64,000 nt of DNA from Spartobacteria bacterium. GTDB taxonomy: Bacteria > Verrucomicrobiota > Verrucomicrobiia > Chthoniobacterales > UBA10450. The first letter of the stretch is position 1, and the number at the start of each line of letters is the position of its first letter. Below are positions 1 through 64,000 of the stretch, piece after piece. The DNA lies in contig PLCN01000025.1 of the NCBI GenBank assembly GCA_003134785.1, positions 1 through 64,000 on the forward strand. The letters are read 5' to 3'. The notes under the pieces are model-generated. The model made no database searches. It saw only the letters and a program-made list of their open reading frames with translations, and had not been told where the DNA came from. The translations under genes and the position numbers were made by a program.

Positions 1-34
1 CCGACTTATCACACGCCCTCTCGCCTGGTTAGGC
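1..34 (-). repeat. Partial attC site of cassette 4 (cut by window edge)
   Basis: On the minus strand a GCCTAAC core (28-34) fits the RYYYAAC R'' consensus and lies about 80 bases downstream of the TIR gene stop. The inner sequence differs from the other three attC sites, and the partner core is outside the window, so the arms cannot be checked. Confidence 0.4.
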
Positions 35-114
35 GTTGGCGTCGTTAGTTCAAGAGACATCGCGCTAAGGGTTTCTTCGCAGGCGACTTCGGGGCGATCA
101 CACCGGCAATAGAG

Positions 115-816
115 CTAGAGAGCGACCAGCTCGGCGATCTTGGCCGCGACGTCTGCCATCGGCTCTTCTGCAGTGCTCAGGCCGCTTCGCGAGCCGAGAA
201 GAGGGCTAACTTCGCGGAGAGCTTCATACGTGGTGTCGTGCACGACGGGAACGAGCAGGTCACGCGCTAGGAGTGCCGAAAGCTCCTTGTCGGCGATGCC
301 CTCACCTTGGAGGCGGCGCAGCAGCGCAGGTGTCACCAGCACAATTCCGATTCGCGAATTCGCCAGTCCCTTGTCGATTTCGCGCAGCAACGTCGTGCCG
401 AGGAGGACGTCCTTCTCGCTGAACCAGACGGAGACACCCTTCGACTCGAGCAGATCGTGCAGATCCTTGGCGGCCCCCTGCCGGTCGTCCCAAGCGTGGC
501 AGAGGAAGACGTTCCGGTGGATAGGCAGCGCCGCTCGGTTCTCGACGCTACGGCGGACCGGCGTGAGTGCCCGCACTTCTGCAGGCGTGTACCACACGGA
601 CGATCCGGCTCGCGACCAGCTCGGCTTTGCGCTTCTGCCAGAACCGCCGCCGCCGCTCCGGCCGCCCCCGCTGCTCTGCGGCGGGGAGTAGGATGGATAC
701 GAATACGACGGATACGAATACGATCTGTAGCTGCGAGAGCGGCCACGACATGCGGGGCAGGCCTCTGCAGCGCTCGCTGTGCGATGGCCATATACTGGTG
801 CTGTGCATTGTGCCAT
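115..816 (-). CDS. TIR-domain protein (integron cassette 4 cargo)
   Basis: 233 aa. The N-terminus has a short Cys/His motif (C4, then GH, then CPAC near residue 20), followed by a Ser/Tyr/Pro/Gly-rich low-complexity linker to about residue 65. The second half (about 100-233) is a TIR domain: a VFLCHAWDD first strand, a SEKDVLLG BB-loop-like segment, and IGIVLVTPALL. A Glu in the later ADKEL segment is a candidate catalytic residue. Bacterial TIR domains are often NAD-cleaving effectors in anti-phage defence; that role here is inferred. The ATG is 37 bases from the preceding core site and no good Shine-Dalgarno is seen. It is a single-gene cassette between attC 853-975 and the edge site. Confidence 0.85.
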   Translation of the reverse strand: MAQCTAPVYGHRTASAAEACPACRGRSRSYRSYSYPSYSYPSYSPPQSSGGGRSGGGGSGRSAKPSWSRAGSSVWYTPAEVRALTPVRRSVENRAALPIHRNVFLCHAWDDRQGAAKDLHDLLESKGVSVWFSEKDVLLGTTLLREIDKGLANSRIGIVLVTPALLRRLQGEGIADKELSALLARDLLVPVVHDTTYEALREVSPLLGSRSGLSTAEEPMADVAAKIAELVAL

Positions 817-852
817 GTGAGTGGTGTGTTGGTTGGGTTGAGGTGTCTAAGC

Positions 853-975
853 GCCTAACGAGAAAGAGCTCAGGCACTGCTGGCGAGAGCGGGCGTGGCT
901 TGCAATGGATGTACTTTCATAATGTAAATGGTGGCACCAAAGCGGCCAGCGGTTGCCTGCAGCGATGGGTTAGAT
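853..975 (-). repeat. attC site of cassette 3
   Basis: Read on the minus strand it begins with ATCTAAC (R'') and ends with GTTAGGC (R'). Inside, the arms CAGGCAACCGCTGGC and GCCAGCAGTGCCTG pair imperfectly with one extra base, leaving unpaired spacers next to the cores. That is the usual attC hairpin plan. The stop codon of the upstream ORF (970-972) lies within R''. Confidence 0.85.
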
Positions 976-1554
976 GTCGTTGTCCATTGAAGAGCCTCCG
1001 CTGTGCCAGCTCAATGACATCGGCATGGGTTCTGGATATGGTGACTTAGCATTAAGAAGCGTGATAACCTCTTCGACATCCTTGATGGCACGAGCGGCTG
1101 TCGCATCTGTTGGGAACTTTTCCCATTTATGGAGGGGGGCCTCGTAGAGGAGCTTTTCATGATCCTCTATTGAGTGCTTAGCGTCATAAAGGATTATCTC
1201 GGGCTGGGTGTGTGCAAGCCAATTCCGATACATGAAGAGTTCGCGAATAGTTTGCAGTGGCCTCTTACTGGAATTCAATCGGATGCCGAACTGCGAAAAC
1301 AAAAGGTGCAATTTTGCCAATGGAGGAGCTCTCTGAACATCTCGCCAGCACACAATCGTTTGCTCGCCAAGAAGGTTTAGGTAGGCCTCTAGCGAAAAGG
1401 CGCAGAATGCCAGGCAAGCAGATAGCTGATAATAGGGTCCTTTAAAATCAGCTTGGGCGTTACGATAGAAGAGCCGAGCCGCGTGCATGTGTTCTCCATG
1501 GGGACGAAACTCTCGCTTCTTCGTGATCCGAACTCTCTTGCGTGGCGCAGACAT
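970..1554 (-). CDS. HEPN-like hypothetical protein (cassette 3 cargo)
   Basis: 194 aa, mostly helical, with no signal peptide. A central Cys/Phe/Leu-rich helical stretch (LSACLAFCAFSLEAYLNLL) is followed by RELFMYRNWLAH. The RNWLAH segment matches the R-x4-H signature of HEPN domains, which are often RNases in toxin or defence systems. The basic N-terminus (PRKRVRITKKR) could bind nucleic acid. The ATG is the last three bases of the cassette core GTTAGATG and the TAA lies inside the next attC, so the gene fills its cassette exactly. Function is inferred only from the motif. Confidence 0.7.
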   Translation of the reverse strand: MSAPRKRVRITKKREFRPHGEHMHAARLFYRNAQADFKGPYYQLSACLAFCAFSLEAYLNLLGEQTIVCWRDVQRAPPLAKLHLLFSQFGIRLNSSKRPLQTIRELFMYRNWLAHTQPEIILYDAKHSIEDHEKLLYEAPLHKWEKFPTDATAARAIKDVEEVITLLNAKSPYPEPMPMSLSWHSGGSSMDNDI

Positions 1555-1676
1555 CTAACGAGACAGAGCTGAGGCGCCGCTGGCGGGAACGAGTGTGGCA
1601 AACATGGGGAACTCTCTCATAAAATCAAAGCGACTCAACACAGCGGCCAGCGGTTGCCTCCAGCGATTTGTTAGAT
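1553..1676 (-). repeat. attC site of cassette 2
   Basis: On the minus strand, ATCTAAC (R'') to GTTAGAT (R'), 124 bp. Inner arms GAGGCAACCGCTGGC and GCCAGCGGCGCCTC pair with one extra base. Compared with the neighbouring attC, the outer base pair has changed on both sides (C-G to G-C), evidence that the fold is selected. Confidence 0.88.
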
Positions 1677-1997
1677 GGTTGGGGTCGAGTGCGCATGCAT
1701 CCTCCTGCCACGAATAAAACTCGCTGCTACGATGACAATGCCAAATACGAATGCGAGCGCGGCGAACAGCAAATATGCCGCGAACATATGGATGTGCGGA
1801 AATGCCTGCTCTGCCTGTTCCCATGTGCTGGTATATGTGGACGGCGAATTCCCTATCATCTTCGACGTGCTAATCAGAACAGGAGCTGCTGGGCGCAGGT
1901 ACGACCACACTGCCGCAAATACAACGCCTATAGGCAGCCATGGCAGAAGCATAATGCCACATTTTGTAAGTCGACTGTAGGCGTGTGTCTTCACCAT
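1671..1997 (-). CDS. Small membrane protein (cassette 2 cargo)
   Basis: 108 aa of unknown family. Two hydrophobic segments, about residues 14-32 and 71-92, with a polar Ser/Thr-rich loop between them and a basic C-terminus (RGRRMHAH), suggest a two-pass inner-membrane protein. The ATG is embedded in the core site GTTAGATG and the TAA in the following R'' core, so the cassette boundaries define both ends of the gene. Integron cassettes often carry small membrane proteins without known relatives; no function is assigned. Confidence 0.7.
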   Translation of the reverse strand: MVKTHAYSRLTKCGIMLLPWLPIGVVFAAVWSYLRPAAPVLISTSKMIGNSPSTYTSTWEQAEQAFPHIHMFAAYLLFAALAFVFGIVIVAASFIRGRRMHAHSTPTI

Positions 1998-2118
1998 CTA
2001 ACGAGAATGAGCTCAGCGACCGCTGGCGGGAACGAGCGTGGATTGCAATGGAGGTGTTTTCATAATCTTGTGCGACGCGTCGGAACGGCCAGCGGTTCGC
2101 TGCAGCGACAGGTTAGAT
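1996..2118 (-). repeat. attC site of cassette 1
   Basis: On the minus strand, ATCTAAC to GTTAGAT, 123 bp. Arms CAGCGAACCGCTGGC and GCCAGCGGTCGCTG pair. Relative to the other sites GGCA/TGCC has become GCGA/TCGC on both arms, a clear compensatory change. Confidence 0.88.
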
Positions 2119-2119
2119 G

Positions 2120-2515
2120 TCATTCGTCGATTGTGCGCCAGCCGCCGAGCTGCAGCCAACAGAACACGGTGATCACGACGCCGAGGAAGGCAAACAGAAA
2201 TCTCGAATTGCGCAACGACAGACGGACAACACGAAAGTCACTCCAGAATGGAAGAAGGATGAACGTGAACCACGACAAGAGGACGACGATGAGAAGCGCA
2301 GACTTGATGACTTGCTGCGGAGAAAAGGATATCGGAAGCAAGTCTGTGACACCGCTAAGCTGTAGGAAAACGACAAAACCCGGTGCGCCGATGCCGGAGA
2401 CGCGGTGCAGATTAAGCGGCAACAGCGCTGCTGGTGTGGGCGCAAGATAGCTAACTCCGCAAACGATCGTCAGGAGCACCGGTAACCACACGTATCGTTT
2501 CGAGGTCGTGGTCAT
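2120..2515 (-). CDS. Small multi-pass membrane protein (cassette 1 cargo)
   Basis: 131 aa of unknown family. Hydrophobic segments at about residues 9-30, 70-90 and 104-122 suggest three membrane passes. The core site upstream reads GTTAGATGCCATGA: its own ATG opens a two-codon frame whose TGA overlaps the ATG of this gene, which may couple translation to the core. As the cassette closest to attI it should be the best expressed if a Pc promoter is active. The TGA lies two bases before the attC. Confidence 0.7.
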   Translation of the reverse strand: MTTTSKRYVWLPVLLTIVCGVSYLAPTPAALLPLNLHRVSGIGAPGFVVFLQLSGVTDLLPISFSPQQVIKSALLIVVLLSWFTFILLPFWSDFRVVRLSLRNSRFLFAFLGVVITVFCWLQLGGWRTIDE

Positions 2516-2518
2516 GGC

Positions 2519-2608
2519 ATCTAACGAGATGTAGACGTCCGATAGGCGTCTTTAAAGGCGCCCTTTGGGCGTCTAATCTGGTTGCAATAATTAGGGGAAA
2601 TATGCAGG
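2519..2608 (-). other. attI region and possible cassette promoter
   Basis: The first cassette core (ATCTAAC on the plus strand, 2519-2525) meets a non-coding stretch between the array and the integrase start. It holds imperfect repeats of a GGCGTCT/AGACGCC type. On the minus strand TTCCCC, 17 bases, then TAATTA (about 2610-2582) has the spacing of a promoter but a weak -35. The position fits attI; the exact limits and promoter are inferred. Confidence 0.55.
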
Positions 2609-3035
2609 ATGGGGAACATGCCCCCGACGTTACCCCGACCCCTTTCCCCGGACAAGCCGAAACTTCTTGAACAGGTTCGAAACGCCATCCGGCGTAAACA
2701 CTTCAGCCGCCGCACCGAGGAAGCCTACACGGGCTGGATTCGGCGTTTTATCCTGTTTAACCACAAGCGTCATCCACTGGAGATGGCCGAGGCGGAACTG
2801 ACCGAATTTCTGACCCACCTGGCGCGGGTCGAAAACGTCGCCGCGTCCACCCAAAACCAAGCCCCTGAGCGCACTCCTTTTCCTATACAAAGAAGTGCTG
2901 AAGCGAGAAATTGGGTGGCTGGAAGGAGTCGAGCGAACGCGAAAGCCGGCTAAATTACCGGTGGTATTGAGTGAAGAGCCTGCTGGATTGACCGGGAAAA
3001 AGTTTGGGCTTCTCGTTTGCGGTTCTTCGATCTAA
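2609..3035 (+). pseudogene. intI: Integron integrase, frameshifted and truncated
   Basis: The first frame (85 codons) matches the N-terminal SAM-like domain of IntI tyrosine recombinases: PKLLEQVRNAIRRKH, RTEEAYTGWIRRFILF, then ENVAASTQNQA. One extra C in the run 2862-2865 breaks the frame. From 2865 the next frame restores the family sequence (LSALLFLYKEVL, EIGWLEGV, AKLPVVLS) up to a stop at 3033. Only about 140 of the usual 320 residues remain. The catalytic domain with its Arg/His/Tyr residues and the IntI-specific insert is missing, replaced by GC-rich repeats. It is oriented away from the cassettes, as is normal for intI. Confidence 0.88.
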
Positions 3036-3109
3036 GTTGCGGCAATTCCGTGAAAGCATTTTATCAAGGACGGCGGTTGATGGCGAGAATCGCCGGGGGT
3101 GGAGCGATG

Positions 3110-3207
3110 ACGCCGCTCATAGAGCGGCGGCTACAGAAGCGGCGGATGGTTACGGGGGCGTCGCCCATAGGGCGACGGCTACAGGGCGACGGCTACAGGG
3201 GCGGCAT
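3110..3207 (+). repeat. GC-rich short-repeat tract replacing the intI 3' end
   Basis: Tandem variants of GGGCGACGGCTACAG and related GCGGCGGCTACAG words fill the space between the intI remnant and hflK. They resemble the palindromic spacers seen elsewhere in the window and may have come in when the integrase was truncated. Confidence 0.6.
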
Positions 3208-3216
3208 TAGTCGATC

Positions 3217-4197
3217 ATGAATAATCAACCGCCAGCTGTCATTAATCTCAATTTTCCGAAGCCGCCGCTGAAGTTGATCGGCGCGGTGCTGGTGGCGGTG
3301 GCTGTTCTCATTATCCTCTGGACGACCTACTACACGGTGGCGGCGGAGTCGGAGGGTGTGGTGCTGCGCTTCGGGAAGTTTCTCAAGACGGTGGAGCCGG
3401 GGTTGCATTTCAAGCTGCCGCTCGGGATCGATGAAGTAAGTGTGCTGCCAACGCGGCGGCAGTTGAAACTGGAGTTTGGCTTTTATACTTCGGGTTACAC
3501 CAACCCGTATCAGCCAACGCAGCAACAGGTGGAAGAGAAGTCGATGGTGACGGGCGATCTTAACGCGGCCCTGGTGGAGTGGGTGGTCCAGTACCGGATC
3601 GACGACCCGAAGGAGTTCCTCTTCGATGTGCGAAATCCGGACCAGACGCTGCGCGATCTCTCGGAGGCGGCGATGCGGGAGGTGATCGGCGATCGGACGG
3701 TGGATGAGGTGATCACGATCGGGCGGCAGGACATCGAGATTTCGGCGCTGACCCGGATGCAGGAGCTGGCCAAGCGCTACAAGCTCGGAGTGCGGGTGGA
3801 CCAGGTGCAGCTCAAGAATGTGAATCCGCCGGCGGAGGTGCAGGCGTCGTTCAACGAAGTGAACAAGGCGCAGCAGGACCGCGAGAACGCGATCAATATC
3901 GCCAATGGCGATTACAACGAGGCGGTGCCGAAGGCGAAAGGCCAGGCCGACCAGACAATCCGCGGAGCGGAAGGTTATCGGTTTAAGCGGGTGAACGAAG
4001 CGGAAGGCGACGTGGCTTCGTTTAACGCGATGCTTGGACAATACGTCAAGGCGCCGGAGATCACGCGGACGCGCCTTTACCTGGAAACGATGGGTGACGT
4101 GCTGCCTTCCGTGAGCTCGAAGATCATCATCGACGATTCGATGAAGCAGTTACTTCCTATCCTGCCGCTTTCAGCCAAACCCGTGGAGGCCAAATGA
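3217..4197 (+). CDS. hflK: HflK-like SPFH/band 7 membrane protein
   Basis: 326 aa. One N-terminal membrane anchor (about 21-41) is followed by the SPFH domain (ESEGVVLRFGKFLKTVEPGLHFKLP) and a C-terminal coiled coil rich in Ala/Glu/Gln. In known HflKC complexes these proteins form a periplasmic cage around the FtsH protease and modulate its activity. The Gly-rich N-terminal extension of enterobacterial HflK is absent. It overlaps hflC by four bases (ATGA), indicating translational coupling. No ftsH is visible nearby. Confidence 0.88.
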   Translation: MNNQPPAVINLNFPKPPLKLIGAVLVAVAVLIILWTTYYTVAAESEGVVLRFGKFLKTVEPGLHFKLPLGIDEVSVLPTRRQLKLEFGFYTSGYTNPYQPTQQQVEEKSMVTGDLNAALVEWVVQYRIDDPKEFLFDVRNPDQTLRDLSEAAMREVIGDRTVDEVITIGRQDIEISALTRMQELAKRYKLGVRVDQVQLKNVNPPAEVQASFNEVNKAQQDRENAINIANGDYNEAVPKAKGQADQTIRGAEGYRFKRVNEAEGDVASFNAMLGQYVKAPEITRTRLYLETMGDVLPSVSSKIIIDDSMKQLLPILPLSAKPVEAK

Positions 4198-5204
4198 ACA
4201 AGCGCGGTTGTCTTTGGCTCCTAGCTATCGCGGTAGCGCTCGTGTTCCTGCGCGCACTGGTTGGGTCGTTCTATGCGGTCCACCAGACGGAGCAGGTGAT
4301 AGTAACTCAGTTCGGCAAACCGGTGGGCGATCCTATTACAGACCCAGGCCTGCATTTCAAGCTGCCGTTTATTCAGGAAGTGAATCGAATCGATAAGCGC
4401 TTTCTGGAATGGGACGGCTTGCCGGTAGCTATCCCGACAAGGGATAAGACTTACATCCACGTGGATACCTTCGCGCGCTGGCGCATCAATGATCCTAAGA
4501 CTTACTTTGTGCGTTTGCACGATGAGCGCAGCGCGCAATCGCGGCTCGAGGACATCCTGGGCAGCGAGACGCGCAATTCCATCGCGAAGCACGACCTGAT
4601 CGAGATCGTGCGCACGGACAAGGACCGGAAGCCGTTGCACGACGAGAGTCTTAAGGCGGGACCGGTAGGGCTAGGCACAATCGGAGTGCTGCCGCCGATT
4701 GCGTATGGGCGGTTGAAAATCGAAGCCGATATCAAATCGGCCGCGGCGCTCAAGCTGGCCGAGTTCGGGATCGAGCTGCTCGACGTGCGCTTGAGGCGGG
4801 TGAACTACAATCCGGATGTGCTCGGCCGAATCTACCAGCGCATGATCAGCGAGCGCCTGCAAATCGCGCAACGGTTCCGTTCGGAGGGCGAGGGGGAGGC
4901 GGCGCGCATAGCGGGGCAAAAGGAACGCGATCTCAATGAGATTCAGTCCACGGCTTATCGGCGGGTGCAGGAGATCCGGGGGGAATCGGATGCGAAGGCG
5001 ACGGAGATTTATGCCAAGGCGTATACGCAGAATGCGCAGGCGGCGGAGTTCTACGGCTTTCTGAAAACGATGGAGACTTATCGGAAGATTCTGCCGGCAA
5101 ATTCGACGCTGGTGCTTTCGACGGATAGCGATTTGTTTAGCTTGCTGAAGCGCGGCAACGCGAAGACGAGTACGATGCCGCCTTTGGCGCCGAAGGCGCC
5201 TTAG
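4194..5204 (+). CDS. hflC: HflC-like SPFH/band 7 membrane protein
   Basis: 336 aa. N-terminal anchor at about 8-24, then an SPFH domain (TEQVIVTQFGKPVGDPITDPG, shown here only as its family signature region) and a long C-terminal helix with EGEAARIAGQKERDL and AKAYTQNAQAAEFYGFLKT. This is typical for HflC, the partner of HflK in the FtsH-associated complex. Second gene of a two-gene operon, starting within the hflK stop codon. A strong hairpin begins at its stop codon. Confidence 0.9.
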   Translation: MNKRGCLWLLAIAVALVFLRALVGSFYAVHQTEQVIVTQFGKPVGDPITDPGLHFKLPFIQEVNRIDKRFLEWDGLPVAIPTRDKTYIHVDTFARWRINDPKTYFVRLHDERSAQSRLEDILGSETRNSIAKHDLIEIVRTDKDRKPLHDESLKAGPVGLGTIGVLPPIAYGRLKIEADIKSAAALKLAEFGIELLDVRLRRVNYNPDVLGRIYQRMISERLQIAQRFRSEGEGEAARIAGQKERDLNEIQSTAYRRVQEIRGESDAKATEIYAKAYTQNAQAAEFYGFLKTMETYRKILPANSTLVLSTDSDLFSLLKRGNAKTSTMPPLAPKAP

Positions 5205-5238
5205 ATGTAGAGGCGCTTGTGCCAAGCGCCTCTACATC
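5204..5238. terminator. Perfect 16-bp hairpin after hflC
   Basis: GATGTAGAGGCGCTTG pairs with its exact complement across a three-base loop (5220-5222). No T-run follows, so it may be a repeat-family palindrome as much as a terminator. A near-identical copy lies at 52748-52782 between trpG and aroF. Confidence 0.75.
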
Positions 5239-5269
5239 CAGCACGAGAGAGCTGTCGTCCTGCCAATCA

Positions 5270-5370
5270 GGAGCGACAGCATCTCCGGGATCAGGAGTAA
5301 GATCAGGAGCAGGAATGTGGCGATCTGGCGTTGCGCTTCAAGGAGCGGCGGTTTACAAACCGCCGTTGGG
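5270..5370. repeat. Intergenic palindromic repeats between hflC and cyclase gene
   Basis: Holds GGATCAGGAGTAAGATCAGG-type words (also at 50546-50632) and AGGAGCGGCGGTTT-AC-AAACCGCC (5340-5364), which recurs at 9944-10009 and, degenerate and inverted, at 62426-62454. These are family-type spacers; no gene is seen. Confidence 0.65.
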
Positions 5371-5435
5371 TTCGATCACGAGCACCAGCCTTCGCGAGGC
5401 TACGGCTTGGCGGGCGAGCACAAGGAAGCTATCGG

Positions 5436-7583
5436 TTACTTATGTTCGGCGATGTGGACGCCGGTCCATTCTGTTTCAGACGGACGATCGAGGTAGGCGG
5501 TGCAACGTTCGATGTATAATCGCAGCAAGGAGTCATCGGGCGAGTAAGGCAGGCAATTTTTGAAGAGAGTAAGAGCTTCCTTCACGTTACCCACGGAGTA
5601 ACTAAGGTGGGCAAGGTCGTAGGCTTCGAGGTAGGCGGCCATTTGCGGATCGAGGGCGGCGTCGCGGCGGGAGACGACGGCATAAACCCGGAGCGGTTTG
5701 GTTTTTCCCTTCATCGTTACGCGATCGACAAATTGCAGACGGAAGGTATCGGCGACCAGGTCGGCGGCGGCTTCTCCCACGAGGAGGCTTCGACCGTAGT
5801 CTTTCGTCAGGCCTTCCAGCCGAGAGGTGACGTTGACGGCGTCGCCGATTACGGTCGGGTCCATCTTTCGGGAAGAACCGATGTTTCCAAAAATGACTTC
5901 GCCAAAGTTAACGCCGCAACCCATCTGGAAGTTCCTAAGGCCGCGGGCTCGCCAGTCCGCGTTCAAGCGTTCGAGGCTCTCGTTCATGAGCAAGGCGGCT
6001 TCGAGGGCGAGAGTAACGTCGCGCGCGGGCCCCTCGCTCTTGACGTGGCCCCAGACGGCCAGGATAGCGTCGCCGATAAACTTATCGACTGAGCCGCGCC
6101 GGGAAAAGATGTCATCGACCATAAGGGATAGGTATTCGTTGAGCTGAGCAACCAGCTGCTGTGAATCCATCTCCTCGGACATGGTGGTGAAGCCGCGCAG
6201 GTCGGTCACGATCAAGGCGACGGAGGCGCGTTGACCGCCCAGCTTGCTGAGGTAGGTCTCCGGGTTATCGAGCACTTCGCGCACGACATCTTTCGAGACA
6301 TAGGCTTCAAGGGTGCGGCGGATGCGGAGCTTCTCGAGCGTCTCGTGAGTGAAATCGTAGATAAAGGAAACGAGGCCGGTAAGAGCAAAGGCCAGGACTG
6401 GAGGGATGCCCGGAATAACCATGCTGGCATGATCGTAGGCGAGCTTCACTAAGAACAGGTAACCCGCGACGAGAAGGACGAAGGCGCCAAGACGCAGCCA
6501 TGTCTTGATTACGAAGACGGTTAGAAGCCAGGCCGCGATAACTCCGCAAGCTACGAGCAAGTCCATGGCCCACACAGGCAGCTCACGAATAAAGGCCTGG
6601 TGGAGGAGCGCGTTAGTGACGTTAAGCTGAATTTCCGGGCCGGGCATGACTCCGAATGGAGTCAGGTGCTCGTCGTGCGTCCAATTTCCAGCGGGACCCA
6701 CTAAAACGACTTTGTCACGGAGCGCCTCGCCATTGGCAAAGTTCCGCTGCCAGTAAATCGGAACGAAGACCTGGTAGATAGGAATGGCGGTGTAGGTCCC
6801 CGCGGGACCGCTGTAACGGAATAAGTGAGATTCAAATGGACGGCTGAGAGTAACCGGGCCGAGCTGGGTGGCGGCACGAAGGGCAAGGGCGGAGAGTATT
6901 GCGTCGGGACCGCCTTCGACTGGAGATGAGCCGTTTTCCAAGAACGCGATGGTGGTCCGGTATTGAGCGCTACGCACGACACCATTAATACCAGGCCAGA
7001 AATTGACGTAGCCGATCGAGGGATGATCCTGAGCAAGGTCTGGGACGACGCTGGAGACGGGAAGATTCACGGTCCAGGCGTCGTGGCCAGGACCGATCGT
7101 CTCCTGGACGAAGTTACTGCCAACAACGATCCGGCCAGGATACTGGCGAACCATGCTCTGAAGTGCGTCATCGCCCACGCCGGGTTTCGGGAAAAGAAGA
7201 TCGAAGACGACCGCGCGCGCGCCTGCTTTCAATAAGCGCTCACTCAGAAGCGCGTAAACTTCGCGAGAGAAAGGGAAGCCGGCGGCGATCAGACTGAGCG
7301 CGCGATATTCGGAGCTCTCCGGCGGGATGTCCGCAAACAGAGTCTTCAGGTCCAAGTCGGAGAGAGAGACGGAGGTGCTGTCGATGCCGAGAAAGATCAG
7401 GCGGTTGTCCAGCGGGTTAAGGCGACCGGTCTTAGTGATGGTATCGCGGAAACCGAATTCCCAATTGGTCAGGGTCCAACCGGCGTGTCCGGTTTGTTCG
7501 AGACGGTAGAGGCCCGCGACAAGGAGCAAGACGCCAAAGGCGATCAGCGCATGAACCAAACGGCGGGATCGTAACTTGCGCAC
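5436..7583 (-). CDS. CHASE2-domain class III adenylate cyclase
   Basis: 715 aa. A first membrane helix (about 11-27), an extracytoplasmic CHASE2 sensor (about 30-330), three membrane helices (about 337-410), then a cytoplasmic class III cyclase domain (about 455-640). Metal-binding Asp461 (VTDLRGF) and Asp505 (FIGDAI) are present, with Lys501 and Asp581 (adenine selection) and Asn584/Arg588 (DAVNVTSR), so cAMP production is likely. A short C-terminal TPR-like helical tail follows. It is divergent from a FecR protein gene, a pairing common in this kind of genome, suggesting an envelope signal is sensed. The CHASE2 ligand is unknown. Confidence 0.92.
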   Translation of the reverse strand: MRKLRSRRLVHALIAFGVLLLVAGLYRLEQTGHAGWTLTNWEFGFRDTITKTGRLNPLDNRLIFLGIDSTSVSLSDLDLKTLFADIPPESSEYRALSLIAAGFPFSREVYALLSERLLKAGARAVVFDLLFPKPGVGDDALQSMVRQYPGRIVVGSNFVQETIGPGHDAWTVNLPVSSVVPDLAQDHPSIGYVNFWPGINGVVRSAQYRTTIAFLENGSSPVEGGPDAILSALALRAATQLGPVTLSRPFESHLFRYSGPAGTYTAIPIYQVFVPIYWQRNFANGEALRDKVVLVGPAGNWTHDEHLTPFGVMPGPEIQLNVTNALLHQAFIRELPVWAMDLLVACGVIAAWLLTVFVIKTWLRLGAFVLLVAGYLFLVKLAYDHASMVIPGIPPVLAFALTGLVSFIYDFTHETLEKLRIRRTLEAYVSKDVVREVLDNPETYLSKLGGQRASVALIVTDLRGFTTMSEEMDSQQLVAQLNEYLSLMVDDIFSRRGSVDKFIGDAILAVWGHVKSEGPARDVTLALEAALLMNESLERLNADWRARGLRNFQMGCGVNFGEVIFGNIGSSRKMDPTVIGDAVNVTSRLEGLTKDYGRSLLVGEAAADLVADTFRLQFVDRVTMKGKTKPLRVYAVVSRRDAALDPQMAAYLEAYDLAHLSYSVGNVKEALTLFKNCLPYSPDDSLLRLYIERCTAYLDRPSETEWTGVHIAEHK

Positions 7584-7675
7584 CGGTTCTTGGTAGCAGA
7601 TGCGCCCCCGGGAGGCGAACTATTTGCCGCACTAAAAGGCTTGACTAAAAAGGCGGAGAGGATTGCGATAATCCC

Positions 7676-8953
7676 ATGTTTGCTCAAAGATGGCGGGTGA
7701 TCGCCTTTTGCGGCGTGGAGTCGCAGTCCTGTCGCCGTGGATTGGCGCTTTTGTTGAGCTCGATCTGCGCGGTCAGTATTGCCTCGGGCGCGGACCTTTC
7801 CCAGGCGGTGGTGCGACAGAAGGTAAACGTCGTGACCGTGGCGCCGAATCTTACCGCGGCGGTGCAACCGGCGGCGCAAGGCGCAGTCATTCACGATGAG
7901 AACGTGGTGCGCACAGGTGTCGAGTCCCGCGCCGAACTGGAATTTTCCGATCTTACCCTGGCCCGGCTGGGCGCCAATTCCATCTTCTCGTTCGATGCGA
8001 AGGCGCGCGCGATGAATTTCACTAAAGGCGCCGTTCTTTTCTCCAAGCCAACCAAATCGGGCCCAGTCGAGTTGCGCTCAGGAGCTATTACCGCGGCCAT
8101 TACTGGTTCTACCGGATTTATCTCCAATGTGCGGACCGGTAACGCGCGTTCGAAAGGCAAAGGTTCCACTACGCTGGTGGGGATGCTGGAAGGAAAGCTC
8201 AATGGTGGAACGCGCTGGACGGATGGCGCGGGACGCGAGCACTCGACTCATTTCAAACTCGGTCCAGGAGAGTTACTCGTGGCGCGGCCGGATGGTCCGC
8301 CGCGGGTCGCGCAGTTCGATCTCCCGCGATTCCTAAGGACCTCACCGCTCGTGAACGGATTCAAGCAACCTTTGAATAACATGGCCGAACTCAACCGCGC
8401 GGTCGCGGATTACCGGGCGGACGAGCGAGGTGGCTTTATCGACCAGACCAACGTGATGGTGGTTTCTACTCAGCCGACGGCGTGGGACAGTTCGTCTAAC
8501 TCCATGGCGATCGAAGTGAGTGTGGCCGAGCTAACCAAGACCGGAGGGCCCAACTTTCTCAACGTAGGTGGCACGGGCGTCATCCGCGGCCAGTTAGTCT
8601 GGAGGACAGACGCTGACCTCGATCTTTATCTTACTCTGCCTAACGGACAGCAGGTCTCCTTCCAGAACGTTTCCGTCACCTTCAATAACGGTCGGGCCAC
8701 GGCCAGGCTGGACCATGACAACCTCGGCAACACCATCGACGTCCAGCCGAACATAAGAGTGGAAAATATTACCGTAAACGGCGTTCCGCTTTCAGGTCTG
8801 TATAGCTTCTTGGTGAATAACTTCGGCACGCACAATAGCTCGGACCCGTTCACGCTCACGGTTAACTTCAACGGGAAGACGCAAGTGATCAACGGGAACC
8901 TGGGAAACGGTCAGACGAGTCCGCCGGTGAAAGTCACGGTTCCCGGCGGATAA
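7676..8953 (+). CDS. Secreted FecR-domain protein
   Basis: 425 aa. Long n-region then signal peptide (about 20-39, LALLLSSICAVSIASGA). Residues about 50-200 form a FecR-type beta domain (VRTGVESRAELEFSDLTLARLG, then FTKGAVLF and AITGSTGFI), as in periplasmic FecR-like proteins. The C-terminal part (about 280-425) is an all-beta region with DLDLYLTLPNGQ, resembling the secreted domains that bind or present ligands. It heads a two-gene unit with the outer-membrane-like gene 33 bases downstream and is divergent from the CHASE2 cyclase. It is not next to a sigma factor, so a classical FecIR role is unlikely. Confidence 0.82.
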   Translation: MFAQRWRVIAFCGVESQSCRRGLALLLSSICAVSIASGADLSQAVVRQKVNVVTVAPNLTAAVQPAAQGAVIHDENVVRTGVESRAELEFSDLTLARLGANSIFSFDAKARAMNFTKGAVLFSKPTKSGPVELRSGAITAAITGSTGFISNVRTGNARSKGKGSTTLVGMLEGKLNGGTRWTDGAGREHSTHFKLGPGELLVARPDGPPRVAQFDLPRFLRTSPLVNGFKQPLNNMAELNRAVADYRADERGGFIDQTNVMVVSTQPTAWDSSSNSMAIEVSVAELTKTGGPNFLNVGGTGVIRGQLVWRTDADLDLYLTLPNGQQVSFQNVSVTFNNGRATARLDHDNLGNTIDVQPNIRVENITVNGVPLSGLYSFLVNNFGTHNSSDPFTLTVNFNGKTQVINGNLGNGQTSPPVKVTVPGG

Positions 8954-8986
8954 CATTGCGTGACCTATCGAACATCGCCGCTGACG

Positions 8987-9934
8987 ATGAGCCATACCTT
9001 TAAGCGGAACCGGCCGCTCTTCCTTCTCGTTGCCGCTTCCTTCATGATGAGGGCGCAAGCGTTCGCCCAGGAAGACACGTCCCGAATCGAAACCGAGCAA
9101 AGATCCCGCGAGCTGAACCAGCTAAAGACCGGGCCCGCGCCGGCGCCGGAAGAAGTTACCGATCCGGAGCTGGGAGACATCAGTATCGTTTCGCGCGCGC
9201 CGCGGCCGAAGCAGTTTACTTTCTGGACCGGCCAGAGCATCAACTTCACCAGCAACGCTTTCCTGGTCCGCGACGACGAACAGCAGGCCTTCTTCTGGAA
9301 TGGAAGAGCCGGCGCTTCCTATGTGCCCTATGCGACCCGGAATTTTACGCCGCGCCTGACCTTCGAACAGAACTGGTTTCGTTACGATCACTTCTCGAAG
9401 CTGGATTTCGATTCGCAGAGTCTGACGCTGGATCTGAAATACGATCTGAACCGCAACGATACCTGGTTCGTCGATGGCTCCTATACTGCGTCCCGTCTTT
9501 ATTCGCAGCATCCGTCGATCGGTGAGTTCTATCGCTATGGGCTGGGCAATCTGAGCCTTACTCACTTCGCTCCGGTCGGGAATACGCCGCTCTACCTCGG
9601 CGTGACCGGCGGGGGTTATTGGCGGCTCGGCGATCCTTCTTTATCCGATCGCGCCAGCGCTTACTTGAACGTGGTCGCGCTCTACGCTTTGCGCGAGACG
9701 GTCCAGTTATCGGCCTTCACCCGGCCGGAGTTTCAGCATTACACTCACGACTTGAGCGGAACGTCTCGGGAAGATTTCAATCTTACGGTCGGCGCGAGCG
9801 TAACCTGGAACCCGCGGGAATACTTGTCGGTGGGAGCGACCGCGGCGTACATCGGCAACTTCTCGAATGTAAGTGAACGGAGATACGACGTGGTGACGCC
9901 GAACTTGTTCTTCGGCGCTCAGTTCGCGTTTTAG
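8987..9934 (+). CDS. Outer-membrane beta-barrel-like protein
   Basis: 315 aa from the ATG at 8987; a GTG at 8960 would add nine residues before the signal peptide. Signal sequence (RPLFLLVAASFMMRAQAFAQ), then alternating aromatic/polar strands (NFTPRLTFEQNWFRYDHF, SLTLDLKYDLNRNDTWFVDG) ending in FFGAQFAF with a C-terminal Phe, as in outer-membrane barrels. It follows the FecR gene closely and probably shares its transcript. The specific family is not recognised. Confidence 0.72.
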   Translation: MSHTFKRNRPLFLLVAASFMMRAQAFAQEDTSRIETEQRSRELNQLKTGPAPAPEEVTDPELGDISIVSRAPRPKQFTFWTGQSINFTSNAFLVRDDEQQAFFWNGRAGASYVPYATRNFTPRLTFEQNWFRYDHFSKLDFDSQSLTLDLKYDLNRNDTWFVDGSYTASRLYSQHPSIGEFYRYGLGNLSLTHFAPVGNTPLYLGVTGGGYWRLGDPSLSDRASAYLNVVALYALRETVQLSAFTRPEFQHYTHDLSGTSREDFNLTVGASVTWNPREYLSVGATAAYIGNFSNVSERRYDVVTPNLFFGAQFAF

Positions 9935-9943
9935 GCGCGATAG

Positions 9944-10009
9944 TCAAGGAGCGGCGGTTTACAAACCGCCGTTGGTTTGGGTCGGCGGTCTGGAGGCCGC
10001 CGCTCCTTG
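9944..10009. repeat. Compound palindrome between convergent genes
   Basis: Outer arms CAAGGAGCGGCGG (9944) and CCGCCGCTCCTTG (ending 10009) enclose two inner inverted repeats. It sits between the ends of the barrel gene and the large surface-protein gene and could terminate both. Confidence 0.75.
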
Positions 10010-10023
10010 GGAGGGCACCAGAT

Positions 10024-13000
10024 CTACTGCAGATTATAGATTTCGACCAGGCCGACGCCGGTGGCGCCGTTCTTCCCGGAGACAACAGCAGTGTAGGCTC
10101 CGGGTGGCAAAGTTATGGTAAGAGCTGACTCCCGGTCGTCAGTGGGCGCGAGACCGATGACCTTGATCAGATGCGCTTGTACGTCGTCATCTTTCCAGTC
10201 GTCGTTCGAGGCTATGGTAGCTCCGTTGCTGTTGTGCAGGGCCAGGGTAGGATCGGATAGCGCACCGGTGACTCCGGCCTTGGTCAGCGAAGGGCCGATG
10301 GCGCGAATCACCACATCGGTGTTGCCAACGTTCCCGCCAAAAATGAAACCACCTATGAGCACGTTGTCTCCGGTTTGGACGGAGCCGCGCGTGCTGATAT
10401 TAGCCAGCTTGGAATCGATCGCCTGATCGAGGTCGTAGATTTCCAGGAGGCCGACTCCGGTGGTTTGATTGTTTCCGGATAAGACCGCGGTGTAGTTCCC
10501 GGGCGCCAGCGTGGCGACAATCGCGGATTCAAGATCGTTCTGCGGCGGAATCCCGGTCGCTTCGATTTCGGATCGCTGGGTATCTTTCCAGTTGTCATTC
10601 GTGGCCAGGATCGAGCCACTCGCGGCATGGAGGTCGAGCACTGGGTCTGGTAATGCATCCGGGACGCCCGAGCTAATCAAAGAAGGTCCGATGCCGCGGA
10701 TCAGAATTTTTCTGGGCGATTGGCCCGTGATGATAAATCCACCGATCAGGAGATTGTCGCCTGTCCCAACCAGTCCGCGGGTGGAAATATTCACGCTCGG
10801 CGGCGGGGTGGGTGTTGGGGTGGGTGTAGGAGTCGGACCGCAGGGTCCCGAACTCGAAGGTGGTATTTCCGTCGTATTGCCAGCCAAGCCGAGGTTGTAA
10901 ACCTCAACCACCGCGATTCCGGTGGTGTTATTAGCGCCCGCGAGCACGGCGGTGTAAGAGCCAGGGGCGAGCGTGGCGAGGATGGCACTTTCGTGGTCAT
11001 CGGTCGGCGCGAGCCCACTGGCCTGGATCTCTGCCTGCTGCGTGTCTTTCCAGTTGTCGTTACACACGAGCCGATTATCGCTGCTATCGCGCAGCTGCAG
11101 CGTCGGGTCCGCTAATGCGTTGGAAACTCCAAGCGATGTAAGCGATGGTCCAAGACCACGAATGATGACCTTCTGTGACTGGGGTCCGTTGATTGTGAAT
11201 CCGCCAAAAAACACGTTGTCTCCCGTGTCGACAAATGCCCGGCTGGAAATCTTTGCCAGTTGAGAATCGGTCGATGTATCGAGATCGGTGATGTCAACCA
11301 TACCTATCCCAGTCGTGTTATTATTTCCTCTTACGATCGCCGTGTAATTGCCTGGAGAAAGTGTGCCTACGATCGCGCTTTCCAAGTCGTTCGATGGCGC
11401 TTGACCGGTGGCTTCGATCTCTGCCTGCTGCGAATCCTTCCAGTTGTCATTGGAGCTGATCAGGGTGCCGTTCCCATCGCGCAACTCGAGAGTTGGATCA
11501 GCCAGCGTATTGGGCACCCCGAAGCCGCTCAGGCTCGGACCAAGGGCGCGCACCAGCACCTTCCTCGGCGCATTTCCTGTGATGGTAAAGCCGCTGATAA
11601 GCACATTATCACCCGTCCCGACGCGAGCGCGCGTCGAAAGGCGGCCGAAGCCACCTGGAGTTGGGGTAGGTGTAGGTGTAGGTGTAGGTGTAGGTGTAGG
11701 GGTAGGAGTTGGAGTTGGAGTTATCGCCGGTAGGTCGTCATTGATGATCGTTCCGGTGCCGTCGGCGGTGGCGATAGTCGCGTTAGTGGGATTACTGAGA
11801 TGGACCGTGAAGGTCTCGTTCGGCTCGAAGGTCGTATCGCCGTTTACCAGCACGGTAATGGTCTTGGTTGTGTCAGCCGGCAGGAAGTTCAGCGTGCCAG
11901 CGCTCGACTGGTAGTCTTTATCTGAGATTGTTGCGCTGCCGTCCTGGGTCGCGAAAGCGACCGATGAACTCAGTGAGGTGCTGCCAGTCTTTGTCACCGT
12001 GAAGAGATAAACGGTCGTGCCCGTATTGCCTTCATTGTGCGCGACGCTGTCGATGGAGAAGGAGGGCGCGGCGTCGTCGTTTTGGATCGTGCCGGTGCCT
12101 GCCGGCGTGGCGCCGGCGAACGTTGCGCCCGATGGGTTGCTCAGCACGAGCTGAAAGGTTTCATCCGGTTCATAGGTGGTATCGCCGTTGACCTGAACCT
12201 GGATCGGAGCGGTCGCGGCGCCTGCCGGGATAGTCAGGACAGTATCGGGGAGGGCAGCGTAATCGTTATCAGCTATCGTAGCCGTGCCGTCCTGGGTGGC
12301 ATAGTGAACCGTTACGTCGCTGGCCGACGTGCTGGAAAGCGTGACGGTGAAGATAAAATTCGTCCTGCCACTGTTCCCTTCCGGCCCCGAGGAGTTAGAG
12401 ATGGTAAGGGTAGGCTGGCATTGCCGCAACAAAACCGAGACGTTGTTTCCGCCTTGGTTCGCGGTGACCAGGTCCAGCGCGCCGTCACCATTGAAGTCGC
12501 CCACCGCGACCGAGCCGGGAGTTGTTCCTACCTTGAAATTCGCGGCCGTGCCGAAAGCACCCGTTCCGGTGCCCAGCAAGACTGAGACATCGCCGGAGCT
12601 GGCATTGGCCGCAATGAGATCCTGTTTGCCGTCGTTGTCGATATCGCCCACTGCCACGGAGCTGGGACTAACATTCACTGGGAAGTTAGTAGCAGCACTG
12701 AAACCTCCTGTACCATCGCCTAACAAGACCGAGATGTCATAAGGGCCTCCACCATTGGCCACGGCGAGGTCTTGCTTGCCGTCCCCGTTGAAATCACCTA
12801 CCGCCACTGATTGAGGGCTGTTGCCGACGTTCAATCTAAGTCCCGGTTCGTTGAAGCCGCCGCTGCCGTCTCCTAACAAGACTGTGATGTCGTCCGAGCT
12901 GGCATTGACCAGGACGAGGTCCTGTTTGCCATCGCCATTGAAATCGCCCACCGCCATGGCTACGGGTGCAGTTCCGATGGATAAGGTGGCAGGTGGACCG

Positions 13001-15024
13001 AAGCCACCGGTGCCATCGCCTAACAAGATGACGCCGTTCAGCGCATTGCCATTGGCCACGGCCAGGTCTTGTTTACCATCGCCGTTGAAGTCGCCCACCA
13101 CGACAAAGAAGGGAGTGGTACCAGCGGCGAAGTTAGTGGCGGGGCCAAACCTGCCAGTGCCGTCCCCGAGTAGGATGGAGACAGCGTTTGAGCTCCTGCA
13201 GCTAATGGCCAGGTCCTCCTTGCCGTCCCCGTTGAAATCACCTACGGCGGCCGATTCAGGAAAATTTCCCACGCCGAAATTAGTCGGAGCACTGAAACCG
13301 CCCGCGCCATCGCCTAGTAAGATCGAGACATTATTTGAGCCGGTGTTAACCACCGCCAGGTCCTGGATGCCGTCGCCATTGAAATCGCCCACGACCGCTC
13401 TGCGAGCGGTAGTGCCAGCGTTGAAACCGGCCGCGGCCTTGAAGCTGATCGGAGTGCAGGCCGCGGGCGTAGTTACCACCAGCATGAATGTTTTTGTGGT
13501 AGGTCCGAAGCTACTGTCGAACGCTGTCACGGCCACGTGATAGGTGCCGGCGGGATGCGCGTCCGTTACCCGCACTACGCCCGTCGTTGGATCAGCTTCC
13601 AGTTTGCCCTTGAAATCGGTCGAAGTGGAAACAGTGATCCTGCTCACGTTGGCGGGCGCGGCCGTGGGCGGGTTGGTAGTGTCTCCTCCCAGCGATGCCG
13701 AAGTATCGTTGTAGTTACCCAGTGTTGCCTTTGAAAGCGTGACCGGAACGCACGCGGAAAACTCGGAAGTATTATTGGCCGAATCGGTCGCGGTAGCCGT
13801 GACAACGTTACCAGGCGTAGTCGCGCTCGTCAGCGTCGTCTCTATGCTGGCTTTGCCGGTAGCGTCCGTGGTCGCCGAAGCAGCGCCAAGGAAAGTCTGG
13901 CCCTGGCCGTTGCCTGACTTGTCGCAATTAGGGTTGGAGAAAAACTCGATGCGGAAGGTGGTGCTAGCCGTGGAAGTGAGTGTCCCCGAGATCGTTGTTT
14001 TGCCGCCGTCACTGACCGCGAACCCAAGCAGCGGAAAGTTCTGGAGATTATTCGCGCCGGTGTCGCTGTCGTCACCATCGTTAGGTGTGACGCCGTCATC
14101 GCCCAAATCGATACCCAGAGGATGCTGTGGAGGGATATTGGGATCGAAGTTACCGAAAATGGAATTGGAGAGGATCGCGACGCCGGTCGAGCCGTTAAGA
14201 ACGTCAACCCCGATTCTATTAAAGGCGATGACGTTACCTTCGCCCGGGCCGGGCCCGCCGATGAAGTTATTGTTCGCCCCATTGACATTGATGCCATTAT
14301 TGTCGCCGTTGCGTAGACTGGCCGTGCCTGAAGCGTCCGTGCCAATGAAGTTACCCTGGATAATGTTACCCGTCGCGCCGGCGTTGATTATATTAATACC
14401 GCCCCCACTGTTGGCCGAGATCACGTTTCGCTCCGCTGCCGTGGCGCCGCCGATCCTGTTGTTTGGAACGCCAGAGATTTCAATGCCAAACCCGGTGTTG
14501 CCTTGCGCGGCGCTTTTGCCAGTCGCGTCAGTGCCAATGTAACAGCCCGTGATGGTATTACCGCCTTGCGTGGCAAGCGTGATGGCGACGCCGCCAAAGC
14601 GGTTAATGATCAGTGCGCTGATCTTGGAATTACCCGCGTCAATATTCAGCAGGGTTCCTCCACTGGCGTTGGCTCCGTTGAGTTCGATCAAAGGTGTGCC
14701 GGCATAGCCCGGTTGCGTCGTGCCATCGATAATCACCGGGTCGGTAATGTCCGGCAGCGTTGAGTTCAATGAGATAGTGAGGGGAACGCCGGGCGGTATG
14801 TTAAAGGCAATGGTGTCAGTGGTGGCGGTATTGTTGTTCGCATCGAGGATCGCCTGCCGGAGCGAGTTTGGCCCGGTATCGTTGTTGTTCCTGACAAAGA
14901 ACGTTTGCGGCGCGGATAAGGCCGTTTCGGGCAAGGCCCAAAGCGCCGCTGCCGTTAAGCAAAGGAGAAGCTTGAAGCAGGCGGGCGGGAGTAGCTTTGC
15001 CCGGGCTTTGTTATTTATCTTCAC
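10024..15024 (-). CDS. Giant secreted multidomain protein (beta-helix, FG-GAP, Calx-beta, paired C-terminal domains)
   Basis: 1666 aa. Signal peptide (to about 38). CSLREA-like start (NSLRQAILDANN, about 53-64) and right-handed beta-helix repeats (about 85-290). An Ig-like segment (about 330-430). About seven FG-GAP/VCBS repeats with the core VGDFNGDGKQDL (about 526-870). Two Calx-beta domains (about 875-1095, ending TIQNDD and TIINDD). A Thr-Pro linker (about 1098-1123). Four copies of the window's recurring domain in two pairs (1126-1375 and 1410-1666), with another Thr-Pro linker between the pairs. Likely cell-surface or released, for adhesion or polymer binding; no catalytic domain seen. 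Confidence 0.9.
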   Translation of the reverse strand: MKINNKARAKLLPPACFKLLLCLTAAALWALPETALSAPQTFFVRNNNDTGPNSLRQAILDANNNTATTDTIAFNIPPGVPLTISLNSTLPDITDPVIIDGTTQPGYAGTPLIELNGANASGGTLLNIDAGNSKISALIINRFGGVAITLATQGGNTITGCYIGTDATGKSAAQGNTGFGIEISGVPNNRIGGATAAERNVISANSGGGINIINAGATGNIIQGNFIGTDASGTASLRNGDNNGINVNGANNNFIGGPGPGEGNVIAFNRIGVDVLNGSTGVAILSNSIFGNFDPNIPPQHPLGIDLGDDGVTPNDGDDSDTGANNLQNFPLLGFAVSDGGKTTISGTLTSTASTTFRIEFFSNPNCDKSGNGQGQTFLGAASATTDATGKASIETTLTSATTPGNVVTATATDSANNTSEFSACVPVTLSKATLGNYNDTSASLGGDTTNPPTAAPANVSRITVSTSTDFKGKLEADPTTGVVRVTDAHPAGTYHVAVTAFDSSFGPTTKTFMLVVTTPAACTPISFKAAAGFNAGTTARRAVVGDFNGDGIQDLAVVNTGSNNVSILLGDGAGGFSAPTNFGVGNFPESAAVGDFNGDGKEDLAISCRSSNAVSILLGDGTGRFGPATNFAAGTTPFFVVVGDFNGDGKQDLAVANGNALNGVILLGDGTGGFGPPATLSIGTAPVAMAVGDFNGDGKQDLVLVNASSDDITVLLGDGSGGFNEPGLRLNVGNSPQSVAVGDFNGDGKQDLAVANGGGPYDISVLLGDGTGGFSAATNFPVNVSPSSVAVGDIDNDGKQDLIAANASSGDVSVLLGTGTGAFGTAANFKVGTTPGSVAVGDFNGDGALDLVTANQGGNNVSVLLRQCQPTLTISNSSGPEGNSGRTNFIFTVTLSSTSASDVTVHYATQDGTATIADNDYAALPDTVLTIPAGAATAPIQVQVNGDTTYEPDETFQLVLSNPSGATFAGATPAGTGTIQNDDAAPSFSIDSVAHNEGNTGTTVYLFTVTKTGSTSLSSSVAFATQDGSATISDKDYQSSAGTLNFLPADTTKTITVLVNGDTTFEPNETFTVHLSNPTNATIATADGTGTIINDDLPAITPTPTPTPTPTPTPTPTPTPTPGGFGRLSTRARVGTGDNVLISGFTITGNAPRKVLVRALGPSLSGFGVPNTLADPTLELRDGNGTLISSNDNWKDSQQAEIEATGQAPSNDLESAIVGTLSPGNYTAIVRGNNNTTGIGMVDITDLDTSTDSQLAKISSRAFVDTGDNVFFGGFTINGPQSQKVIIRGLGPSLTSLGVSNALADPTLQLRDSSDNRLVCNDNWKDTQQAEIQASGLAPTDDHESAILATLAPGSYTAVLAGANNTTGIAVVEVYNLGLAGNTTEIPPSSSGPCGPTPTPTPTPTPPPSVNISTRGLVGTGDNLLIGGFIITGQSPRKILIRGIGPSLISSGVPDALPDPVLDLHAASGSILATNDNWKDTQRSEIEATGIPPQNDLESAIVATLAPGNYTAVLSGNNQTTGVGLLEIYDLDQAIDSKLANISTRGSVQTGDNVLIGGFIFGGNVGNTDVVIRAIGPSLTKAGVTGALSDPTLALHNSNGATIASNDDWKDDDVQAHLIKVIGLAPTDDRESALTITLPPGAYTAVVSGKNGATGVGLVEIYNLQ
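11660..11724. repeat. Hexanucleotide microsatellite coding a Thr-Pro linker
   Basis: Plus strand repeats of GGTGTA, then GGAGTT, read on the minus strand as (Thr-Pro)n. Such a tract can slip and change linker length without breaking the frame. Confidence 0.85.
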
Positions 15025-15161
15025 GTTAGTCTAACTGCCATCCGTGCCAATGTAGCCCGGCCGAGAATGCTTGGAAACGTCGGGTGACGCAATCGGCGTA
15101 ATTATCAGGACGGCAGAGACGGCTGTCGAGCTTTTATTTCCGGGGCCTGCCCCAAATCGCT

Positions 15162-16076
15162 TCAGCCAATACACTCCCGATACACAGCCGGATCAACATT
15201 GCCTCCGCTCACGACACAACAGACTTTCTCGTCGCGAAACTGATCCGGTGCCGCAAGGAGCGCTCCTAGCGCGAGAGCACCCGTTGGCTCGACCTTTAAG
15301 TTTGCGAGACCGTAAAGCAGCCGGACTCCCTCTCGAATCTGTTCTTCCGAGACTTCGATGATGCCCGCAACATGCTCTCGTATGATTCGCCAGTTGTGCT
15401 GCCCGAGGCTGACTGTGCGAGCGCCGTCGGCGATCGTCTCAGGCTCGTGCTCGTTGACGATGAGGCGTCCTTCGCGAAGCGAGCGAGCAGCGTCATTACC
15501 GAGAGCGGGCTCCGCACCGAAGACCTTGGTCGCGACGTTCGCGCGCGAGACGCTCTGCGCTATACCTCCGATCAACCCGCCTCCTCCCACTGGCACGACG
15601 ATCGCCGCAAAAGCCCGCCCGAGCGCGATCAATTCATCCCCCAGGCTCGCGTTGCCATCGATCACGAGTGGGTCGTCATAAGGACTCGCGACATAGGCCT
15701 CTCCGCTGGCGGTGGCAAGCTGCTGGACGCGCTCGCTCCGGCTGACTTCGCGCACATCGATGAGATCCACGGTGGCGCCGTAATCGCGCACGGCCTCTAC
15801 CTTCACCCGCGCGGAGTCGTGCGGCATCACGACGGTGCACCGCTTGCCCGTTAACTGGCAAGCGTAAGCCAGCGCCTGCCCGAAGTTCCCCGAAGATGCC
15901 CCGATGATGTGTTCGTTAGGCACATGCAAAGCCACGTTGTAAGCAGCGCGAAACTTGAAGCTTCCCGTCCACTGAAACGTCTCACTGGCAATAACGACAT
16001 GAGCGCCGAGCCGCTTCGACAAACGCGGCGCTTCGATAATTGTCGTCGGCCGGATCGCTTCGTGGTGTGGGCGCAT
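15162..16076 (-). CDS. PLP-dependent threonine/serine dehydratase
   Basis: 304 aa. Fold type II PLP enzyme: the PLP Lys is K41 in GSFKFRAA, the Asn loop is SSGNFGQA, the phosphate-binding glycine loop is PVGGGGLIGG, and a C-terminal CCVVSGGN segment completes the cofactor site. Length and motifs fit catabolic-type threonine/serine dehydratases or serine racemases without a C-terminal ACT domain, so feedback regulation by isoleucine is not expected. A monocistronic gene between the surface-protein gene and a TonB-like gene. Confidence 0.9.
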   Translation of the reverse strand: MRPHHEAIRPTTIIEAPRLSKRLGAHVVIASETFQWTGSFKFRAAYNVALHVPNEHIIGASSGNFGQALAYACQLTGKRCTVVMPHDSARVKVEAVRDYGATVDLIDVREVSRSERVQQLATASGEAYVASPYDDPLVIDGNASLGDELIALGRAFAAIVVPVGGGGLIGGIAQSVSRANVATKVFGAEPALGNDAARSLREGRLIVNEHEPETIADGARTVSLGQHNWRIIREHVAGIIEVSEEQIREGVRLLYGLANLKVEPTGALALGALLAAPDQFRDEKVCCVVSGGNVDPAVYRECIG

Positions 16077-16206
16077 GGAGTCAGGTTACAACGTACTAGT
16101 CTCCGTCCACAGCAGAAAAACGGACCCCTCTTACCAAAGCGCTTTTGTGGGACTGAGCTTTTGCCAGGCGACGGCCGCGGAAGAAAGAGGAATATTCTTT
16201 AAGTAG

Positions 16207-16335
16207 CTAGGCAATGCGAATAGTTCGCAGCAGATCCATATTTTTCAACTCCGTATCGTAAATTCCAAAGCCAGGCGGAACGCTGCCGCCAGCGCGAGTG
16301 ATAATGAACGGCTTTCTCCCAGGCGTCTTCACCAT
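16207..16335 (-). CDS. Possible 42-residue coupled small protein
   Basis: Its ATG overlaps the TGA of the upstream TonB-like gene (minus strand TGGATGGTGA), an arrangement that permits coupled translation. The peptide is MVKTPGRKPFIITRAGG and onward to a TAG at 16207. It has no recognised family and could also be a remnant of a longer gene or chance. It fills about half of the 250-base gap before the dehydratase gene; nothing else is seen there. Confidence 0.3.
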   Translation of the reverse strand: MVKTPGRKPFIITRAGGSVPPGFGIYDTELKNMDLLRTIRIA

Positions 16336-17063
16336 CCGACCGTCCGTCCAAACCACCAGGTAAGGGTATAAGTCGTGGTGGCTGGCCGTCCGTTGCGGTA
16401 GCCCGGCGAAAAGTCGAGAAGAGGCAGCACCTTCTTCAGATAGTCGCCCAACTGATAACCCGGCAGTTCGCTGATCACTTGCACGTCCATGGTCTTGCCG
16501 TTCGCATCGACGCTGTGTCGGAGCTTCACCACTCCGGCGGCTTCATCGTGCGTCGCTACGCTGGGATAGTGCGGCAAATCGGAGAGGTAATGATTTGGCA
16601 CTGAGATCAACTGCGGCGCGACGAAGTCGGTTCCACGTTTGATTTCATCAGGATCCTGGTTGGCATAAATCCGGAGATGCGGCTGTCCTTTTGCGACGAC
16701 AAGCACCACCGTGCCGGCGAACCAGGCGGATGTTCGTTTATGGTTGTAAACCGCAGGGATGAATCTCGTCTGTCGTAATCGTCTCCTGACTTCATTCTTC
16801 AGGAGACCCGAATCCGGTGACGCGGTGAAGAAATCACTCCCGAAGGCGATACCGTCACCGGCCACTCCACATTCAAACATCACCCAGGCGTCGTGCTGTC
16901 CTTTCTGGAACAACGTCTGGGTATCGATCAAGTTGACGAGCGATCCCGGCCCCGACCCAATCAGCGCCGGTCGGTTCTGCGGCAGACTCTCGGCCCACAC
17001 ATTTGCCGCAGCCCAAGTTGCGATCGCCGCGGCGATGAAAGAGAACAGTCTGGAGGAACTCAT
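16329..17063 (-). CDS. Secreted protein with TonB C-terminal-like domain
   Basis: 244 aa from the ATG at 17063, chosen because a signal peptide starts there (SSRLFSFIAAAIATWAAANVWA). A longer frame begins at 17150 but adds a non-signal extension. The C-terminal 90 residues resemble the TonB_C fold: VVKLRHSVDANGKTMDVQV, then LPLLDFSPGYRNGRPATT (the usual family FxPaxxnGxpv signature). Probably a periplasmic protein; with no membrane anchor beyond the signal it is not a complete TonB energy transducer. Confidence 0.7.
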   Translation of the reverse strand: MSSSRLFSFIAAAIATWAAANVWAESLPQNRPALIGSGPGSLVNLIDTQTLFQKGQHDAWVMFECGVAGDGIAFGSDFFTASPDSGLLKNEVRRRLRQTRFIPAVYNHKRTSAWFAGTVVLVVAKGQPHLRIYANQDPDEIKRGTDFVAPQLISVPNHYLSDLPHYPSVATHDEAAGVVKLRHSVDANGKTMDVQVISELPGYQLGDYLKKVLPLLDFSPGYRNGRPATTTYTLTWWFGRTVGW

Positions 17064-17274
17064 GCAAAATAATTGCACAGCAGCGCCCAGTTTGCATCTC
17101 GAAATCGAAGATGCCGAGATTCTGACACTGGCCCCTTCTGCCGCTCCCAACAGGTTGCCAACAGCCTACGGATGGATTTCGAGTTCACAGACGCCCACGC
17201 GACTTAACGAGACGCGGGCTTAGACACCGCCGGCGTAAGCGCAATTCGAAGGGGGGCCGAACCCTTGTTGCCCC

Positions 17275-17649
17275 TTAACGAGAAGTAGACGTCTTAAGCT
17301 CGACAAGGACCAAGTGCATAGTCGTGCTGCCGATATTTTCCGCGGCATGGGTCAAAGGATCGCGATAGAGCACGTCGCCGGTTTTAAACTCGCCCTCGGT
17401 CGTCTTGCCATCCGCGGCGTAATTGCGGTACTTGCCGCCGGCCAGAACATAAATCACGTAGGCTGGATGCGAGTGGACTTGCTCTTTAACCCCGGGCGGC
17501 AATTCGGCTTCGAGAACGCGCACCCGCTCGTTCTCGAATTTAACTTTTATCGTCTTGGCATTGACGACCGCTGGATCTTGCGCCGGAACGGAGGTTGTCC
17601 AGACGACGAAGGTAAAGGTCGCGATAACTGTAGAAATAACGATTCGCAT
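17275..17649 (-). CDS. Secreted cupin-domain protein
   Basis: 124 aa. Signal peptide to about residue 23 (cleaved after VPAQ). One cupin beta-barrel follows: RVRVLEAELPPG, the metal-site region KEQVHSHPAYVIYVLAGG and a second motif near DPLTHAAENIG with a conserved His. Likely binds a metal ion; small secreted cupins of this kind often lack a known substrate. Monocistronic. Confidence 0.8.
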   Translation of the reverse strand: MRIVISTVIATFTFVVWTTSVPAQDPAVVNAKTIKVKFENERVRVLEAELPPGVKEQVHSHPAYVIYVLAGGKYRNYAADGKTTEGEFKTGDVLYRDPLTHAAENIGSTTMHLVLVELKTSTSR

Positions 17650-17770
17650 GGCTACGGGAAAGGCTTCTCAAGAGCAATTGCAAGCCGTTATTTCAGAGCG
17701 AAGGAGCCAACGGGGGCGAAAGACAACAGGAACCAAAGGCCGAACGTCCGTCCAACACTTCTTTGAAAAT

Positions 17771-18354
17771 AGCCCAGCGCTTTAGCGCTGGGAATTTCGG
17801 ATCAAAACAGGCAAAGTCCCGGCAGGGACGGCAGAATGCATTCCTTCATCAGTTCCCTCCATCATTGCGTGTTCGCGACCAAAGGCCGTGAAGTATTGTT
17901 GACGCCGGATATTCGGGAACGGCTCTGGCCATATCTCGGCGGCGTCGCGCGGGAGAACGGCATGAAGGCGTTAGCGATCGGCGGCGTGGCCGATCATGTG
18001 CACATTCTTCTTAGCGTGCCGGCAACGATGTCCATAGCGAAGGCCATGCAGCTGCTAAAAGGGAATTCTTCCAAATGGATTCATGAGACGTTTCCAGAGC
18101 TTCGGAGCTTCGCGTGGCAGGGAGGTTATGCGGCGTTCAGCGTCGGTGTTTTGGGAATTGAAGAGACGCGGGCGTATATTCGCAATCAGGAGGAGCATCA
18201 TCGGACGAGGACCTATCGGGAGGAGGTCATTATATTTTTGAAGCGTCATGGGTTGCCGTTCGATGATGCGATGATCGAATAACGATTCTTTCGTCCCTGA
18301 CGGGACTCGTCGCGTGATGGCGCCGATGTTGTCCCAGCGCTAAAGCGCTGGGCT
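17771..18354 (+). mobile_element. REP-associated transposase element with inverted palindromes
   Basis: The transposase ORF is bounded by AGCCCAGCGCTTTAGCGCTG at 17771 (22 bp with its last two G) and its exact reverse complement ending at 18354, each itself a hairpin. Inside these lie a second pair of hairpins (GTCCCGGCAGGGAC at 17817, GTCCCTGACGGGAC at 18293). A third degenerate palindrome is at about 18380-18402. This is the plan of RAYT/IS200-like units that use hairpin ends. Confidence 0.8.
17836..18282 (+). CDS. REP-associated (IS200-like, Y1) transposase
   Basis: 148 aa. HUH/Y1 single-domain transposase. The HUH metal-binding motif is in GGVADHVHILLSVPA (His-Val-His), and a late conserved Tyr candidate is in EETRAYIRNQEEHH. 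SIAKAMQLLKGNSSKWIHE is typical of the TnpA/RAYT family. Such enzymes cut single-stranded DNA at hairpins and are thought to spread REP palindromes. Flanked by the inverted palindromes described for the element. It appears intact. Confidence 0.9.
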   Translation: MHSFISSLHHCVFATKGREVLLTPDIRERLWPYLGGVARENGMKALAIGGVADHVHILLSVPATMSIAKAMQLLKGNSSKWIHETFPELRSFAWQGGYAAFSVGVLGIEETRAYIRNQEEHHRTRTYREEVIIFLKRHGLPFDDAMIE

Positions 18355-18419
18355 ATTGTCAGGGGACAACTGCTTATAGCAGCCCAGAGCGCTGGGCTAT
18401 TATCCTTTGAGCTCTGGCT

Positions 18420-19778
18420 TCAGTCTTGCCTCGCGGCTTCGGCGAACGCGATGTCGCCGGACTTTAGATCCAACTCCGCTTCCGCCGGGGTGCCGAAGAC
18501 CTGCGCACGCTTATCGTCGAATTCGCCTTCCCATCTCGCGACTACAACCGTGGCCAGGCAGTTTCCCATCAGGTTCACGGCGGAGCGGCCCATATCCATT
18601 AACGCATCGATGCCGACGATGACCGCAACACCCATGGCGCCCAGACCCGCGGGGAGCAAGGTGTTCATCGTGGCGAGAAGGACCAGGATGGAAGCCCGCG
18701 GCACACCGGCCAGCCCTTTGGAAGTAACCATGAAGGCCAGCATCATCGCAAGCTGTTGACCCAGTCCCATGTGCTGGCCTGTGGTCGCTTCGGCGGCCTG
18801 CGCGATGAAGACAGAAGTTATCGCGAGAAATATCATCGAGCCGTCGAGGTTGAACGAATACCCGGTCGGCATGACAAAGCCGACAATACGCCTCGGCACG
18901 CCCATGCGTTCCATCGCCTGCATCGCTTTCGGCATGGCCGATTCGCTGCTGGTCGTGGCGAAGGCGATGGCGGCCGGTTCGCGCACGGCCCGCACAAACT
19001 GCCGGATCGGCACCCGCGCGATGAGCATCACGAGTCCGAAAATCAGCGTGATAAAAATGATTAGCCCGAGGTAGTACGAGAGAATGAGATTACCAAGGTT
19101 CACCAGCACGCCGAGACCTTGCGTTCCAATAGTGTGGGCCATGGCCGCAGCCACGCCGATCGGCGCGAACATCATAACGTAGTTGGTGAACTTGAACATC
19201 ACCTGGGACAGACTCTCCATCGCGCGAATGATCGGTTTCCCTTTTTCGCCGATAGCTGACACCGCCATGGCGAAGAGCACAGCGAAGGCGACGGTTTGAA
19301 GGATGTCGCCGCGCGCCATCGCGTCGACGATGCTGGAGGGAAACGCATGCACCAGCGTTTCGACCAGGGTCCGGGGATGATCCGCCGTGATCTGTTGGAT
19401 CACTTCGGTCGGGCTGGCTGCCAGCGGAACGCCCAGGCCTGGTTTCGTCAAGTTGACCACGGCTAACCCGATGAAGAGGCCGGCAGTGGTAACGATCTCG
19501 AAATAGATCAACGCTTTCACGCCCATGCGTCCCACTTTTTTCAAGTCGCCGCCGCCAGCGATCCCTACGACCAGGGTGGAGAAGATGAGTGGGGCGATGA
19601 TGGACTTGATGAGGTTGAGGAAGATGTCCCGCAGAAAGTAGACCGCGTTTCCCCAATCGGGTCGCAGCCAGCCGATCAAGCCGCCTACAACCACGCCGAT
19701 CAGGATCTGCATCGTCAACGACGGCCGATACCATGGGCGGCGAGATAGAGCGGTGGCCGGTGGCGTGGTCGCGTTCAT
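18420..19778 (-). CDS. Dicarboxylate/amino acid:cation symporter (DAACS family)
   Basis: 452 aa from the ATG at 19778. The open frame reaches 19916, but the extra residues are Arg-rich and non-conserved. The family motifs of GltP/DctA/GltT transporters are present: IKSIIAPLIFSTLVVGIAG, the serine-rich hairpin region AIAFATTSSESAMPKAMQ, and PTGYSFNLDGSMIFLAI with the Na+/substrate-binding NLDG. Eight membrane helices plus two re-entrant hairpins are expected, in the inner membrane. Likely imports glutamate, aspartate or C4-dicarboxylates with Na+ or H+; the sequence does not fix the substrate. Confidence 0.93.
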   Translation of the reverse strand: MNATTPPATALSRRPWYRPSLTMQILIGVVVGGLIGWLRPDWGNAVYFLRDIFLNLIKSIIAPLIFSTLVVGIAGGGDLKKVGRMGVKALIYFEIVTTAGLFIGLAVVNLTKPGLGVPLAASPTEVIQQITADHPRTLVETLVHAFPSSIVDAMARGDILQTVAFAVLFAMAVSAIGEKGKPIIRAMESLSQVMFKFTNYVMMFAPIGVAAAMAHTIGTQGLGVLVNLGNLILSYYLGLIIFITLIFGLVMLIARVPIRQFVRAVREPAAIAFATTSSESAMPKAMQAMERMGVPRRIVGFVMPTGYSFNLDGSMIFLAITSVFIAQAAEATTGQHMGLGQQLAMMLAFMVTSKGLAGVPRASILVLLATMNTLLPAGLGAMGVAVIVGIDALMDMGRSAVNLMGNCLATVVVARWEGEFDDKRAQVFGTPAEAELDLKSGDIAFAEAARQD

Positions 19779-19865
19779 GCGCGATGAAGTAAACCGGGAT
19801 GCGCCGAGGTATGCAAAGCAGAATCGCCTGATCGGGTTTTGCCGCCAGCAACGATGTCGAAGAAA

Positions 19866-19961
19866 ACGTCCAACGCCCAACGTCCAACGCTGTAGTGGCA
19901 GCCGTGCCGGCTGCATTTGGTTTAGAATCTTGCAGGCGACACGCCTGCCGCTACAGATGGA
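19866..19961. repeat. GTTGGACG-type tandem words and imperfect palindrome
   Basis: On the minus strand GTTGGACGTTGGGCGTTGG recurs, the same word family found upstream of the tRNA-Arg copies (for example 48089-48123). Next to it TGTAGTGGCAGCC...GGCAGGCGTGTCGCC-like arms form an imperfect palindrome ending CTGCCGCTACA. It lies between the divergent symporter and thrC genes. Confidence 0.5.
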
Positions 19962-19964
19962 TGT

Positions 19965-21131
<1,167 letters not shown>

Positions 21132-21150
21132 CCAGGCTTCTCTCCGTAAG

Positions 21151-21483
21151 TTAGAGCCCCATATTCGAGAGAACTACCGCAATCTGATTCACCACCTCGG
21201 CCAGTTTGGGATGAGAGGCTTCGATCGCTTCCACCGAGGCGGTTAATCCATTCAGTGAAGCTTCGATCAGCTTCGGTTTCTTTTCCGTGCGAGTAGCCTC
21301 ATGCGCCGAGGCGTCCACAAATCTCGCGATGCTCCGGGCGTCTTCCGCATGACTCTTGGCCAGCGTGCCTACCTCATCCTTCAGCGCCGCCAGCAGTTTC
21401 AAGAGCTCCGCTCGAGCAGGTTCGGGAATGTTGGGCGATTCTTTCAGCCGCGCTTCGATTTTCTGAATGCGATCTTCGATCAT
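21151..21483 (-). CDS. DUF4404-family protein
   Basis: 110 aa from the ATG at 21483 (a GTG nine bases upstream is possible). Helical, with IEARLKESPNIPEPARAELL at the start and the family ending IEASHPKLAEVVNQIAVVL then SNMGL. DUF4404 proteins are short coiled-coil proteins of unknown function. Converges with thrC, 19 bases from its stop. Confidence 0.75.
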   Translation of the reverse strand: MIEDRIQKIEARLKESPNIPEPARAELLKLLAALKDEVGTLAKSHAEDARSIARFVDASAHEATRTEKKPKLIEASLNGLTASVEAIEASHPKLAEVVNQIAVVLSNMGL

Positions 21484-21533
21484 AACGCTCACAAGTTCGC
21501 GGTCTTCCGGCGATTTGCCAGCGCGATTCCCAT

Positions 21534-21761
21534 TTAGTTACTCGCAATCTTGACTAATTTCATGCGTCCAGACGCGCCACTCGTGATCGATACCGCTGAT
21601 TTTGGACATCCAAAGTGTCGGGCAATCAATACCACTAACTCCTTATTAGCTTTGCCGTCTACCGGAGGTGATTTCAGTTGGGCCAGCCACGGGCCATCGT
21701 TGATTTCTTCGAGAAGGCTAACTCGCGCACTCGGCTTCACCTTAACTTGAATGGTCTTCAT
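21534..21761 (-). CDS. DUF167 (YggU-family) protein
   Basis: 75 aa. MKTIQVKVKPSARVS start, then the family core LKSPPVDGKANKELV and the end SGASGRMKLVKI. YggU-like proteins are small conserved proteins of unknown function. The start at 21761 overlaps the TGA of the upstream YjbR-like gene (ATGA), so the longer frame to 21833 is rejected and translational coupling is expected. Confidence 0.88.
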   Translation of the reverse strand: MKTIQVKVKPSARVSLLEEINDGPWLAQLKSPPVDGKANKELVVLIARHFGCPKSAVSITSGASGRMKLVKIASN

Positions 21762-22123
21762 GAGGGAGGGGTCCGGGTTCCCGAGAGGCCATCGTATTTC
21801 GAAATCTCCCTCTTGGATGCTAACATGCGCCATGCCTGTTCGATGAGCCGCCGCAAGGTTGCCGGCTCAACCGCCAGAAGATTGACGAGCACGAAGGGAT
21901 AGGCGCGATAATGATCGGTCAGGAAGAAAGCATCCGGGAGTTTCTCCAGTAATTCGTGGCGCTCGTTCAGGTCGACCCTGAGCGCAAACGTCTCGCCATC
22001 CTCGCGCAAGCGGCCAAGAAACTTGCGGCCGACGTGCAAGGAGGGGCCGCCATAAGAACGACCCTCCGAGACATTGGGCAAGGCCAGGGCCATCTGGCGC
22101 ACCTGGTCGTAGCTAAGAGCCAT
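21758..22123 (-). CDS. MmcQ/YjbR-family protein
   Basis: 121 aa. Family pattern: MALALPNVSEGRSYGGPSLH near the start, FLGRLREDGETFALRVD in the middle, and DHYRAYPFVLVNLLAV toward the end (the usual pWv.v aromatic strand region). A CyaY-like fold is known for the family; proposed roles in DNA binding are not settled. First gene of a two-gene unit with the DUF167 gene. Confidence 0.85.
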   Translation of the reverse strand: MALSYDQVRQMALALPNVSEGRSYGGPSLHVGRKFLGRLREDGETFALRVDLNERHELLEKLPDAFFLTDHYRAYPFVLVNLLAVEPATLRRLIEQAWRMLASKREISKYDGLSGTRTPPS

Positions 22124-22534
22124 GCGAAATCTTCAGAAGGCTTAATGAAACAAAGACCAGTTCGGATAGCTTTTGGAATTGCATTGTGTGATCAGACCGC
22201 GTTCGACCTTGATTTCCAAGGTCGCATATCTTTCAACGATGCAATATCGATCAGATTGGAAATGGGGCGGGGCGCGGTTCGTGAGAAAGCCGCCCCGCCT
22301 GTGAGATTTCCCGGGGGAGGGAAGATTCGGGCCCGGGATCTCGTCAGGCTCGCGCGGGGGGAATGCACGAGGTCTTTCATAGGGCAATACGAGATCTGCA
22401 GAGCGAAGTTTAAAAAAATCTGCAATTTTCTTTATTTTTTTCGCAAAAGAGGAAAAGGGATGTGGAATTACGGTGTGCAGTCGCTCAGTCGAGACTGGCG
22501 AGCAATTGCGATCACGGGCATAGTCGATCGCTGA
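22124..22534. other. Non-coding gap before oxidoreductase gene
   Basis: No convincing gene on either strand. An A/T-rich stretch (about 22410-22445) is likely to contain the promoter of the gene starting at 22535, and a GC-rich patch with CCCGGGGGAGGG and GGGCCCGGGATC precedes it. Confidence 0.5.
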
Positions 22535-24121
22535 ATGAAATCTCGATACGACGTGGTCATCCTCGGCGCTGGTCATAACGGCCTGGTCGCGGCGTCTTAC
22601 CTGGCTCGCGCGGGGTTGAGTGTGCTGCTGCTCGAGAAGAATGATTACATCGGCGGAGCAACCACGTCGCAGAAGGTCTTTCCGGACTACGACGCGCAAC
22701 TGTCGCGTTATTCTTATCTAGTCAGCCTGTTCCCGGAGAAAATCATCCGCGATCTTGGCCTGAAGCTCGAGCTGCGCCGGCGCACGACGGGTTCGTTCAC
22801 ACCTTACGTGAAAGATGGCCGGCATGACGGCTTGCTCCTGAGCAATGTTTCGGAGGAAGTAAGCCGCCGGTCGCTCTTTGAGTTGACCGGTAATCACTCA
22901 GAGTTCGAACAGCTAAAGAAGTTTTACGGCCTCGCTCGCGTCTTCGCTGAAAATGTTTGGGACACGATGCTGGAGCCGCTCGTGGCGAAGGAAGATTTCC
23001 GGCGCCGCTTCGATGTGGACGAGACGAGTCGCGAGGCTTGGCGAAGTCTGGCGGAAGAACCGCTTGGTCGAGCAGTCGAACGATATCTGCAAAATGACTT
23101 GCTGCGCGGCGTGGTCTTCACGGACGCTAAGATCGGCGTCTTCACTCATCCGCACGATGAGACGCTGCTTCAGAACCGTTGTTTCCTCTACCACCTCATC
23201 GGCAATAAGACCGGCGAATGGAAGGTGCCGGTGGGCGGGATGGGCAATGTCGCGCGTGAACTGGAACGCGCGGCTCGGCAGAGCGGCGCTGAGATGCAGA
23301 CAAATGTCCGTATCGATGCGTTGGATCTCTCCGGCAAAACGCGCACGGTGGAAATTGAGCTGGATGGAAAAACGCAAACCATCGAGGCGCGATTTCTCCT
23401 GGTGAACTTTGGCTCGAACGTGCTGGCGAAGTTGCTTGGCCAGCCGTATCAGCCGGATCCGACGGATGAAGGCTCCGTCTTCAAGATCAACATGCTCTTG
23501 CGCCGCTTGCCGAAGCTAAGGTCGGCGCGACACGCGGAGTCGGAAGCATTCTGCGGCACGTTCCATATCGACGAAGGTTACGAAGAAATGAAAGCCAGCT
23601 ATAAGCAGGCAAAGCACGGGAAGCTGCCCGACAAGGTGCCGAGCGAAGTCTACTGCCACACGCTGACTGATGACAGCATCCTATCGCCCGACCTGCGCGC
23701 AAAAGGCTTCCATACCATGACATTGTTCGGGCTCGATACGCCCTGGCCTTTGTTTGCCGAGAACAATGGAGCGATGCGGCGGCAGGCCGAGCAAAGGTTT
23801 GTGAAAGGATTGAATAGCTGGCTGGCTGAGCCGCTGGAAGATTGCCTTGCTCTGGCTCGTGACGGCAGTCCCTGCATCGAGAGTAAGAGTCCGGTCGACA
23901 TCGAAGAGGCGCTCGGCCTTTACCACGGTAACATCTTTCAAACCGCGCTGACCTTTCCTTTTGCGGAAGCCAAGGAGCAGACCGGCGCGTGGGGAGTGGA
24001 GACGGAATACGAGAATGTATTTCTCTGCGGCTCGAGCGCCCAGCGCGGCGGTGCCGTCAGCGGCATTCCCGGTCATAACGCCGCGAAGAAGGTGCTGGAA
24101 ACACTTAAGGCAGGACAATGA
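22535..24121 (+). CDS. Phytoene desaturase-like FAD-dependent oxidoreductase
   Basis: 528 aa. N-terminal Rossmann FAD site (DVVILGAGHNGLVAASYLAR then LLLEKNDYIGG) and a C-terminal FAD motif (NVFLCGSSAQRGGAVSGIPG). The AGHNGL form and the overall length fit the PYROXD2/CrtI-like clade of NAD(P)/FAD oxidoreductases rather than a true carotenoid CrtI; no phytoene synthase is nearby. Likely an oxidase or desaturase with unknown substrate. Monocistronic, followed by a HEPN/MNT module on the other strand. Confidence 0.85.
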   Translation: MKSRYDVVILGAGHNGLVAASYLARAGLSVLLLEKNDYIGGATTSQKVFPDYDAQLSRYSYLVSLFPEKIIRDLGLKLELRRRTTGSFTPYVKDGRHDGLLLSNVSEEVSRRSLFELTGNHSEFEQLKKFYGLARVFAENVWDTMLEPLVAKEDFRRRFDVDETSREAWRSLAEEPLGRAVERYLQNDLLRGVVFTDAKIGVFTHPHDETLLQNRCFLYHLIGNKTGEWKVPVGGMGNVARELERAARQSGAEMQTNVRIDALDLSGKTRTVEIELDGKTQTIEARFLLVNFGSNVLAKLLGQPYQPDPTDEGSVFKINMLLRRLPKLRSARHAESEAFCGTFHIDEGYEEMKASYKQAKHGKLPDKVPSEVYCHTLTDDSILSPDLRAKGFHTMTLFGLDTPWPLFAENNGAMRRQAEQRFVKGLNSWLAEPLEDCLALARDGSPCIESKSPVDIEEALGLYHGNIFQTALTFPFAEAKEQTGAWGVETEYENVFLCGSSAQRGGAVSGIPGHNAAKKVLETLKAGQ

Positions 24122-24177
24122 TCCTGCGTCAGTCCCGGATGCAAGGCCAACATCGAAATTCTATGGCGACTCGCTGT

Positions 24178-24621
24178 TCACCAGTTCCCTAGCTCGGGGT
24201 GTTTTTCTTTGAGCCAGGCTAATACATCCGTGCGCAACTCTTTCGCGAAGTCGGCTAGTTCCTTTGCCTCTGCGTCAGTTACCTGTTCAATCGCATCGTA
24301 TTCAATTTTATTACGTTTGCTTCGACACGTATCGAGAAAATCGGCATCGTCCTGACGATCGTTTCCAAGAATTAGCGGCAATGATTGCAGCGTCCGATAA
24401 TGCGCTAGAGCCCTTTCAGGGCGCCAACCTTCAGCGTTGAGAAGAATGGAGCAAAGTTGCAGAGAGGCGTTATACGCGATGTTAAATTGCCAGTCCGCGG
24501 AGAGGTCGCGCCCGGCATCCTTCAAATCGCGATCCACCAGCGCGAGTTGCGAGGCGATTTGATCAACCGTTGGGCGATAGGGTCGCAGCCAGCCAGCCTT
24601 AGCCCAATTTCGCAAGCTCAT
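24178..24621 (-). CDS. HEPN-domain protein of a HEPN/MNT pair
   Basis: 147 aa, all helical. It carries FNIAYNASLQLCSILLNAEG and the terminal helix CRSKRNKIEYDA. In HEPN toxins this position holds R-x4-6-H; here it is RNKIEY, with the His replaced, so RNase activity may be lost or altered. It overlaps the upstream MNT gene by 23 bases, and the pair is a known toxin-antitoxin arrangement in which MNT modifies (AMPylates) HEPN. Second gene of the operon. Confidence 0.8.
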   Translation of the reverse strand: MSLRNWAKAGWLRPYRPTVDQIASQLALVDRDLKDAGRDLSADWQFNIAYNASLQLCSILLNAEGWRPERALAHYRTLQSLPLILGNDRQDDADFLDTCRSKRNKIEYDAIEQVTDAEAKELADFAKELRTDVLAWLKEKHPELGNW

Positions 24622-25183
24622 CGCTGTTACCTTTTATGAAAAGTTTTTCGCTCTCTACCACGCTGTTTAGAAATCCATTGCCGGTCCGTCGTTTCTTGCG
24701 CCAGGCAGCCGTGGTATAAGTGTGCGGATTTATTTCGCGCCCAATCTCCGTGGACGCCTTGCGCAATGCCGGGGCCAGAGCGCGAAGTCCGGCGCTGCCG
24801 ATCACCATCAAGTCCACGTCGCTACTTGCCTTGCCCTTGCTCTGCGCGAGCGAGCCAAAGACGAAAACCAGGTTGATTCCGGGGATGCTGCGCAGGGCTC
24901 TGGCCAGAACATCACGCAGTCCGGCGGTCTTGAGGACGAGCTGTTGCAAATCGCGAAAGAGCGGATGATGGAAATTGGCGCGAAAATAACGGCGATTGCC
25001 GTCGCGGTGGCTCGTCACTAAATCGGCGGCGTGCAGTTGTTTCAGTTCGCCTTGGACGGTTCCCAGAGAAAGGCCGCTCTGTCGCGCCAAATCGCGGAGG
25101 TGCAATTCGACTTCCGCATCGGCAAAAAGCAACCGGAGCGTTTCGGCACGGACTCGCGGAAACAAGACGGTCAATAACTCCAT
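24599..25183 (-). CDS. MNT-type nucleotidyltransferase with winged-helix N-terminus
   Basis: 194 aa. Residues about 1-85 form a winged-helix DNA-binding domain (HLRDLARQSGLSLGTVQGEL). Residues about 95-190 form a minimal nucleotidyltransferase with the catalytic GS-x-D-x-D signature (FGSLAQSKGKASSDVDLMVI). Known MNT partners of HEPN proteins are antitoxins. The fused winged helix makes autoregulation likely, supported by an inverted repeat directly before the start codon (25188-25217). It overlaps the HEPN gene. Confidence 0.88.
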   Translation of the reverse strand: MELLTVLFPRVRAETLRLLFADAEVELHLRDLARQSGLSLGTVQGELKQLHAADLVTSHRDGNRRYFRANFHHPLFRDLQQLVLKTAGLRDVLARALRSIPGINLVFVFGSLAQSKGKASSDVDLMVIGSAGLRALAPALRKASTEIGREINPHTYTTAAWRKKRRTGNGFLNSVVESEKLFIKGNSDELAKLG

Positions 25184-25187
25184 GTAT

Positions 25188-25217
25188 GGTTAAACCATTC
25201 GATAGTATGGTTTAACC
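25188..25217 (-). promoter_or_regulatory. Operator-like inverted repeat upstream of MNT/HEPN
   Basis: GGTTAAACCAT and ATGGTTTAACC are perfect 11-bp complementary arms separated by eight bases, starting four bases upstream of the MNT start codon. Each arm is itself a near-palindrome. Probable binding site for the winged-helix domain of the MNT protein. Confidence 0.75.
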
Positions 25218-25418
25218 TGTCAATTCATATTTTGGGCGGGTGAAGGCTCGTGCGCTACCGTCTGTGCCCCGCGAAGTTCGCGGTCTTTCAGTCCAAGGGA
25301 TTCTCGAAGCCCCACGGCTGGTTCACGGTCGAACAAGGCATCGCCGGCATTATGCCGCCCCAAGCATTAAGTCCCCCGGCTGATTCAGATTTCTCCGATC
25401 CCAGCGGTCGTATGACAG

Positions 25419-27872
25419 CTAGTCCAGATGACTTGGCTTGGCTTCCTTCGGCGCGAGCGAGGCGACGATCTTGTCGAAACGCGGATCGTCTCGAAGTGAG
25501 TCCCATTGCGGATAAAGCTTCAGTTCGCCATAGGTTACGCCCGCCGGAATTTGCGCCGCGATGGACAATTGCTCGAGTGCCAGGTCTTTCTCACCCGTCC
25601 AGGCGTAGATCATGGCCAGATTGGTGACGTAGTTAGGGCCATCCACCGAATCCTTGGTGATGGGCAGCAATTCGCAGGCGCGACGGCCTTCGCGAATGGC
25701 GTCTTCCTTCCGGCCGAGGCCGGCGTCGATCAGCCCGAGCCGGCTCCAGGCTGGCGCGTAATCGGGTTGCTCGCTCACGGTTTTTTCCTCTATCAACCGG
25801 GCGGCCGCGAACGCGGTCCGCGCTTTGGTTTCATCGCCGAAAGTACGAGCAGCGAGGCCTACAAACCAGTCGCGTGTCCAAAGAGAGTTATTGTAGGTGT
25901 CGCGCAGTCCTTCGGCGCGGATGGACTGGAGCGCGCGAGTAGCTCCGCTGGGATTGCGCAGCGCCAATGCACAATTAAGAAGGCCGTTCGCGACATCGGT
26001 GGCGGCCTTCGGATTTTCGTTCACGATGGCAGAAAGCTCAGCGCGCCAGGGCTCGGGATCGGCGTGCTCGGAGAAGGAGATTTGCGCGAGCTGTGTTCGC
26101 ACAAACTGATCGTGGGGCTTGACGGAAAGGGCGCGCGCATACATTTGGGCCGATTCGGGATAGCGGCGCAGAACCTGGTAAGTGAAGGCCGTTTCCTCCA
26201 AGTAGCGGAAGTTTCGGGGATCGAGTTCGATGCCATGCTCCCAATTGCGCGTCGATTCCACCCAGCGGCCTTGGCGGCGATCCATCGCGGCGGTGTAAAT
26301 GTAGACAAGAGGATTGTTCGGGAGCGTGGCTCGAGCCAGCTCCAATTCAGCACGAGCGCGATCGTAATCGCGGAAGGCCTTATAGGCGTAGTCGGCCTGC
26401 ATGAGATGGACTTCCCCTGCGTCGGGATGGAACTGGGCCGCTTTCTCGATGGCCGCCCGCGCTGCTTCAAGACGGGCAGCCGTGTGATCGAAACCTTGCC
26501 AATAGAGGTCGATGTGAGCTGTGACCAGAAGACCATTCGCGCGCAAGAAGTGCGGGTCGCGGGCCAGCGCTTCCTCGAGCAGTGAGACCGCCTGGAGAAG
26601 ACCTTCCTTGGCATCGGGATTAGAGGCCAACTCGACCAACTGCCACGCTTGCCGGAAAAGTTTGTCCGCGACGAGATCGGTGGTCGGCGCCTGGCCGATA
26701 GCTTCTCTTTCTCGTGGCGACATCTGAGCCTGGAGCTGGTCCGCGATGGTTTTGGCGATTTCGCTTTGAATAGCGAACACGTCCGCCAGATCGCGATCGT
26801 AGATCTGCGCCCAAAGATGAGTGTCGGTGCGGGCGTCGATGAGCTGCGCGTTGACTCGGATACGGTTGTCGACCCGCTGCACGCTGCCTTCGAGGATGTG
26901 GGCGACGCCGAGTTGCTGGGCGATCTCGCGCAGGTTGCGTTTCCGATCGGCCTTGTATTGCATCACGCTGGTGCGGCTGATCACCTTCAAGTCCGCGACC
27001 TTCGCCAGGTCGGTCAGAATCTCATCCTGAATGCCATCCGTGAAAAAGGCGGTCTCCTGATTCGCGCTCAAGTTTTCGAAAGGCAGAACAGCAATGCTTT
27101 TCGCTGGAACGTTCAGTTTGGTCTTTGGCGCCGGCATACTCTCCGGTGACTGCGGCGAAGCCGGTGGAAAAAAAATCCAATACGCGATGGCCAGCGCCAC
27201 GGCCGAAAAGAAGAAAATGGTGAGCAACGTGTTTCCCGCGGGGAGGGGACTGAGCCGAACCTCCCCGGCAGGCCCCGGCCGTTTGGCGATCTTGCCTCTA
27301 AACTTCTCCGGCACTGCGGGGTTTCCCACTTCATCGGTGTAAAGATTGACCACGGAAACAACGGCGCCGTGTTTTACTTCGCATTCGCCAAGATCGTGCA
27401 GGTTCGGCTGCCAATGCCGGTATTGGGCCAGATCCCCCGCAACGCGTTTCGAGAGCAGAATGTGCCCGGCATCGCCGCAATCCATCACGCGCTGGGCCAT
27501 GTTTATCCCGGCGCCGGCCACATTCGATCGGTCGTTCACGTCGGTCATGCCGCTGACGGGTCCGCTGTGCACGCCCATCCGCACTTTCAGCAGCGGATGA
27601 CTTTGGAGCGCCTTGCTCGTCTGCAACGCGCACCGCACCGGCGCATCGGGCGTGGTCAGGAAGGCGAGCGCCATTCCATCGCCCGTCGGCAGCCGGATCA
27701 ATTTCCCCGCAGCCTCCGCGGCACGGAAAGCATCGGTGTTGCGCACGACCTGATTCAGCTCGTGCAGCGACTCGTGCTGCTCGTTAATCAGCAGCTTCGA
27801 ATACCCGACAATGTCGATGAAAAGGACATGTCCGATTTCGAGTTCGAGTTCGGCGTTGAGTTCAGAAGGCAT
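25419..27872 (-). CDS. Class III cyclase fused to TolB-like and TPR domains
   Basis: 817 aa from the ATG at 27872 (the frame is open to 27959). Residues about 10-190 are a class III cyclase domain (VLFIDIVGYSKLL, LPTGDGMALAF, GINMAQRVMDCGDAGHILLS). One membrane helix (about 225-245) follows, then a TolB-N-like segment (KSIAVLPFENLS, FFTDGIQDEILTDLAKV, ARTDTHLWAQIYDR), then about ten TPR-like repeats. In the cyclase domain GDGMAL takes the place of GDAI, keeping the second metal Asp. Ligand and partners are unknown. One of four paralogues in the window; closest to the one at 45384. Confidence 0.9.
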   Translation of the reverse strand: MPSELNAELELEIGHVLFIDIVGYSKLLINEQHESLHELNQVVRNTDAFRAAEAAGKLIRLPTGDGMALAFLTTPDAPVRCALQTSKALQSHPLLKVRMGVHSGPVSGMTDVNDRSNVAGAGINMAQRVMDCGDAGHILLSKRVAGDLAQYRHWQPNLHDLGECEVKHGAVVSVVNLYTDEVGNPAVPEKFRGKIAKRPGPAGEVRLSPLPAGNTLLTIFFFSAVALAIAYWIFFPPASPQSPESMPAPKTKLNVPAKSIAVLPFENLSANQETAFFTDGIQDEILTDLAKVADLKVISRTSVMQYKADRKRNLREIAQQLGVAHILEGSVQRVDNRIRVNAQLIDARTDTHLWAQIYDRDLADVFAIQSEIAKTIADQLQAQMSPREREAIGQAPTTDLVADKLFRQAWQLVELASNPDAKEGLLQAVSLLEEALARDPHFLRANGLLVTAHIDLYWQGFDHTAARLEAARAAIEKAAQFHPDAGEVHLMQADYAYKAFRDYDRARAELELARATLPNNPLVYIYTAAMDRRQGRWVESTRNWEHGIELDPRNFRYLEETAFTYQVLRRYPESAQMYARALSVKPHDQFVRTQLAQISFSEHADPEPWRAELSAIVNENPKAATDVANGLLNCALALRNPSGATRALQSIRAEGLRDTYNNSLWTRDWFVGLAARTFGDETKARTAFAAARLIEEKTVSEQPDYAPAWSRLGLIDAGLGRKEDAIREGRRACELLPITKDSVDGPNYVTNLAMIYAWTGEKDLALEQLSIAAQIPAGVTYGELKLYPQWDSLRDDPRFDKIVASLAPKEAKPSHLD

Positions 27873-28107
27873 AGGGCTGCGGCACATCGCGTCCGATGTG
27901 ACAAACCGCATCCCTTTCCGAGGTAGCTGCTCCCGCGCCAAAATCCCCGCTTTTTCCACGGTTCGCCGGCAGGTTTTCGACGCGGGCCAGCGGGAGCTCG
28001 GTTCCGTGCGCTTTCGCGACGTTGATTCGATCGGTCGAGAGCCAACCCGTTCGAAGACTTTTGGACTTCCGCGCGAGGCCTCGGCTGGTCAATGCTCTTT
28101 GCTTCCG

Positions 28108-28323
28108 ATGCACTACCGAGAGTTCCGTCCGCACATGCGCTTGCGCGAGTTCGTGAAGTGCTTTTGGACTCTCAGGCATGACTACTCCCAGAGCGTTCAT
28201 TCCGAAGAACAACTCCCGCCGAAAGGTGAGATCGAGCTGATTTTTCACTACGGCCATCCCTTCATTTTGCGCGATGGGGAAGATTGGGTGAAGCGACGCA
28301 TCACGATGCATGAACGCCGATAA
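28108..28323 (+). pseudogene. N-terminal fragment of an AraC-type regulator
   Basis: About 71 residues: REFRPHMRLREFVKCFWTL and PPKGEIELIFHYGHPF match the N-terminal ligand domain (DUF6597-like) of AraC regulators. The rest of that domain and the helix-turn-helix are missing. Its stop overlaps the DUF1801 gene start by 14 bases, so a deletion joined it to that gene. Confidence 0.65.
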
Positions 28324-28681
28324 AATCTTGTCGCAATACGGAGAGCCGGTTGCGGCGACCGGCTCGCTCCTGCGCAAATTTCTGCTCAAGCATTTGCCAG
28401 GCATCACCGAACAGCCCGATGCCCGCGCGAACCTCATCGGTTACAGTTACGGCGCCGGATATAAAGACTTGACCTGCACCATCCTGATGTCGAAGAAGGG
28501 GGTAAAGTTAGGCCTCTACAACGGCGGCGAATTACCCGACCCTCTTCACGTGCTAACCGGCTCTGGAAAAGTGCACAAGTACGTTCCGATCAACTCCGAA
28601 CAGGACCTGAATAATCCCGCGTTGTTAGACTTACTAAAACAAGCCCTTCAAGCGCACCAAATGCGGATGACAGGCAAGTAA
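28310..28681 (+). CDS. DUF1801-domain protein
   Basis: 123 aa. GYKDLTCTILMSKKGVKLGL, GGELPDPLHVLTGSGKVHKY and the following SEQDLNNPALLDLLKQAL fit the DUF1801/YdhG-like fold. Function in the family is unclear (some members are described as iron-chaperone-like). The ATG at 28310 overlaps the AraC fragment, so its original promoter may have been lost in the deletion. Confidence 0.78.
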   Translation: MNADKILSQYGEPVAATGSLLRKFLLKHLPGITEQPDARANLIGYSYGAGYKDLTCTILMSKKGVKLGLYNGGELPDPLHVLTGSGKVHKYVPINSEQDLNNPALLDLLKQALQAHQMRMTGK

Positions 28682-28812
28682 GCGAGCCAGCGGGGCCGCG
28701 TCGGCGATCTGTGCTGTCAGACTTCGGCAGCTATGAACGCCTGGTAATTCACGCTCGACATTCCTGCGGCGGAGCACACGATGTGGCTCGCAATGGAAGG
28801 ACCGGAGAGCGC

Positions 28813-29466
28813 ATGAACATTTCGCCGCAACAAACCGATGATCCAAATCCGCGATCTCGGTCCGCTGCTCCAATCGAGCGCCGGTTCGGTGCGTTTCTCC
28901 TCGATAACGGCGCGGCGCTCCTTCTTATCGTTTCGGGCTCGTTGCTTTTATCTTTCGTTTTCGAGCACGCGCCATTCTGGTTTGTCTCTGCGTTCTTAAT
29001 TGCATATCAACTGTGCTTGGTCTGCTGGACTTTGGGCAAAGACTCGTGGTGGCGAGGTCAAGGTATCGGCAAGAGGATAGGGGGCATTTTCCTTGCGGAA
29101 TCACACACTAACCATCCCGCAAGCAGACTTAGGTGTATTTGGCGGCAAGCTATTTGTGTTTTCATTGTGCTCGGTCTGTACCTGCCTGTATATCTCTACA
29201 TTTTTCGCTCAGCCACGATTGTAAAACAGGCATTGGCCTCGAGTTTGCTTTCTGCTGCCGCGCCCATTCGGCTAGCCGCGTTTCTGCCGCCGGACCGGTT
29301 CAAAGCCGCCGGCGAACTGGTTGTTGCGCACGTCTTGGTCGTGAGCTTTATACTGCTGGAAGGAATGATGATCTTCTGCCGTGAAGATCGCAGGCGGATC
29401 ATCGATTTGCTGGCCGGCACTCAGGTAGTAGACGCCAGATCGTTAGATTGCAAGAATGTGAGCTAA
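28813..29466 (+). CDS. RDD-family membrane protein
   Basis: 217 aa from the ATG at 28813. ERRFGAFLLDNGAALLLIVS at the start, GKDSWWRGQGIGKRIGGI in the middle and a C-terminal RRRIIDLLAGTQVVD are the conserved RDD features (Arg-Asp-Asp family). Four to five hydrophobic segments. RDD proteins are inner-membrane proteins of uncertain transport function. Nine bases separate it from the next small membrane-protein gene. Confidence 0.82.
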   Translation: MNISPQQTDDPNPRSRSAAPIERRFGAFLLDNGAALLLIVSGSLLLSFVFEHAPFWFVSAFLIAYQLCLVCWTLGKDSWWRGQGIGKRIGGIFLAESHTNHPASRLRCIWRQAICVFIVLGLYLPVYLYIFRSATIVKQALASSLLSAAAPIRLAAFLPPDRFKAAGELVVAHVLVVSFILLEGMMIFCREDRRRIIDLLAGTQVVDARSLDCKNVS

Positions 29467-29475
29467 GTACCCTGC

Positions 29476-29697
29476 ATGTACAACGCCCAGATCATAGCGC
29501 CGGTAGTACTTTCGCTCAGCGCTGGATCAGGTCTGGCGGCGGGTTTGTTCGCGACGCGGTATTTTCGCGCCGAGGAAGGGATTCGACGCTTTTTCGCGTT
29601 CTGGCCCACTTTCTGGATAGTGAGCTTCCTAGCCTTCGCCCTCAGCATGATTATAGTCGTATTGATTTTTGGCGGTCCACCGGATCAGGAAAATTAG
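29476..29697 (+). CDS. Small two-pass membrane protein
   Basis: 73 aa, no known family. Hydrophobic segments at about 7-26 and 45-66 with an Arg-rich loop (RYFRAEEGIRRFF) between. Starts nine bases after the RDD gene and probably shares its transcript. From 29698 to 30095 no gene can be supported. Confidence 0.5.
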   Translation: MYNAQIIAPVVLSLSAGSGLAAGLFATRYFRAEEGIRRFFAFWPTFWIVSFLAFALSMIIVVLIFGGPPDQEN

Positions 29698-30095
29698 TGC
29701 ATGTCCCGTAAACCACCTAATCCCTATGTAGTGAGTCAAGCGTGGATGCGGGGTTTGGGTTGGTTTTACTTCATTGGTTTTTGGATGGGTCAGTTGTGGG
29801 AGTTCAATCTTCGGGCGCTTCCTCCTTCCTTTAGCTCGTTGGGTTTGCGTTCCAGCTCCGAAAGCTTTCGGGGTGCCTGTCGCCGAGCCGCAATTTGACT
29901 CCAAAAGCCTTAGCGAATTGATCAATCCGGTCGGTGGAAGAGGAACTTGAGCCGGACCAACCTAGGGCGTCCTGTTCATGGAAACTTCTAACTCTTCCCT
30001 GTCAGTTTTTACTCGCTCTCGCCAGCGATAGCCGATCTTATTCTCGCTGGTTAGGCAAAGATATCCACGACGACAATCACGACCACGGGCGTCCT

Positions 30096-30461
30096 ATGAC
30101 TCCAACACTGGCAAACGGCAAAATCTGCTACGTCGAGATGTCAGCGACCGACGTCCACCGCTCGGCTGAATTCTACGAAAAAGTCTTTGGCTGGCAGATC
30201 AGGCAGCGCGGTAACGGCTCGATCGCATTCGACGACGGGGTGGGTGAAGTGAGCGGCACGTGGGTGACTGGCCGGACGGCGGCGACACCAGGGTTGCTCA
30301 TCTACATCATAGTCGATAGCGTGGCCGCGACGATTGACACCCTCACCGCTCACGGCGGCGAGCTCGTGCAACCCATCGGCGCTGACGCGCCGGAAATCAC
30401 GGCGCGCTTCCGCGACCCCGCCGGAAACGTGATTGGCCTCTATCAGCAACCCAAGCCGTAA
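30096..30461 (+). CDS. VOC-family (glyoxalase/bleomycin resistance-like) protein
   Basis: 121 aa from the ATG at 30096; upstream codons back to 29934 do not look conserved. KICYVEMSATDVHRSAEFYEK then VFGWQIRQR, and the end ARFRDPAGNVIGLYQ, are typical of VOC domains. The family includes metal-dependent dioxygenases, glyoxalases and ligand-binding proteins; this single-module form does not tell which. Monocistronic. Confidence 0.88.
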   Translation: MTPTLANGKICYVEMSATDVHRSAEFYEKVFGWQIRQRGNGSIAFDDGVGEVSGTWVTGRTAATPGLLIYIIVDSVAATIDTLTAHGGELVQPIGADAPEITARFRDPAGNVIGLYQQPKP

Positions 30462-30578
30462 CAGCCCGACGCTGTGTAGACTTTCGGCGGTTGGCGACCC
30501 TGTGGTAAAGCCGTTTCGGAGAGAAACCGAAACCAGCAGGGGCACGCGTGTGTAATCCACAGGCGCGTTAATGTTCCG

Positions 30579-32789
30579 CTACGGCAGGTTGTAAACTTCC
30601 ACCAGTCCTACGCCGGTGGTGTTGTTCTTTCCTCGCACAACCGCCGTGTAATTGCCGGGAGCTAACGTCGCCACGATCGCTGATTCAAGATCATTGGAAG
30701 GAGGAAGCGTAGTCGCTCGCACCTCGGCTTCCTGCGATTGTTGAGTTTGATCGTTGATCTTCCAGTTATCATTCGTGGCCGTGGTAGCGCCGTTCCCATC
30801 GTGCAACTCAAGGGTCGGGTCTGACAACACGCCTTGGATGCCCGAGTTAATCAGTGACGGCCCGATGGCGCGGACAAGCACCCGGGCGTTTCCGCCCGCA
30901 CTGCCTCCGCCCACAATCAAGCCGCCGATCATGACGTTGTCGCCCGTGTCCACAAATCCGCGCGTGCTGATATTCGACAGCTGGGAGTTAACGCCCCGCG
31001 CCAGATCGTAAACCTCCACTACGCCGATACCCGTTCCTCCATTCTTGCCCGAGAGAATCGCAGTGTAGGTTCCGGGATTAAGAGTCATCACGATGGCCGA
31101 TTCCAGGTCGTTCGTCGGGGGAATCGTCGTGGCCTCCACCTCTGCCTGCTGGCTGCTTCCGTCGGATCTGGTTTTCCAGTTATCGTTGGTAGCCAGCGTG
31201 GTATTGCCTTGATGCAGTTCCAAAGTCGGATCGGACAAGGTCCCGCCTACACCATTGAGCGAAGGACCTATCCCGCGAATGATTACTTGCTTGGGATCAG
31301 TGCCGGTGATGATGAAGCCGGCGATAAGGACCTGTTGATCTGTCAGAACACGCGCTCGCGTGGAGATATTGAGCAACTGAAGCGTGGGCGGTGCGACGCG
31401 AACGTAGTAGATATCTTCTTCAGAGTTGAAGGTAGCCGTATAGGCGACATTGCCTCCGGTATTGTCTGAAACGATCGTGATGTAATCGCCCATCTTGTTC
31501 TGGTTCGGGTAACCAAGGAACGGATTGAACGAATTGCTCACGGCCACGTTAGCCGACCAGGTGTCGCCCCCATCGAAGCTGTAAGAATAGAAGAGCTGCG
31601 AATCGGTATTGTTCCCGGCGTTGCGTGTGTCCAGCCAAACCGCGTCGATGCGTCCATTCGGCGCGACCGACATCGTGCCGAACCAATGCCATTTGTTGTG
31701 ATTGACCGGATCGTCGTTGATCCGGTGAGGCGCGCTGAAGGTTTGTCCGCCATCCGTGCTGCGCACAAACATCACGTCGGTTCCGGGGCTGGAACCAAAT
31801 GGTTGCACGCTCGCCACCATGTAAACGTTATTGTTAGTGCTCGTGCCTGAACGATCCACCGCCAGGAAAACCTGCCCTACCAATCCTTCCCGGTTTATCG
31901 AATCGCCGCTGACATCGATGCTACCGGCCAGGTTAACCGCTGTGCTTTGATCAAAGCTTGGAGTAACCGCGGAGTTCTTTGCATTGGTCGAGCGAACACA
32001 CCAAAACGGGCTCAGATTGTTCGGATCCACACCACCAATAAATAGATTGCCGTTCGTGTCCACGTCGAGCGTGCCCCAGATGGGAGAGTTAGGAATGTTG
32101 ACCGGATTTATCCAAGTGGACCCGCCGTCGGTGGAACGGCTGAATTGCCGCCCCCCGTAATTATTGCCGGCGGTGCTCCAAGCCTGGTACTGGAACCCGT
32201 GACCCGCGCTGTTCGTGTTATCGATGGTGAACCACTGCTTGTCGCCTCCCGTCGCGGGTCCGAGGTTTGTCCAGGACTGGCCGCTGTCGACCGAACGCCA
32301 GACGTTATCAGAGAACGTCTCGAGCAGGCTGAGGTAGCAGAAAGTTCCCGTGTCACCCGCGGCCAGGACCGGATCGCTCCGGAAGACGTTATTCTCGAGG
32401 ACGCCGGGAAAGGTCCACGTGGTGCCGCCGTTACTGGTAAAACCCCAGCCGGCCTGGCGGAAATTAGACGCCACGCTATCGAACTGCCTCCAACCGATTA
32501 CCATCTTGTTGTGGTTGGTTGGGTCTACGCTGATCGACGGCTCATTCGCGGCGTCGCCCGTGATGTTCTGGCCGTTCGCGTCCACATTGACCTGATAACT
32601 CGTGAACGCTTCGTGCGGCGAGACCATCCCCTGAGAAAGACCCATCCTCCTCAACGGAAAAAGGGCCGGCGGGTTGTCGTATTTTTCGAGTGCCTCGTTT
32701 GGAGCTAGCTTGGGCGGCTCCGTTTGACTTGAAGCGACGGCAAGCGTGAGCAGCAAAATCAAACAAGTAAGTAAGCTCGCCTTTGACAC
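30579..32789 (-). CDS. Secreted sialidase/BNR-propeller protein with paired C-terminal domains
   Basis: 736 aa. Signal peptide (SLLTCLILLLTLAVASSQ). Residues about 60-490 form a beta-propeller with repeated Asp-box-like turns (SVDSGQSWTNLG, STDGGSTWINP, STDGGQTFSAPH, SFDGGDTWSANV), as in exo-sialidase/BNR proteins. The catalytic Arg triad of sialidases cannot be confirmed. The C-terminal 230 residues are two copies of the recurring domain. It lies just left of the tRNA-fragment array. Confidence 0.87.
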   Translation of the reverse strand: MSKASLLTCLILLLTLAVASSQTEPPKLAPNEALEKYDNPPALFPLRRMGLSQGMVSPHEAFTSYQVNVDANGQNITGDAANEPSISVDPTNHNKMVIGWRQFDSVASNFRQAGWGFTSNGGTTWTFPGVLENNVFRSDPVLAAGDTGTFCYLSLLETFSDNVWRSVDSGQSWTNLGPATGGDKQWFTIDNTNSAGHGFQYQAWSTAGNNYGGRQFSRSTDGGSTWINPVNIPNSPIWGTLDVDTNGNLFIGGVDPNNLSPFWCVRSTNAKNSAVTPSFDQSTAVNLAGSIDVSGDSINREGLVGQVFLAVDRSGTSTNNNVYMVASVQPFGSSPGTDVMFVRSTDGGQTFSAPHRINDDPVNHNKWHWFGTMSVAPNGRIDAVWLDTRNAGNNTDSQLFYSYSFDGGDTWSANVAVSNSFNPFLGYPNQNKMGDYITIVSDNTGGNVAYTATFNSEEDIYYVRVAPPTLQLLNISTRARVLTDQQVLIAGFIITGTDPKQVIIRGIGPSLNGVGGTLSDPTLELHQGNTTLATNDNWKTRSDGSSQQAEVEATTIPPTNDLESAIVMTLNPGTYTAILSGKNGGTGIGVVEVYDLARGVNSQLSNISTRGFVDTGDNVMIGGLIVGGGSAGGNARVLVRAIGPSLINSGIQGVLSDPTLELHDGNGATTATNDNWKINDQTQQSQEAEVRATTLPPSNDLESAIVATLAPGNYTAVVRGKNNTTGVGLVEVYNLP

Positions 32790-32899
32790 CCTAAACCCAC
32801 CTTATGCCGAATTACGACATTCGACAACTAACGGGTCATTCGTCAGATTTTCGATGCAACGCGGCACGCGCTTTCGGAATCCTGCTCGGCCATTATTTC

Positions 32900-33129
32900 T
32901 CTTCTGCAATTGAACGTTAGACGCTTGCTCGCGAATACTTTCGGAGTTGAGCGTTGGATGTTGAACGTTCGCTGGAAGCGCATGGTGCTGGACAATCGGC
33001 CTTCGCAAATCGAACTTCGCCAATCCGCTTGTCCACGTAATTCGGTTTTGAAAATCGTTAATCGCAAATCTAAAATCGAAAATGTCGGCGCGTCCCCGTA
33101 GTTCAAAACATAGAACGAGGGTCTCCTAA
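32900..33129 (+). pseudogene. tRNA-Arg fragment A (33092-33129) with upstream repeat block
   Basis: 33092-33129 matches the 5' half of the tRNA-Arg at 48139, from the acceptor strand through the anticodon loop (GTCCCCGTAGTTC... to TCTCCTAA), with a few changes. It then continues TTCGAC, the bases that also occur just after the intact tRNA. The upstream block is mosaic: 32900-32975 resembles the type seen at 40.0 kb, and 32980-33091 the type at 42.9 kb. No gene is seen in 32790-33370. Confidence 0.8.
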
Positions 33130-33199
33130 TTCGACTAGACCACTTCGTGAATCGACCGGCCACGCTGGCCCGCCCTTTTTTCTTCAGCACTTCGTGCGT

Positions 33200-33238
33200 T
33201 CATTCATCGAAATTCCCTTAGAGAAGTTCGATGAATGA
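33200..33238. repeat. 12-bp inverted repeat upstream of sugar dehydrogenase gene
   Basis: TCATTCATCGAA and TTCGATGAATGA pair perfectly around a 15-base loop, 130 bases before the start codon at 33371. It could be an operator or the terminator-like end of a lost gene. Confidence 0.55.
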
Positions 33239-33370
33239 CAAACTTGCCGAAATTCAGCTGTTCCGCAGCGTGCGGGTGTGATTCGTGCTCTAAGAAAGCG
33301 CACTTGGCCGGAGCGATCCCGCAGCAAGTTTGGTCGCAACTTCGCCACACGTTCAAGGTTTAAGAGACGC

Positions 33371-35860
33371 ATGCAACACGGAATCCGCACGGGTTTGTTA
33401 TCCCTTTTGGCGTTCTTGATTCTCCCTGTGAGCCTGACACGCGGAGCGACAACCATCGTCCGCGTCGCCTCTGGCAATGAATTAATCTTTTCGCCGAAGA
33501 GTGTCACGGTCCAGCCCGGCGACACCGTGAAGTGGATTTGGGACGGCAGTAGTCACGATGTGAAATCGGGCAGCCCGGGACAGCCAACCAATCTCTTTGG
33601 CACTCAGATCCAACCAAGCGGCGCCACCTATTCATACAAGTTCACTACGCCGGGAAATTTCCCCTACTTTTGTAGTCCGCACGGCGCGTGCTGCGGAATG
33701 GTCGGCACAATCACCGTCGCGGGCACGCCGCCTGCGACTCCCACGCCGACACCCACCCCCACTCCGGCGCCGCAGCCGACTCCATTACTTGCTCGCGTGC
33801 CCACGGGACCAATCAAGATCGAACTGCAAACAGTCGCCACCGGATTGATCGCACCGATCGACATGGTTTCGGCGAACGATGGCACTGGACGCCTTTTCAT
33901 TGTCCAGCAAAGCGGTCAGATCGTCCTTCTAAAGAATGGTCAACTCTCAGCTACCCCGTTTCTGGACGTCTCGAACCGGCTGGTGACACTGAGCACGTCT
34001 TACGACGAACGGGGCTTGCTCGGCGTGGCCTTTCATCCTGGCTTTAACGATTCGTCCAGCCCAGGCTATGGGAAGCTCTACACCTTCACAAATGAGCCGG
34101 TCACTGGTTCGGCCGACTTCACCGTCCCCGACACCTCGGCGTTTAATAACCAGGTGGTAATCGCAGAATGGAAGGTTTCAGCCAACAATGCCGATGCGGT
34201 CGACCCATCCACGCGCCGTGAAGTGTTGCGCATCGATCATCCGCAGTCTAACCACAACGGCGGTAAGATGGCATTTCGCGCCAGCGACCATTACCTTTAC
34301 TTCTCGATTGGCGATGGAGGACTCGCCGATGATGTCGGTCCTGGCCATAATCCAACGACCGGGAACGGACAGGACATCACAACCGTCTTGGGCAAGATAT
34401 TGCGGATTGATCCACTCGATCCTGCGCTGACCTCAAGCAGCGCTGATCCAATCAGTGCGAACGGAAAATATCGTATTCCTGTCTCCAATCCCTTTGTGGT
34501 CGTATCTAATCCGGCGAACCGAGCAGCAGAGATCTACGCCTACGGTTTGCGCAATGTCTTTCGCTTCAGCTTCGATCCCGTGACGGACAAGCTAATGGCC
34601 GGAGACGTCGGGCAGGACCACGTCGAGGAAATCGATATCATTGAAGCCGGCAAAAACTATGGCTGGAACCGGAAGGAAGGAACCTTCCTCTTCGATCCGG
34701 CGACCGGTGGAGACTCTTTTGATGCATCGCCCGATCCATCCCTGACCGATCCGATCGCTGAGTACAGCCACGATGACGGCATCGCAGTCATTGGGGGATT
34801 TGTCTACCGCGGCTCCGCTCTCCCGGCATTGACGGGCAAGTACGTCTTCGGCGACCTCGCTGCGCCCGGGACGGCAAGTGGCCGACTCTTTTATCTGGAT
34901 GACCTTGCCTCCGGTCCAATCAAGGAATTGAGCATCGGCACTCCCGCTCGCTCGCTTGGTCAGTTGCTCAAAGGCTGGGGCGAGGACGCACAAGGTGAAA
35001 TTTATGTTCTTGGCGATACGAATATTGGCCCCGGAGCAGCAAGCGGCAGCGTGTTTAAAGTTGTGCCGATACCTGTAGCACCATCCTTATTGAATCTATC
35101 AACCCGCTTGAGCGTTCAGACCGGCGACAATGTGCTGATAGGTGGCTTTATCATTACAGGCAGTTCTTCGAAAAACGTTTTATTGCGCGGGATGGGACCT
35201 TCGCTGGCCTCCAGTGGGCAACCAGTTGCTGGCCGCTTGAGCGATCCGACGCTTACGCTCTTTGACGGCGCTGGGACGGCGCTGCTCTCAAATGATGATT
35301 GGATGAACGGCACCCAGAAGCAGGAAATCATCGACAGCGGACTTGCGCCTGGTGATCCGAAGGAAGCGGCGATGATAGCCTTGCTCGAGCCGGGGAATTA
35401 TACAGCGATTCTGAGCGGCAAGAATGGTGCGACCGGGGTGGGCCTCTTGGAGCTTTACGATCTCGCGCAAAGCGCTCCGGCAAATGCGGTCAACATTTCG
35501 ACGCGAGGACTCGTCCAAACCGGCGATAACGTGATGATCGGCGGTTTCATCGTGGGCGGATCGAAAACCTCGCGCATCCTGGTCCGCGCGATAGGGCCGG
35601 AGTTGACGGCGGCCGGCGTCCCTGGCGCTCTTCAGGATCCGACACTCGAACTCCACGATGGCTCCGGCACAACAATAGCCACTAACGATAACTGGCGCTC
35701 AACCCAGCAAGCCGACATTGCCGCGACAATGTTAGCGCCGACCGACGATCGCGAATCAGCAATTCTCTCGACTCTCGCGCCTGGGAATTACACTGCGATC
35801 CTCCGCGGCAGCGGTGGATTGACCGGCGTGGCGCTATTCGAAGCTTACCAGTTACCCTAA
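33371..35860 (+). CDS. Secreted cupredoxin-sugar dehydrogenase fusion with paired C-terminal domains
   Basis: 829 aa from the ATG at 33371, which opens a signal peptide (LLSLLAFLILPVSLTRG). Residues about 27-115 are a plastocyanin-like cupredoxin with likely copper ligands in SSHDV and YFCSPHGACCGM. A Thr-Pro linker follows, then a PQQ-dependent glucose/sorbosone dehydrogenase-type propeller (about 150-570: DERGLLGVAFHPGF, HNGGKMAF, YGLRNVFRFSFDP, GKNYGWNRKEG). Two copies of the recurring domain end the protein. The fusion suggests direct electron transfer from PQQ to copper outside the cell; that is inference. Confidence 0.9.
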   Translation: MQHGIRTGLLSLLAFLILPVSLTRGATTIVRVASGNELIFSPKSVTVQPGDTVKWIWDGSSHDVKSGSPGQPTNLFGTQIQPSGATYSYKFTTPGNFPYFCSPHGACCGMVGTITVAGTPPATPTPTPTPTPAPQPTPLLARVPTGPIKIELQTVATGLIAPIDMVSANDGTGRLFIVQQSGQIVLLKNGQLSATPFLDVSNRLVTLSTSYDERGLLGVAFHPGFNDSSSPGYGKLYTFTNEPVTGSADFTVPDTSAFNNQVVIAEWKVSANNADAVDPSTRREVLRIDHPQSNHNGGKMAFRASDHYLYFSIGDGGLADDVGPGHNPTTGNGQDITTVLGKILRIDPLDPALTSSSADPISANGKYRIPVSNPFVVVSNPANRAAEIYAYGLRNVFRFSFDPVTDKLMAGDVGQDHVEEIDIIEAGKNYGWNRKEGTFLFDPATGGDSFDASPDPSLTDPIAEYSHDDGIAVIGGFVYRGSALPALTGKYVFGDLAAPGTASGRLFYLDDLASGPIKELSIGTPARSLGQLLKGWGEDAQGEIYVLGDTNIGPGAASGSVFKVVPIPVAPSLLNLSTRLSVQTGDNVLIGGFIITGSSSKNVLLRGMGPSLASSGQPVAGRLSDPTLTLFDGAGTALLSNDDWMNGTQKQEIIDSGLAPGDPKEAAMIALLEPGNYTAILSGKNGATGVGLLELYDLAQSAPANAVNISTRGLVQTGDNVMIGGFIVGGSKTSRILVRAIGPELTAAGVPGALQDPTLELHDGSGTTIATNDNWRSTQQADIAATMLAPTDDRESAILSTLAPGNYTAILRGSGGLTGVALFEAYQLP

Positions 35861-35953
35861 CAGCGGCTGCTAAAAGCACTGCAGCGAACTCCGAAGAGGT
35901 TCGGCGGGAGTGACTCGAGTTCGCACGTCACTGGCCAGTGCAATAACTCGGTC

Positions 35954-35971
35954 CCAGTTCACGTGAACTGG
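35954..35971. repeat. Perfect 18-bp palindrome
   Basis: CCAGTTCACGTGAACTGG is a perfect self-complementary sequence between the sugar dehydrogenase gene and fragment B. It may be a regulator site or the stem of a terminator. Confidence 0.5.
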
Positions 35972-35986
35972 TCCTGTGCAACTGTA

Positions 35987-36073
35987 CTATTGCGCTTCGG
36001 CCTTTTCGTTGTCCCGCGCCTTGTCTTTGTTCCAGAGATGGAAGGTGTAGGTGAAAACGACGTAATTGAGAAT
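35987..36073 (-). pseudogene. C-terminal gene fragment of unknown protein
   Basis: The minus strand reads ILNYVVFTYTFHLWNKDKAR and onward to a stop at 35987. Alternating strands and charged tail look like the end of a real protein, but upstream the frame runs into the repeat block of fragment B. Probably a remnant cut by the insertion there. Confidence 0.45.
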
Positions 36074-36095
36074 GTCACGGCGAGAAGGGTCAGAG

Positions 36096-36295
36096 TATTG
36101 ACACACATTCCTCGGGGCGAGTAGCAGGCACCTTGGAGCTAGCGATGGCAGTAGGATGCCGGTTGTTCGCGAAATACCTTCAAGTTCGCTTGCACGGACG
36201 CCAGCCGAATGGTGCTGGACAATCGGCAATCCCAAATCGAACTTCGTTAATCCGCTTGTCCAAGTAGTTCAACGGATAGAACGAGGGTTTCCTAA
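36096..36295 (+). pseudogene. tRNA-Arg fragment B (36258-36295) with upstream repeat block
   Basis: The upstream block (36096-36257) is nearly the same as 42786-42980. The tRNA part runs from a shortened acceptor strand (GTCCAAGTAGTTC) to TTTCCTAA, followed by GGCGAAAC as in fragment C. The acceptor junction suggests a deletion between two GTCC words of the block. From 36296 to 36525 no gene is seen; GGCATCCGGGTGACACA lies at 36417, the same 122-base offset as in fragment C. Confidence 0.8.
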
Positions 36296-36525
36296 GGCGA
36301 AACTGACGTTTTATCACACTTGATCAGCAGTCGTCTAAATTGCGCAATCGGCTGTTTGTTAGTGGATTACGCCGGAACTCTGTCAGCGCATCTCATCTGG
36401 AATCTGCCCATTTTTAGGCATCCGGGTGACACAGATTTTCCTGCTGGGCTTCGGCTCAGAAGGTGTGAAAAACCTGTTCAACACGCTCGACAATCAGCGA
36501 AGCAGTTTTCAATCTGACGTAATCA

Positions 36526-37689
36526 ATGCAAAGATCCCTTGACCTTCGCCTTAAGGACTTCGTTCCCGTTCCTGCAGGACTGCAAACTGCAAATTCAAGT
36601 GTCGCGGCTAGCATAGACGTCAGATTAGCGGACCTGTTTCACCATTACTGGCGGGACGCGCATTACCAGGCTGTTCCAAGCCCAAATCCAATTGCTCAGT
36701 GGTACATTTCCCTCCTAACGCCGGACGCGGCCTTTCGTTTTCGCGGTCCAAGTGTCGGGACCCACAAGGAGCCGCGGATTGCTCACCACAACTTGCTCGG
36801 CAAAGCGTTTTGCCGGTGGTTTCTGTCTGCCCATTGCGGAATTACCTATTTCGCGCACATGGAACACGTTCTAAAAGGGACGATTGATCCGATGTTTGGA
36901 TCGATTCAAGTAACCCGGGTAGGAGCCGGTGATACCCCTGACTACCTTTGCGCAGAGAACGCTCAAACACTTTGTCTCGCGGAAGCGAAAGGCACCGCGG
37001 CATCTATCTCATTCACCAATGCAGAATTCGGGCGATGGCGTCAACAGTTTGACCGTGTCGAGTTCCGAGATGCTAATGGGGTGCTCAGAGTGTTAAAGGG
37101 CTACATAGTGGCAACCCGTTTTGTGAGCGAGGATCATTCCGAAAATGTGCGCTCTGCCCTCTATGCCGAGGATCCTCGCACTCGAGGTGACGTAAGCTTG
37201 AATGTTCAACAAGAGGAAGGATTCCATCTTGCTCGTGCGACCATCGCTGGGCATTACGGCGTCGTGTTAGACAAGCTTCGCCTTCCGCTCTTGGCCACCG
37301 CGCTGCGGCAAGGCACGACTCTTCCAGCCGACTTGCCTATTCGCATGGCAATTTGGGAATGTTTAGTAGCTCCGGTTCAACAATCCCTCTTTGTCGGTGG
37401 ATATTTTGATCCACCTGATTGGCCCGCTGGCCAATGGCCGTACTTCGATTTCGTTGAACGCGTTGCCAGCCGCTTATGCTTATCCGCGGTTGGGTTGACA
37501 TTTTTTGGGCTCGAAATCGGGGCTTTCCAGACGATTCGCAACGCCTCGCTATCCGGTCGAGCGACGCTATCTGATGTGACTCCGCTCAGATTCGAAGCGG
37601 TTGCTCCCACGGAACTTAGCGTTTTTCGTGACGGAACAATCCTAGGTCCCGTCGATTTTTTCCGGTTTCGCGAGATACAGGAATTTTGA
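36526..37689 (+). CDS. Predicted PD-(D/E)XK-type nuclease, unknown family
   Basis: 387 aa, soluble, no recognised family. Residues about 135-165 read GDTPDYLCAENAQTLCLAEA then KG: an Asp followed after about 14 residues by E-x-K on a strand, the core of the PD-(D/E)XK nuclease fold. An upstream Glu/His helix (HNLLGKAFCRWFLS) could complete the site. The rest is mixed alpha/beta. It stands alone on the plus strand in module B-C of the tRNA array, with no methylase or helicase beside it. An orphan defence or mobile-element nuclease is possible; the assignment rests on motif reading only. Confidence 0.6.
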   Translation: MQRSLDLRLKDFVPVPAGLQTANSSVAASIDVRLADLFHHYWRDAHYQAVPSPNPIAQWYISLLTPDAAFRFRGPSVGTHKEPRIAHHNLLGKAFCRWFLSAHCGITYFAHMEHVLKGTIDPMFGSIQVTRVGAGDTPDYLCAENAQTLCLAEAKGTAASISFTNAEFGRWRQQFDRVEFRDANGVLRVLKGYIVATRFVSEDHSENVRSALYAEDPRTRGDVSLNVQQEEGFHLARATIAGHYGVVLDKLRLPLLATALRQGTTLPADLPIRMAIWECLVAPVQQSLFVGGYFDPPDWPAGQWPYFDFVERVASRLCLSAVGLTFFGLEIGAFQTIRNASLSGRATLSDVTPLRFEAVAPTELSVFRDGTILGPVDFFRFREIQEF

Positions 37690-37849
37690 ACGCGTTTTTC
37701 TTAGAGCTAACAAGTCCATCTCCCAATCTGAGGGTAGCCACAGACACGGTATTTCGAAACGTTCATTATGTGTCACACAAGACGGCGTGAGCTGACAAAC
37801 AACGAGCAATCCGTTGCCAAAATCACTGGTCGCGCGCGCCGATTCGTAA

Positions 37850-39817
37850 CTACTGCAGATTGTAAACTTCCACCAAACCAACACCAGTGCTGTTGTTCTT
37901 GCCGCGCACAATTGCGGTGTAGTTACCATGAGGAAGAGTTGCGATAAGGGCCGATTCCAAATCATTGGTTGGTGGAATAGTTGTCGCGCGGATGTCAGCT
38001 TCCTGTGACTGGCCGGTCTGATCGTTGATCTTCCAGTTGTCGTTGGTCTCAATCGTAGTTCCACTTCCGTCGTGCAATTCCAAGGTTGGATCGCCCAATG
38101 CGCCTGCTACGGGAACCGATGGTCCAAGTCCACGCACAATCACCGTGGCACTGCCGCCGCCGCTTCCTCCGCCCACGATAAATCCCCCGATCATGACGTT
38201 ATCACCCGTGTCCACAAATCCACGCGTGCTGATGTTCGCCAGCTTGGAGTTCGCGCCTTGCGCCAGATCGTAAACCTCGACTAAGCCCACGCCCGTCCCT
38301 CCATTCTTACCCGCAAGGATTGCGGTGTAGTTGCCAGGAGCAAGAGTTGCGATAAGGGCCGATTCCAAATCGTGGGCAGGTGGAATAGTGGTGACGCGGA
38401 TGTCAGCTTCCTGTGATTGGCCAGTCTGATCGTTGATTTTCCAGTTGTCGTTCGTGATTACCGTGCCGTCCGGCTGGTGTAGTTCCAAAGTCGGATCAGC
38501 TAACCGGCCTGGAATGGGGGTGCCATTCACATTGAGCGAAGGACCCATCCCCCGAATAATAACCTTCTTTGGGTCGGTTCCGGTGATGATAAAACCACCG
38601 ATCAGCACTTGGTCACCCGTAAGAACGCGCATCCGCGTGGAAATGTTGATCAAGGACTGCCCGACGTAGAGTTCCGCACTCGAGAGAGAACCGGTGCCGT
38701 TATAACCTCCTGTAACAAGCACCTTGCCATTGGCCAGCGATGTCGCCGTGTGAAGAGAGCGTCCGGTGGCGAGGCTGCCGGTCGCCATCCAGGTCCCGCT
38801 CGTCGGATCGTACATTTCCGCGTTCGCCAGAGAGCTGTTGGTGCCGCTAACTCCGCCTGCGACAAGCACGTTGCCGTTGGGCAGCAACGTCGCCGTGCCA
38901 CTATCGCGTGCGGTGGCGAGGCTGCCGGTCGCCGTCCACGTCCCGCTCGCCGGATCGTACAGTTCCGCACTCGCGAGCTCGACGCTGTTGTTGTTGAAGC
39001 TGTTGTTGTTAGAACCTCCAGCAACAAGCACCTTGCCGTTGGGCAGCAACGTTGCCGTGTGAAGATAGCGTGCGGTGGCGAGGCTGCCGGTCGCCGTCCA
39101 GGTCCCACTCGCCGGATCGTACAGTTCCGCGCTCACGAGAATGCTGCTGAAGTTACGCCCTCCTGCGACAAGCACCTTGCCGTTGGGCAGCAACGTTGCC
39201 GTGTGATAATAGCGTGCGGTCGCGAGGCTGCCGGTGGCCGTCCAGCTCCCGCTCGCCGAATCGTACAGCTCCGCGCTTGCGAGAGAGGCTGTGCCGAATA
39301 CATAACCGCCTGCGACAAGCACCTTGCCGTTGGGCAACAACGTTGCCGTATGACTATCGCGTGCGGTGGCAAGGCTGCCGGTCGCCGTCCACGTCCCGCT
39401 CGCCGGATCATACAGTTCCGCGCTCGCGAGCTCGAAGCTGTTGTTATTAGAACCTCCAGCAACAAGCACCTTGCCGTTGGGCAGCAACGTCGCAGTGTGA
39501 AGATAGCGTGCGGTGGCAAGGCTGCCGGTCGCCGTCCACGTCCCACTCGCCGGATCGTACAGTTCCGTGCTTGCCAGAGAGTTGTTGGTGCCGCGATTAT
39601 AACCTCCTGCGACAAGCACCTTACCGTTGCGCAGAAACGTAGCCGTGTGGTAATAGCGTGCGGTGGCGAGGCTGCCGGTGTTTTCAAAAACAACGGAAGC
39701 GCTCGCGCACGGCTGCACCAGCACCGCGCCTAAAAACAACAGCGGGAACGCAACCTGCCAAGCAAGAGCCGACCTAGCGGACGGAAGACCGGCCCCGAGG
39801 GGATGCAATATTTTCAT
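37850..39817 (-). CDS. Secreted Kelch-repeat protein with paired C-terminal domains
   Basis: 655 aa. Signal peptide (about 18-40, ending ASA). Seven Kelch repeats (about 45-400) of the form GSLATARYLHTATLLPNGKV then LVAGG and ELYDPASGTWTAT, almost identical to each other at DNA level. Two copies of the recurring domain end the protein (about 405-655). The near-identity of repeats points to recent repeat expansion or gene conversion. A seven-bladed propeller for binding is likely. Close paralogue of the gene at 40514. Confidence 0.9.
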   Translation of the reverse strand: MKILHPLGAGLPSARSALAWQVAFPLLFLGAVLVQPCASASVVFENTGSLATARYYHTATFLRNGKVLVAGGYNRGTNNSLASTELYDPASGTWTATGSLATARYLHTATLLPNGKVLVAGGSNNNSFELASAELYDPASGTWTATGSLATARDSHTATLLPNGKVLVAGGYVFGTASLASAELYDSASGSWTATGSLATARYYHTATLLPNGKVLVAGGRNFSSILVSAELYDPASGTWTATGSLATARYLHTATLLPNGKVLVAGGSNNNSFNNNSVELASAELYDPASGTWTATGSLATARDSGTATLLPNGNVLVAGGVSGTNSSLANAEMYDPTSGTWMATGSLATGRSLHTATSLANGKVLVTGGYNGTGSLSSAELYVGQSLINISTRMRVLTGDQVLIGGFIITGTDPKKVIIRGMGPSLNVNGTPIPGRLADPTLELHQPDGTVITNDNWKINDQTGQSQEADIRVTTIPPAHDLESALIATLAPGNYTAILAGKNGGTGVGLVEVYDLAQGANSKLANISTRGFVDTGDNVMIGGFIVGGGSGGGSATVIVRGLGPSVPVAGALGDPTLELHDGSGTTIETNDNWKINDQTGQSQEADIRATTIPPTNDLESALIATLPHGNYTAIVRGKNNSTGVGLVEVYNLQ

Positions 39818-39928
39818 CGTTTAGGCCTGCACGCATAACATCTAACACTTAAGTATACCGACAAGTTCAACGGTTATCCAGCGTATTAATCGACAAGAGC
39901 CGCACGGCGCTAAATAAAACACAAAGGC

Positions 39929-40143
39929 GGATATGGGGTCGCGTCTCAATATTTTGATATTTCGGCAGAGACTCGGGAGTTAAATCTTGGCCTCTGCCCC
40001 GCGCTTCGGCTCCTCTTCATCTTGTCTCCTTTTTCTGCAATTGGACGTTGGACGCCTGCTCGCGAATACTTTCGGAGTTGAATGTTGGACGTTGGCTTCC
40101 GACAGTGTCCCGTAGTTCAGCGGATAGAACGAGGGTTTCCTAA
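39929..40143 (+). pseudogene. tRNA-Arg fragment C (40107-40143) with upstream repeat block
   Basis: Block 39929-40106 matches the region directly upstream of the intact tRNA (GATATTTCGGCAGAG, CTGCAATTGGACGTTGGACG). The tRNA part has one C deleted in the acceptor strand (GTCCCGTAGTTC) and ends TTTCCTAA, followed by GGCGAAAC. GGCATCCGGGTGACACA occurs at 40265. No gene is supported in 39818-40513. Confidence 0.82.
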
Positions 40144-40513
40144 GGCGAAACGGGCCATTTTGCTGGTGTTCGATCCAGTCATCCGTCGTACGCAAAAAGC
40201 TGTAACGCCATCGATTGCCACTACTTTCGCGTCATCAGCATTAATCACGAATACGCTGATTTTCGGCATCCGGGTGACACAACGTGCGACACAAACGTGC
40301 GACATGCCAGACCACCATCCGTAAAGTTCACTCTCTGCTCTGCCTGAAAAGATCAGCGAAGGGCTCGCCTTTGAGTCGGACAGTGCAAACACTCATTCGG
40401 TCAAGTTCCCTAACCCACCTCTTAGTGCCGCCAGTGTAGCTAAGGTGAATGGCTTCGAGACGTGATGGCACTAGAGGAGAAGCGGACGATCTTTGTCTGC
40501 CGATGATTCGTAT

Positions 40514-42490
40514 CTACTGTAGGTTGTAAACTTCTACCAACGCGACTCCGGTCGTGCTGTTCTTCCCGCGCACAATTGCGGTGTAATTGTCGGGCACTAA
40601 TGTGGCGACGATGGCCGATTCCAAATCGTTGGTAGGAGCAACAGTCGTCGCCTCAATCTCAGATTGCTGGCTGCTGCCATCAGCCCGCGTCTTCCAGTCG
40701 TCGTTGGTTACAATCATAGTGCCACTGGCGTTGTGCAGTTCAAGGGTTGGATCAGCTAATCGGCCTGGAACTGGGGTGCCATTCACACTGAGTGATGGGC
40801 CAATTGCGCGCACAATCACTTTGGCAGAGCCGCCGCCGGTTCCGCCTCCCACGATAAACCCACCGATCATGACGTTGTCGCCGGTATCGACAAAACCACG
40901 GGAACTGATATTGGCTAGCTGGGAATTCGCGCCTTGCGCCAGATCGTAGACCTCGACTAACCCGACGCCCGTTCCTCCGTTCTTACCCGCAAGGATTGCG
41001 GTGTAGTTGCCGGGGGTAAGCGTCGTCACTATTGCAGATTCTAAGTCGTTTAACGGCGGAATTGTCGTGGCGCGGATGTCAGTTTCCTGTGATTGACCGG
41101 TCTGATCGTTGATCTTCCAGTTGTCGTTCGTAATGACCGTGCCGTCCGATTGATGGAGCTCCAGAGTCGGATCGGACAAAGTAACCCCGACACCATTGAG
41201 CGAAGGACCCATTCCCCGAATGATTACTTTCTTTGGATCAGTCCCAGTGACGATAAAGCCACCGATGAGAACTTTGTCATCGGCAAGAACACGCATGCGC
41301 GTGGAAATGTTAAGTAGCTGGGCTGGAATAGGTGGTGGCCCACCGTAAAGTTCCGCGCTCGCGAGAATGCTACCGTTGTTGTCATTCCCTCCTGCCATAA
41401 GCACCTCGCCGTCGGATAGCAACGTCGCCGTGTGAACAACGCGTGCGGTCGCGAGGCTCCCGGTCGCAGTCCAGCTCCCGCTCGCCGGATCGTAGAGTTC
41501 CGCGCTCGTGAGAGCGCTACCGTTGTTGTCCACTCCTCCTGCGACGAGCACCTTGCCGTCAGACAACAACGTCGCTCCGGGAATATAGCGTCCCGTAGCG
41601 AGGCTGTTTGTCGCGGTCCAGGTCTCGCTCCCCGGATCGAACAGTTCCGCAATCGCGAGGGCGCCGCTGCTGCCACCGCCTCCCGCGACAAGCACCTTGC
41701 CATTGGGCAGTAAGGTAGCCGTGTGAAAATGACGTGCGGTCCCGAGGCTCCCGGTCGCAGTCCAGGTCCCGCTCGCCGGATCGTATATTTCCGTGCTCGC
41801 GGAGAAGCCACTATTGTCCACTCCTCCTGCGACGAGCACCTTCCCGTTCTGCAGCAACGTCGCCTTGTGCTCTCGGCGTGCAGTGGAGAGGTCACCGGTC
41901 GCGGTCCAGGTCCCGCTCGCGGGATCGTACAGTTCCGCGCTCGCAAGTACGGCGGTGGTGCCGCTCTGACCTCCCGCGACAAGCACCTTGCCATTGAGGA
42001 GCAACGTCGCCGTATATAGACGGCGCGCCGTGCCGAGGCTCCCAGTCGCAGTCCAAGTCTGGCTCGCCGGATCGTACAGTTCCGCGCTCGCGAGATCGCC
42101 GCTGGTGCTTTCGTCGATCACTCCTGCTGCAACGAGCACTTGGCCGTTCTGCAGCAACGTCGCCGAGTGATAAAAGCGTGCGGCAGCGAGGCTCCCGGTC
42201 GCGGCCCAGGTCCCACTCGCCGGATCGTACAGTTCCGCGCTCGCGAGAACGCCGCTAGTGCCGCCAATGCCTGCTGCGACAAGCACCTTGCCGTTGGGCA
42301 GCAACGTTGCCGTATGCTCATAGCGCGCATCAGCGAGAGTGCCGGTGTCAGTGAAAACACCGGAAGCGCCCGCGCGCGGCTGCACGAGCACCAGCCCCGC
42401 GCCAAGAGAAAGCATCGGGAACGCGACCCGCCGCGCAAGAATTGAGGTAGCCAACAGAAGACTGCCAGTAAGCGAATGCAATTTTTTCAT
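40514..42490 (-). CDS. Secreted Kelch-repeat protein with paired C-terminal domains
   Basis: 658 aa. Signal peptide region about 8-42 (ending RAGASG). Seven Kelch repeats (GSLGTARHFHTATLLPNGKV type), more diverged from each other than in the paralogue at 37850. Then two copies of the recurring domain (about 405-658), the first with VLADDKVLIGGFIVTGTDPK and the second with GFVDTGDNVMIGGFIVGGG. The two Kelch genes sit in neighbouring modules of the tRNA array, so they may have duplicated along with it. Confidence 0.9.
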   Translation of the reverse strand: MKKLHSLTGSLLLATSILARRVAFPMLSLGAGLVLVQPRAGASGVFTDTGTLADARYEHTATLLPNGKVLVAAGIGGTSGVLASAELYDPASGTWAATGSLAAARFYHSATLLQNGQVLVAAGVIDESTSGDLASAELYDPASQTWTATGSLGTARRLYTATLLLNGKVLVAGGQSGTTAVLASAELYDPASGTWTATGDLSTARREHKATLLQNGKVLVAGGVDNSGFSASTEIYDPASGTWTATGSLGTARHFHTATLLPNGKVLVAGGGGSSGALAIAELFDPGSETWTATNSLATGRYIPGATLLSDGKVLVAGGVDNNGSALTSAELYDPASGSWTATGSLATARVVHTATLLSDGEVLMAGGNDNNGSILASAELYGGPPPIPAQLLNISTRMRVLADDKVLIGGFIVTGTDPKKVIIRGMGPSLNGVGVTLSDPTLELHQSDGTVITNDNWKINDQTGQSQETDIRATTIPPLNDLESAIVTTLTPGNYTAILAGKNGGTGVGLVEVYDLAQGANSQLANISSRGFVDTGDNVMIGGFIVGGGTGGGSAKVIVRAIGPSLSVNGTPVPGRLADPTLELHNASGTMIVTNDDWKTRADGSSQQSEIEATTVAPTNDLESAIVATLVPDNYTAIVRGKNSTTGVALVEVYNLQ

Positions 42491-42493
42491 AAT

Positions 42494-42643
42494 TTAGGCT
42501 CGCATGTTTTTCCGCAGCGACGCCGCTGCCGCCCGGGGTCGCAAATCAATCGGTGAAGAGTTCGACCCGTTCGGCACTACCAGCAGTGCCAGAATGAACA
42601 GCGAAAGAGTGCCAGCCCTTATGTGCAAGGTGTAGTTTTTCAT
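42494..42643 (-). CDS. Possible 49-residue signal-peptide-like ORF
   Basis: The minus strand reads MKNYTLHIRAGTLSLFILAL and continues LLVVPNG, a signal-peptide-like start with a GGAAAA just upstream, ending three bases before the Kelch gene ATG. It may be a leader, a remnant of another secreted protein, or chance. The surrounding gap 42491-43129 otherwise holds only repeat block D. Confidence 0.25.
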   Translation of the reverse strand: MKNYTLHIRAGTLSLFILALLVVPNGSNSSPIDLRPRAAAASLRKNMRA

Positions 42644-42785
42644 TTTTCCGATAGCCCTTCATTGACATAAAGCGGAAATGGCCACGAGATGGGGCCAGAT
42701 ATTTTCCGCGAATCATCTTCTCGCCTTTCTTCAAATTGGCGAGCCGCTGAACCTCTGGGCGCCGTCGTCTGGTTGGGTCGGAGAT

Positions 42786-43070
42786 CATAAGGGGTCAGAG
42801 CCAAGTGGCCAGGTATTGACACACATTCCTCGCGGCGAGTAGCAGGCACCTTGGAGCTAGCGATGGCAGTCGGATGCGGGTTGTTCGCGAAATACCTCGA
42901 AGTTCGCTTGCGCGAACGCCAGCCGAATGGTGGTGGACAATCGGCAAGCGCAAATCGAACTTCGCCAATCCGCTTGTCCACGTAATTCGGTTTTGCAAAT
43001 CGGAAATCACAAATCTAAAATCGCAAATGTCGGCCGTCCCCGTAGTTCAACGGATAGAACGAGGGTTTCC
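42786..43070 (+). pseudogene. tRNA-Arg fragment D (43036-43070) with upstream repeat block
   Basis: Block 42786-43035 has the same left part as block B (GTATTGACACACATTCC, GGCACCTTGGAGCTAGCGAT) and the same right part as block A (GTAATTCGGTTTTG to AATGTCGGC). The tRNA portion is intact from GTCCCCG to TTTCC, then breaks within the anticodon into ATCTCCGCCC. Confidence 0.82.
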
Positions 43071-43129
43071 ATCTCCGCCCTAAAAGGTCATTAAATTACC
43101 TCGTAAATTGGATTGCGCTTTGTATAAGA

Positions 43130-43254
43130 ATGGCGGCCAAGAAGAAAGTGAAGTACTGGGAAATCATCGCGGATCGTCTGAGCAAATCAGGCTGGAGCTG
43201 GGGCTGCGTCGCGGTGATCAATGCAGCAGGGCGTGTTGAAATGGTCGCCCGCTG
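43130..43254 (+). pseudogene. N-terminal fragment of a small conserved protein
   Basis: MAAKKKVKYWEIIADRLSKS then GWSWGCVAVINAAGRV matches the start of a small widespread protein (KYWEIIAD...GWSWGCVS type) usually about 70 residues long. After AGRV the sequence becomes the antisense of the SOD fragment, so the 3' half is lost. Function of the family is unknown. Confidence 0.6.
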
Positions 43255-43528
43255 AACTTGCATCGACTGCCCTGCAGGCGCCAAACTCGTGCACATGAAA
43301 TCCGTGCTTGCCTGGAGTGAGTCCGTGAACGTCGGCATCAACACGTACGCCATCTTCGACTTCGGTGAACGTCACTACACCGGCTGCGTTATTGCCCTCC
43401 GTGGGATGAAGGACGGCGACGGCTCTTAATGGATCCTCGGTATCTTTTGTAGACTGCCCGGCGACGACAGGAATAGAAAAAAATGCCAAGATCAGTGAGA
43501 GCCTGCGCGCTATTACCGATAATTTCAT
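43187..43528 (-). pseudogene. Cu/Zn superoxide dismutase, N-terminal fragment
   Basis: Signal peptide start at 43528 (MKLSVIARRLSLILAFFSIP), then the SOD start VLHPTEGNNAAGVVTFTEV and the copper-ligand region KHGFHVHEFGACR, then SSAGDHFN. From about 43236 the frame runs into the antisense of another gene fragment. The rest of the enzyme, including remaining metal ligands and the active-site Arg, is missing. Not functional. Confidence 0.8.
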
Positions 43529-43755
43529 GTTTGCATTCCGTATGCGCGCTGTTCGACCGTGCACGCACGCTTATTCGCCTGAACCTATGTTCTATGCCTT
43601 ATTTTCTTAGACCCGTTTGTCACCGCTGATGTTCAGTTGTGGAGAAAGAAGTTGCCGTTGATTGGGCTTTCGACAACAACGACCGATTGATCCGAATCTT
43701 TATTGAGAAAAGGGACTGCCACTTAGTGAGTCCGGCGCTGAATCGGTAGCCGGGG

Positions 43756-44010
43756 TCAGGCGCTGCCATCGCGCGGTAACGTAGGCGGCAGCCCGTAGAA
43801 GATCACCGGAATAATGCCGAGGGCAACCGCTGCACAGATTGTCAGCGTCGTAACGATCGGATTGATCTTCGGCGCAGCTTGCCCTTCGCTGATACTGAGA
43901 TGCCGGTGTCTTTCACCAACGCCAACGGTGATCGAAGCGAACAATATGATGACCGCCACGGCTTCACAGGCAATGAAACGCAGAAATTTCTTTCGCTGGT
44001 GTACTCTCAT
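43756..44010 (-). CDS. Small two-pass membrane protein
   Basis: 84 aa from the ATG at 44010. Basic start (MRVHQRKKFLRF), hydrophobic segments at about 13-31 and 55-76. No family recognised. It lies 45 bases downstream of the HPr-like gene on the same strand and may share its transcript. Confidence 0.45.
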   Translation of the reverse strand: MRVHQRKKFLRFIACEAVAVIILFASITVGVGERHRHLSISEGQAAPKINPIVTTLTICAAVALGIIPVIFYGLPPTLPRDGSA

Positions 44011-44055
44011 CCTGATCCCAGGGACACGCTCCTCTTGCGGCACACATGCGTAAGT

Positions 44056-44358
44056 TTACGCAGGCGTCCGTTTTTCCTGAACCGGCTCATCGAGCGCGAC
44101 CGCCACGGAGGAGACGAATACCTGTTCGATTGCTTGCGCTGCCTCCCGTTCGTCCTCGCCACTCGCCTCCACGTTAAGGGTAGTTCCCATCGTAGCACAC
44201 AACGCGATTACGCTTAGGATGCTGCGGATATCCGCGATCTTCCCACCGTCTCTTAGGAGAATCGTCGAACGGAACTGCTGTCCTGTCCGCACTAATTTCG
44301 CCGCGTGGCGAAGATGCAAGCCCTCCGTCCAATGGACCATCACGGCGGCTCGCTTCAT
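44056..44358 (-). CDS. HPr-family phosphocarrier-like protein
   Basis: 100 aa. GLHLRHAAKLV holds His15 at the usual HPr phosphorylation site (the family has GLHARPA; the Pro is His here). RSILSVIALCATMGTTLNVE corresponds to the Ser46 region, followed by SGEDEREAAQAI. An orphan in this module: no EI, EII or HPr kinase is nearby. Length slightly above the usual 85-90 because of a C-terminal tail. Probably regulatory rather than a sugar-PTS component; that is inference. Confidence 0.8.
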   Translation of the reverse strand: MKRAAVMVHWTEGLHLRHAAKLVRTGQQFRSTILLRDGGKIADIRSILSVIALCATMGTTLNVEASGEDEREAAQAIEQVFVSSVAVALDEPVQEKRTPA

Positions 44359-44630
44359 TCCTTTCTTTGACTGGAGTCGGTGGCTTTTCGTTCAGTTTTT
44401 GTCTGCGGTTGGTTTTTTTTCAAAAGCGAAACGTTATTGTACGACACGTTCAAAAATTGCCGGAAAAGGCGAAGACACTCGCGACATCGACCGGAATTGA
44501 GAGAACTAGCGCGACGAGACAATGGTGTTAACCGAGTAGGAAAAGCCGCGCGCGAAGCACGCCTGCTTCTATTCGAAGGCGCACCGGTACAAATTGTCGA
44601 AAGCTGCCTCTCGATATGGGGTCCTCTCGA

Positions 44631-44815
44631 TATGGGGTTGCGTCTAAATAGTTTGATATTTCGGCAGAGGCTTTGGAGTTTAAATCTTGAGCTCGCCCCC
44701 GCGCGCTTCGGCTCCTCCAGCCCGTGTTTCCTTTTCTGCAATTGGACGTTGGACGTTGGACGTTTGCTTTCGACAGCGTCCCCGTAGGTCAACGGATAAA
44801 ACGAGGGTTTCCTAA
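44631..44815 (+). pseudogene. tRNA-Arg fragment E (44778-44815) with upstream repeat block
   Basis: Block 44631-44777 is close to the block upstream of the intact tRNA. The tRNA part has GTAGGTC for GTAGTTC and ATAAAAC for ATAGAAC, ends TTTCCTAA and continues TTCGA, as fragment A does. Between the HPr gene start and this block (44360-44630) no gene is supported. Confidence 0.82.
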
Positions 44816-44840
44816 TTCGAAAGGACCCCCACAGGGAAGG

Positions 44841-45170
44841 TCAAGTCTCGATCTCCCCACTATCGGGAGTTATCCGAAGTGCGAAGCAATCAGCCTGGCG
44901 AGGAAACAAATTATGTTCAGCGTCAGGACTCACCTGTTCGGGGGCGCACATTAGATTATTATCCCAGGGTTTTCCCTGGAACGACATGATGAATGGGCCG
45001 GCGACTCTAACAACAGCGAGCAACCCATGCTCCTTACGCAGCTTGACGAGCCAATTGCGTTGCGTGTCGGAGAGGGCTTGCGCTGCGTTGCCGCTTTTGA
45101 GCGCCGCGTCGTAGAAGTCGAGCATGATTTGGACGGTGCTTTCGTCACTAACGGGCCAGAGGGTCATCAA
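44841..45170 (-). pseudogene. C-terminal fragment of a CHAT-domain protein
   Basis: TLWPVSDESTVQIMLDFYDA and KSGNAAQALSDTQRN match the last part of CHAT (caspase-like) domains, where SLWpV.D..T...M..FY and AL..AQ are typical. The catalytic His/Cys region upstream is missing. After about 44950 the sequence no longer looks conserved. CHAT proteins act in bacterial defence and cell-death systems; this one is a remnant. Confidence 0.6.
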
Positions 45171-45383
45171 AAGATTTTGGGTGCCGGCTTGAACGCCGGC
45201 CTCCCGCTACGACGCCATGTCTGTCGGGGATAGGTTGACATGAACTGCCTGAGGATTGCCGACGATACAAATAAATCGCACCAAGCGTACAAGTGTGAAA
45301 TTCGTCATCTTGCTGCGGATTAGGCCCGCGCGCGAAAAAAATTCTTTGTCGAATCGGGAAGGAATAATGTCTACACTTTGACG

Positions 45384-47837
45384 ATGTCCACTGACACACC
45401 CTCTGATTTTGAGATGGAGATCGCGTACGTGCTCTTCATCGACGTGGTGGGCTTCACGCGGCTGCTGATCAACGAACAGGGCGATGTACTAAACTCGCTG
45501 AACGGAGTCATTCGCAAAACCGCGGCTTTTCAAAGCGCCGAGTCGGCCGGGAAACTGGTGCGGCTTCCGGCCGGAGACGGAATGGCGCTGGCGTTTCTCA
45601 CTCAGCCGGAAGCGCCAGTAAAGTGTGCGCTTGAGATCAGTGAAGCGTTAAAAAACGATCCCCGGTTGCAGGTGCGCATGGGGATCCATAGTGGGCCGGT
45701 TAGCGCCATAACAGACGTGAACGATCGCCGCATCGTCGCCGGGACCGGCATTAACATGGCACAACGGGTAATGGACTGCGGCGATGCCGGACACATCCTG
45801 CTTTCAAGGCGGATCGCAGACGACCTCGCTCAATATACCCGTTGGACTCCGCACTTGCATGACCTGGGCGTGGCAGAAGTAAAGCACGGCGTCAAAATCG
45901 ACTTGGTCAATCTTTACACCGCCGTCGCCGGTAATCCGGCACCACCCCAGAAAATCAGAGCTGCGGAAACACCAAAAGCCACCGAGGTGGCGACTGACGG
46001 TGAGCAAGCTCGCGCCGGCAACCGCAAACGTGCGCTAACTCTGTCAGCGATCCTCTTGCTGAGTCTCCTAGCGATAAGCCTGTTTCTTGTTCTTAATCGC
46101 ACCTCTCCGAAATCGGCTACTGCTCCCGCGACTACTCTCGTCCCCGTCGAGACAACCAACAGAAAGTCTGTTGCGGTGCTACCATTCGAAAATTTGAGCG
46201 GTGATCCGGATAACGGGTTTTTCACCGATGGCGTTCAGGATGAAATCCGCACCGACCTAGCGAAGGTAGCTGATCTCAAAGTCATCAGCCGCACAAGCGT
46301 GATGCAATACAAGACGACAACGGGGCGCAATCTGCCGGACATCGCGCAGGCGCTGAAAGTGGCACACATTCTGGAAGGCAGTGTGCAACGCGCGTCGAAT
46401 CGAGTGCGCGTTGCCGTCCAGCTCATCGACGCTCGGGCCGATACACAACTTTGGGCGGAGCACTACGATCGTCCGCTCGACGATGTCTTTGCAATCCAGA
46501 GTGAAATTGCAAAGGCGATCGTCGAACAGCTACGCGCCAGGATTTCCCCCAGTGAAAAGGCCGCGATCGAAAAACCGCCGACCAACAATCTCGCCGCCTA
46601 CGATCTGTATAACCAGGCTAAAGCGCTGATCGCCACCAGTGCTTTTGGGGCGCGGTTCCGGGGGGACCTCTCACAAGCGGCGCATCTGCTGGATGAGGCG
46701 GTGCTTCGAGACCCGCTTTTCATGGCAGCCTATTGCGAATTAGCCGGCGTGCATGACTATATTTATTTTTATGGAATCGACCCTACGCCAGCCCGACTAG
46801 CGCTGGCCGAAGCAGCGGTCACGAGTGCGCTGAAGTTGGGTCCTGAGAGCGGCGAGGCGCACTTGACGAAGGCGCAACATCTGTATTGCGGCTATTTCGA
46901 CTATGATGGAGCTCGGGCAGAAATTGCCATTGCGCGCCGGACTTTACGGGATGACCCGCGAGTTCTCGAATTGACTGGCTACATCGACCGTCGCCAGGGC
47001 CGGCAGAAGGAAGGATTGGAAAATCTCGAACGAGCGAGCGAGCTCGATCCACGGAACTTCGAGATCCTGCAGGAGATCGCGCTTAGTTATGGTGCGTTTC
47101 GCCGTTATCCCGAGATGGCAGCAATCCTCGATCGTGCTCTCGCGATCGTTCCGGCCGAAGTGGCCCTAGACACGAGAGCAGCGCGCGCCCAAGTAAATCT
47201 GGATTGGCAGGCCGATACTCGCCCGCTGCACGCCGTGATGGAAGAGAGTCTTGCGAAAAATGCTGCTGCGGCAGAAGGCGTCGCGGACAATTGGTTATAC
47301 CTCGCTTTATGCGAGCGCGACGCAGTGTCCGCTAACCGCGCGCTTGCGGCCTTGGGAAATAATACGTTCGGTCCGGATGCAATTCTCTTTAGTCATACGT
47401 TCGGCGAAGGCCTTGTCGCGCGCATGGAAGGGAAGACCGCGGCGGCACAGGTCGCTTTCCTGGCCGCTCGCGCACAGCAGGTAGAGGCTATCCGATCGCA
47501 AGGTGAGTACGCCCCTGCACTCTGCGTCCTCGGCATGATTGACGCCGCACTCGGGCGAAAGGAAGATGCATTGCAGGAGGGCCGGCGCGCCGTGGAGCTT
47601 CTCCCGCTCGAGCGAGACGCGTTGAACGGGCTTCGCGTACGCACGTTCCTCGCCGTGATCTATGCGTGGACCGGAGAGAAGGATCTGGCTTGTCAACAAC
47701 TTGACAGCACACTCCAGATTCCTGCATCCGCGAGCTATGGTGAGTTACGCTTGCATCCGTACTGGGATCCGCTGCGCGGCGATCCTTGTTTTGAAAAAAT
47801 TGTAGCTAGCCTCGCCCCGAAAAAGGATGGGAACTAA
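45384..47837 (+). CDS. Class III cyclase fused to TolB-like and TPR domains
   Basis: 817 aa from the ATG at 45384 (a TTG two codons upstream is less likely). Same plan as the gene at 25419: cyclase domain (VLFIDVVGFTRLL, LPAGDGMALAF, GINMAQRVMDCGDAGHILLS), one membrane helix (about 215-235), TolB-N-like part (KSVAVLPFENLSGDPDNGFF, DGVQDEIRTDLAKV) and about ten TPR-like repeats, ending PYWDPLRGDPCFEKIVASLA. It lies in the last module of the tRNA array, so one copy of this family has been mobile or duplicated. Confidence 0.9.
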   Translation: MSTDTPSDFEMEIAYVLFIDVVGFTRLLINEQGDVLNSLNGVIRKTAAFQSAESAGKLVRLPAGDGMALAFLTQPEAPVKCALEISEALKNDPRLQVRMGIHSGPVSAITDVNDRRIVAGTGINMAQRVMDCGDAGHILLSRRIADDLAQYTRWTPHLHDLGVAEVKHGVKIDLVNLYTAVAGNPAPPQKIRAAETPKATEVATDGEQARAGNRKRALTLSAILLLSLLAISLFLVLNRTSPKSATAPATTLVPVETTNRKSVAVLPFENLSGDPDNGFFTDGVQDEIRTDLAKVADLKVISRTSVMQYKTTTGRNLPDIAQALKVAHILEGSVQRASNRVRVAVQLIDARADTQLWAEHYDRPLDDVFAIQSEIAKAIVEQLRARISPSEKAAIEKPPTNNLAAYDLYNQAKALIATSAFGARFRGDLSQAAHLLDEAVLRDPLFMAAYCELAGVHDYIYFYGIDPTPARLALAEAAVTSALKLGPESGEAHLTKAQHLYCGYFDYDGARAEIAIARRTLRDDPRVLELTGYIDRRQGRQKEGLENLERASELDPRNFEILQEIALSYGAFRRYPEMAAILDRALAIVPAEVALDTRAARAQVNLDWQADTRPLHAVMEESLAKNAAAAEGVADNWLYLALCERDAVSANRALAALGNNTFGPDAILFSHTFGEGLVARMEGKTAAAQVAFLAARAQQVEAIRSQGEYAPALCVLGMIDAALGRKEDALQEGRRAVELLPLERDALNGLRVRTFLAVIYAWTGEKDLACQQLDSTLQIPASASYGELRLHPYWDPLRGDPCFEKIVASLAPKKDGN

Positions 47838-47983
47838 GAAGGGGTGTGGCGGATGGAATCAATTCCTAATTCCAAAGTGAGTTACACATATGCGCGCTAC
47901 ATGGTTTACACTTATGCATCATCTTTTATTAACGATAACCGGAAAATGCGGTGAGGGGCGGCACCGGTCGGTAAGCAATGATG

Positions 47984-48138
47984 GAGTCGCGTCTAAATAT
48001 TTTGATATTTCGGCAGAGGCTTTGGAGTTTAAATCTTGACCTCGCCCCCGCGCTTCGGCTCCTCCAGCCCGTGTTTCCTTTTCTGCAATTGGACGTTGGA
48101 CGTTGGACGTTGAATGTTGGACGTTTGCTTTCGACAGC
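47984..48138 (+). repeat. Upstream repeat block of the intact tRNA-Arg
   Basis: Contains GATATTTCGGCAGAGGC, a GC-rich stretch, and TTGGACG tandem copies (48089-48123) before TTTGCTTTCGACAGC. The same block precedes fragments C and E with different TTGGACG copy numbers. It should hold the tRNA promoter. Confidence 0.75.
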
Positions 48139-48210
48139 GTCCCCGTAGTTCAACGGATAGAACGAGGGTTTCCTAAACCTTAAATGTGGGTTCAATTCCC
48201 GCCGGGGACA
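48139..48210 (+). tRNA. tRNA-Arg (anticodon CCU)
   Basis: 72 nt. Acceptor GTCCCCG pairs with CGGGGAC (203-209), discriminator A. D stem GTTC/GAAC with GG in the loop. Anticodon stem AGGGT/ACCTT around TTCCTAA, anticodon CCT at 48172-48174. Four-base variable loop. T stem GTGGG/CCCGC with loop TTCAATT. CCA is not encoded. It reads AGG codons, which should be rare in this GC-rich genome. Confidence 0.95.
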
Positions 48211-48327
48211 TAATTCGACGCGCCGTGTGGTGTGACAACGCCAAGGTGGTTCATAGCTTTGGTTCGATTGATTCGCTCACGCCCGTTCGCTCACCCTGAC
48301 GGGCTTCGTCCATGTCGCGCCGCGCCC

Positions 48328-48352
48328 GCGGGCTCCATTCCCGCCGGGGGAT
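48328..48352 (+). pseudogene. Degenerate 3' half of tRNA-Arg
   Basis: GCGGG-CTCCATT-CCCGC keeps a fully paired T stem and seven-base loop, followed by CGGGGGA in place of CGGGGAC. The bases after it (TATTCGAACGCG) resemble those after the intact tRNA (TAATTCGACGCG). No gene is seen in 48211-48502. Confidence 0.7.
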
Positions 48353-48502
48353 ATTCGAACGCGGAACGCGGAATGCGGAATGTGGATTGCGGAAAGATCG
48401 CGGGAGTATCGTGCTAGTTCGAATGCGCCTTGTGATTGGAAAACGCGAGAGTAGCTTTTGCGATTGTTCGTTGTCACCAAAACATACACTGGAAAACACC
48501 CA

Positions 48503-50518
48503 ATGAAGATCAAATTACTCCTCGTCATTCTCCTTTGTCTCGCTTGCCACGCTTCGATCGTGGACGCGCAAAAACCGGTAACCGAGCACAAGCCAGATGT
48601 CTCGGACAAGGCGTTAATTACCAAGGACGCGCCCGACGCGAAGAAAAGCACGTCCCCGCAAGCGAAACCGAGTCCGGCGGTGAAGCAGTACACGATCGAG
48701 CAGTTCATGGATACGACGCGGCTGGGCGGCAGCTCGTTCTCGGCCGATGAGAAATCGATTCTTTTTCACAGTAACAAGAGCGGCATCTTCAACGTTTACA
48801 CCATTCCGGTCTCCGGCGGCGCGCCGAAGCAACTGACTACTTCGACCAAGGAAAGCACTTACGCGGTCTCCTACTTTCCAGCGGATGCGCGCTTCCTTTA
48901 CCGTTACGACAAGGGCGGGAACGAGAACGAGCACCTTTACCTGCGAGAACTGAACGGGACTGAGCGCGACCTGACACCGGGCGATAAGACAAAGGCTAAT
49001 TTTCTCGTCTGGAGCCACGATCGGAAGTCGTTCTTCTTCTCCACGAATGCGCGGGATGCGCGCTACTTCGACATTTTCGAGATGAGCATTGCCGACCTGA
49101 AGCCGGCGCTCATCTACCAGGATGAGACGGGTTACGATTTCGGCGCCATCTCGAACGACAAGCAATTCATCGCTTTTGGGAAAGCTGGCGGCTCTACGGC
49201 GGATTCGGACGTCTATCTCTATAATACGGCGACCAGGGAAATGAAGCACATCACTCCGCATGAAGGAGACGTGGCTAACTCGCCGGAAGCTTTCGACCCG
49301 CAATCGAAATACCTCTATTTCCTCTCGAACGAAGGCGGCGAGTTTATGTACATTGCGCGTTACCACCTGAAGGACGGTAAGCGCGATATAGTGGAGAAGA
49401 CGCCCTGGGACGTTTCCTACACCTTCTTTTCCCACAACGGCAAATACCGCGTCGTAGCAACGAACGAAGACGCGCGGACGAAGATCAAGATTTACGAAGA
49501 AGCGACGGGGAAGCTAGTTCCACTGCCGGCGCTTCCGGAAGGCGATATTACCGGCGTCAATATCTCGCCGGCCGAGACGGAGATGGCTTTCTACCACGAC
49601 GGCTCGCGATCGCCGGCTAACCTTTACCTCTACGACTTTGCGACGAAGAAGGTGTCCCGGTTAACCGATAGCCTTAACCCTCAGATCAACGCGGCCGACC
49701 TGGTCGATTCAAGTGTCGTCCGCTATAAGTCCTTTGATGGGATGGAGATTCCGGCCATTCTCTACAAGCCGCATGATGCCAGTGCGCAGAATAAGGTCCC
49801 GGCGCTTGTTCGTGTGCATGGCGGCCCCGGCGGCCAGGCGCGGATGCCTTACAGCGCTTCGGTGCAGTTTCTGGTTAATCATGGCTATGCGGTTCTGGAC
49901 GTGAACAACCGCGGATCGAGCGGCTATGGCAAGACCTTCTTTACCGCGGACGACGGCAAGCATGGCCGTGAACCGCTGTGGGATTGTGTGGAGGCAAAGA
50001 AGTATCTGGCGTCGCTTGGATACGTTGATGCTTCGAAGATAGGTATCATGGGCGGCTCTTACGGAGGTTACATGGTATTGGCGGCGCTCGCCTTTAAACC
50101 GGAGGAGTTTGGAGTGGGGGTGGATATCTTCGGCGTTTCCAACTGGGTCAGGACACTGCAAAGCATTCCGGCTTACTGGGAGGCGCAACGCAAGTCGCTC
50201 TACAAAGAGATCGGCGACCCAACGACGCAACTGGAACTGCTAAAGGAGATCTCGCCTCTTTTTCATGCTGATAAGATCACCAAGCCTCTCATCGTGTTGC
50301 AGGGCGCGAACGACCCGCGCGTAATCAAGCCGGAGTCGGATGAGATCGTTGACGCGATCAAGAAGAAGAAAGGGGTGGTGGAATACGTTGTCTTCGATAA
50401 TGAAGGACACGGCTTCACCAAGAAAGCGAACGAGATTCGAGCTTACAAAGCTATTCTCGATTTTCTCGACAAATACTTGAAGGGAAATTCGAGCACTATC
50501 GCGGCGAGTGGCCCCTAG
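48503..50518 (+). CDS. S9-family prolyl oligopeptidase-like peptidase
   Basis: 671 aa from the ATG at 48503, where a signal peptide starts (IKLLLVILLCLACHASIVDA). A beta-propeller with WD40/PD40-like repeats (about 70-400) is followed by an alpha/beta hydrolase domain (about 410-665). Triad: Ser519 (GGSYGGY), Asp604 (GANDPRV), His636 (EGHGF). Likely a secreted or periplasmic dipeptidyl/acyl-aminoacyl peptidase that processes peptides for uptake. Monocistronic, between the tRNA region and trpE. Confidence 0.93.
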   Translation: MKIKLLLVILLCLACHASIVDAQKPVTEHKPDVSDKALITKDAPDAKKSTSPQAKPSPAVKQYTIEQFMDTTRLGGSSFSADEKSILFHSNKSGIFNVYTIPVSGGAPKQLTTSTKESTYAVSYFPADARFLYRYDKGGNENEHLYLRELNGTERDLTPGDKTKANFLVWSHDRKSFFFSTNARDARYFDIFEMSIADLKPALIYQDETGYDFGAISNDKQFIAFGKAGGSTADSDVYLYNTATREMKHITPHEGDVANSPEAFDPQSKYLYFLSNEGGEFMYIARYHLKDGKRDIVEKTPWDVSYTFFSHNGKYRVVATNEDARTKIKIYEEATGKLVPLPALPEGDITGVNISPAETEMAFYHDGSRSPANLYLYDFATKKVSRLTDSLNPQINAADLVDSSVVRYKSFDGMEIPAILYKPHDASAQNKVPALVRVHGGPGGQARMPYSASVQFLVNHGYAVLDVNNRGSSGYGKTFFTADDGKHGREPLWDCVEAKKYLASLGYVDASKIGIMGGSYGGYMVLAALAFKPEEFGVGVDIFGVSNWVRTLQSIPAYWEAQRKSLYKEIGDPTTQLELLKEISPLFHADKITKPLIVLQGANDPRVIKPESDEIVDAIKKKKGVVEYVVFDNEGHGFTKKANEIRAYKAILDFLDKYLKGNSSTIAASGP

Positions 50519-50545
50519 CTGAGTCCAGATTGAGAGGCTAATAAC

Positions 50546-50632
50546 TCCTGCTCCTGATCTTGATCCTGCTCCTGATCTCTCCCGGTGCAGAAGGAATTAG
50601 ATCAGGAGTAAGATCAAGATCAGGAGCAGGAG
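50546..50632. repeat. Long imperfect inverted repeat of GATCAGGAGCAGGA words
   Basis: CTCCTGCTCCTGATCTTGATC on the left (first 20 bases pair) and GATCAAGATCAGGAGCAGGAG on the right form a long hairpin between the peptidase and trpE. Related words occur at 5270-5310. Confidence 0.75.
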
Positions 50633-50659
50633 AGACAGTAATTAACGGGAGCGCGAACA

Positions 50660-52171
50660 GTGATTGTTAGTCTTCACCCATCGTACGAAGAATTCTGCGA
50701 GCTGGCAAAGCGCGGCAATGTGGTGCCGGTCTACGCGGACATCATTGCGGATGGCGATACACCGGTGTCCGCCTTTCGTAAGCTGGAGAATGGGGAATTC
50801 TGCTTTCTCTTCGAGTCGGCCGAACAGAAGGAAGGCTCCGGAAGGTTTTCGTTCCTCGGTTTTTATCCGCGGCTCGTGATGGAAAGTGATGGCCGCAATT
50901 TCTCGATCCGGGAGAAAGACAAGGTTCATAGCTCTCCCATCTCGAAGGACCCACTCGTGCACCTGGAAGAAGTGATGCGCCGATTTACCTTTGTGCCGGA
51001 CGAAGAGCTACCGCGTTTCGCGGGCGGCGCGGTTGGCTTTCTCGCTTATGACGTCGTCCGCAGTTTCGAACCGACCGTGCCCTCGCCAGAGCACAACGAG
51101 CTGGGCTTGCCTGAGATGATGTTCATGGTCATGAACCTACTGGTCGTCTTCGATCACCACGAGCGCCGGATGAAGCTGATCGCAAACGCGTTTCTCGAGA
51201 ATGGAGAAGATGGAGAACGGGCCTACGCCGCGGCGAAAGCTCTGATCGAGTCGGCGCTGGCGCGGTTGGCCTCGCCGTGTGAGCTGCCTTATATCGATGC
51301 GCAGCGACCGACTGTTGCCGCGAACGCACAGAGCAATATGTCGCGCGAACGTTTCGAAGCTGCGGTGGAAACGGCGAAGCAACACATCGTGGCGGGAGAT
51401 ATCTTTCAAGTCGTCCTGTCCCAGCGCTTCCAAACTGAATTCTCGGGCGATCCGCTCGAGCTGTATCGCTGCTTGCGCTTGATTAACCCGTCCCCCTACA
51501 TGTTTTGTCTCCGACTCGGCAATTTCTCGCTCGTGGGCAGTTCCCCGGAACTGCACGTAAGAGTGGTGGATCGCACGGTAGAGGTCCGGCCGATTGCAGG
51601 AACACGCCGCCGCGGGAAGAACGCGGAGGAGGATCAGCGGAATAGCGAGGAGTTACTGGCGGATCCAAAGGAGCGGGCGGAGCACGTCATGTTAGTAGAC
51701 CTGGCCCGCAACGATCTCGGACGAATCGCGGAGTTTGGCAGTGTGCGCGTGACGGAGCAGATGATCGTGGAGCGCTATAGTCACGTCATGCATATCGTGT
51801 CGCACGTCACGGCCCGGTTGGCGGCGGGTAAGACAGCCTACGACGTAATGAGGGCCACGTTTCCCGCGGGGACGGTCTCGGGCGCTCCCAAGATCCGGGC
51901 CATGCAAATCATCAACGAGCTGGAGCAGGAGCAGCGCGGCTGTTATGCCGGCGCGGTAGGATACTTTGGGTTCGATGGTGCGCTGGATTGCTGCATCGCC
52001 TTGCGCTCGGTCGTGTTGAAGAACAACCGGGCTTATGTCCAGGCCGGCGCGGGTATCGTGGCCGATTCCAACCCAAGCGCTGAATACAAGGAGACAGTCA
52101 GCAAGGCGAGGGCGACGATGCATGCGATAGGACGTGCTTCCGAAATTAGCCATGGTTCTAGTAATCGATAA
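50660..52171 (+). CDS. trpE: Anthranilate synthase component I
   Basis: 503 aa. GTG start at 50660 with GGGAG about nine bases upstream. The chorismate-binding domain is complete: SPSPYMF-like INPSPYMFCLRLG, VRPIAGTRRRG, DLARNDLGRIAEFGSVRVTE, TFPAGTVSGAPKIRAM and AGAGIVADSNPSAEYKET. The TrpE N-terminal region with the LESAE-like feedback site reads FLFESAE. It converts chorismate and ammonia (from TrpG) to anthranilate. Overlaps trpG by 20 bases. PabB is the alternative, but the ESAE motif favours TrpE. Confidence 0.93.
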   Translation: MIVSLHPSYEEFCELAKRGNVVPVYADIIADGDTPVSAFRKLENGEFCFLFESAEQKEGSGRFSFLGFYPRLVMESDGRNFSIREKDKVHSSPISKDPLVHLEEVMRRFTFVPDEELPRFAGGAVGFLAYDVVRSFEPTVPSPEHNELGLPEMMFMVMNLLVVFDHHERRMKLIANAFLENGEDGERAYAAAKALIESALARLASPCELPYIDAQRPTVAANAQSNMSRERFEAAVETAKQHIVAGDIFQVVLSQRFQTEFSGDPLELYRCLRLINPSPYMFCLRLGNFSLVGSSPELHVRVVDRTVEVRPIAGTRRRGKNAEEDQRNSEELLADPKERAEHVMLVDLARNDLGRIAEFGSVRVTEQMIVERYSHVMHIVSHVTARLAAGKTAYDVMRATFPAGTVSGAPKIRAMQIINELEQEQRGCYAGAVGYFGFDGALDCCIALRSVVLKNNRAYVQAGAGIVADSNPSAEYKETVSKARATMHAIGRASEISHGSSNR

Positions 52172-52715
52172 CTACGACTCGTTTACCTACAACCTGGTCC
52201 AATACTTTGGACAGCTAGGTTGCGCCGTCGAGGTGAGGCGAAACGATGAGGTCTCGATCGAGCTTGTTCGTTCGTTAGGTCCGGAGCGGATCTGCTTATC
52301 CCCGGGACCAGGAAGGCCGGAACGGGCAGGCGTATGCAACAATATCGTGCAAGAAGTTGGCCAGTCCATTCCTATCCTGGGAGTTTGCCTTGGTCATCAA
52401 TGTATCGGGGCTGCTTTCGGCGGTGAGATCGTCCCGGCCGCTCGGCTGATGCATGGCAAGACGTCGACGGTGCGGCACGATGGTTTAGGCGTGTTTGCTG
52501 GGGTGAAGAATCCTTTTGAAGCGATGAGGTATCATTCTCTTCTGGTGCGGCGGGAGTCGCTGCCGGAATGCTTGCAGGTTACGGCGGAGACGGCGGAAGG
52601 AGAAATCATGGGGTTGCAGCATCGCTCCTTTCCGATCCATGGCGTCCAGTTTCATCCGGAGTCGATCCTGACCGGCGAAGGGTTGAAGTTGATTCGGAAT
52701 TTCCTGGCCCTGTAG
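52152..52715 (+). CDS. trpG: Anthranilate synthase component II (glutamine amidotransferase)
   Basis: 187 aa. Class I amidotransferase: nucleophile Cys79 in GVCLGHQCIG, oxyanion SPGPGRPERAG, and the His/Glu pair in GVQFHPESILT. Supplies ammonia to TrpE, and may also serve PabB. The start at 52152 inside trpE implies coupled translation and equal amounts. An in-frame ATG at 52134 is possible but would only add six residues. Confidence 0.93.
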   Translation: MVLVIDNYDSFTYNLVQYFGQLGCAVEVRRNDEVSIELVRSLGPERICLSPGPGRPERAGVCNNIVQEVGQSIPILGVCLGHQCIGAAFGGEIVPAARLMHGKTSTVRHDGLGVFAGVKNPFEAMRYHSLLVRRESLPECLQVTAETAEGEIMGLQHRSFPIHGVQFHPESILTGEGLKLIRNFLAL

Positions 52716-52747
52716 CCGCTTCGCTATCCGAAGCGCGCCGGAGCGCA

Positions 52748-52782
52748 AATGTAGAGGCGCTTGTGTCAAGCGCCTCTACATT
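52748..52782. terminator. Perfect hairpin between trpG and aroF
   Basis: AATGTAGAGGCGCTTG and its exact complement around TGT. It lies between convergent genes and is a second copy of the hairpin at 5204-5238, so it is a repeat family that may act as a bidirectional terminator. Confidence 0.75.
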
Positions 52783-52800
52783 CGGCGGCAATAGGGAGCG

Positions 52801-53820
52801 CTAAGCGCTCACAGGACTTGTGAGCAGGTTGTGAATGCCGCGGATCTCATGCACCATCGTTAGGTATTCTTCAGGTGTTAGAGCTTGCGCCGCATCGCAT
52901 AAGGCGACGTCGGGATTATTATGGACTTCGACCATCACGCCATCGGCGCCGGCGGCTACTCCCGCGCGAGCCAAAGGCGCGACCAGATGGCTTTTGCCGG
53001 CGGCATGGGAAGCGTCGACTACGATGGGAAGATGAGAGATGTGCCGGATCACCGGGATCGCGGCGAGGTCGAGGGCGTTTCGCGCGTGCTGGGTAAAGGT
53101 GCGCACGCCGCGCTCGCACAGCACGACCTGATAATTCCCTTCGGACATGACGTACTCGGCGGCGAGCAGCCACTCGTCGATAGTGGCGGCGATCCCGCGC
53201 TTGAGCAGAACGGGGAGCTTCGATTTTCCCGCGCGACGCAGCAGGGAAAAATTCTGCATGTTGCGCGCGCCGATCTGGATCATATCGGCGTATTTTTCCA
53301 CCAGATCGACGCCTGCTTCATCGAGCGCCTCGGTGACAATCTTCAGGCCAAAGGTGTCGCGAGCTTCCGCGAGGATTTGGAGACCTTCTTCGCCTAACCC
53401 TGCGAAATCATAAGGCGAACTGCGCGGCTTGAACGCGCCACCGCGGAGAAAGCGCGCGCCGCTGGCCCGCACCGCTTCGGCAACCGCAAACGTCTGTTCC
53501 CGGCTCTCGACCGCGCACGGCCCCGCGATAATCGCCAATTCCTTGCCGCCGATTGTTGCCTCGCCGGCGCGGACAACGGTCTGGTCCGGCTGCAGATCGA
53601 GCGTGATGAGCTTGTAAGGTTTGGTGACGCGAATTGCTTCGAACACACCGGCTAGATGCTCGAAGCGGGCCGGATCGAGCGTGCCCGGATTCCCAGTAAT
53701 GCCAACCGCGGTCCGCGTCGCGCCGGGCATGACGTGCGCGCGAAAGCCGAGTTTCTCGATGACCTGCACGACGCCATCGACCTCGCCCTTCGTGGCGCCG
53801 CTCTTCATTACAATCAGCAT
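52801..53820 (-). CDS. aroF: 3-deoxy-7-phosphoheptulonate synthase (DAHP synthase)
   Basis: 339 aa. An N-terminal ferredoxin-like regulatory domain ([20 protein letters not shown]) is followed by the TIM barrel: [47 protein letters not shown] and [11 protein letters not shown]. This is the AroF/KDPG-like subfamily of type I DAHP synthases. First step of the shikimate pathway, consistent with the convergent trpE-trpG. Phe/Tyr feedback through the N-terminal domain is known for relatives. Confidence 0.95.
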
Positions 53821-53884
53821 GGAACCCCTGCATTATCGCGCGACTCGCTCAATCGCAACTATCTTGGCGCTGGCACGACGATGA

Positions 53885-53943
53885 AAGCCGTTAAAACGGC
53901 TTACCAATGAGGCGGTCTGCTGCCACCGGCCTGAAGGCCGGTG
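53885..53943. repeat. Two palindromes upstream of the phosphatase gene
   Basis: AAGCCGTTAAAACGGCTT (53885-53902) and CACCGGCCTGAAGGCCGGTG (53924-53943) are both perfect hairpins. They are part of the same class of intergenic spacers. The rest of 53944-54174 shows no gene. Confidence 0.65.
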
Positions 53944-54174
53944 TTAATGAAAGAATTCGTGTCAGCAGGCGTTTTGAGGCATCCAGGATATGGGAGGTCG
54001 CGAGAGTCGCTTGGCGCGACGATGCCTGCAGGAGCGAACCCGCACGGCGACGCGCGTTTTTGCAGTGTCTTGCCGAACTGGATCCGCGCACGAATCTCGA
54101 ATCGGCGCTCGCTTTTTGATTGTCTTTGCAACGCGGAGCCGAAAAGCTGAATCCTACCGGTCTATTCACAGTTC

Positions 54175-54861
54175 ATGCATGCGCGAATTTTTTTGGTCAG
54201 ACATGGCGCGACGGTCCTCACCGCTGAGGATCGTTTTGCGGGCGCGACTGATGTTGAGCTTTCCGATGAAGGGCGCGAACAAGTGCGGCGGCTCGCCACG
54301 CGCCTCCAAGGGGAAAAAATTGCCGCGATCTACGCTTCGCCCCTGGGACGCACGGTGGAGACGGCCAGCATTCTGGCCGAGCCTCACGGACTCGAGGTGC
54401 AAACGCGCGACGGTCTGCGCGAGATTTCTCACGGCCGCTGGGAGCAGATGACGCGGAAGGAAGTGGAAAAGGCGTTTCCGGATGAAGCGGCGAATTGGGA
54501 GAAAGACCCTTATACCTTCGCGCCGGCCGGGGGCGAAAGCGGGCTCGCAGTTACGGCGCGCGCTTTGCCGGTGCTGATGGACATCGTGCGGGAACATCCG
54601 GGGTCGAATGTGCTAGTCGTTTCACATAAGGCGACGATTCGTCTGCTGCTCAGTTCGTTGCTCGGATTCGATCCGCGCCGCTACCGCGATAACCTGGATC
54701 AAAACCCGGCGGCGCTAAACATCGTGGACTTCAAGGATGCGGTAAGCGCGCGGCTGACTCTGTTTAACGATACTTCGCACTACGCCGCGGCTGGGCTTGC
54801 GATTCCGGCGGTGCCGACTTCGCGGCTCTCTAAAGCGTGGGACACGGAGACGAAGGGTTGA
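54175..54861 (+). CDS. Histidine phosphatase-family protein (phosphoglycerate mutase-like)
   Basis: 228 aa. Catalytic RHG motif in IFLVRHGATVLTAEDRF, then LSDEGREQVRRLATRL, YASPLGRTVETASI and the second His in VLVVSHKATIRLLLS. Cofactor-dependent phosphatase/mutase fold. Candidates are a broad phosphatase, an alpha-ribazole phosphatase (CobC-like) or a phosphoglycerate mutase; context does not decide. It stands alone between repeat-rich spacers. Confidence 0.88.
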   Translation: MHARIFLVRHGATVLTAEDRFAGATDVELSDEGREQVRRLATRLQGEKIAAIYASPLGRTVETASILAEPHGLEVQTRDGLREISHGRWEQMTRKEVEKAFPDEAANWEKDPYTFAPAGGESGLAVTARALPVLMDIVREHPGSNVLVVSHKATIRLLLSSLLGFDPRRYRDNLDQNPAALNIVDFKDAVSARLTLFNDTSHYAAAGLAIPAVPTSRLSKAWDTETKG

Positions 54862-54906
54862 TGGTTGATCGATTCGGAGATTCGCGCTTTCGACCAACTG
54901 GAGTCT

Positions 54907-55052
54907 GGGGAGCGCAGGCTGCCAGCCTGCCAGTCTCGGCAGCTTGCCGAGACTCATCGCGCGTTTAGTGGCGCTGCAAACGCGATCGACTCGCCCTCTC
55001 AGATGAAGCCGGCAAGCTGCCGGCTTCTGCAGGCTGGCAGCCTGCGCTCCCC
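54907..55052. repeat. Compound cruciform with 24-bp perfect outer arms
   Basis: GGGGAGCGCAGGCTGCCAGC (first 20 of 24 bases, 54907-54930) pairs with 55029-55052. Two inner palindromes (GTCTCGGCAGCTTGCCGAGA type and AAGCCGGCAAGCTGCCGGCTT type) sit between. It separates the convergent phosphatase and dnaB genes. Confidence 0.8.
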
Positions 55053-55114
55053 TTATCGCCCATGGGCGTCTCGCTCGTTTTGCGGGCGGTTATCGGACAG
55101 GCAAGATGCCTGTG

Positions 55115-56596
55115 TTACGGCTCGGAAACATTCCGCGCGCGATCTTCGAAGCGCGTGAATTCTTTCAGGAACGTCAACGCGATTTCTCCGACCGGCCCGT
55201 TCCGCTGCTTCGCGATGATCAGTTCGGCCTCGCCTGCTTTCTCCGCGCGCGCATCTTCATCCTCTTCGTAGATCTCCGGCCTAACGAGTAGTCCGACCAA
55301 ATCCGCGTCCTGCTCAATCGAGCCGGATTCGCGCAAATCGCTCAAGCGCGGTTTGCCCCCGGTGCGCGCTTCCGGTTGCCGGTTCAATTGCGCCAGGACA
55401 ATGATCGGAAGCTTCAGTTCCTTTGCGAGACCCTTCAGTCCGGCGGAGATTTCGGAAATTTCCAGTTGGCGGTTATCCATCGCTCGACGCGTGGTCGAAC
55501 GCAGCAACTGCAAATAATCCACCACGATCAGCTTGATCTCTTTTTGCGCCTTGAGCCGCCGCGCTTTCGCGCGCAGCTCGAGAATGCTGAGGCCAGCGCT
55601 GTCGTCGATGAAGATTTGCGCTTCGGCCAGCTTCGATGCGGCCGCGGTCAAGCTCGGGAAATCGCGTTCGGCCAAAAAGCCGTCGCGCACTTTCTGCAAG
55701 TTGACGCGAGCCCGTGAGCAGAGCAGCCGTTGCACGAGCTGCTGTCCGCTCATTTCCAGGCTGAACACAGCCACCGGCAATTTTTCGTTGATCGCCACGT
55801 GCTCCGCGATGTTCATGGCCAGCGCCGTCTTTCCCATGCTGGGCCGCGCCGCGATCACGATCATCTCCGATTCGTGCAGGCCGTTCGTCATTCGATCCAG
55901 CTCGGCGAAACCGGTGGAAATTCCGGTGATGCCACCGCGGCGCTCGTAAAGTTTCTCGATCGCCTCGATCGCTTCCATCACCTGATCCTTCATGGTCAGG
56001 ACCTGGCCTTTGAAGCGATCTTCGCCGACCGAGAAAATCTTCTGCTCCACTTCATCGAGCAGGTTGTGGACTTCGTCCTGTTCCTCGAACGATCGCCGCA
56101 CACTCTCGGTGCAGGCGGCGATGATTTGCCGGAGAATGTATTTGTCCCGGACGATTTCGAGATAATACGTCACGTTCGCTGCCGTCGGCACGAAGGTAAA
56201 AAGACTCGTAATGAACGCCGCGCCGCCGACCGTTTCGAGCACATTCCGATCGCGCAGCACCTGCGTAAACGTAATCAGATCGATACCTTGCCCGGCATTC
56301 CAAAGCTCGACCAGCACCACGTAAACGGTTTGGTGCGCCGGAACGTAAAAATATTCTTCGTTAATTTTCTCGACGCATTCCGCGATGATTTCGCGCGGCG
56401 AGATGAGCATGGAACCGAGCACGCCCTGCTCGGCTTCGACGCTGTGCGGCAGCGTTCGGTGAATATCCTGCGAGGAAGATGTTAATGACCCGCCTCCGTT
56501 AGGCCCGCCATTCTTTTCCGGCCAGCCTCGGCCGGGCGCTTTGCCCGATTCTTTGCGAGGCTTCTCACCAGTCCAAGCGGACGGTTGAGTAGCCAT
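55115..56596 (-). CDS. dnaB: Replicative DNA helicase DnaB
   Basis: 493 aa. Non-conserved Gly/Lys-rich start, then the N-terminal collar domain (PHSVEAEQGVLGSMLIS, about 50-150), a linker helix and the RecA-like core (about 215-480) with Walker A ARPSMGKTALA, Walker B IKLIVVDYLQLL and QLNRQPEAR. Hexameric helicase that unwinds the fork. The start codon follows the rplI stop with no gap, the common rplI-dnaB arrangement, so both are co-transcribed. Confidence 0.96.
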   Translation of the reverse strand: MATQPSAWTGEKPRKESGKAPGRGWPEKNGGPNGGGSLTSSSQDIHRTLPHSVEAEQGVLGSMLISPREIIAECVEKINEEYFYVPAHQTVYVVLVELWNAGQGIDLITFTQVLRDRNVLETVGGAAFITSLFTFVPTAANVTYYLEIVRDKYILRQIIAACTESVRRSFEEQDEVHNLLDEVEQKIFSVGEDRFKGQVLTMKDQVMEAIEAIEKLYERRGGITGISTGFAELDRMTNGLHESEMIVIAARPSMGKTALAMNIAEHVAINEKLPVAVFSLEMSGQQLVQRLLCSRARVNLQKVRDGFLAERDFPSLTAAASKLAEAQIFIDDSAGLSILELRAKARRLKAQKEIKLIVVDYLQLLRSTTRRAMDNRQLEISEISAGLKGLAKELKLPIIVLAQLNRQPEARTGGKPRLSDLRESGSIEQDADLVGLLVRPEIYEEDEDARAEKAGEAELIIAKQRNGPVGEIALTFLKEFTRFEDRARNVSEP

Positions 56597-57133
56597 TTAT
56601 TTTGAGTCGGTGCGTTTTCTATACGGTCGCGCTTTTTCCGTGACCTCGCCGGCCCCTTCGGGCGCGGGCGTTTCTTCTTTCGCGGGTTTGATCTGAAAAA
56701 TAAATTTCGCCGTCACGTCGTGATGCAGCTTGATCGAGACTTCATGTTCGCCGGTGGTCTTGAGCGGGTGCTCGAGCACGATGCGATGACGATCGATCTC
56801 GTTGCCGAGCTCGTTTTTCAGCCGCTTTACCAGGTCCTGCGCGGTGACGGAGCCAAACGCCTTGCCGGTTTCTCCCGTCTCGAGTGTGAACACGACTTTC
56901 AACTTGCCAATTCTGCGGGAAAGCTCTTCCGCCTCGTTCAATTCCGCCGCTTCGCGCGTGGCGCGTTTGGCTTTCAAATTGTCGAGCTGCCGAAGGCTGC
57001 GTTTCGTCACTTCGTAAGCTTTGCCCTGGGGCAAAAGAAAATTGCGCGCGTAGCCGCGGCGCACTTTAACGACATCCGCCTCAGCGCCGAGGCCGGGGAT
57101 GTTTTCAGTCAGAATAATTTCAGTGGAAGGCAT
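56597..57133 (-). CDS. rplI: 50S ribosomal protein L9
   Basis: 178 aa. L9 signature GLGAEADVVKVRRGYARNFL then LPQGKA at the start, long connecting helix, and C-terminal domain (KAFGSVTAQDLVKRL). A charged 30-residue tail (KPAKEETPAPEG onward) extends past the usual 150 residues. Binds 23S rRNA in the large subunit. Immediately upstream of dnaB. Confidence 0.96.
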   Translation of the reverse strand: MPSTEIILTENIPGLGAEADVVKVRRGYARNFLLPQGKAYEVTKRSLRQLDNLKAKRATREAAELNEAEELSRRIGKLKVVFTLETGETGKAFGSVTAQDLVKRLKNELGNEIDRHRIVLEHPLKTTGEHEVSIKLHHDVTAKFIFQIKPAKEETPAPEGAGEVTEKARPYRKRTDSK

Positions 57134-57311
57134 GCGAGATAGGCTGGTAAAGGCTCCGCGGCGAAACTTCAGCAGGCGCGGGGAGCAGGATTATAGGACT
57201 CGCGCAATCGCTGTCAAACGCCGAATAAATTTCGGCCGGTGACATCGTGCTGTCCTCCATTTTCAGCGGTTGTGGCGTTCGCACTTGGCGCGATCGCGAA
57301 TGGTGGAATCT

Positions 57312-59390
57312 CTATTTCGGTGGCGCTGGCGCTTGCGAGGCAACGATTTGTTCGAAACGAGGATCGCCGCGCAGGTCGTCCCACTGTGGATGGAGTTTTA
57401 ACATTCCATAGGTGAGATAATTCGGGGCGCGCTCCACTGCTGCGATTTGTTCGATGGCGAGATCATTGTTGCCGGTCCAGGCATAGATTTGAGCCAGGTT
57501 TACCGCGAAGGCAGCGCCATCGACGGCATCTTTTGCGGTAGGGAGCAACTCGCAGGCGCGCCGTCCTTCGCGCAGTGCGTCTTCGTTTCGCCCGAGACCG
57601 GCGTCGATCATTCCAAGCAAGCTGAGAGCGGCGGCAAAATCGGGCTGGTTCTCCACGATTTTCCCGACCTCTTCGCGCGCCGCACTGAAGGCGGCTTGCG
57701 CTCGCTTCGTGTCTCCCTGGCAGCGCGCGATAAAGCCCTCCCAGTAGGCGCGCGGATAGTTCGCGCCGTTTGGATTGGTGCCGTTCACCGCATAATTCTG
57801 GAGAGCACGCGCGGCCGCGGCGGGTGTGCGTTCGCAAAGAGCGTGGTCGGTATCATCCACGTCGGGGGCGAGCATTGGATCTCTGGCGACCAACTGCGCA
57901 AGGGTATCCTGAAAAGGCTTGATGTCGGCTCGTTCGTCGAACGTAACCTGCGCCCGCGACATCAAAGTGAAAGGATCGTCCGGCAAGATCGCCAGGGCAC
58001 GGTCGTAGGTGCGCGTCTCTTCGCCGTAACGATGCTGCATCTGAAAGACAAGGGCGAGCTGCTGAAGCGTGAGAAAATTGCGCGGGTCCAGTTCGAGCGC
58101 ACGCTCCAGATTACGCGTCGCTTCCAGCCACTTCCCTTCGCGCCGATCGATATATCCGGTGTACTCGAATACTTCCGGATTGTTCGGCAGCGTGCGCCGC
58201 GCAATATCCAGTTCGCTGCGGGCGCGGCCGTAATCTCGGAAGCCGTGGTAGTAGTAATCAGCTAAACCGAGATGGACTTCGCCGGCGTCGGGCCGGAGCC
58301 GCAACGCAGCTTGCAGTGCAGTATTCGCCAATTTGAGGCGCTCCGGCGTATGGTCGTGGCCCTGCCAGTAGATATCGCCATGCACGCGCGCGAGCAGGCA
58401 CCAGGCAGCCAGAAAATTCGGATCACGCCCGACCGCTTCATCGAGAAGCCGCGCTGCTTCCGGCAACTTCTTCCCGGCTTGGATCTGATTCGACGTGTCG
58501 GCATAGAGCGCGCGGGCGCGAAAAAATAAATCGTAGGCAGCGAGATCGGTCGTGGGTGGTTGCTTGATCGCTGCTCTCTCGCCCGGGGAGAGCTTGGCCC
58601 GGAGCTGTTCGGTAATGGTTTCAGCGATCTCGCTCTGGATCGCGAAAACATCCGCGATATCGCGGTCGTAATATTCGGCCCACAAATGCGCGTCAGTCCG
58701 CGTATCGACCAACTGCGCCGTGACCCGCACCCGATTTGCCACTCGTTGCACACTGCCTTCCAGAACGTGCGCGACGCCGAGCTGTTGGCCGATCTCGCGC
58801 AAATTTCGCGCACCGGCCTTATACTGCATGACGCTCGTCCGGCTCACGACCTTGAGGTCCGCCACGCGGGAGAGACCGGTCAGGATCTCATCCTGCACGC
58901 CGTCCGCGAAGTAAGAATTCTGCTTGTCGTCGCTCCGATTTTCAAACGGCAGGACGGCGATGCTTTTTTCGGGAATGTCCAACGCGAGTCCCGCCTCATG
59001 CGAAGAAGCGCTCGCGCCGGACGCCATCTCCCGTGTCTTAGGCCGCAGCAATTGAATGAGCAACAGCATCACGGCCAGCGCGATAATTACCGCGATCGCC
59101 GCGGTGAGTTTGCGCCCGGTCCGGTGCGTGATCGACTGGGCTGGCGGCACGTCCTCGGTGCGTTTGAGGCCTTCGGGCGTGATCTCGAAAACCCAGGCGA
59201 AGATCAGAGCGACCGGCAAACCGATCAACAGAAGCAGAACGACCAGCCGGACGGCCCAGGTTGGAATATCAAAAAACGGAAAGACCTGCGTCGCGATCTG
59301 GATGAGCAACCAGGCAAAGACGCCATAAGCGACAGCGGTCTTGTAAACATTCCGCCGCTTCAGTTCGCCAAAAAATTCTCCGGCTTTCAC
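57312..59390 (-). CDS. Membrane-anchored TolB-like/TPR protein
   Basis: 692 aa from a GTG at 59390 with GGAGAGGGAGAA just upstream; a TTG at 59411 is the other option. FFGELKRRNVYKTAVAYGVF starts a two-helix membrane region (about 18-75, ending WVFEITPEGLKRTEDVP), a third helix lies at about 95-115, then the TolB-N-like part (KSIAVLPFENRSDDKQNSYF, DGVQDEILTGLSRV) and TPR-like repeats to the end. It lacks the cyclase domain of the relatives at 25419 and 45384. Role unknown; the family often accompanies signalling modules. Confidence 0.88.
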   Translation of the reverse strand: MKAGEFFGELKRRNVYKTAVAYGVFAWLLIQIATQVFPFFDIPTWAVRLVVLLLLIGLPVALIFAWVFEITPEGLKRTEDVPPAQSITHRTGRKLTAAIAVIIALAVMLLLIQLLRPKTREMASGASASSHEAGLALDIPEKSIAVLPFENRSDDKQNSYFADGVQDEILTGLSRVADLKVVSRTSVMQYKAGARNLREIGQQLGVAHVLEGSVQRVANRVRVTAQLVDTRTDAHLWAEYYDRDIADVFAIQSEIAETITEQLRAKLSPGERAAIKQPPTTDLAAYDLFFRARALYADTSNQIQAGKKLPEAARLLDEAVGRDPNFLAAWCLLARVHGDIYWQGHDHTPERLKLANTALQAALRLRPDAGEVHLGLADYYYHGFRDYGRARSELDIARRTLPNNPEVFEYTGYIDRREGKWLEATRNLERALELDPRNFLTLQQLALVFQMQHRYGEETRTYDRALAILPDDPFTLMSRAQVTFDERADIKPFQDTLAQLVARDPMLAPDVDDTDHALCERTPAAAARALQNYAVNGTNPNGANYPRAYWEGFIARCQGDTKRAQAAFSAAREEVGKIVENQPDFAAALSLLGMIDAGLGRNEDALREGRRACELLPTAKDAVDGAAFAVNLAQIYAWTGNNDLAIEQIAAVERAPNYLTYGMLKLHPQWDDLRGDPRFEQIVASQAPAPPK

Positions 59391-59570
59391 ACTTCTCCCT
59401 CTCCGCCGCAACGTTGCTGTTGACTCGTTAGGTAAACTCTTGGTCTGGATTAGCAGAAGAGACCACGAATGTCAGCTCCAACCTTCGTCTCGTTTCCGTG
59501 TCTTGGACACGAAACGGCGTGACCCGGCTTTTGCTGGAATGGAGTCCAGCAGGTTATCGAGCGCTCCGGG

Positions 59571-61646
59571 CTATTTCGGAGCAGAGGGCGCGAGCGACGC
59601 GACAATCTTTTCGAAGCGTGCATCGCCGCGCAACGGATCCCAAAACGGATGCAATTTAAGCTGCCCGTAGCTCACGTCGCCGGGCATTTGCGTGGCGATG
59701 GCCAATTGGTTGCAAGCCAGATCTATCTCGCCGGTCCAGGCACACGTAACACCGAAAAGTGCAATCATATGCTCTCCAGTGACCGAATCCTGCGAGACGG
59801 GGAGCAACTCGATGGCGCGCCGGCCCTCACGCAACGCCTCTTCTTTGTGTCCAAGCGCAGCGTCTGTCATCGCAAGGACACAAAGCGCCTGTGCGTAATT
59901 TGGCTGCTCGCGCACAATTTTTTCCAACTGCGCACGCGCCTCGGCGAATGAGGCAGCGGCCACGGCGGTATCGCCCCGCACACGCGCCGCCAATCCTTCG
60001 CAAAAGGACCGCGGGAAAATGACACCATCGATGCTGATTCCTTCAGCGTGGAGAACGGCCAGCGCTCGATTCAGCTCCTGAGCATCCCGTTTGCACAAAG
60101 CGAGAACGAACCAAGTCTCCGCCATGGTTTCCGCCGATTCGGGATTCTCGGTCAGGATCGCTTCGATCGTGGAAGTCAACGGCCCCGGATCTGCATGCCA
60201 ATCCAGTTCCACCTCGGCGCGCGTCGTTCTTGTATCCACATCCTTCGGCGCCAAAGCGAGAGCCCGGTCCAAAACGGCCGCCTGCTCGGCGAATCGGCGA
60301 AGCTTTTGGTAACTGATGGAGATTTGCTGGAGAATAAAAAGATTCCGCGGATCCAGCTCGAGGGCGCGTTCCAGGTTTCTTGCGGAACCTTCCCAGTTAC
60401 CCTGGCGACGGTCGATATAACCGGTCAGCTCGAACACCGTCGGGTCGTTAGGCAACGCGTTTTTCGCCAGCGCAAGCTCATCTCTGGCCCGGGCGTAATC
60501 GCGATAGCCACGGTAAAGGTGTTGCGCCATGGCCAGGTGTGCTTCGCCTGAGTTTGGACGCAGACGGAGAGCGGTGTTAACCGCCGCCTCGGCCAGGGCG
60601 AGCCGGCCTGGAGTATGGTCGTAGCCGAAGAAGTAGATGCGGACGTGGGCATTGGCTAGCTCGCAATAGGCGAGGAAAAAGGAGCTATCTCGCCTTATCG
60701 CTTTGCCCAGCAGGCGGACGGCTTCCAGGTAGCTTTCCTTCGCCTGATTGGAGAACGTGGTACTATTCAGAAGAACCTTGGCGCGCAGGTAGAGATCGTA
60801 GGCCGCCATATCATTCGTGGGAGACCGCTCGATCGCGTCTTTTTCGCTCGGGGAAATTCTTGCCTCCAGTTGTTGGGCAATTTTCTGGGCGATCTCGCTT
60901 TGAATCGCGAAGACGTCAGCGATGCGGCGGTCATAACTGTCGGCCCAGAGATGCGCATCGGTGCGCGCGTCGATCAATTGCGCCGTCACGCGCACGCGAT
61001 CACCCACCCGCTGCACACTGCCCTCGAGCACATGGGCGACGCCGAGGGCCAGACCGATCTCGCGCAGATTGGGCCGTGCTTCGCTCCGGTATTGCATGAC
61101 CGAAATCCGGCTGATTACTTTGAGGTCTGAGATCTTGGCCAGGTAGGTGAGAATCGTATCCTGCACGCCATCGGCGAAGTAGGCGTTCTGCTTGTCGTCA
61201 CTCAGGTTTTCGAAAGGCAACACGGCGATGCTTTTCTCCACGACCGTAATGCGCGGTCCCGCTTTCTCCGGTCCGCTCGTCGGCGGCGCCGGTTTCACTC
61301 TGAGAAATTCGAAGAGTATTACAGCCAGCGCTATAGTCCCGATAGCGGCGGTGAAAGCAGTTAGCTTGCGGCCAGTGCGGTGTGTGATCGATTCTCCGAC
61401 CACGACATCTTCCGTGCGCTTCAATCCTTCCGGTGTGATCTCGTAGATCCAGGCCAAGACCAGGGCGACGGGAGATCCAAGCAGCAGCAGCAGAATGATC
61501 AGCCGCACGGCCCAATTTGGGATTTCGAAAAAGGGGAAGACCTGCGTCGCAAATTGAATGATCAACCAGGCGAAGACGGCATAAGCGACGGCGACCTTGT
61601 AAACATTGCGCCGTTTCAGCTCGGCTAGAAACTGACTTGGTTTCAC
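59571..61646 (-). CDS. Membrane-anchored TolB-like/TPR protein
   Basis: 691 aa from a GTG at 61646 preceded by GGGAGGAAGG. Same plan as its neighbour at 57312: QFLAELKRRNVYKVAVAYAV, two membrane helices and WIYEITPEGLKRTED, a third helix, TolB-N-like part (KSIAVLPFENLSDDKQNAYF) and about ten TPR-like repeats ending FWDPLRGDARFEKIVASLA. A tandem duplicate of the neighbour, separated by 180 bases, with sequence diverged enough to be old. Confidence 0.88.
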   Translation of the reverse strand: MKPSQFLAELKRRNVYKVAVAYAVFAWLIIQFATQVFPFFEIPNWAVRLIILLLLLGSPVALVLAWIYEITPEGLKRTEDVVVGESITHRTGRKLTAFTAAIGTIALAVILFEFLRVKPAPPTSGPEKAGPRITVVEKSIAVLPFENLSDDKQNAYFADGVQDTILTYLAKISDLKVISRISVMQYRSEARPNLREIGLALGVAHVLEGSVQRVGDRVRVTAQLIDARTDAHLWADSYDRRIADVFAIQSEIAQKIAQQLEARISPSEKDAIERSPTNDMAAYDLYLRAKVLLNSTTFSNQAKESYLEAVRLLGKAIRRDSSFFLAYCELANAHVRIYFFGYDHTPGRLALAEAAVNTALRLRPNSGEAHLAMAQHLYRGYRDYARARDELALAKNALPNDPTVFELTGYIDRRQGNWEGSARNLERALELDPRNLFILQQISISYQKLRRFAEQAAVLDRALALAPKDVDTRTTRAEVELDWHADPGPLTSTIEAILTENPESAETMAETWFVLALCKRDAQELNRALAVLHAEGISIDGVIFPRSFCEGLAARVRGDTAVAAASFAEARAQLEKIVREQPNYAQALCVLAMTDAALGHKEEALREGRRAIELLPVSQDSVTGEHMIALFGVTCAWTGEIDLACNQLAIATQMPGDVSYGQLKLHPFWDPLRGDARFEKIVASLAPSAPK

Positions 61647-61987
61647 AGTTCGCCTTCCTCCCGTCTATTCCTACGGGAAAGCGGCGCCATCGTTGCAGAT
61701 AAAGAAGCATTCGACAAGCTGTGTGCTGCGGGATGCCAAAATTTCCCTCGCGACAAAGGTTTCTTCACTCCTTCCAAAAATTCTGCGTCGTGTTGCAGAA
61801 GAAATGTGCGAACCGACAAACAAGTTCTGGGCGCATGTGCAAGACGGGCCGCAAAATTGAAATGACTACGGGCCGGCGCGCCATTGCCCGCTGGCTGTCA
61901 TTGGGGTGCGTTAAAGGAAAGCGCAGCACGGAATGTTGCCACCGAAGGCAGTGGCGTGACGACACACATGACTATTTCCTTCACGCT

Positions 61988-62300
61988 AATTGTAGGTTGT
62001 AAACTTCTACCATCCGACTACCGCTGGAGTTGGGGCCGGTCGTCTCTTAGTCCCGCCCGCAGCAAATCCACCTATCATGGCGTTATCGTAGTGTTTACAA
62101 CGCTCGTACGTATTTCGCAGCGTAGCGGCGCAGGTGCGCTTAGTTCAGTTTGTAGAATTCGACGAGCGCAACGCCCTGAGTGTCGTTCTTGCCGCGCACT
62201 ATCGCCTGTAGTTGCCCGGGTTGAGAGTAACGGCGAGGGCGAAACTGTCAGCGAAAACGTCTAGTTCAGTTGGTTAAACTCGACGAACGCGTCGAACGAT
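61988..62300 (-). pseudogene. Debris of the recurring surface-protein domain
   Basis: Three remnants on the minus strand. First (from 61988): VEVYNLQ, with DNAMIGGFAAGG further upstream. Second (62140-62230): TLNPGNY, a one-base frameshift, then IVRGKNDTQGVALVEFYKLN and stop. Third (62261-62300): FVEFNQLN and stop. They match the ends of the domain in the five intact surface proteins. Around it, 61647-61987 and 62301-62483 show no gene. Confidence 0.7.
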
Positions 62301-62425
62301 GGTCTAACGCGTGTAGGCAAGCAATCCTTCCCGCGTAGTTGCGTCACTAAGCGTGAGGCACCTCCTCTTCATATCCCGTGCGAGAAAAATCGAAGCCTAA
62401 ACGAGGGTGGACGCTTTCAGCATCG

Positions 62426-62454
62426 ACAGCGGTTTGTAAACCGCCGCTCCCTGG
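62426..62454. repeat. Inverted degenerate copy of the AGGAGCGGCGGTTT palindrome
   Basis: AGCGGTTTGTAAACCGCCGC matches the reverse complement of the palindromes at 5340 and 9944. Confidence 0.65.
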
Positions 62455-62483
62455 ATTGGCAGTGCAGGCGGGAACCCGAGTGG

Positions 62484-63044
62484 CTACACCATGCCCAATT
62501 TCATCCGGCCCGCTTCGCTGATCATGTTCTGATTCCACGGTGGATCCCAGACGAGCTGGACGTCGGCTTCGTCTACGCCCTCAATCGTGAGGATTTTGCT
62601 TTGTGCGTCGTGCGCGATTGCCGGGCCCATTCCGCATCCGGGCGCGGTGAGTGTCATTTTCACGTCTACTTTCACGCCGCCTTCTGGACGCTTGGTGAGC
62701 TGGCAATCGTAAACCAGGCCGAGATCGACGATGTTCACCGGAATCTCGGGGTCGAAGCATTGCCGCAACTGATCCCAGACCGCCTTGTCGTCGACATCGC
62801 CCGACGTCGGCGCCGCAGTTTTTTCCGCGGCTCCGTTCGCGGAAGCTGGTTTTTCGAGACCGAGCGCGTCCAAATCTTTTTCGGCGACGCGGGCGAGACC
62901 TTGATAGGTCGCGATCGTGTAGCTGCCGCCGAGGGTTTGCGTGATCACGCCCGGCGTGCCGGCTGGGATCGTCGTTTTGTTTCCGCTCGGGATCTGGATT
63001 GCCTCGACGTCCCGGGACAAAGTGAATTCAGTATTTTCGTGCAT
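62484..63044 (-). CDS. sufT: Probable Fe-S cluster assembly protein SufT
   Basis: 186 aa from the ATG at 63044. An N-terminal beta domain (IPSGNKTTIPAGTPGVITQT) is joined by an Ala/Thr linker to a C-terminal MIP18/DUF59 domain (about 95-186): QLRQCFDPEIPVNIVDLGLV, TLTAPGCGMGPAIAHDAQSK with the conserved Cys, and LVWDPPWNQNMISEAGRM. SufT-type proteins help mature Fe-S proteins. The downstream partner of the NifU-like and rhodanese genes on the same strand. Confidence 0.9.
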   Translation of the reverse strand: MHENTEFTLSRDVEAIQIPSGNKTTIPAGTPGVITQTLGGSYTIATYQGLARVAEKDLDALGLEKPASANGAAEKTAAPTSGDVDDKAVWDQLRQCFDPEIPVNIVDLGLVYDCQLTKRPEGGVKVDVKMTLTAPGCGMGPAIAHDAQSKILTIEGVDEADVQLVWDPPWNQNMISEAGRMKLGMV

Positions 63045-63096
63045 GGTGCGTGTTTCCAATGTCGGTGATTTCGGAGACCGGTCAAAGCACCAAGTG

Positions 63097-63197
63097 GCGC
63101 CCTGTAGCCGATTCGCTGTGCGAAGCGTGGGTGTCGCGTGGCTTCCCTAACCTCTAAGCGTGTTCCCACGCTTCGCATAGCGAAGCGGCTACAGGGC
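63097..63197. repeat. Palindromic spacer between nifU-like and sufT genes
   Basis: GGCGCCCTGTAGCCG and its near complement CGGCTACAGGGCGC form the outer arms, and CGAAGCGTGGG / CCCACGCTTCG form the inner arms. Confidence 0.75.
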
Positions 63198-63202
63198 GCG
63201 CC

Positions 63203-63712
63203 TTAACCCGGTTGGTCCAGAACGATTCTGACTTTGCGTTCGGAATTCTGACCTGCGTTGAGTTGACTGAGCAGTGTCGGCGCATTCGGAGCGCTTGGCG
63301 CCCTTGGTTCTGGTTTCAAGGGCGCTTCTTCTCCCGACAATGCCGAGCGCAACGCTCCTTCGACCAACTGTGCGCAATGAATTTTCACCGGCGGCAATGC
63401 GCCCAACGGCGCCGCCAGTTCTTCGCCCGACATCGATTTCGCTTCCGCGATCGTCTTGCCGGCGAGCATTTCCGTCGCCACGCTCGCCACCGCGATCGCG
63501 GTCTGGCAGCCGAAAGTTTGAAAGGTCGCGCGATCAATGACTTTGCGTCCGCCTTCCTCCTTAAATTTCACCCACATCCGCAGCATGTCGCCGCAATCCG
63601 CGCTGCCAACCGTGCCGATGGCGTCGGCATCTTTCATCTCGCCGAGATTGCGCGGATTCTTCACCGCTTCCTCGATCCGGCTTTGCAAATCGTCGTTTAT
63701 TGGATCGCTCAT
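63203..63712 (-). CDS. NifU/IscU-like iron-sulfur scaffold protein
   Basis: 169 aa from the ATG at 63712; the frame is open to 63949 but the extra part is the antisense-like shadow of the rhodanese gene. The scaffold domain carries the three Cys: GSADCGDMLRMWVKF, ATFQTFGCQTAIAVASV and PVKIHCAQLVEGALR. MSDPINDDLQSRIEEAVKNP is the family start. A Pro/Ala-rich tail replaces any second domain. ATGA overlap with the upstream rhodanese gene shows coupling. Builds Fe-S clusters together with a cysteine desulfurase not seen here. Confidence 0.92.
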   Translation of the reverse strand: MSDPINDDLQSRIEEAVKNPRNLGEMKDADAIGTVGSADCGDMLRMWVKFKEEGGRKVIDRATFQTFGCQTAIAVASVATEMLAGKTIAEAKSMSGEELAAPLGALPPVKIHCAQLVEGALRSALSGEEAPLKPEPRAPSAPNAPTLLSQLNAGQNSERKVRIVLDQPG

Positions 63713-64000
63713 TCGAGGTGATATCGCGGTAACTTGGAATCGACCTCCGCGCTCCACGCATCGATTCCGCCGCGCAAGCTTTTTACGTTTTCGAAACCGT
63801 GGCCTTGGAAAAATGCCGCGGCGTCCATGCTTCTCGCGCCTTTGTGATCGCAAATGACAAAAAGATCCGTCTTCAATTCGGTGGCCAAAATCTCCTGCAT
63901 CAACTCTTGCGTGAATAAATGCGAGTCGGCCAACTTGACCGCCTCCCATTCCTCGCGCGTGCGCACATCGAGAAGATAAACCTTCTCGCCGCTCGCGATT
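63709..64000 (-). CDS. Rhodanese-like domain protein (5' end outside window)
   Basis: The frame is open to the right edge (IASGEKVYLLDVRTREEWEA), so the start lies beyond 64000. The active-site loop reads VICDHKGARSMDAAAFFQG: Cys present, loop one residue longer than the usual C-x3-x-R-S form. C-terminal GHGFENVKSLRGGIDAWSAE is typical. It may supply sulfur or act as a redox partner to the NifU-like protein with which it overlaps by four bases. Confidence 0.88.
   Translation of the reverse strand, partial: IASGEKVYLLDVRTREEWEAVKLADSHLFTQELMQEILATELKTDLFVICDHKGARSMDAAAFFQGHGFENVKSLRGGIDAWSAEVDSKLPRYHLE

Follow-up and report, generated by a model that had tools for sequence, protein, structure and literature searches.

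Islands integrated at tRNA genes are catalogued in Islander, in which 5' fragments of the target occur in 159 of 3919 tDNA islands (about 4%) and tandems with at least three members number only 4; a candidate island has to contain an integrase, one per tandem member, and to be at least 2 kb long (PMC4383910). Use of the tRNA 5' half is known from the archaeal pTN3-like integrases (PMC8371274). At the ssrA gene of Dehalococcoides, islands form tandem arrays in which several members have no recombinase and are possibly mobilised in trans (PMC3146451). For Verrucomicrobia, we searched the literature and came across no relevant account of such arrays.

The window, by which we mean the whole stretch of 64,000 nucleotides analysed here, comes from the genome of a soil Verrucomicrobia member (G000). 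Its sole intact tRNA is a tRNA-Arg(CCT), and BLAST with this tRNA as query against the window located five co-oriented 5' halves upstream of it (E-values 2e-7 to 4e-15), all on the + strand as the initial annotation had described them:

33092-33129, + strand: 5' half no. 1, the outermost (tRNA positions 1-38, 89%)
36258-36295, + strand: 5' half no. 2, joined to a shortened block B (positions 1-38, 95%)
40107-40143, + strand: 5' half no. 3 (positions 1-38 with one deletion, 97%)
43036-43070, + strand: 5' half no. 4 (positions 1-35, 100% over 35 nt)
44778-44815, + strand: 5' half no. 5 (positions 1-38, 95%)
48139-48210, + strand: intact tRNA-Arg(CCT), the rebuilt target gene (ARAGORN; Rfam RF00005, 66 bits)

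The further claim that every copy breaks at the anticodon loop stands for four of the five halves, which end at tRNA position 38 (...TTTCCTAA), but not in the same form for the copy at 43036, which stops at position 35. A pattern search of the 4.39 Mb genome with up to 3 mismatches found no tRNA-Arg(CCT) 5' half away from this locus. Their interpretation as chance matches or dispersed repeats was rejected for lack of further copies genome-wide. The other tRNAs of the genome, surveyed over upstream stretches of up to 20 kb, revealed no second array; a single clear 5' half precedes Ala(CGC), and those before Thr(TGT) and one Met tRNA are weaker or shorter. The tRNA-Ala(CGC) at L207:19636 has its 5' half 3.4 kb upstream, at L207:16154-16194 (positions 1-41, 98%).

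A 3' half had also been counted as a member of the array. It comprises only the last ~13-20 nt of the tRNA, T arm through acceptor end (13 exact nt at 48337-48349; 20 nt at 90%), and its spacing from the tRNA is the same in at least six relatives, which belong to three genera. Since its break is not at the anticodon loop and its spacing is conserved in relatives, the fragment is, judged from its sequence, a separate, older feature outside the insertion process. The fragment lies within 48261-48350, a stretch conserved in these relatives that holds, ~50 nt past the tRNA, a second copy of the tRNA 3' end (GGTTCGATT...ATTCCCGCCGGGG) in which the T loop is interrupted by roughly 65-75 nt.

We consider it very probable that the array arose by tandem accretion of integrative elements through a clade of tyrosine integrases that act at the anticodon loop and replace the 5' half of the target. 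The sole tRNA-Arg(CCT) gene would then have been the target of site-specific integration several times over, always in its anticodon loop, and the array would be the trace of these events. The attP site of the incoming circle would have the form (element right end)-(tRNA 5' half)|(element left end), and a lambda-type tyrosine integrase would exchange strands near tRNA positions 32-38 (TTCCTAA). In each event, the chromosomal 3' half would acquire the element's 5' half together with the DNA upstream of it, and the former 5' half would be displaced upstream to form the left border (attL) of the module just inserted; repetition would lead to five stacked modules. Serial insertion at the anticodon loop, bringing a new 5' half with its upstream DNA, had been proposed from the letters alone, and it is well supported by the left ends of modules in many genomes, by a complete element in a relative (G017) and by empty and occupied sites. 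The modules of the window are as follows:

33130-36257, + strand: module 1, plastocyanin-like and GSDH protein (33278-35860; Pfam PF07995, PF00127), no recognisable left end
36296-40106, + strand: module 2, 387-aa protein without family (36526-37689, +) and kelch-repeat protein (37850-39817, -)
40144-43035, + strand: module 3, kelch-repeat protein (40514-42490, -; Pfam Kelch families)
43071-44777, + strand: module 4, truncated Cu/Zn SOD-like ORF (43187-43564, -; PF00080 partial, positions 2-54 of 133), no recognisable left end
44816-48138, + strand: module 5, 819-aa protein with guanylate-cyclase domain and TPR (45378-47837; PF00211), no recognisable left end

Modules 1, 2, 3 and 5 are 2.9-3.8 kb long and module 4, a probable remnant, 1.7 kb. 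The cargo is unrelated, as first described, in so far as most modules have no mutual homology; modules 2 and 3, by contrast, carry homologous kelch genes (74% DNA identity). Kelch cargo is common to the window, G007 and G025, and the cyclase-TPR cargo recurs in modules of the window, G023, G087, G073, G010 and others. An integrase is absent from all five window modules, in agreement with the initial annotation.

Alignment across relatives revealed a conserved left end of ~155 nt, which begins directly behind CCTAA and closes with a single or double GGGTGACACAA repeat. Two window modules have it, as do modules in other genera:

36296-36434, + strand: left end of module 2 with one GGGTGACACA (model R1 E=1.8e-19, the sequence being part of the model; nhmmer E=4e-25)
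40144-40297, + strand: left end of module 3, GGGTGACACAACGTGCGACACAA (model R1 E=6e-28, the sequence again being part of the model)

The model R1, built from nine modules with the tRNA sequence excluded, matched 46 places, spread over 29 of 83 family genomes and 9 of 14 genera. In the loci that we read, 33 left ends have an intact start, and 31 of these, including the nine used for R1, come 0-3 nt after a 5' half of tRNA-Arg(CCT). An exact-pattern scan of one genome per species returned only Verrucomicrobia (Spartobacteria/Chthoniobacterales) MAGs, and viral contigs gave no match to the exact pattern. Given these left ends, the entry of modules 2 and 3 by integration may be read fairly directly from sequence. 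Modules 1, 4 and 5 have no conserved left end, which counts against stacking; by analogy, they too may have entered by integration.

In four genomes (G012, G034, G099, G090; loci L049, L050, L052, L128, L136) the left end lies downstream of the intact tRNA and is inverted, with the 5' half where this is visible; for G012 and G034, this could reflect an inversion that carried the tRNA along. A solo left end without 5' half is located at L035:11766-11912, inside a 9.2-kb module of G007, and is probably a lost border between two modules.

The comparison of genomes of the same genus shows empty as well as filled sites. G001-G006 have the intact tRNA only, G007 has two displaced halves and G000 five; no older, hidden 5' halves rose above the shuffled background in G001-G006. 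The modules are therefore not one conserved block, and six of the eight genus genomes have none of them; of the two results named at the outset as refuting serial insertion, conservation as a single block and fragments away from this tRNA, neither turned up in the genomes compared or in this genome, respectively. G000 and G007 have the gene at 30579-32789 in common, directly beyond the outermost half (window flank 30579-32855, homologous to L035:16623-18888 of G007), and on the opposite side the surroundings of the tRNA are homologous between the window and G007. In another genus pair, the DNA that precedes the intact tRNA of G090 can be aligned with the DNA that precedes the displaced half of G034 (75% over 297 nt). 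Upstream of the tRNA in several relatives we recognised, by eye only, toxin-antitoxin-like genes, to which we give no weight here.

The most complete element is that of G017. Its 5.5 kb comprise, in this order, a 5' half, a left end with two GGGTGACACAA, cargo, a tyrosine integrase, two more GGGTGACACAA and the intact tRNA. The integrase has 381 aa (PF00589, E=2e-17) and reads away from the tRNA. Judged by sequence, the paired GGGTGACACAA at both ends of the element form the expected arm-site pattern. The right-arm pair occurs in no module except that of G017, a finding that we count against stacking.

Relatives of the G017 integrase, with about 30-50% identity, occupy the same position at many tRNAs; their genes are divergently oriented and lie upstream of Thr, Met, Ser, Pro, Asn, Ala, Val, Phe, Leu and Arg tRNAs. 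Two Thr(TGT) loci, two Met loci and one Arg(TCT) locus have a 39-40 nt 5' half with 95-100% identity 4.7-14.4 kb upstream, so that, including G017, six integrase-bearing loci have a 39-40 nt 5' half at the far end. At many other integrase loci, several of them on short contigs, the displaced 5' half was not found, which counts against the accretion reading. In a tree, most of the Thr, Met and Arg(TCT) integrases fall into supported groups, and close enzymes occur at different tRNAs. Phage integrases are only distantly related (28% or less among the matches listed). The window genome has integrases of the clade at its Thr(TGT), Thr(CGT) and Arg(TCG) tRNAs; none closely resembles the G017 enzyme (best 35%, at other tRNAs), again a point against. 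The integrases and right arms of the window modules may have been lost or may have been supplied in trans.

The mechanism had initially been regarded as open and possibly new, a view that we do not share: one integrase clade leaves 5' halves at several tRNAs in this family (for the mode, see PMC4383910, PMC8371274). Because 5'-half replacement and integrase-less tandem islands are each already known, this is not a new mechanism, but a rarer variant of a known integration process.

The right ends of the modules are less uniform. Each copy had been credited with its own upstream block, a claim that did not survive comparison: there are only two types, each at three sites, A preceding 40107, 44778 and 48139, and B preceding 33092, 36258 and 43036. 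Outside the shortened copy before half no. 2, they are:

32979-33091, + strand: block B before the outermost half, at the junction with the conserved left flank (gene 30579-32789); 90% to 42924-43035
39933-40106, + strand: block A, right end of module 2; about 80% to 47981-48138
42813-43035, + strand: block B, right end of module 3 (sequence comparison)
44632-44777, + strand: block A, right end of module 4; 89% to 47981-48176, 5' half included
47981-48138, + strand: block A of the intact tRNA, right end of module 5

Block B has three copies only in the genome. Of block A, the first ~95 nt are confined to the three A sites and the TTGGACGTT part is a dispersed repeat; the possibility that the upstream blocks are wholly dispersed repeats was rejected, as it is true of the TTGGACGTT part alone. 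A dispersed repeat of the TTGGACGTTGGACG type occupies 48076-48130 and about 35 further sites in the genome, and is present in relatives too. Comparison of 36206-36270 with 42924-43070 shows half no. 2 seemingly fused to block B by a ~48-nt deletion, which lies between GTCCACGTA and GTCCCCGTA and leaves the hybrid start GTCCAAGTA.

Across genera the right ends are not conserved, but they are common within groups (A and B in the window; four g5 genomes). Right-end types A and B do not track left-end types, and block B doubles as the outermost flank. A simple stack does not explain this free combination of right and left ends or the outermost B, which may point to homologous exchange between arrays. 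A promoter scan before the intact tRNA found no sigma-70-like site on the + strand, so it is only by inference that the new upstream block would drive the rebuilt tRNA.

What sets the array apart is that almost no stacked piece retains an integrase. We collected 15 modules with both borders visible (five in the window, two in G007 and one each in G017, G025, G012, G023, G087, G073, G010 and G094) and, with the G017 integrase protein as query, detected an integrase in one of them, that of G017; the larger ORFs that we compared with Pfam proved to be cargo. The other 14 may be remnants, or they may be small cassettes with one or two cargo genes that a G017-like integrase moves in trans, in the manner of CIMEs or gene cassettes. 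The latter explanation, which is a sharper version of accretion, is possible, though we would not favour it over its negation. It would account for the rarity of the integrase, for left ends of integrase-less modules that are kept across genera, for the cyclase-TPR cargo that repeatedly adjoins the left end in several genomes, and for the single right end, reaching up to the tRNA start, of four genus-g5 loci. Yet the integrase-less modules have no right-arm repeats, neither a circle nor an exact presence/absence of a single module was seen, and most carrier genomes, which are mostly incomplete MAGs, have no integrase of this specificity. The missing right arms thus favour loss, whereas the well-kept left ends and recurrent cargo favour movement in trans. 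Somewhat more speculative still is a trans-mobilised cassette system in which integrase-less modules of one or two genes would circulate between soil Verrucomicrobia genera and stack at tRNA-Arg(CCT) by means of the left end, the 5' half and a rare helper integrase, as an analogue of integrons with lambda-type sites.

Segmental duplication or unequal crossover of the tRNA with its upstream region, in which site-specific recombination would play no part, is in our judgement very unlikely. Blocks A and B are indeed duplicated as units together with the 5' half, and the cargo of modules 2 and 3 is homologous, but the breaks at the anticodon loop recur in many genera and are each followed by the same 155-nt left end, most modules have no common homology, 38 bp are little for homologous recombination, and versions with an integrase exist. 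An integron-like cassette array, its left end being a folded single-strand attC, would fit tandem modules of one or two genes with a conserved recombination-site sequence, but is hardly credible and was rejected, as the left end has no conserved fold (0 conserved pairs predicted by RNAalifold), the G017 integrase scores far under the cut-off for the integron integrase TIGR02249 (54 vs 265 bits), a tRNA gene is the target, and the repeat pairs resemble lambda-type arm sites.

Accretion by 5'-half-replacing integrases remains our preferred reading, and in comparison with known systems among its closest counterparts are the 5'-fragment islands of Islander, with which the window array shares an intact tDNA with a displaced fragment upstream in the same orientation, a site in the anticodon loop and tandem stacking. 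By the Islander definition, the fragment is on the correct side and in the correct orientation, modules 1, 2, 3 and 5 exceed 2 kb and module 4 alone is shorter; the window modules have no integrase, whereas the G017 element has one. Because standard island finders demand an integrase, they miss arrays that are mostly integrase-less, and the conserved left end offers a handle for finding such modules in soil Verrucomicrobia. The combination of a 5'-half array, small integrase-less modules and a left end shared across genera was not found in the literature searched.

The ssrA islands of Dehalococcoides and CIMEs are similar in that many tandem islands lie at one RNA gene with direct repeats of the target at their borders. 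In Dehalococcoides, however, the islands lie downstream, with repeats of the ssrA 3' end and a serine recombinase, whereas here they lie upstream, with repeats of the 5' half and a tyrosine integrase. As for CIME features, the window modules have no recombinase and no right arms, and attL-like left ends are present in modules 2 and 3 only. Integron cassette arrays also consist of tandem modules of one or two genes with a common recombination-site sequence, but the window system has neither an attC-like fold nor an integron integrase, and its target is a tRNA gene. In pTN3-like integration, as here, the upstream DNA of the rebuilt tRNA comes from the element side; those integrases are archaeal, and arrays of integrase-less modules are not described for them (PMC8371274). 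The integrase clade described in our analysis acts by replacing the target tRNA's 5' half, the mode of only about 4% of catalogued tRNA islands, and the pTN3-like mode, taken as a way of working and not as kinship, fits the anatomy of both the six integrase-bearing loci and the window array.

Follow-up and report, generated by a model that had tools for sequence, protein, structure and literature searches.

The window, the 64,000-nucleotide stretch of a Spartobacteria bacterium genome that was analysed as a whole, contained an intact tRNA-Arg(CCT) gene and, upstream of it, five fragments corresponding to the 5' half of this gene (F1 to F5), all on the plus strand (Table 1). Four of the five halves extend precisely to the last base of the anticodon loop (TTTCCTAA), and the fifth stops 3 nt earlier. 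Each half is preceded by a tRNA leader, of which two types occur in the window, and five modules (M1 to M5) of about 1.7-3.8 kb lie in tandem. The 387-aa protein encoded in M2 had no family match. A separate 3' half of the tRNA was not found in the window, and a genome-wide search with the last 22 bases of the half followed by GGC (up to three mismatches) yielded no matches outside the array locus. A tRNA intron was ruled out by reasoning: the 3' half is kilobases distant and is preceded by a new, full-length 5' half. The tRNA was also the only Rfam hit.

Table 1. Coordinates of the tRNA-derived and module features in the window.
Feature	Position	Strand	Remarks
tRNA leader before F1	32902..33091	+	both leader types in series
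tRNA 5' half F1	33092..33129	+	4 mismatches to tRNA bases 1-38
Module M1	33130..36295	+	GSDH/plastocyanin protein 33278-35860 (+); different left end (TTCGA...)
tRNA leader type 2	36095..36257, also 42813-43035	+	92% identical over 176 bp
tRNA 5' half F2, left border of M2	36258..36295	+	2 mismatches
Module M2	36296..40143	+	387-aa protein 36526-37689 (+); Kelch protein 37850-39817 (-)
Conserved left end of M2	36296..36435	+	model R1, E 3.4e-23
17-base word in M2	36417..36433	+	last ten bases GGGTGACACA, proposed left arm site; second copy not recognisable
tRNA leader type 1	39933..40105, also 44632-44777 and 47981-48138	+	80.8-88.9% identical
tRNA 5' half F3, left border of M3	40106..40143	+	4 mismatches
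Module M3	40144..43070	+	Kelch protein 40514-42490 (-)
Conserved left end of M3	40144..40286	+	model R1, E 3.6e-23
17-base word in M3	40265..40281	+	GGGTGACACA, then decayed copies near 40284-40306
tRNA 5' half F4	43036..43070	+	identical to tRNA bases 1-35; stops 3 nt before the end of the others
Module M4	43071..44815	+	no sizeable gene
tRNA 5' half F5	44778..44815	+	2 mismatches
Module M5	44816..48176	+	cyclase-domain/TPR protein 45378-47837 (+); ends in intact tRNA
Intact tRNA-Arg(CCT), target gene	48139..48210	+	ARAGORN; Rfam

The original prediction held that M2 and M3 (its modules B and C) start alike, and both its coordinates and its words were correct. In each module GGCGAAAC directly follows TTTCCTAA, the junction reading GGATAGAACGAGGGTTTCCTAA and then GGCGAAAC (36274-36303 and 40122-40151), and the 17-base word GGCATCCGGGTGACACA starts exactly 122 nt past the end of the tRNA piece (36295 and 40143). 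Up to three mismatches being allowed, this word had two matches in the window (shuffle mean 0.16). Across the 4.39-Mb genome, with at most one mismatch, it had exactly two, the M2 and M3 copies, and a reversed control pattern had none. In this genome-wide search, which the prediction itself had proposed, both 17-mers lay 122 nt after a tRNA-Arg 5' half, and the word was not common and unlinked to tRNA pieces, the outcome named beforehand as a refutation. The longest run shared at the same offset after the first eight bases was 17, with a maximum of 10 in 20,000 shuffles. Shuffles and genome-wide search together ruled out a chance repeat. The statement that the two copies diverge between the shared words was too strong, as 67 of 140 bases agree at equal offsets and 77 of 141 in an alignment. 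This agreement is attributed to the whole stretch of ~145 bp being one homologous left end. An inverted repeat in its first 24 bases was mildly above shuffles (mean z -1.17, n=14; later windows, -0.35 to 0.23). The conserved left end was not seen in M1, M4, and M5. A second kind of left end was observed in M5 (window 44816-44900) and at a locus of a relative (G024; L059 near 7916, minus strand); both copies start with TTCGAAA and resemble each other again over a stretch some 60 nt from the start.

When the 72-bp tRNA was searched in 83 genomes of the family, most of the relatives being fragmented MAGs, 45 matches to the 5' half only (in 29 genomes, including that of the window) were counted by hand from the match list, versus two to the 3' half only. 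This ratio, and the stop of four of the five window halves at the end of the anticodon loop, favour a reading by integration. Named records with halves comprised Verrucomicrobia, Spartobacteria, and Chthoniobacterales MAGs, one Ca. Udaeobacter and one Roseibacillus record (16 stretches). In the Roseibacillus MAG (L201, PARF01000049.1), the tRNA-Arg 5' half was not followed by the next base of the tRNA.

The DNA after many of the tRNA-Arg(CCT) 5' halves in relatives could be aligned over ~145 bp. For the alignment, 14 of 25 examined fragments were used, the others being too short, diverged, or equipped with another left end. The 145-position model built from them gave 28 matches in 18 of 58 relatives, with two genomes from other families of the order. 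Most matches stood straight after a tRNA-Arg half; the exceptions were copies that were truncated or at a contig edge, a small number of weak matches, and genome G053, in which a tRNA-Met 5' half precedes the left end. These results support the proposal that M2 and M3 carry related left ends of one element family. Independently of the model, the pattern GGGTGACA-N(2-6)-GGGTGACA was found 13 times in 11 of the 83 genomes (reversed control, one match) and not in the genome of the window. Eleven of the 13 matches were left ends of the family, and in two of these cases no tRNA half could be recognised in front. Of the other two matches, one was the right end of an element in genome G017, and one (G018) was unrelated. 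The left end had no match in phage records, the integrase and the paired repeat had none in viral contigs, and a search of literature titles and abstract beginnings returned no description of this element family.

Several other arrangements were observed in relatives. On the reverse strand of L223 (about 1770-1500; G099:C279), two left ends stand in series, the second behind a sequence that is not a tRNA, agrees with the usual core only over about TTCCTAA and is perhaps a secondary insertion site. In four genomes (L047, L049, L238, and L237; G012:C123, G034:C87, G067:C239, and G099:C279), a 5' half and a full-length tRNA-Arg face each other instead of standing in tandem, as if a stretch had been inverted. 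In L047 (2699-3892; G012), the intact tRNA and a tRNA half bearing a left end enclose a MreB gene, which is unusual company for a mobile module. A contig with two left ends (G002:C35) also carries a second tRNA-Arg(CCT)-like gene, which is degenerate (L114:7453-7524).

Among 37 loci scanned, seven elements (two in G016 and one each in G012, G001, G004, G053, and G017) had a tRNA 5' half at their far end; at the other loci none was found within the stretch examined. The element in G017 was the sole complete tRNA-Arg(CCT) element found, extending over 5.5 kb between a tRNA-Arg(CCT) half and the intact gene. Its tyrosine recombinase ORF starts 31 bp from the tRNA, is directed away from it and, read by eye, encodes what we take to be the usual catalytic residues. 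The element further has a superinfection-immunity domain, a weak match to a rolling-circle Rep (E 2e-4), and two ORFs for which Pfam gave no match. GGGTGACACA forms a direct-repeat pair at both ends of this element, at the left ~130 bp inside the junction and at the right between the tyrosine-recombinase gene and the restored tRNA; GGGTGACACAA pairs lie 128 nt inward from the left junction and, at the other end, 43 nt before the tRNA. The tRNA-Met element of G053, whose integrase is 30% identical to that of G017, has GGGTTACAAAATCGGGTTACAA as the pair at both ends, and those of G016, G012, and G004 have a repeat pair of the GACCGTAGAA type. In six of the seven elements, the right arm matched the element's own left end above shuffles, always 113-135 nt from the junction, a range that includes the 122 nt of M2 and M3; G001 failed (p 0.218). 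The same pair at both ends of the integrase-bearing G017 element, and different pairs where integrases had diverged, support the suggestion that the shared words are perhaps recombinase arm sites, a function that remains putative. In the G053 integrase (L113:10319-11392), a glycine is aligned with the first catalytic arginine of the G017 enzyme and the histidine of what we take to be the HxxR motif is absent; this integrase may be inactive.

Homologues of the integrase adjoin a tRNA gene and diverge from it at 30 of 33 loci, the query itself (L123) included (20 of 23 in L123-L145; 10 of 10 in L226-L235). Among the tRNAs targeted are those for Thr, Met, Arg, Ala, Pro, Leu, Ser, Phe, Asn, and Val. 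Direct repeats before the tRNA reached p 0.05 at 18 of 32 integrase loci versus eight of 24 controls, which is weak as a stand-alone test. A comparison of the integrase with plasmids gave 67 records, all below 60% identity, and the eight listed were below 27%. Against a defence-gene library, the three window proteins given had no match and one G017 ORF had a weak one (0.0065).

That GGGTGACACA is a regulatory or replication repeat of the element, such as a promoter operator or an iteron, and not an integrase site is considered very improbable. Its location would suit such a role, since at the right end it is found between the integrase gene and the tRNA and at the left end it precedes the first cargo gene; the weak Rep match makes iterons conceivable. 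However, it occurs at both extreme ends, the repeat differs where the integrases diverged, and no Rep match was obtained for the two ORFs scanned in G053 (the integrase and a protein of 146 aa), although that element has the same layout. By these comparisons, the 17-base word would most likely be part of a left integrase arm site.

In the window, PF00589 had no match, and an integrase remnant was ruled out with the integrases of two relatives as queries (best E 0.32). The genome had eight PF00589 matches, and the two integrases closest to the G017 enzyme (33-35%) were located at tRNA-Thr genes with other repeats upstream. Neither a cognate integrase nor a paired arm site was found in the genome. 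Two integrases of the family were observed in it at tRNA-Thr(TGT) and tRNA-Thr(CGT) (G000:C4, L153; G000:C11, L154), with their own direct repeats before the tRNA and with no 5' half found within the 20 kb examined. A right arm like that of G017 was not found at the right end of any window module; the best match in M5 had p 0.014 but lay 260 bp from the tRNA and was without a pair. M2 and M3 share with the G017 family a conserved left end directly after a 5' half; their left arms are single or decayed copies in place of paired repeats at both ends, and an integrase pointing away from the restored tRNA is missing. In view of the missing cognate integrase and right arm, the array looks immobile unless a suitable integrase arrives.

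The right ends of the modules carry host-like leaders, which plain integration does not predict. Single tRNA-Arg loci in the same genus have leaders similar to those of the window, so that the window leaders look host-derived. Repair from an unoccupied locus and cassettes mobilised in trans are both compatible with these right ends. According to the latter explanation, units that consist of a left end with arms, cargo, a leader and a tRNA 5' half and encode no integrase themselves would be moved by the integrase of a co-resident element, and the array would behave as a gene-cassette array jointed by tRNA halves. This is unlikely, although left-arm ends outnumber right-arm ends by 11 to 1, small modules of mostly one or two genes, including cyclase/TPR genes, recur in several genera, and the genome retains arms and halves without a cognate integrase. 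Every window module is without a right arm, the left arms of M2 and M3 are decayed, neither a circular form nor strain-to-strain movement was seen, and local rearrangement explains the host-like leaders equally well.

In a tree of 23 left ends, in which most inner branches were weak, M2 grouped with left ends of genus g4 and M3 with those of genus g1, and a topology that forced M2 and M3 together was rejected (AU p 1e-8). M2 and M3 are therefore two lineages of one family present at this tRNA and not copies of each other; local duplication of a single left end was ruled out by the same test. Tandem duplication of a host stretch (gene, leader, and tRNA) as the chief builder of the array, with the left ends as passive leftovers of one old insertion, is accordingly improbable: besides the non-sister left ends, the other modules contain unrelated genes, and duplication alone leaves unexplained why halves stop at the anticodon loop in many genera. 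Such a history would fit the host-derived look of the leaders. It would also fit the Kelch genes of M2 and M3, which have a C-terminal domain in common with the K gene (30579-32789), all three genes occupying the same place before a leader and a half.

An integrase-bearing element at tRNA-Arg(TCT) in G016 contains Kelch genes with 57-65% identity to their M2 and M3 counterparts. This is consistent with Kelch proteins as element cargo, but such genes are common in these genomes. In a genome of the same genus (G007), a gene 79% identical to 30579-32789 lies beside the leftmost half, and a junction resembles F3 over 230 bp (79.6%), the contents being otherwise different. A strong expansion of the cyclase/TPR family was also observed (window 25419-27959, 45378-47837, 57312-59411, and 59571-61646; 17 scored matches in the genome). 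Match numbers were similar in most family members; as the family is very large in these genomes, a cyclase/TPR gene in a module proves little.

Taken together, it is highly probable that the left ends of M2 and M3 derive from small integrative elements at one tRNA, with GGGTGACACA as the left arm, and that the modules are stacked remnants without integrase. The family would comprise small integrative elements of soil Verrucomicrobiota (Chthoniobacterales and kin). In its circular form, an element would be inserted by its tyrosine recombinase at the anticodon loop of a tRNA gene, in this case tRNA-Arg(CCT). As the element would carry a copy of the tRNA 5' half, the host 5' half would be displaced to the left and an intact tRNA restored at the right. 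Direct repeats of ~10 bp, present as one pair some 113-135 bp inward from the left junction and as another immediately before the restored tRNA, would provide arm-type integrase sites, as judged from position and from joint change with the integrase; GGGTGACACA, the 3' part of the word, would be the left one. The halves, the left ends, the repeat pairs at either end of complete relatives, the integrases next to tRNAs and the separate lineages of M2 and M3 are seen in the sequences themselves, whereas we infer the exact crossover point, the binding of the arms, and the circular intermediate. At least two lineages of elements would have entered the same tRNA, resulting in the tandem array of five modules, and the window modules would have lost, or never had, the integrase and right arm, their right ends bearing host-type tRNA leaders. 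Insertion order and right-end replacement are likewise points that we infer. The modules are most likely stacked integrase-less remnants that were possibly once mobilised in trans.

Cis-mobilizable elements (CIMEs) and tandem accretion are known from streptococci; CIMEs are modules that are flanked by att sites, lack integrase and transfer genes and occur next to or inside stacked elements. In the window, halves flank the modules and no integrase was found; right arms are missing, and att function would be putative. In integron cassette arrays, tandem modules of one or two genes are separated by short recombination sites, whereas the joints in the window are tRNA halves with the ~145-bp left end, and no tyrosine recombinase was found there. 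In the account of the Islander report (PMC4383910), islands with tyrosine integrases interrupt a tRNA gene and re-create it, with a displaced fragment left behind; an anticodon-loop crossover is among the known subsites, and 5' fragments are a minority (159 of 3919 islands). That account requires an integrase per island and a length of at least 2 kb, and it lists four tandems of three or more. Compared with the islands so described, the window is alike in its intact tRNA and five displaced 5' fragments upstream in the same orientation (plus strand). It differs in its five modules in tandem and in their lack of an integrase, which is present in G017 and G053; M4 (about 1.7 kb) falls below the length limit and the other four modules are longer. 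Because of the missing integrase, the modules were classified as integrase-less members or remnants and not as complete islands. The report on tandem ssrA islands of Dehalococcoides (PMC3146451) describes cargo islands lined up at one small-RNA gene; 15 of these islands are without integration modules and were suggested to be cis-mobilizable or fixed. As described there, that system involves a serine recombinase, the 3' end of tmRNA, and direct repeats of 20 bp; the present one involves a tyrosine recombinase (in relatives), a tRNA 5' half, and arm-like repeats.

The array works like tRNA-gene genomic islands with tandem accretion, and its 5'-half layout, stack length, and one-sided arms are distinctive. 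Island finders that demand an integrase per island would overlook such arrays. The odd shared word would be explained as an integrase docking site, and the comparison exposes, in abundant and mostly uncultured soil bacteria, a broad integrase family that carries the rarely reported tRNA 5' half and has many tRNA targets. Since the end repeats differ between enzyme lineages, the family offers a natural data set for changes in the arm and target specificity of integrases. A more speculative and rather unlikely reading is that gene modules of about 1.7-4 kb with one arm and no integrase spread among soil Verrucomicrobiota. They would be moved in trans by a broad integrase family for which the 5' halves of many different tRNA genes serve as sites, and would accumulate as arrays in the anticodon loop of one tRNA. 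If true, such arrays would be an integron-like gene store with tRNA halves as joints.
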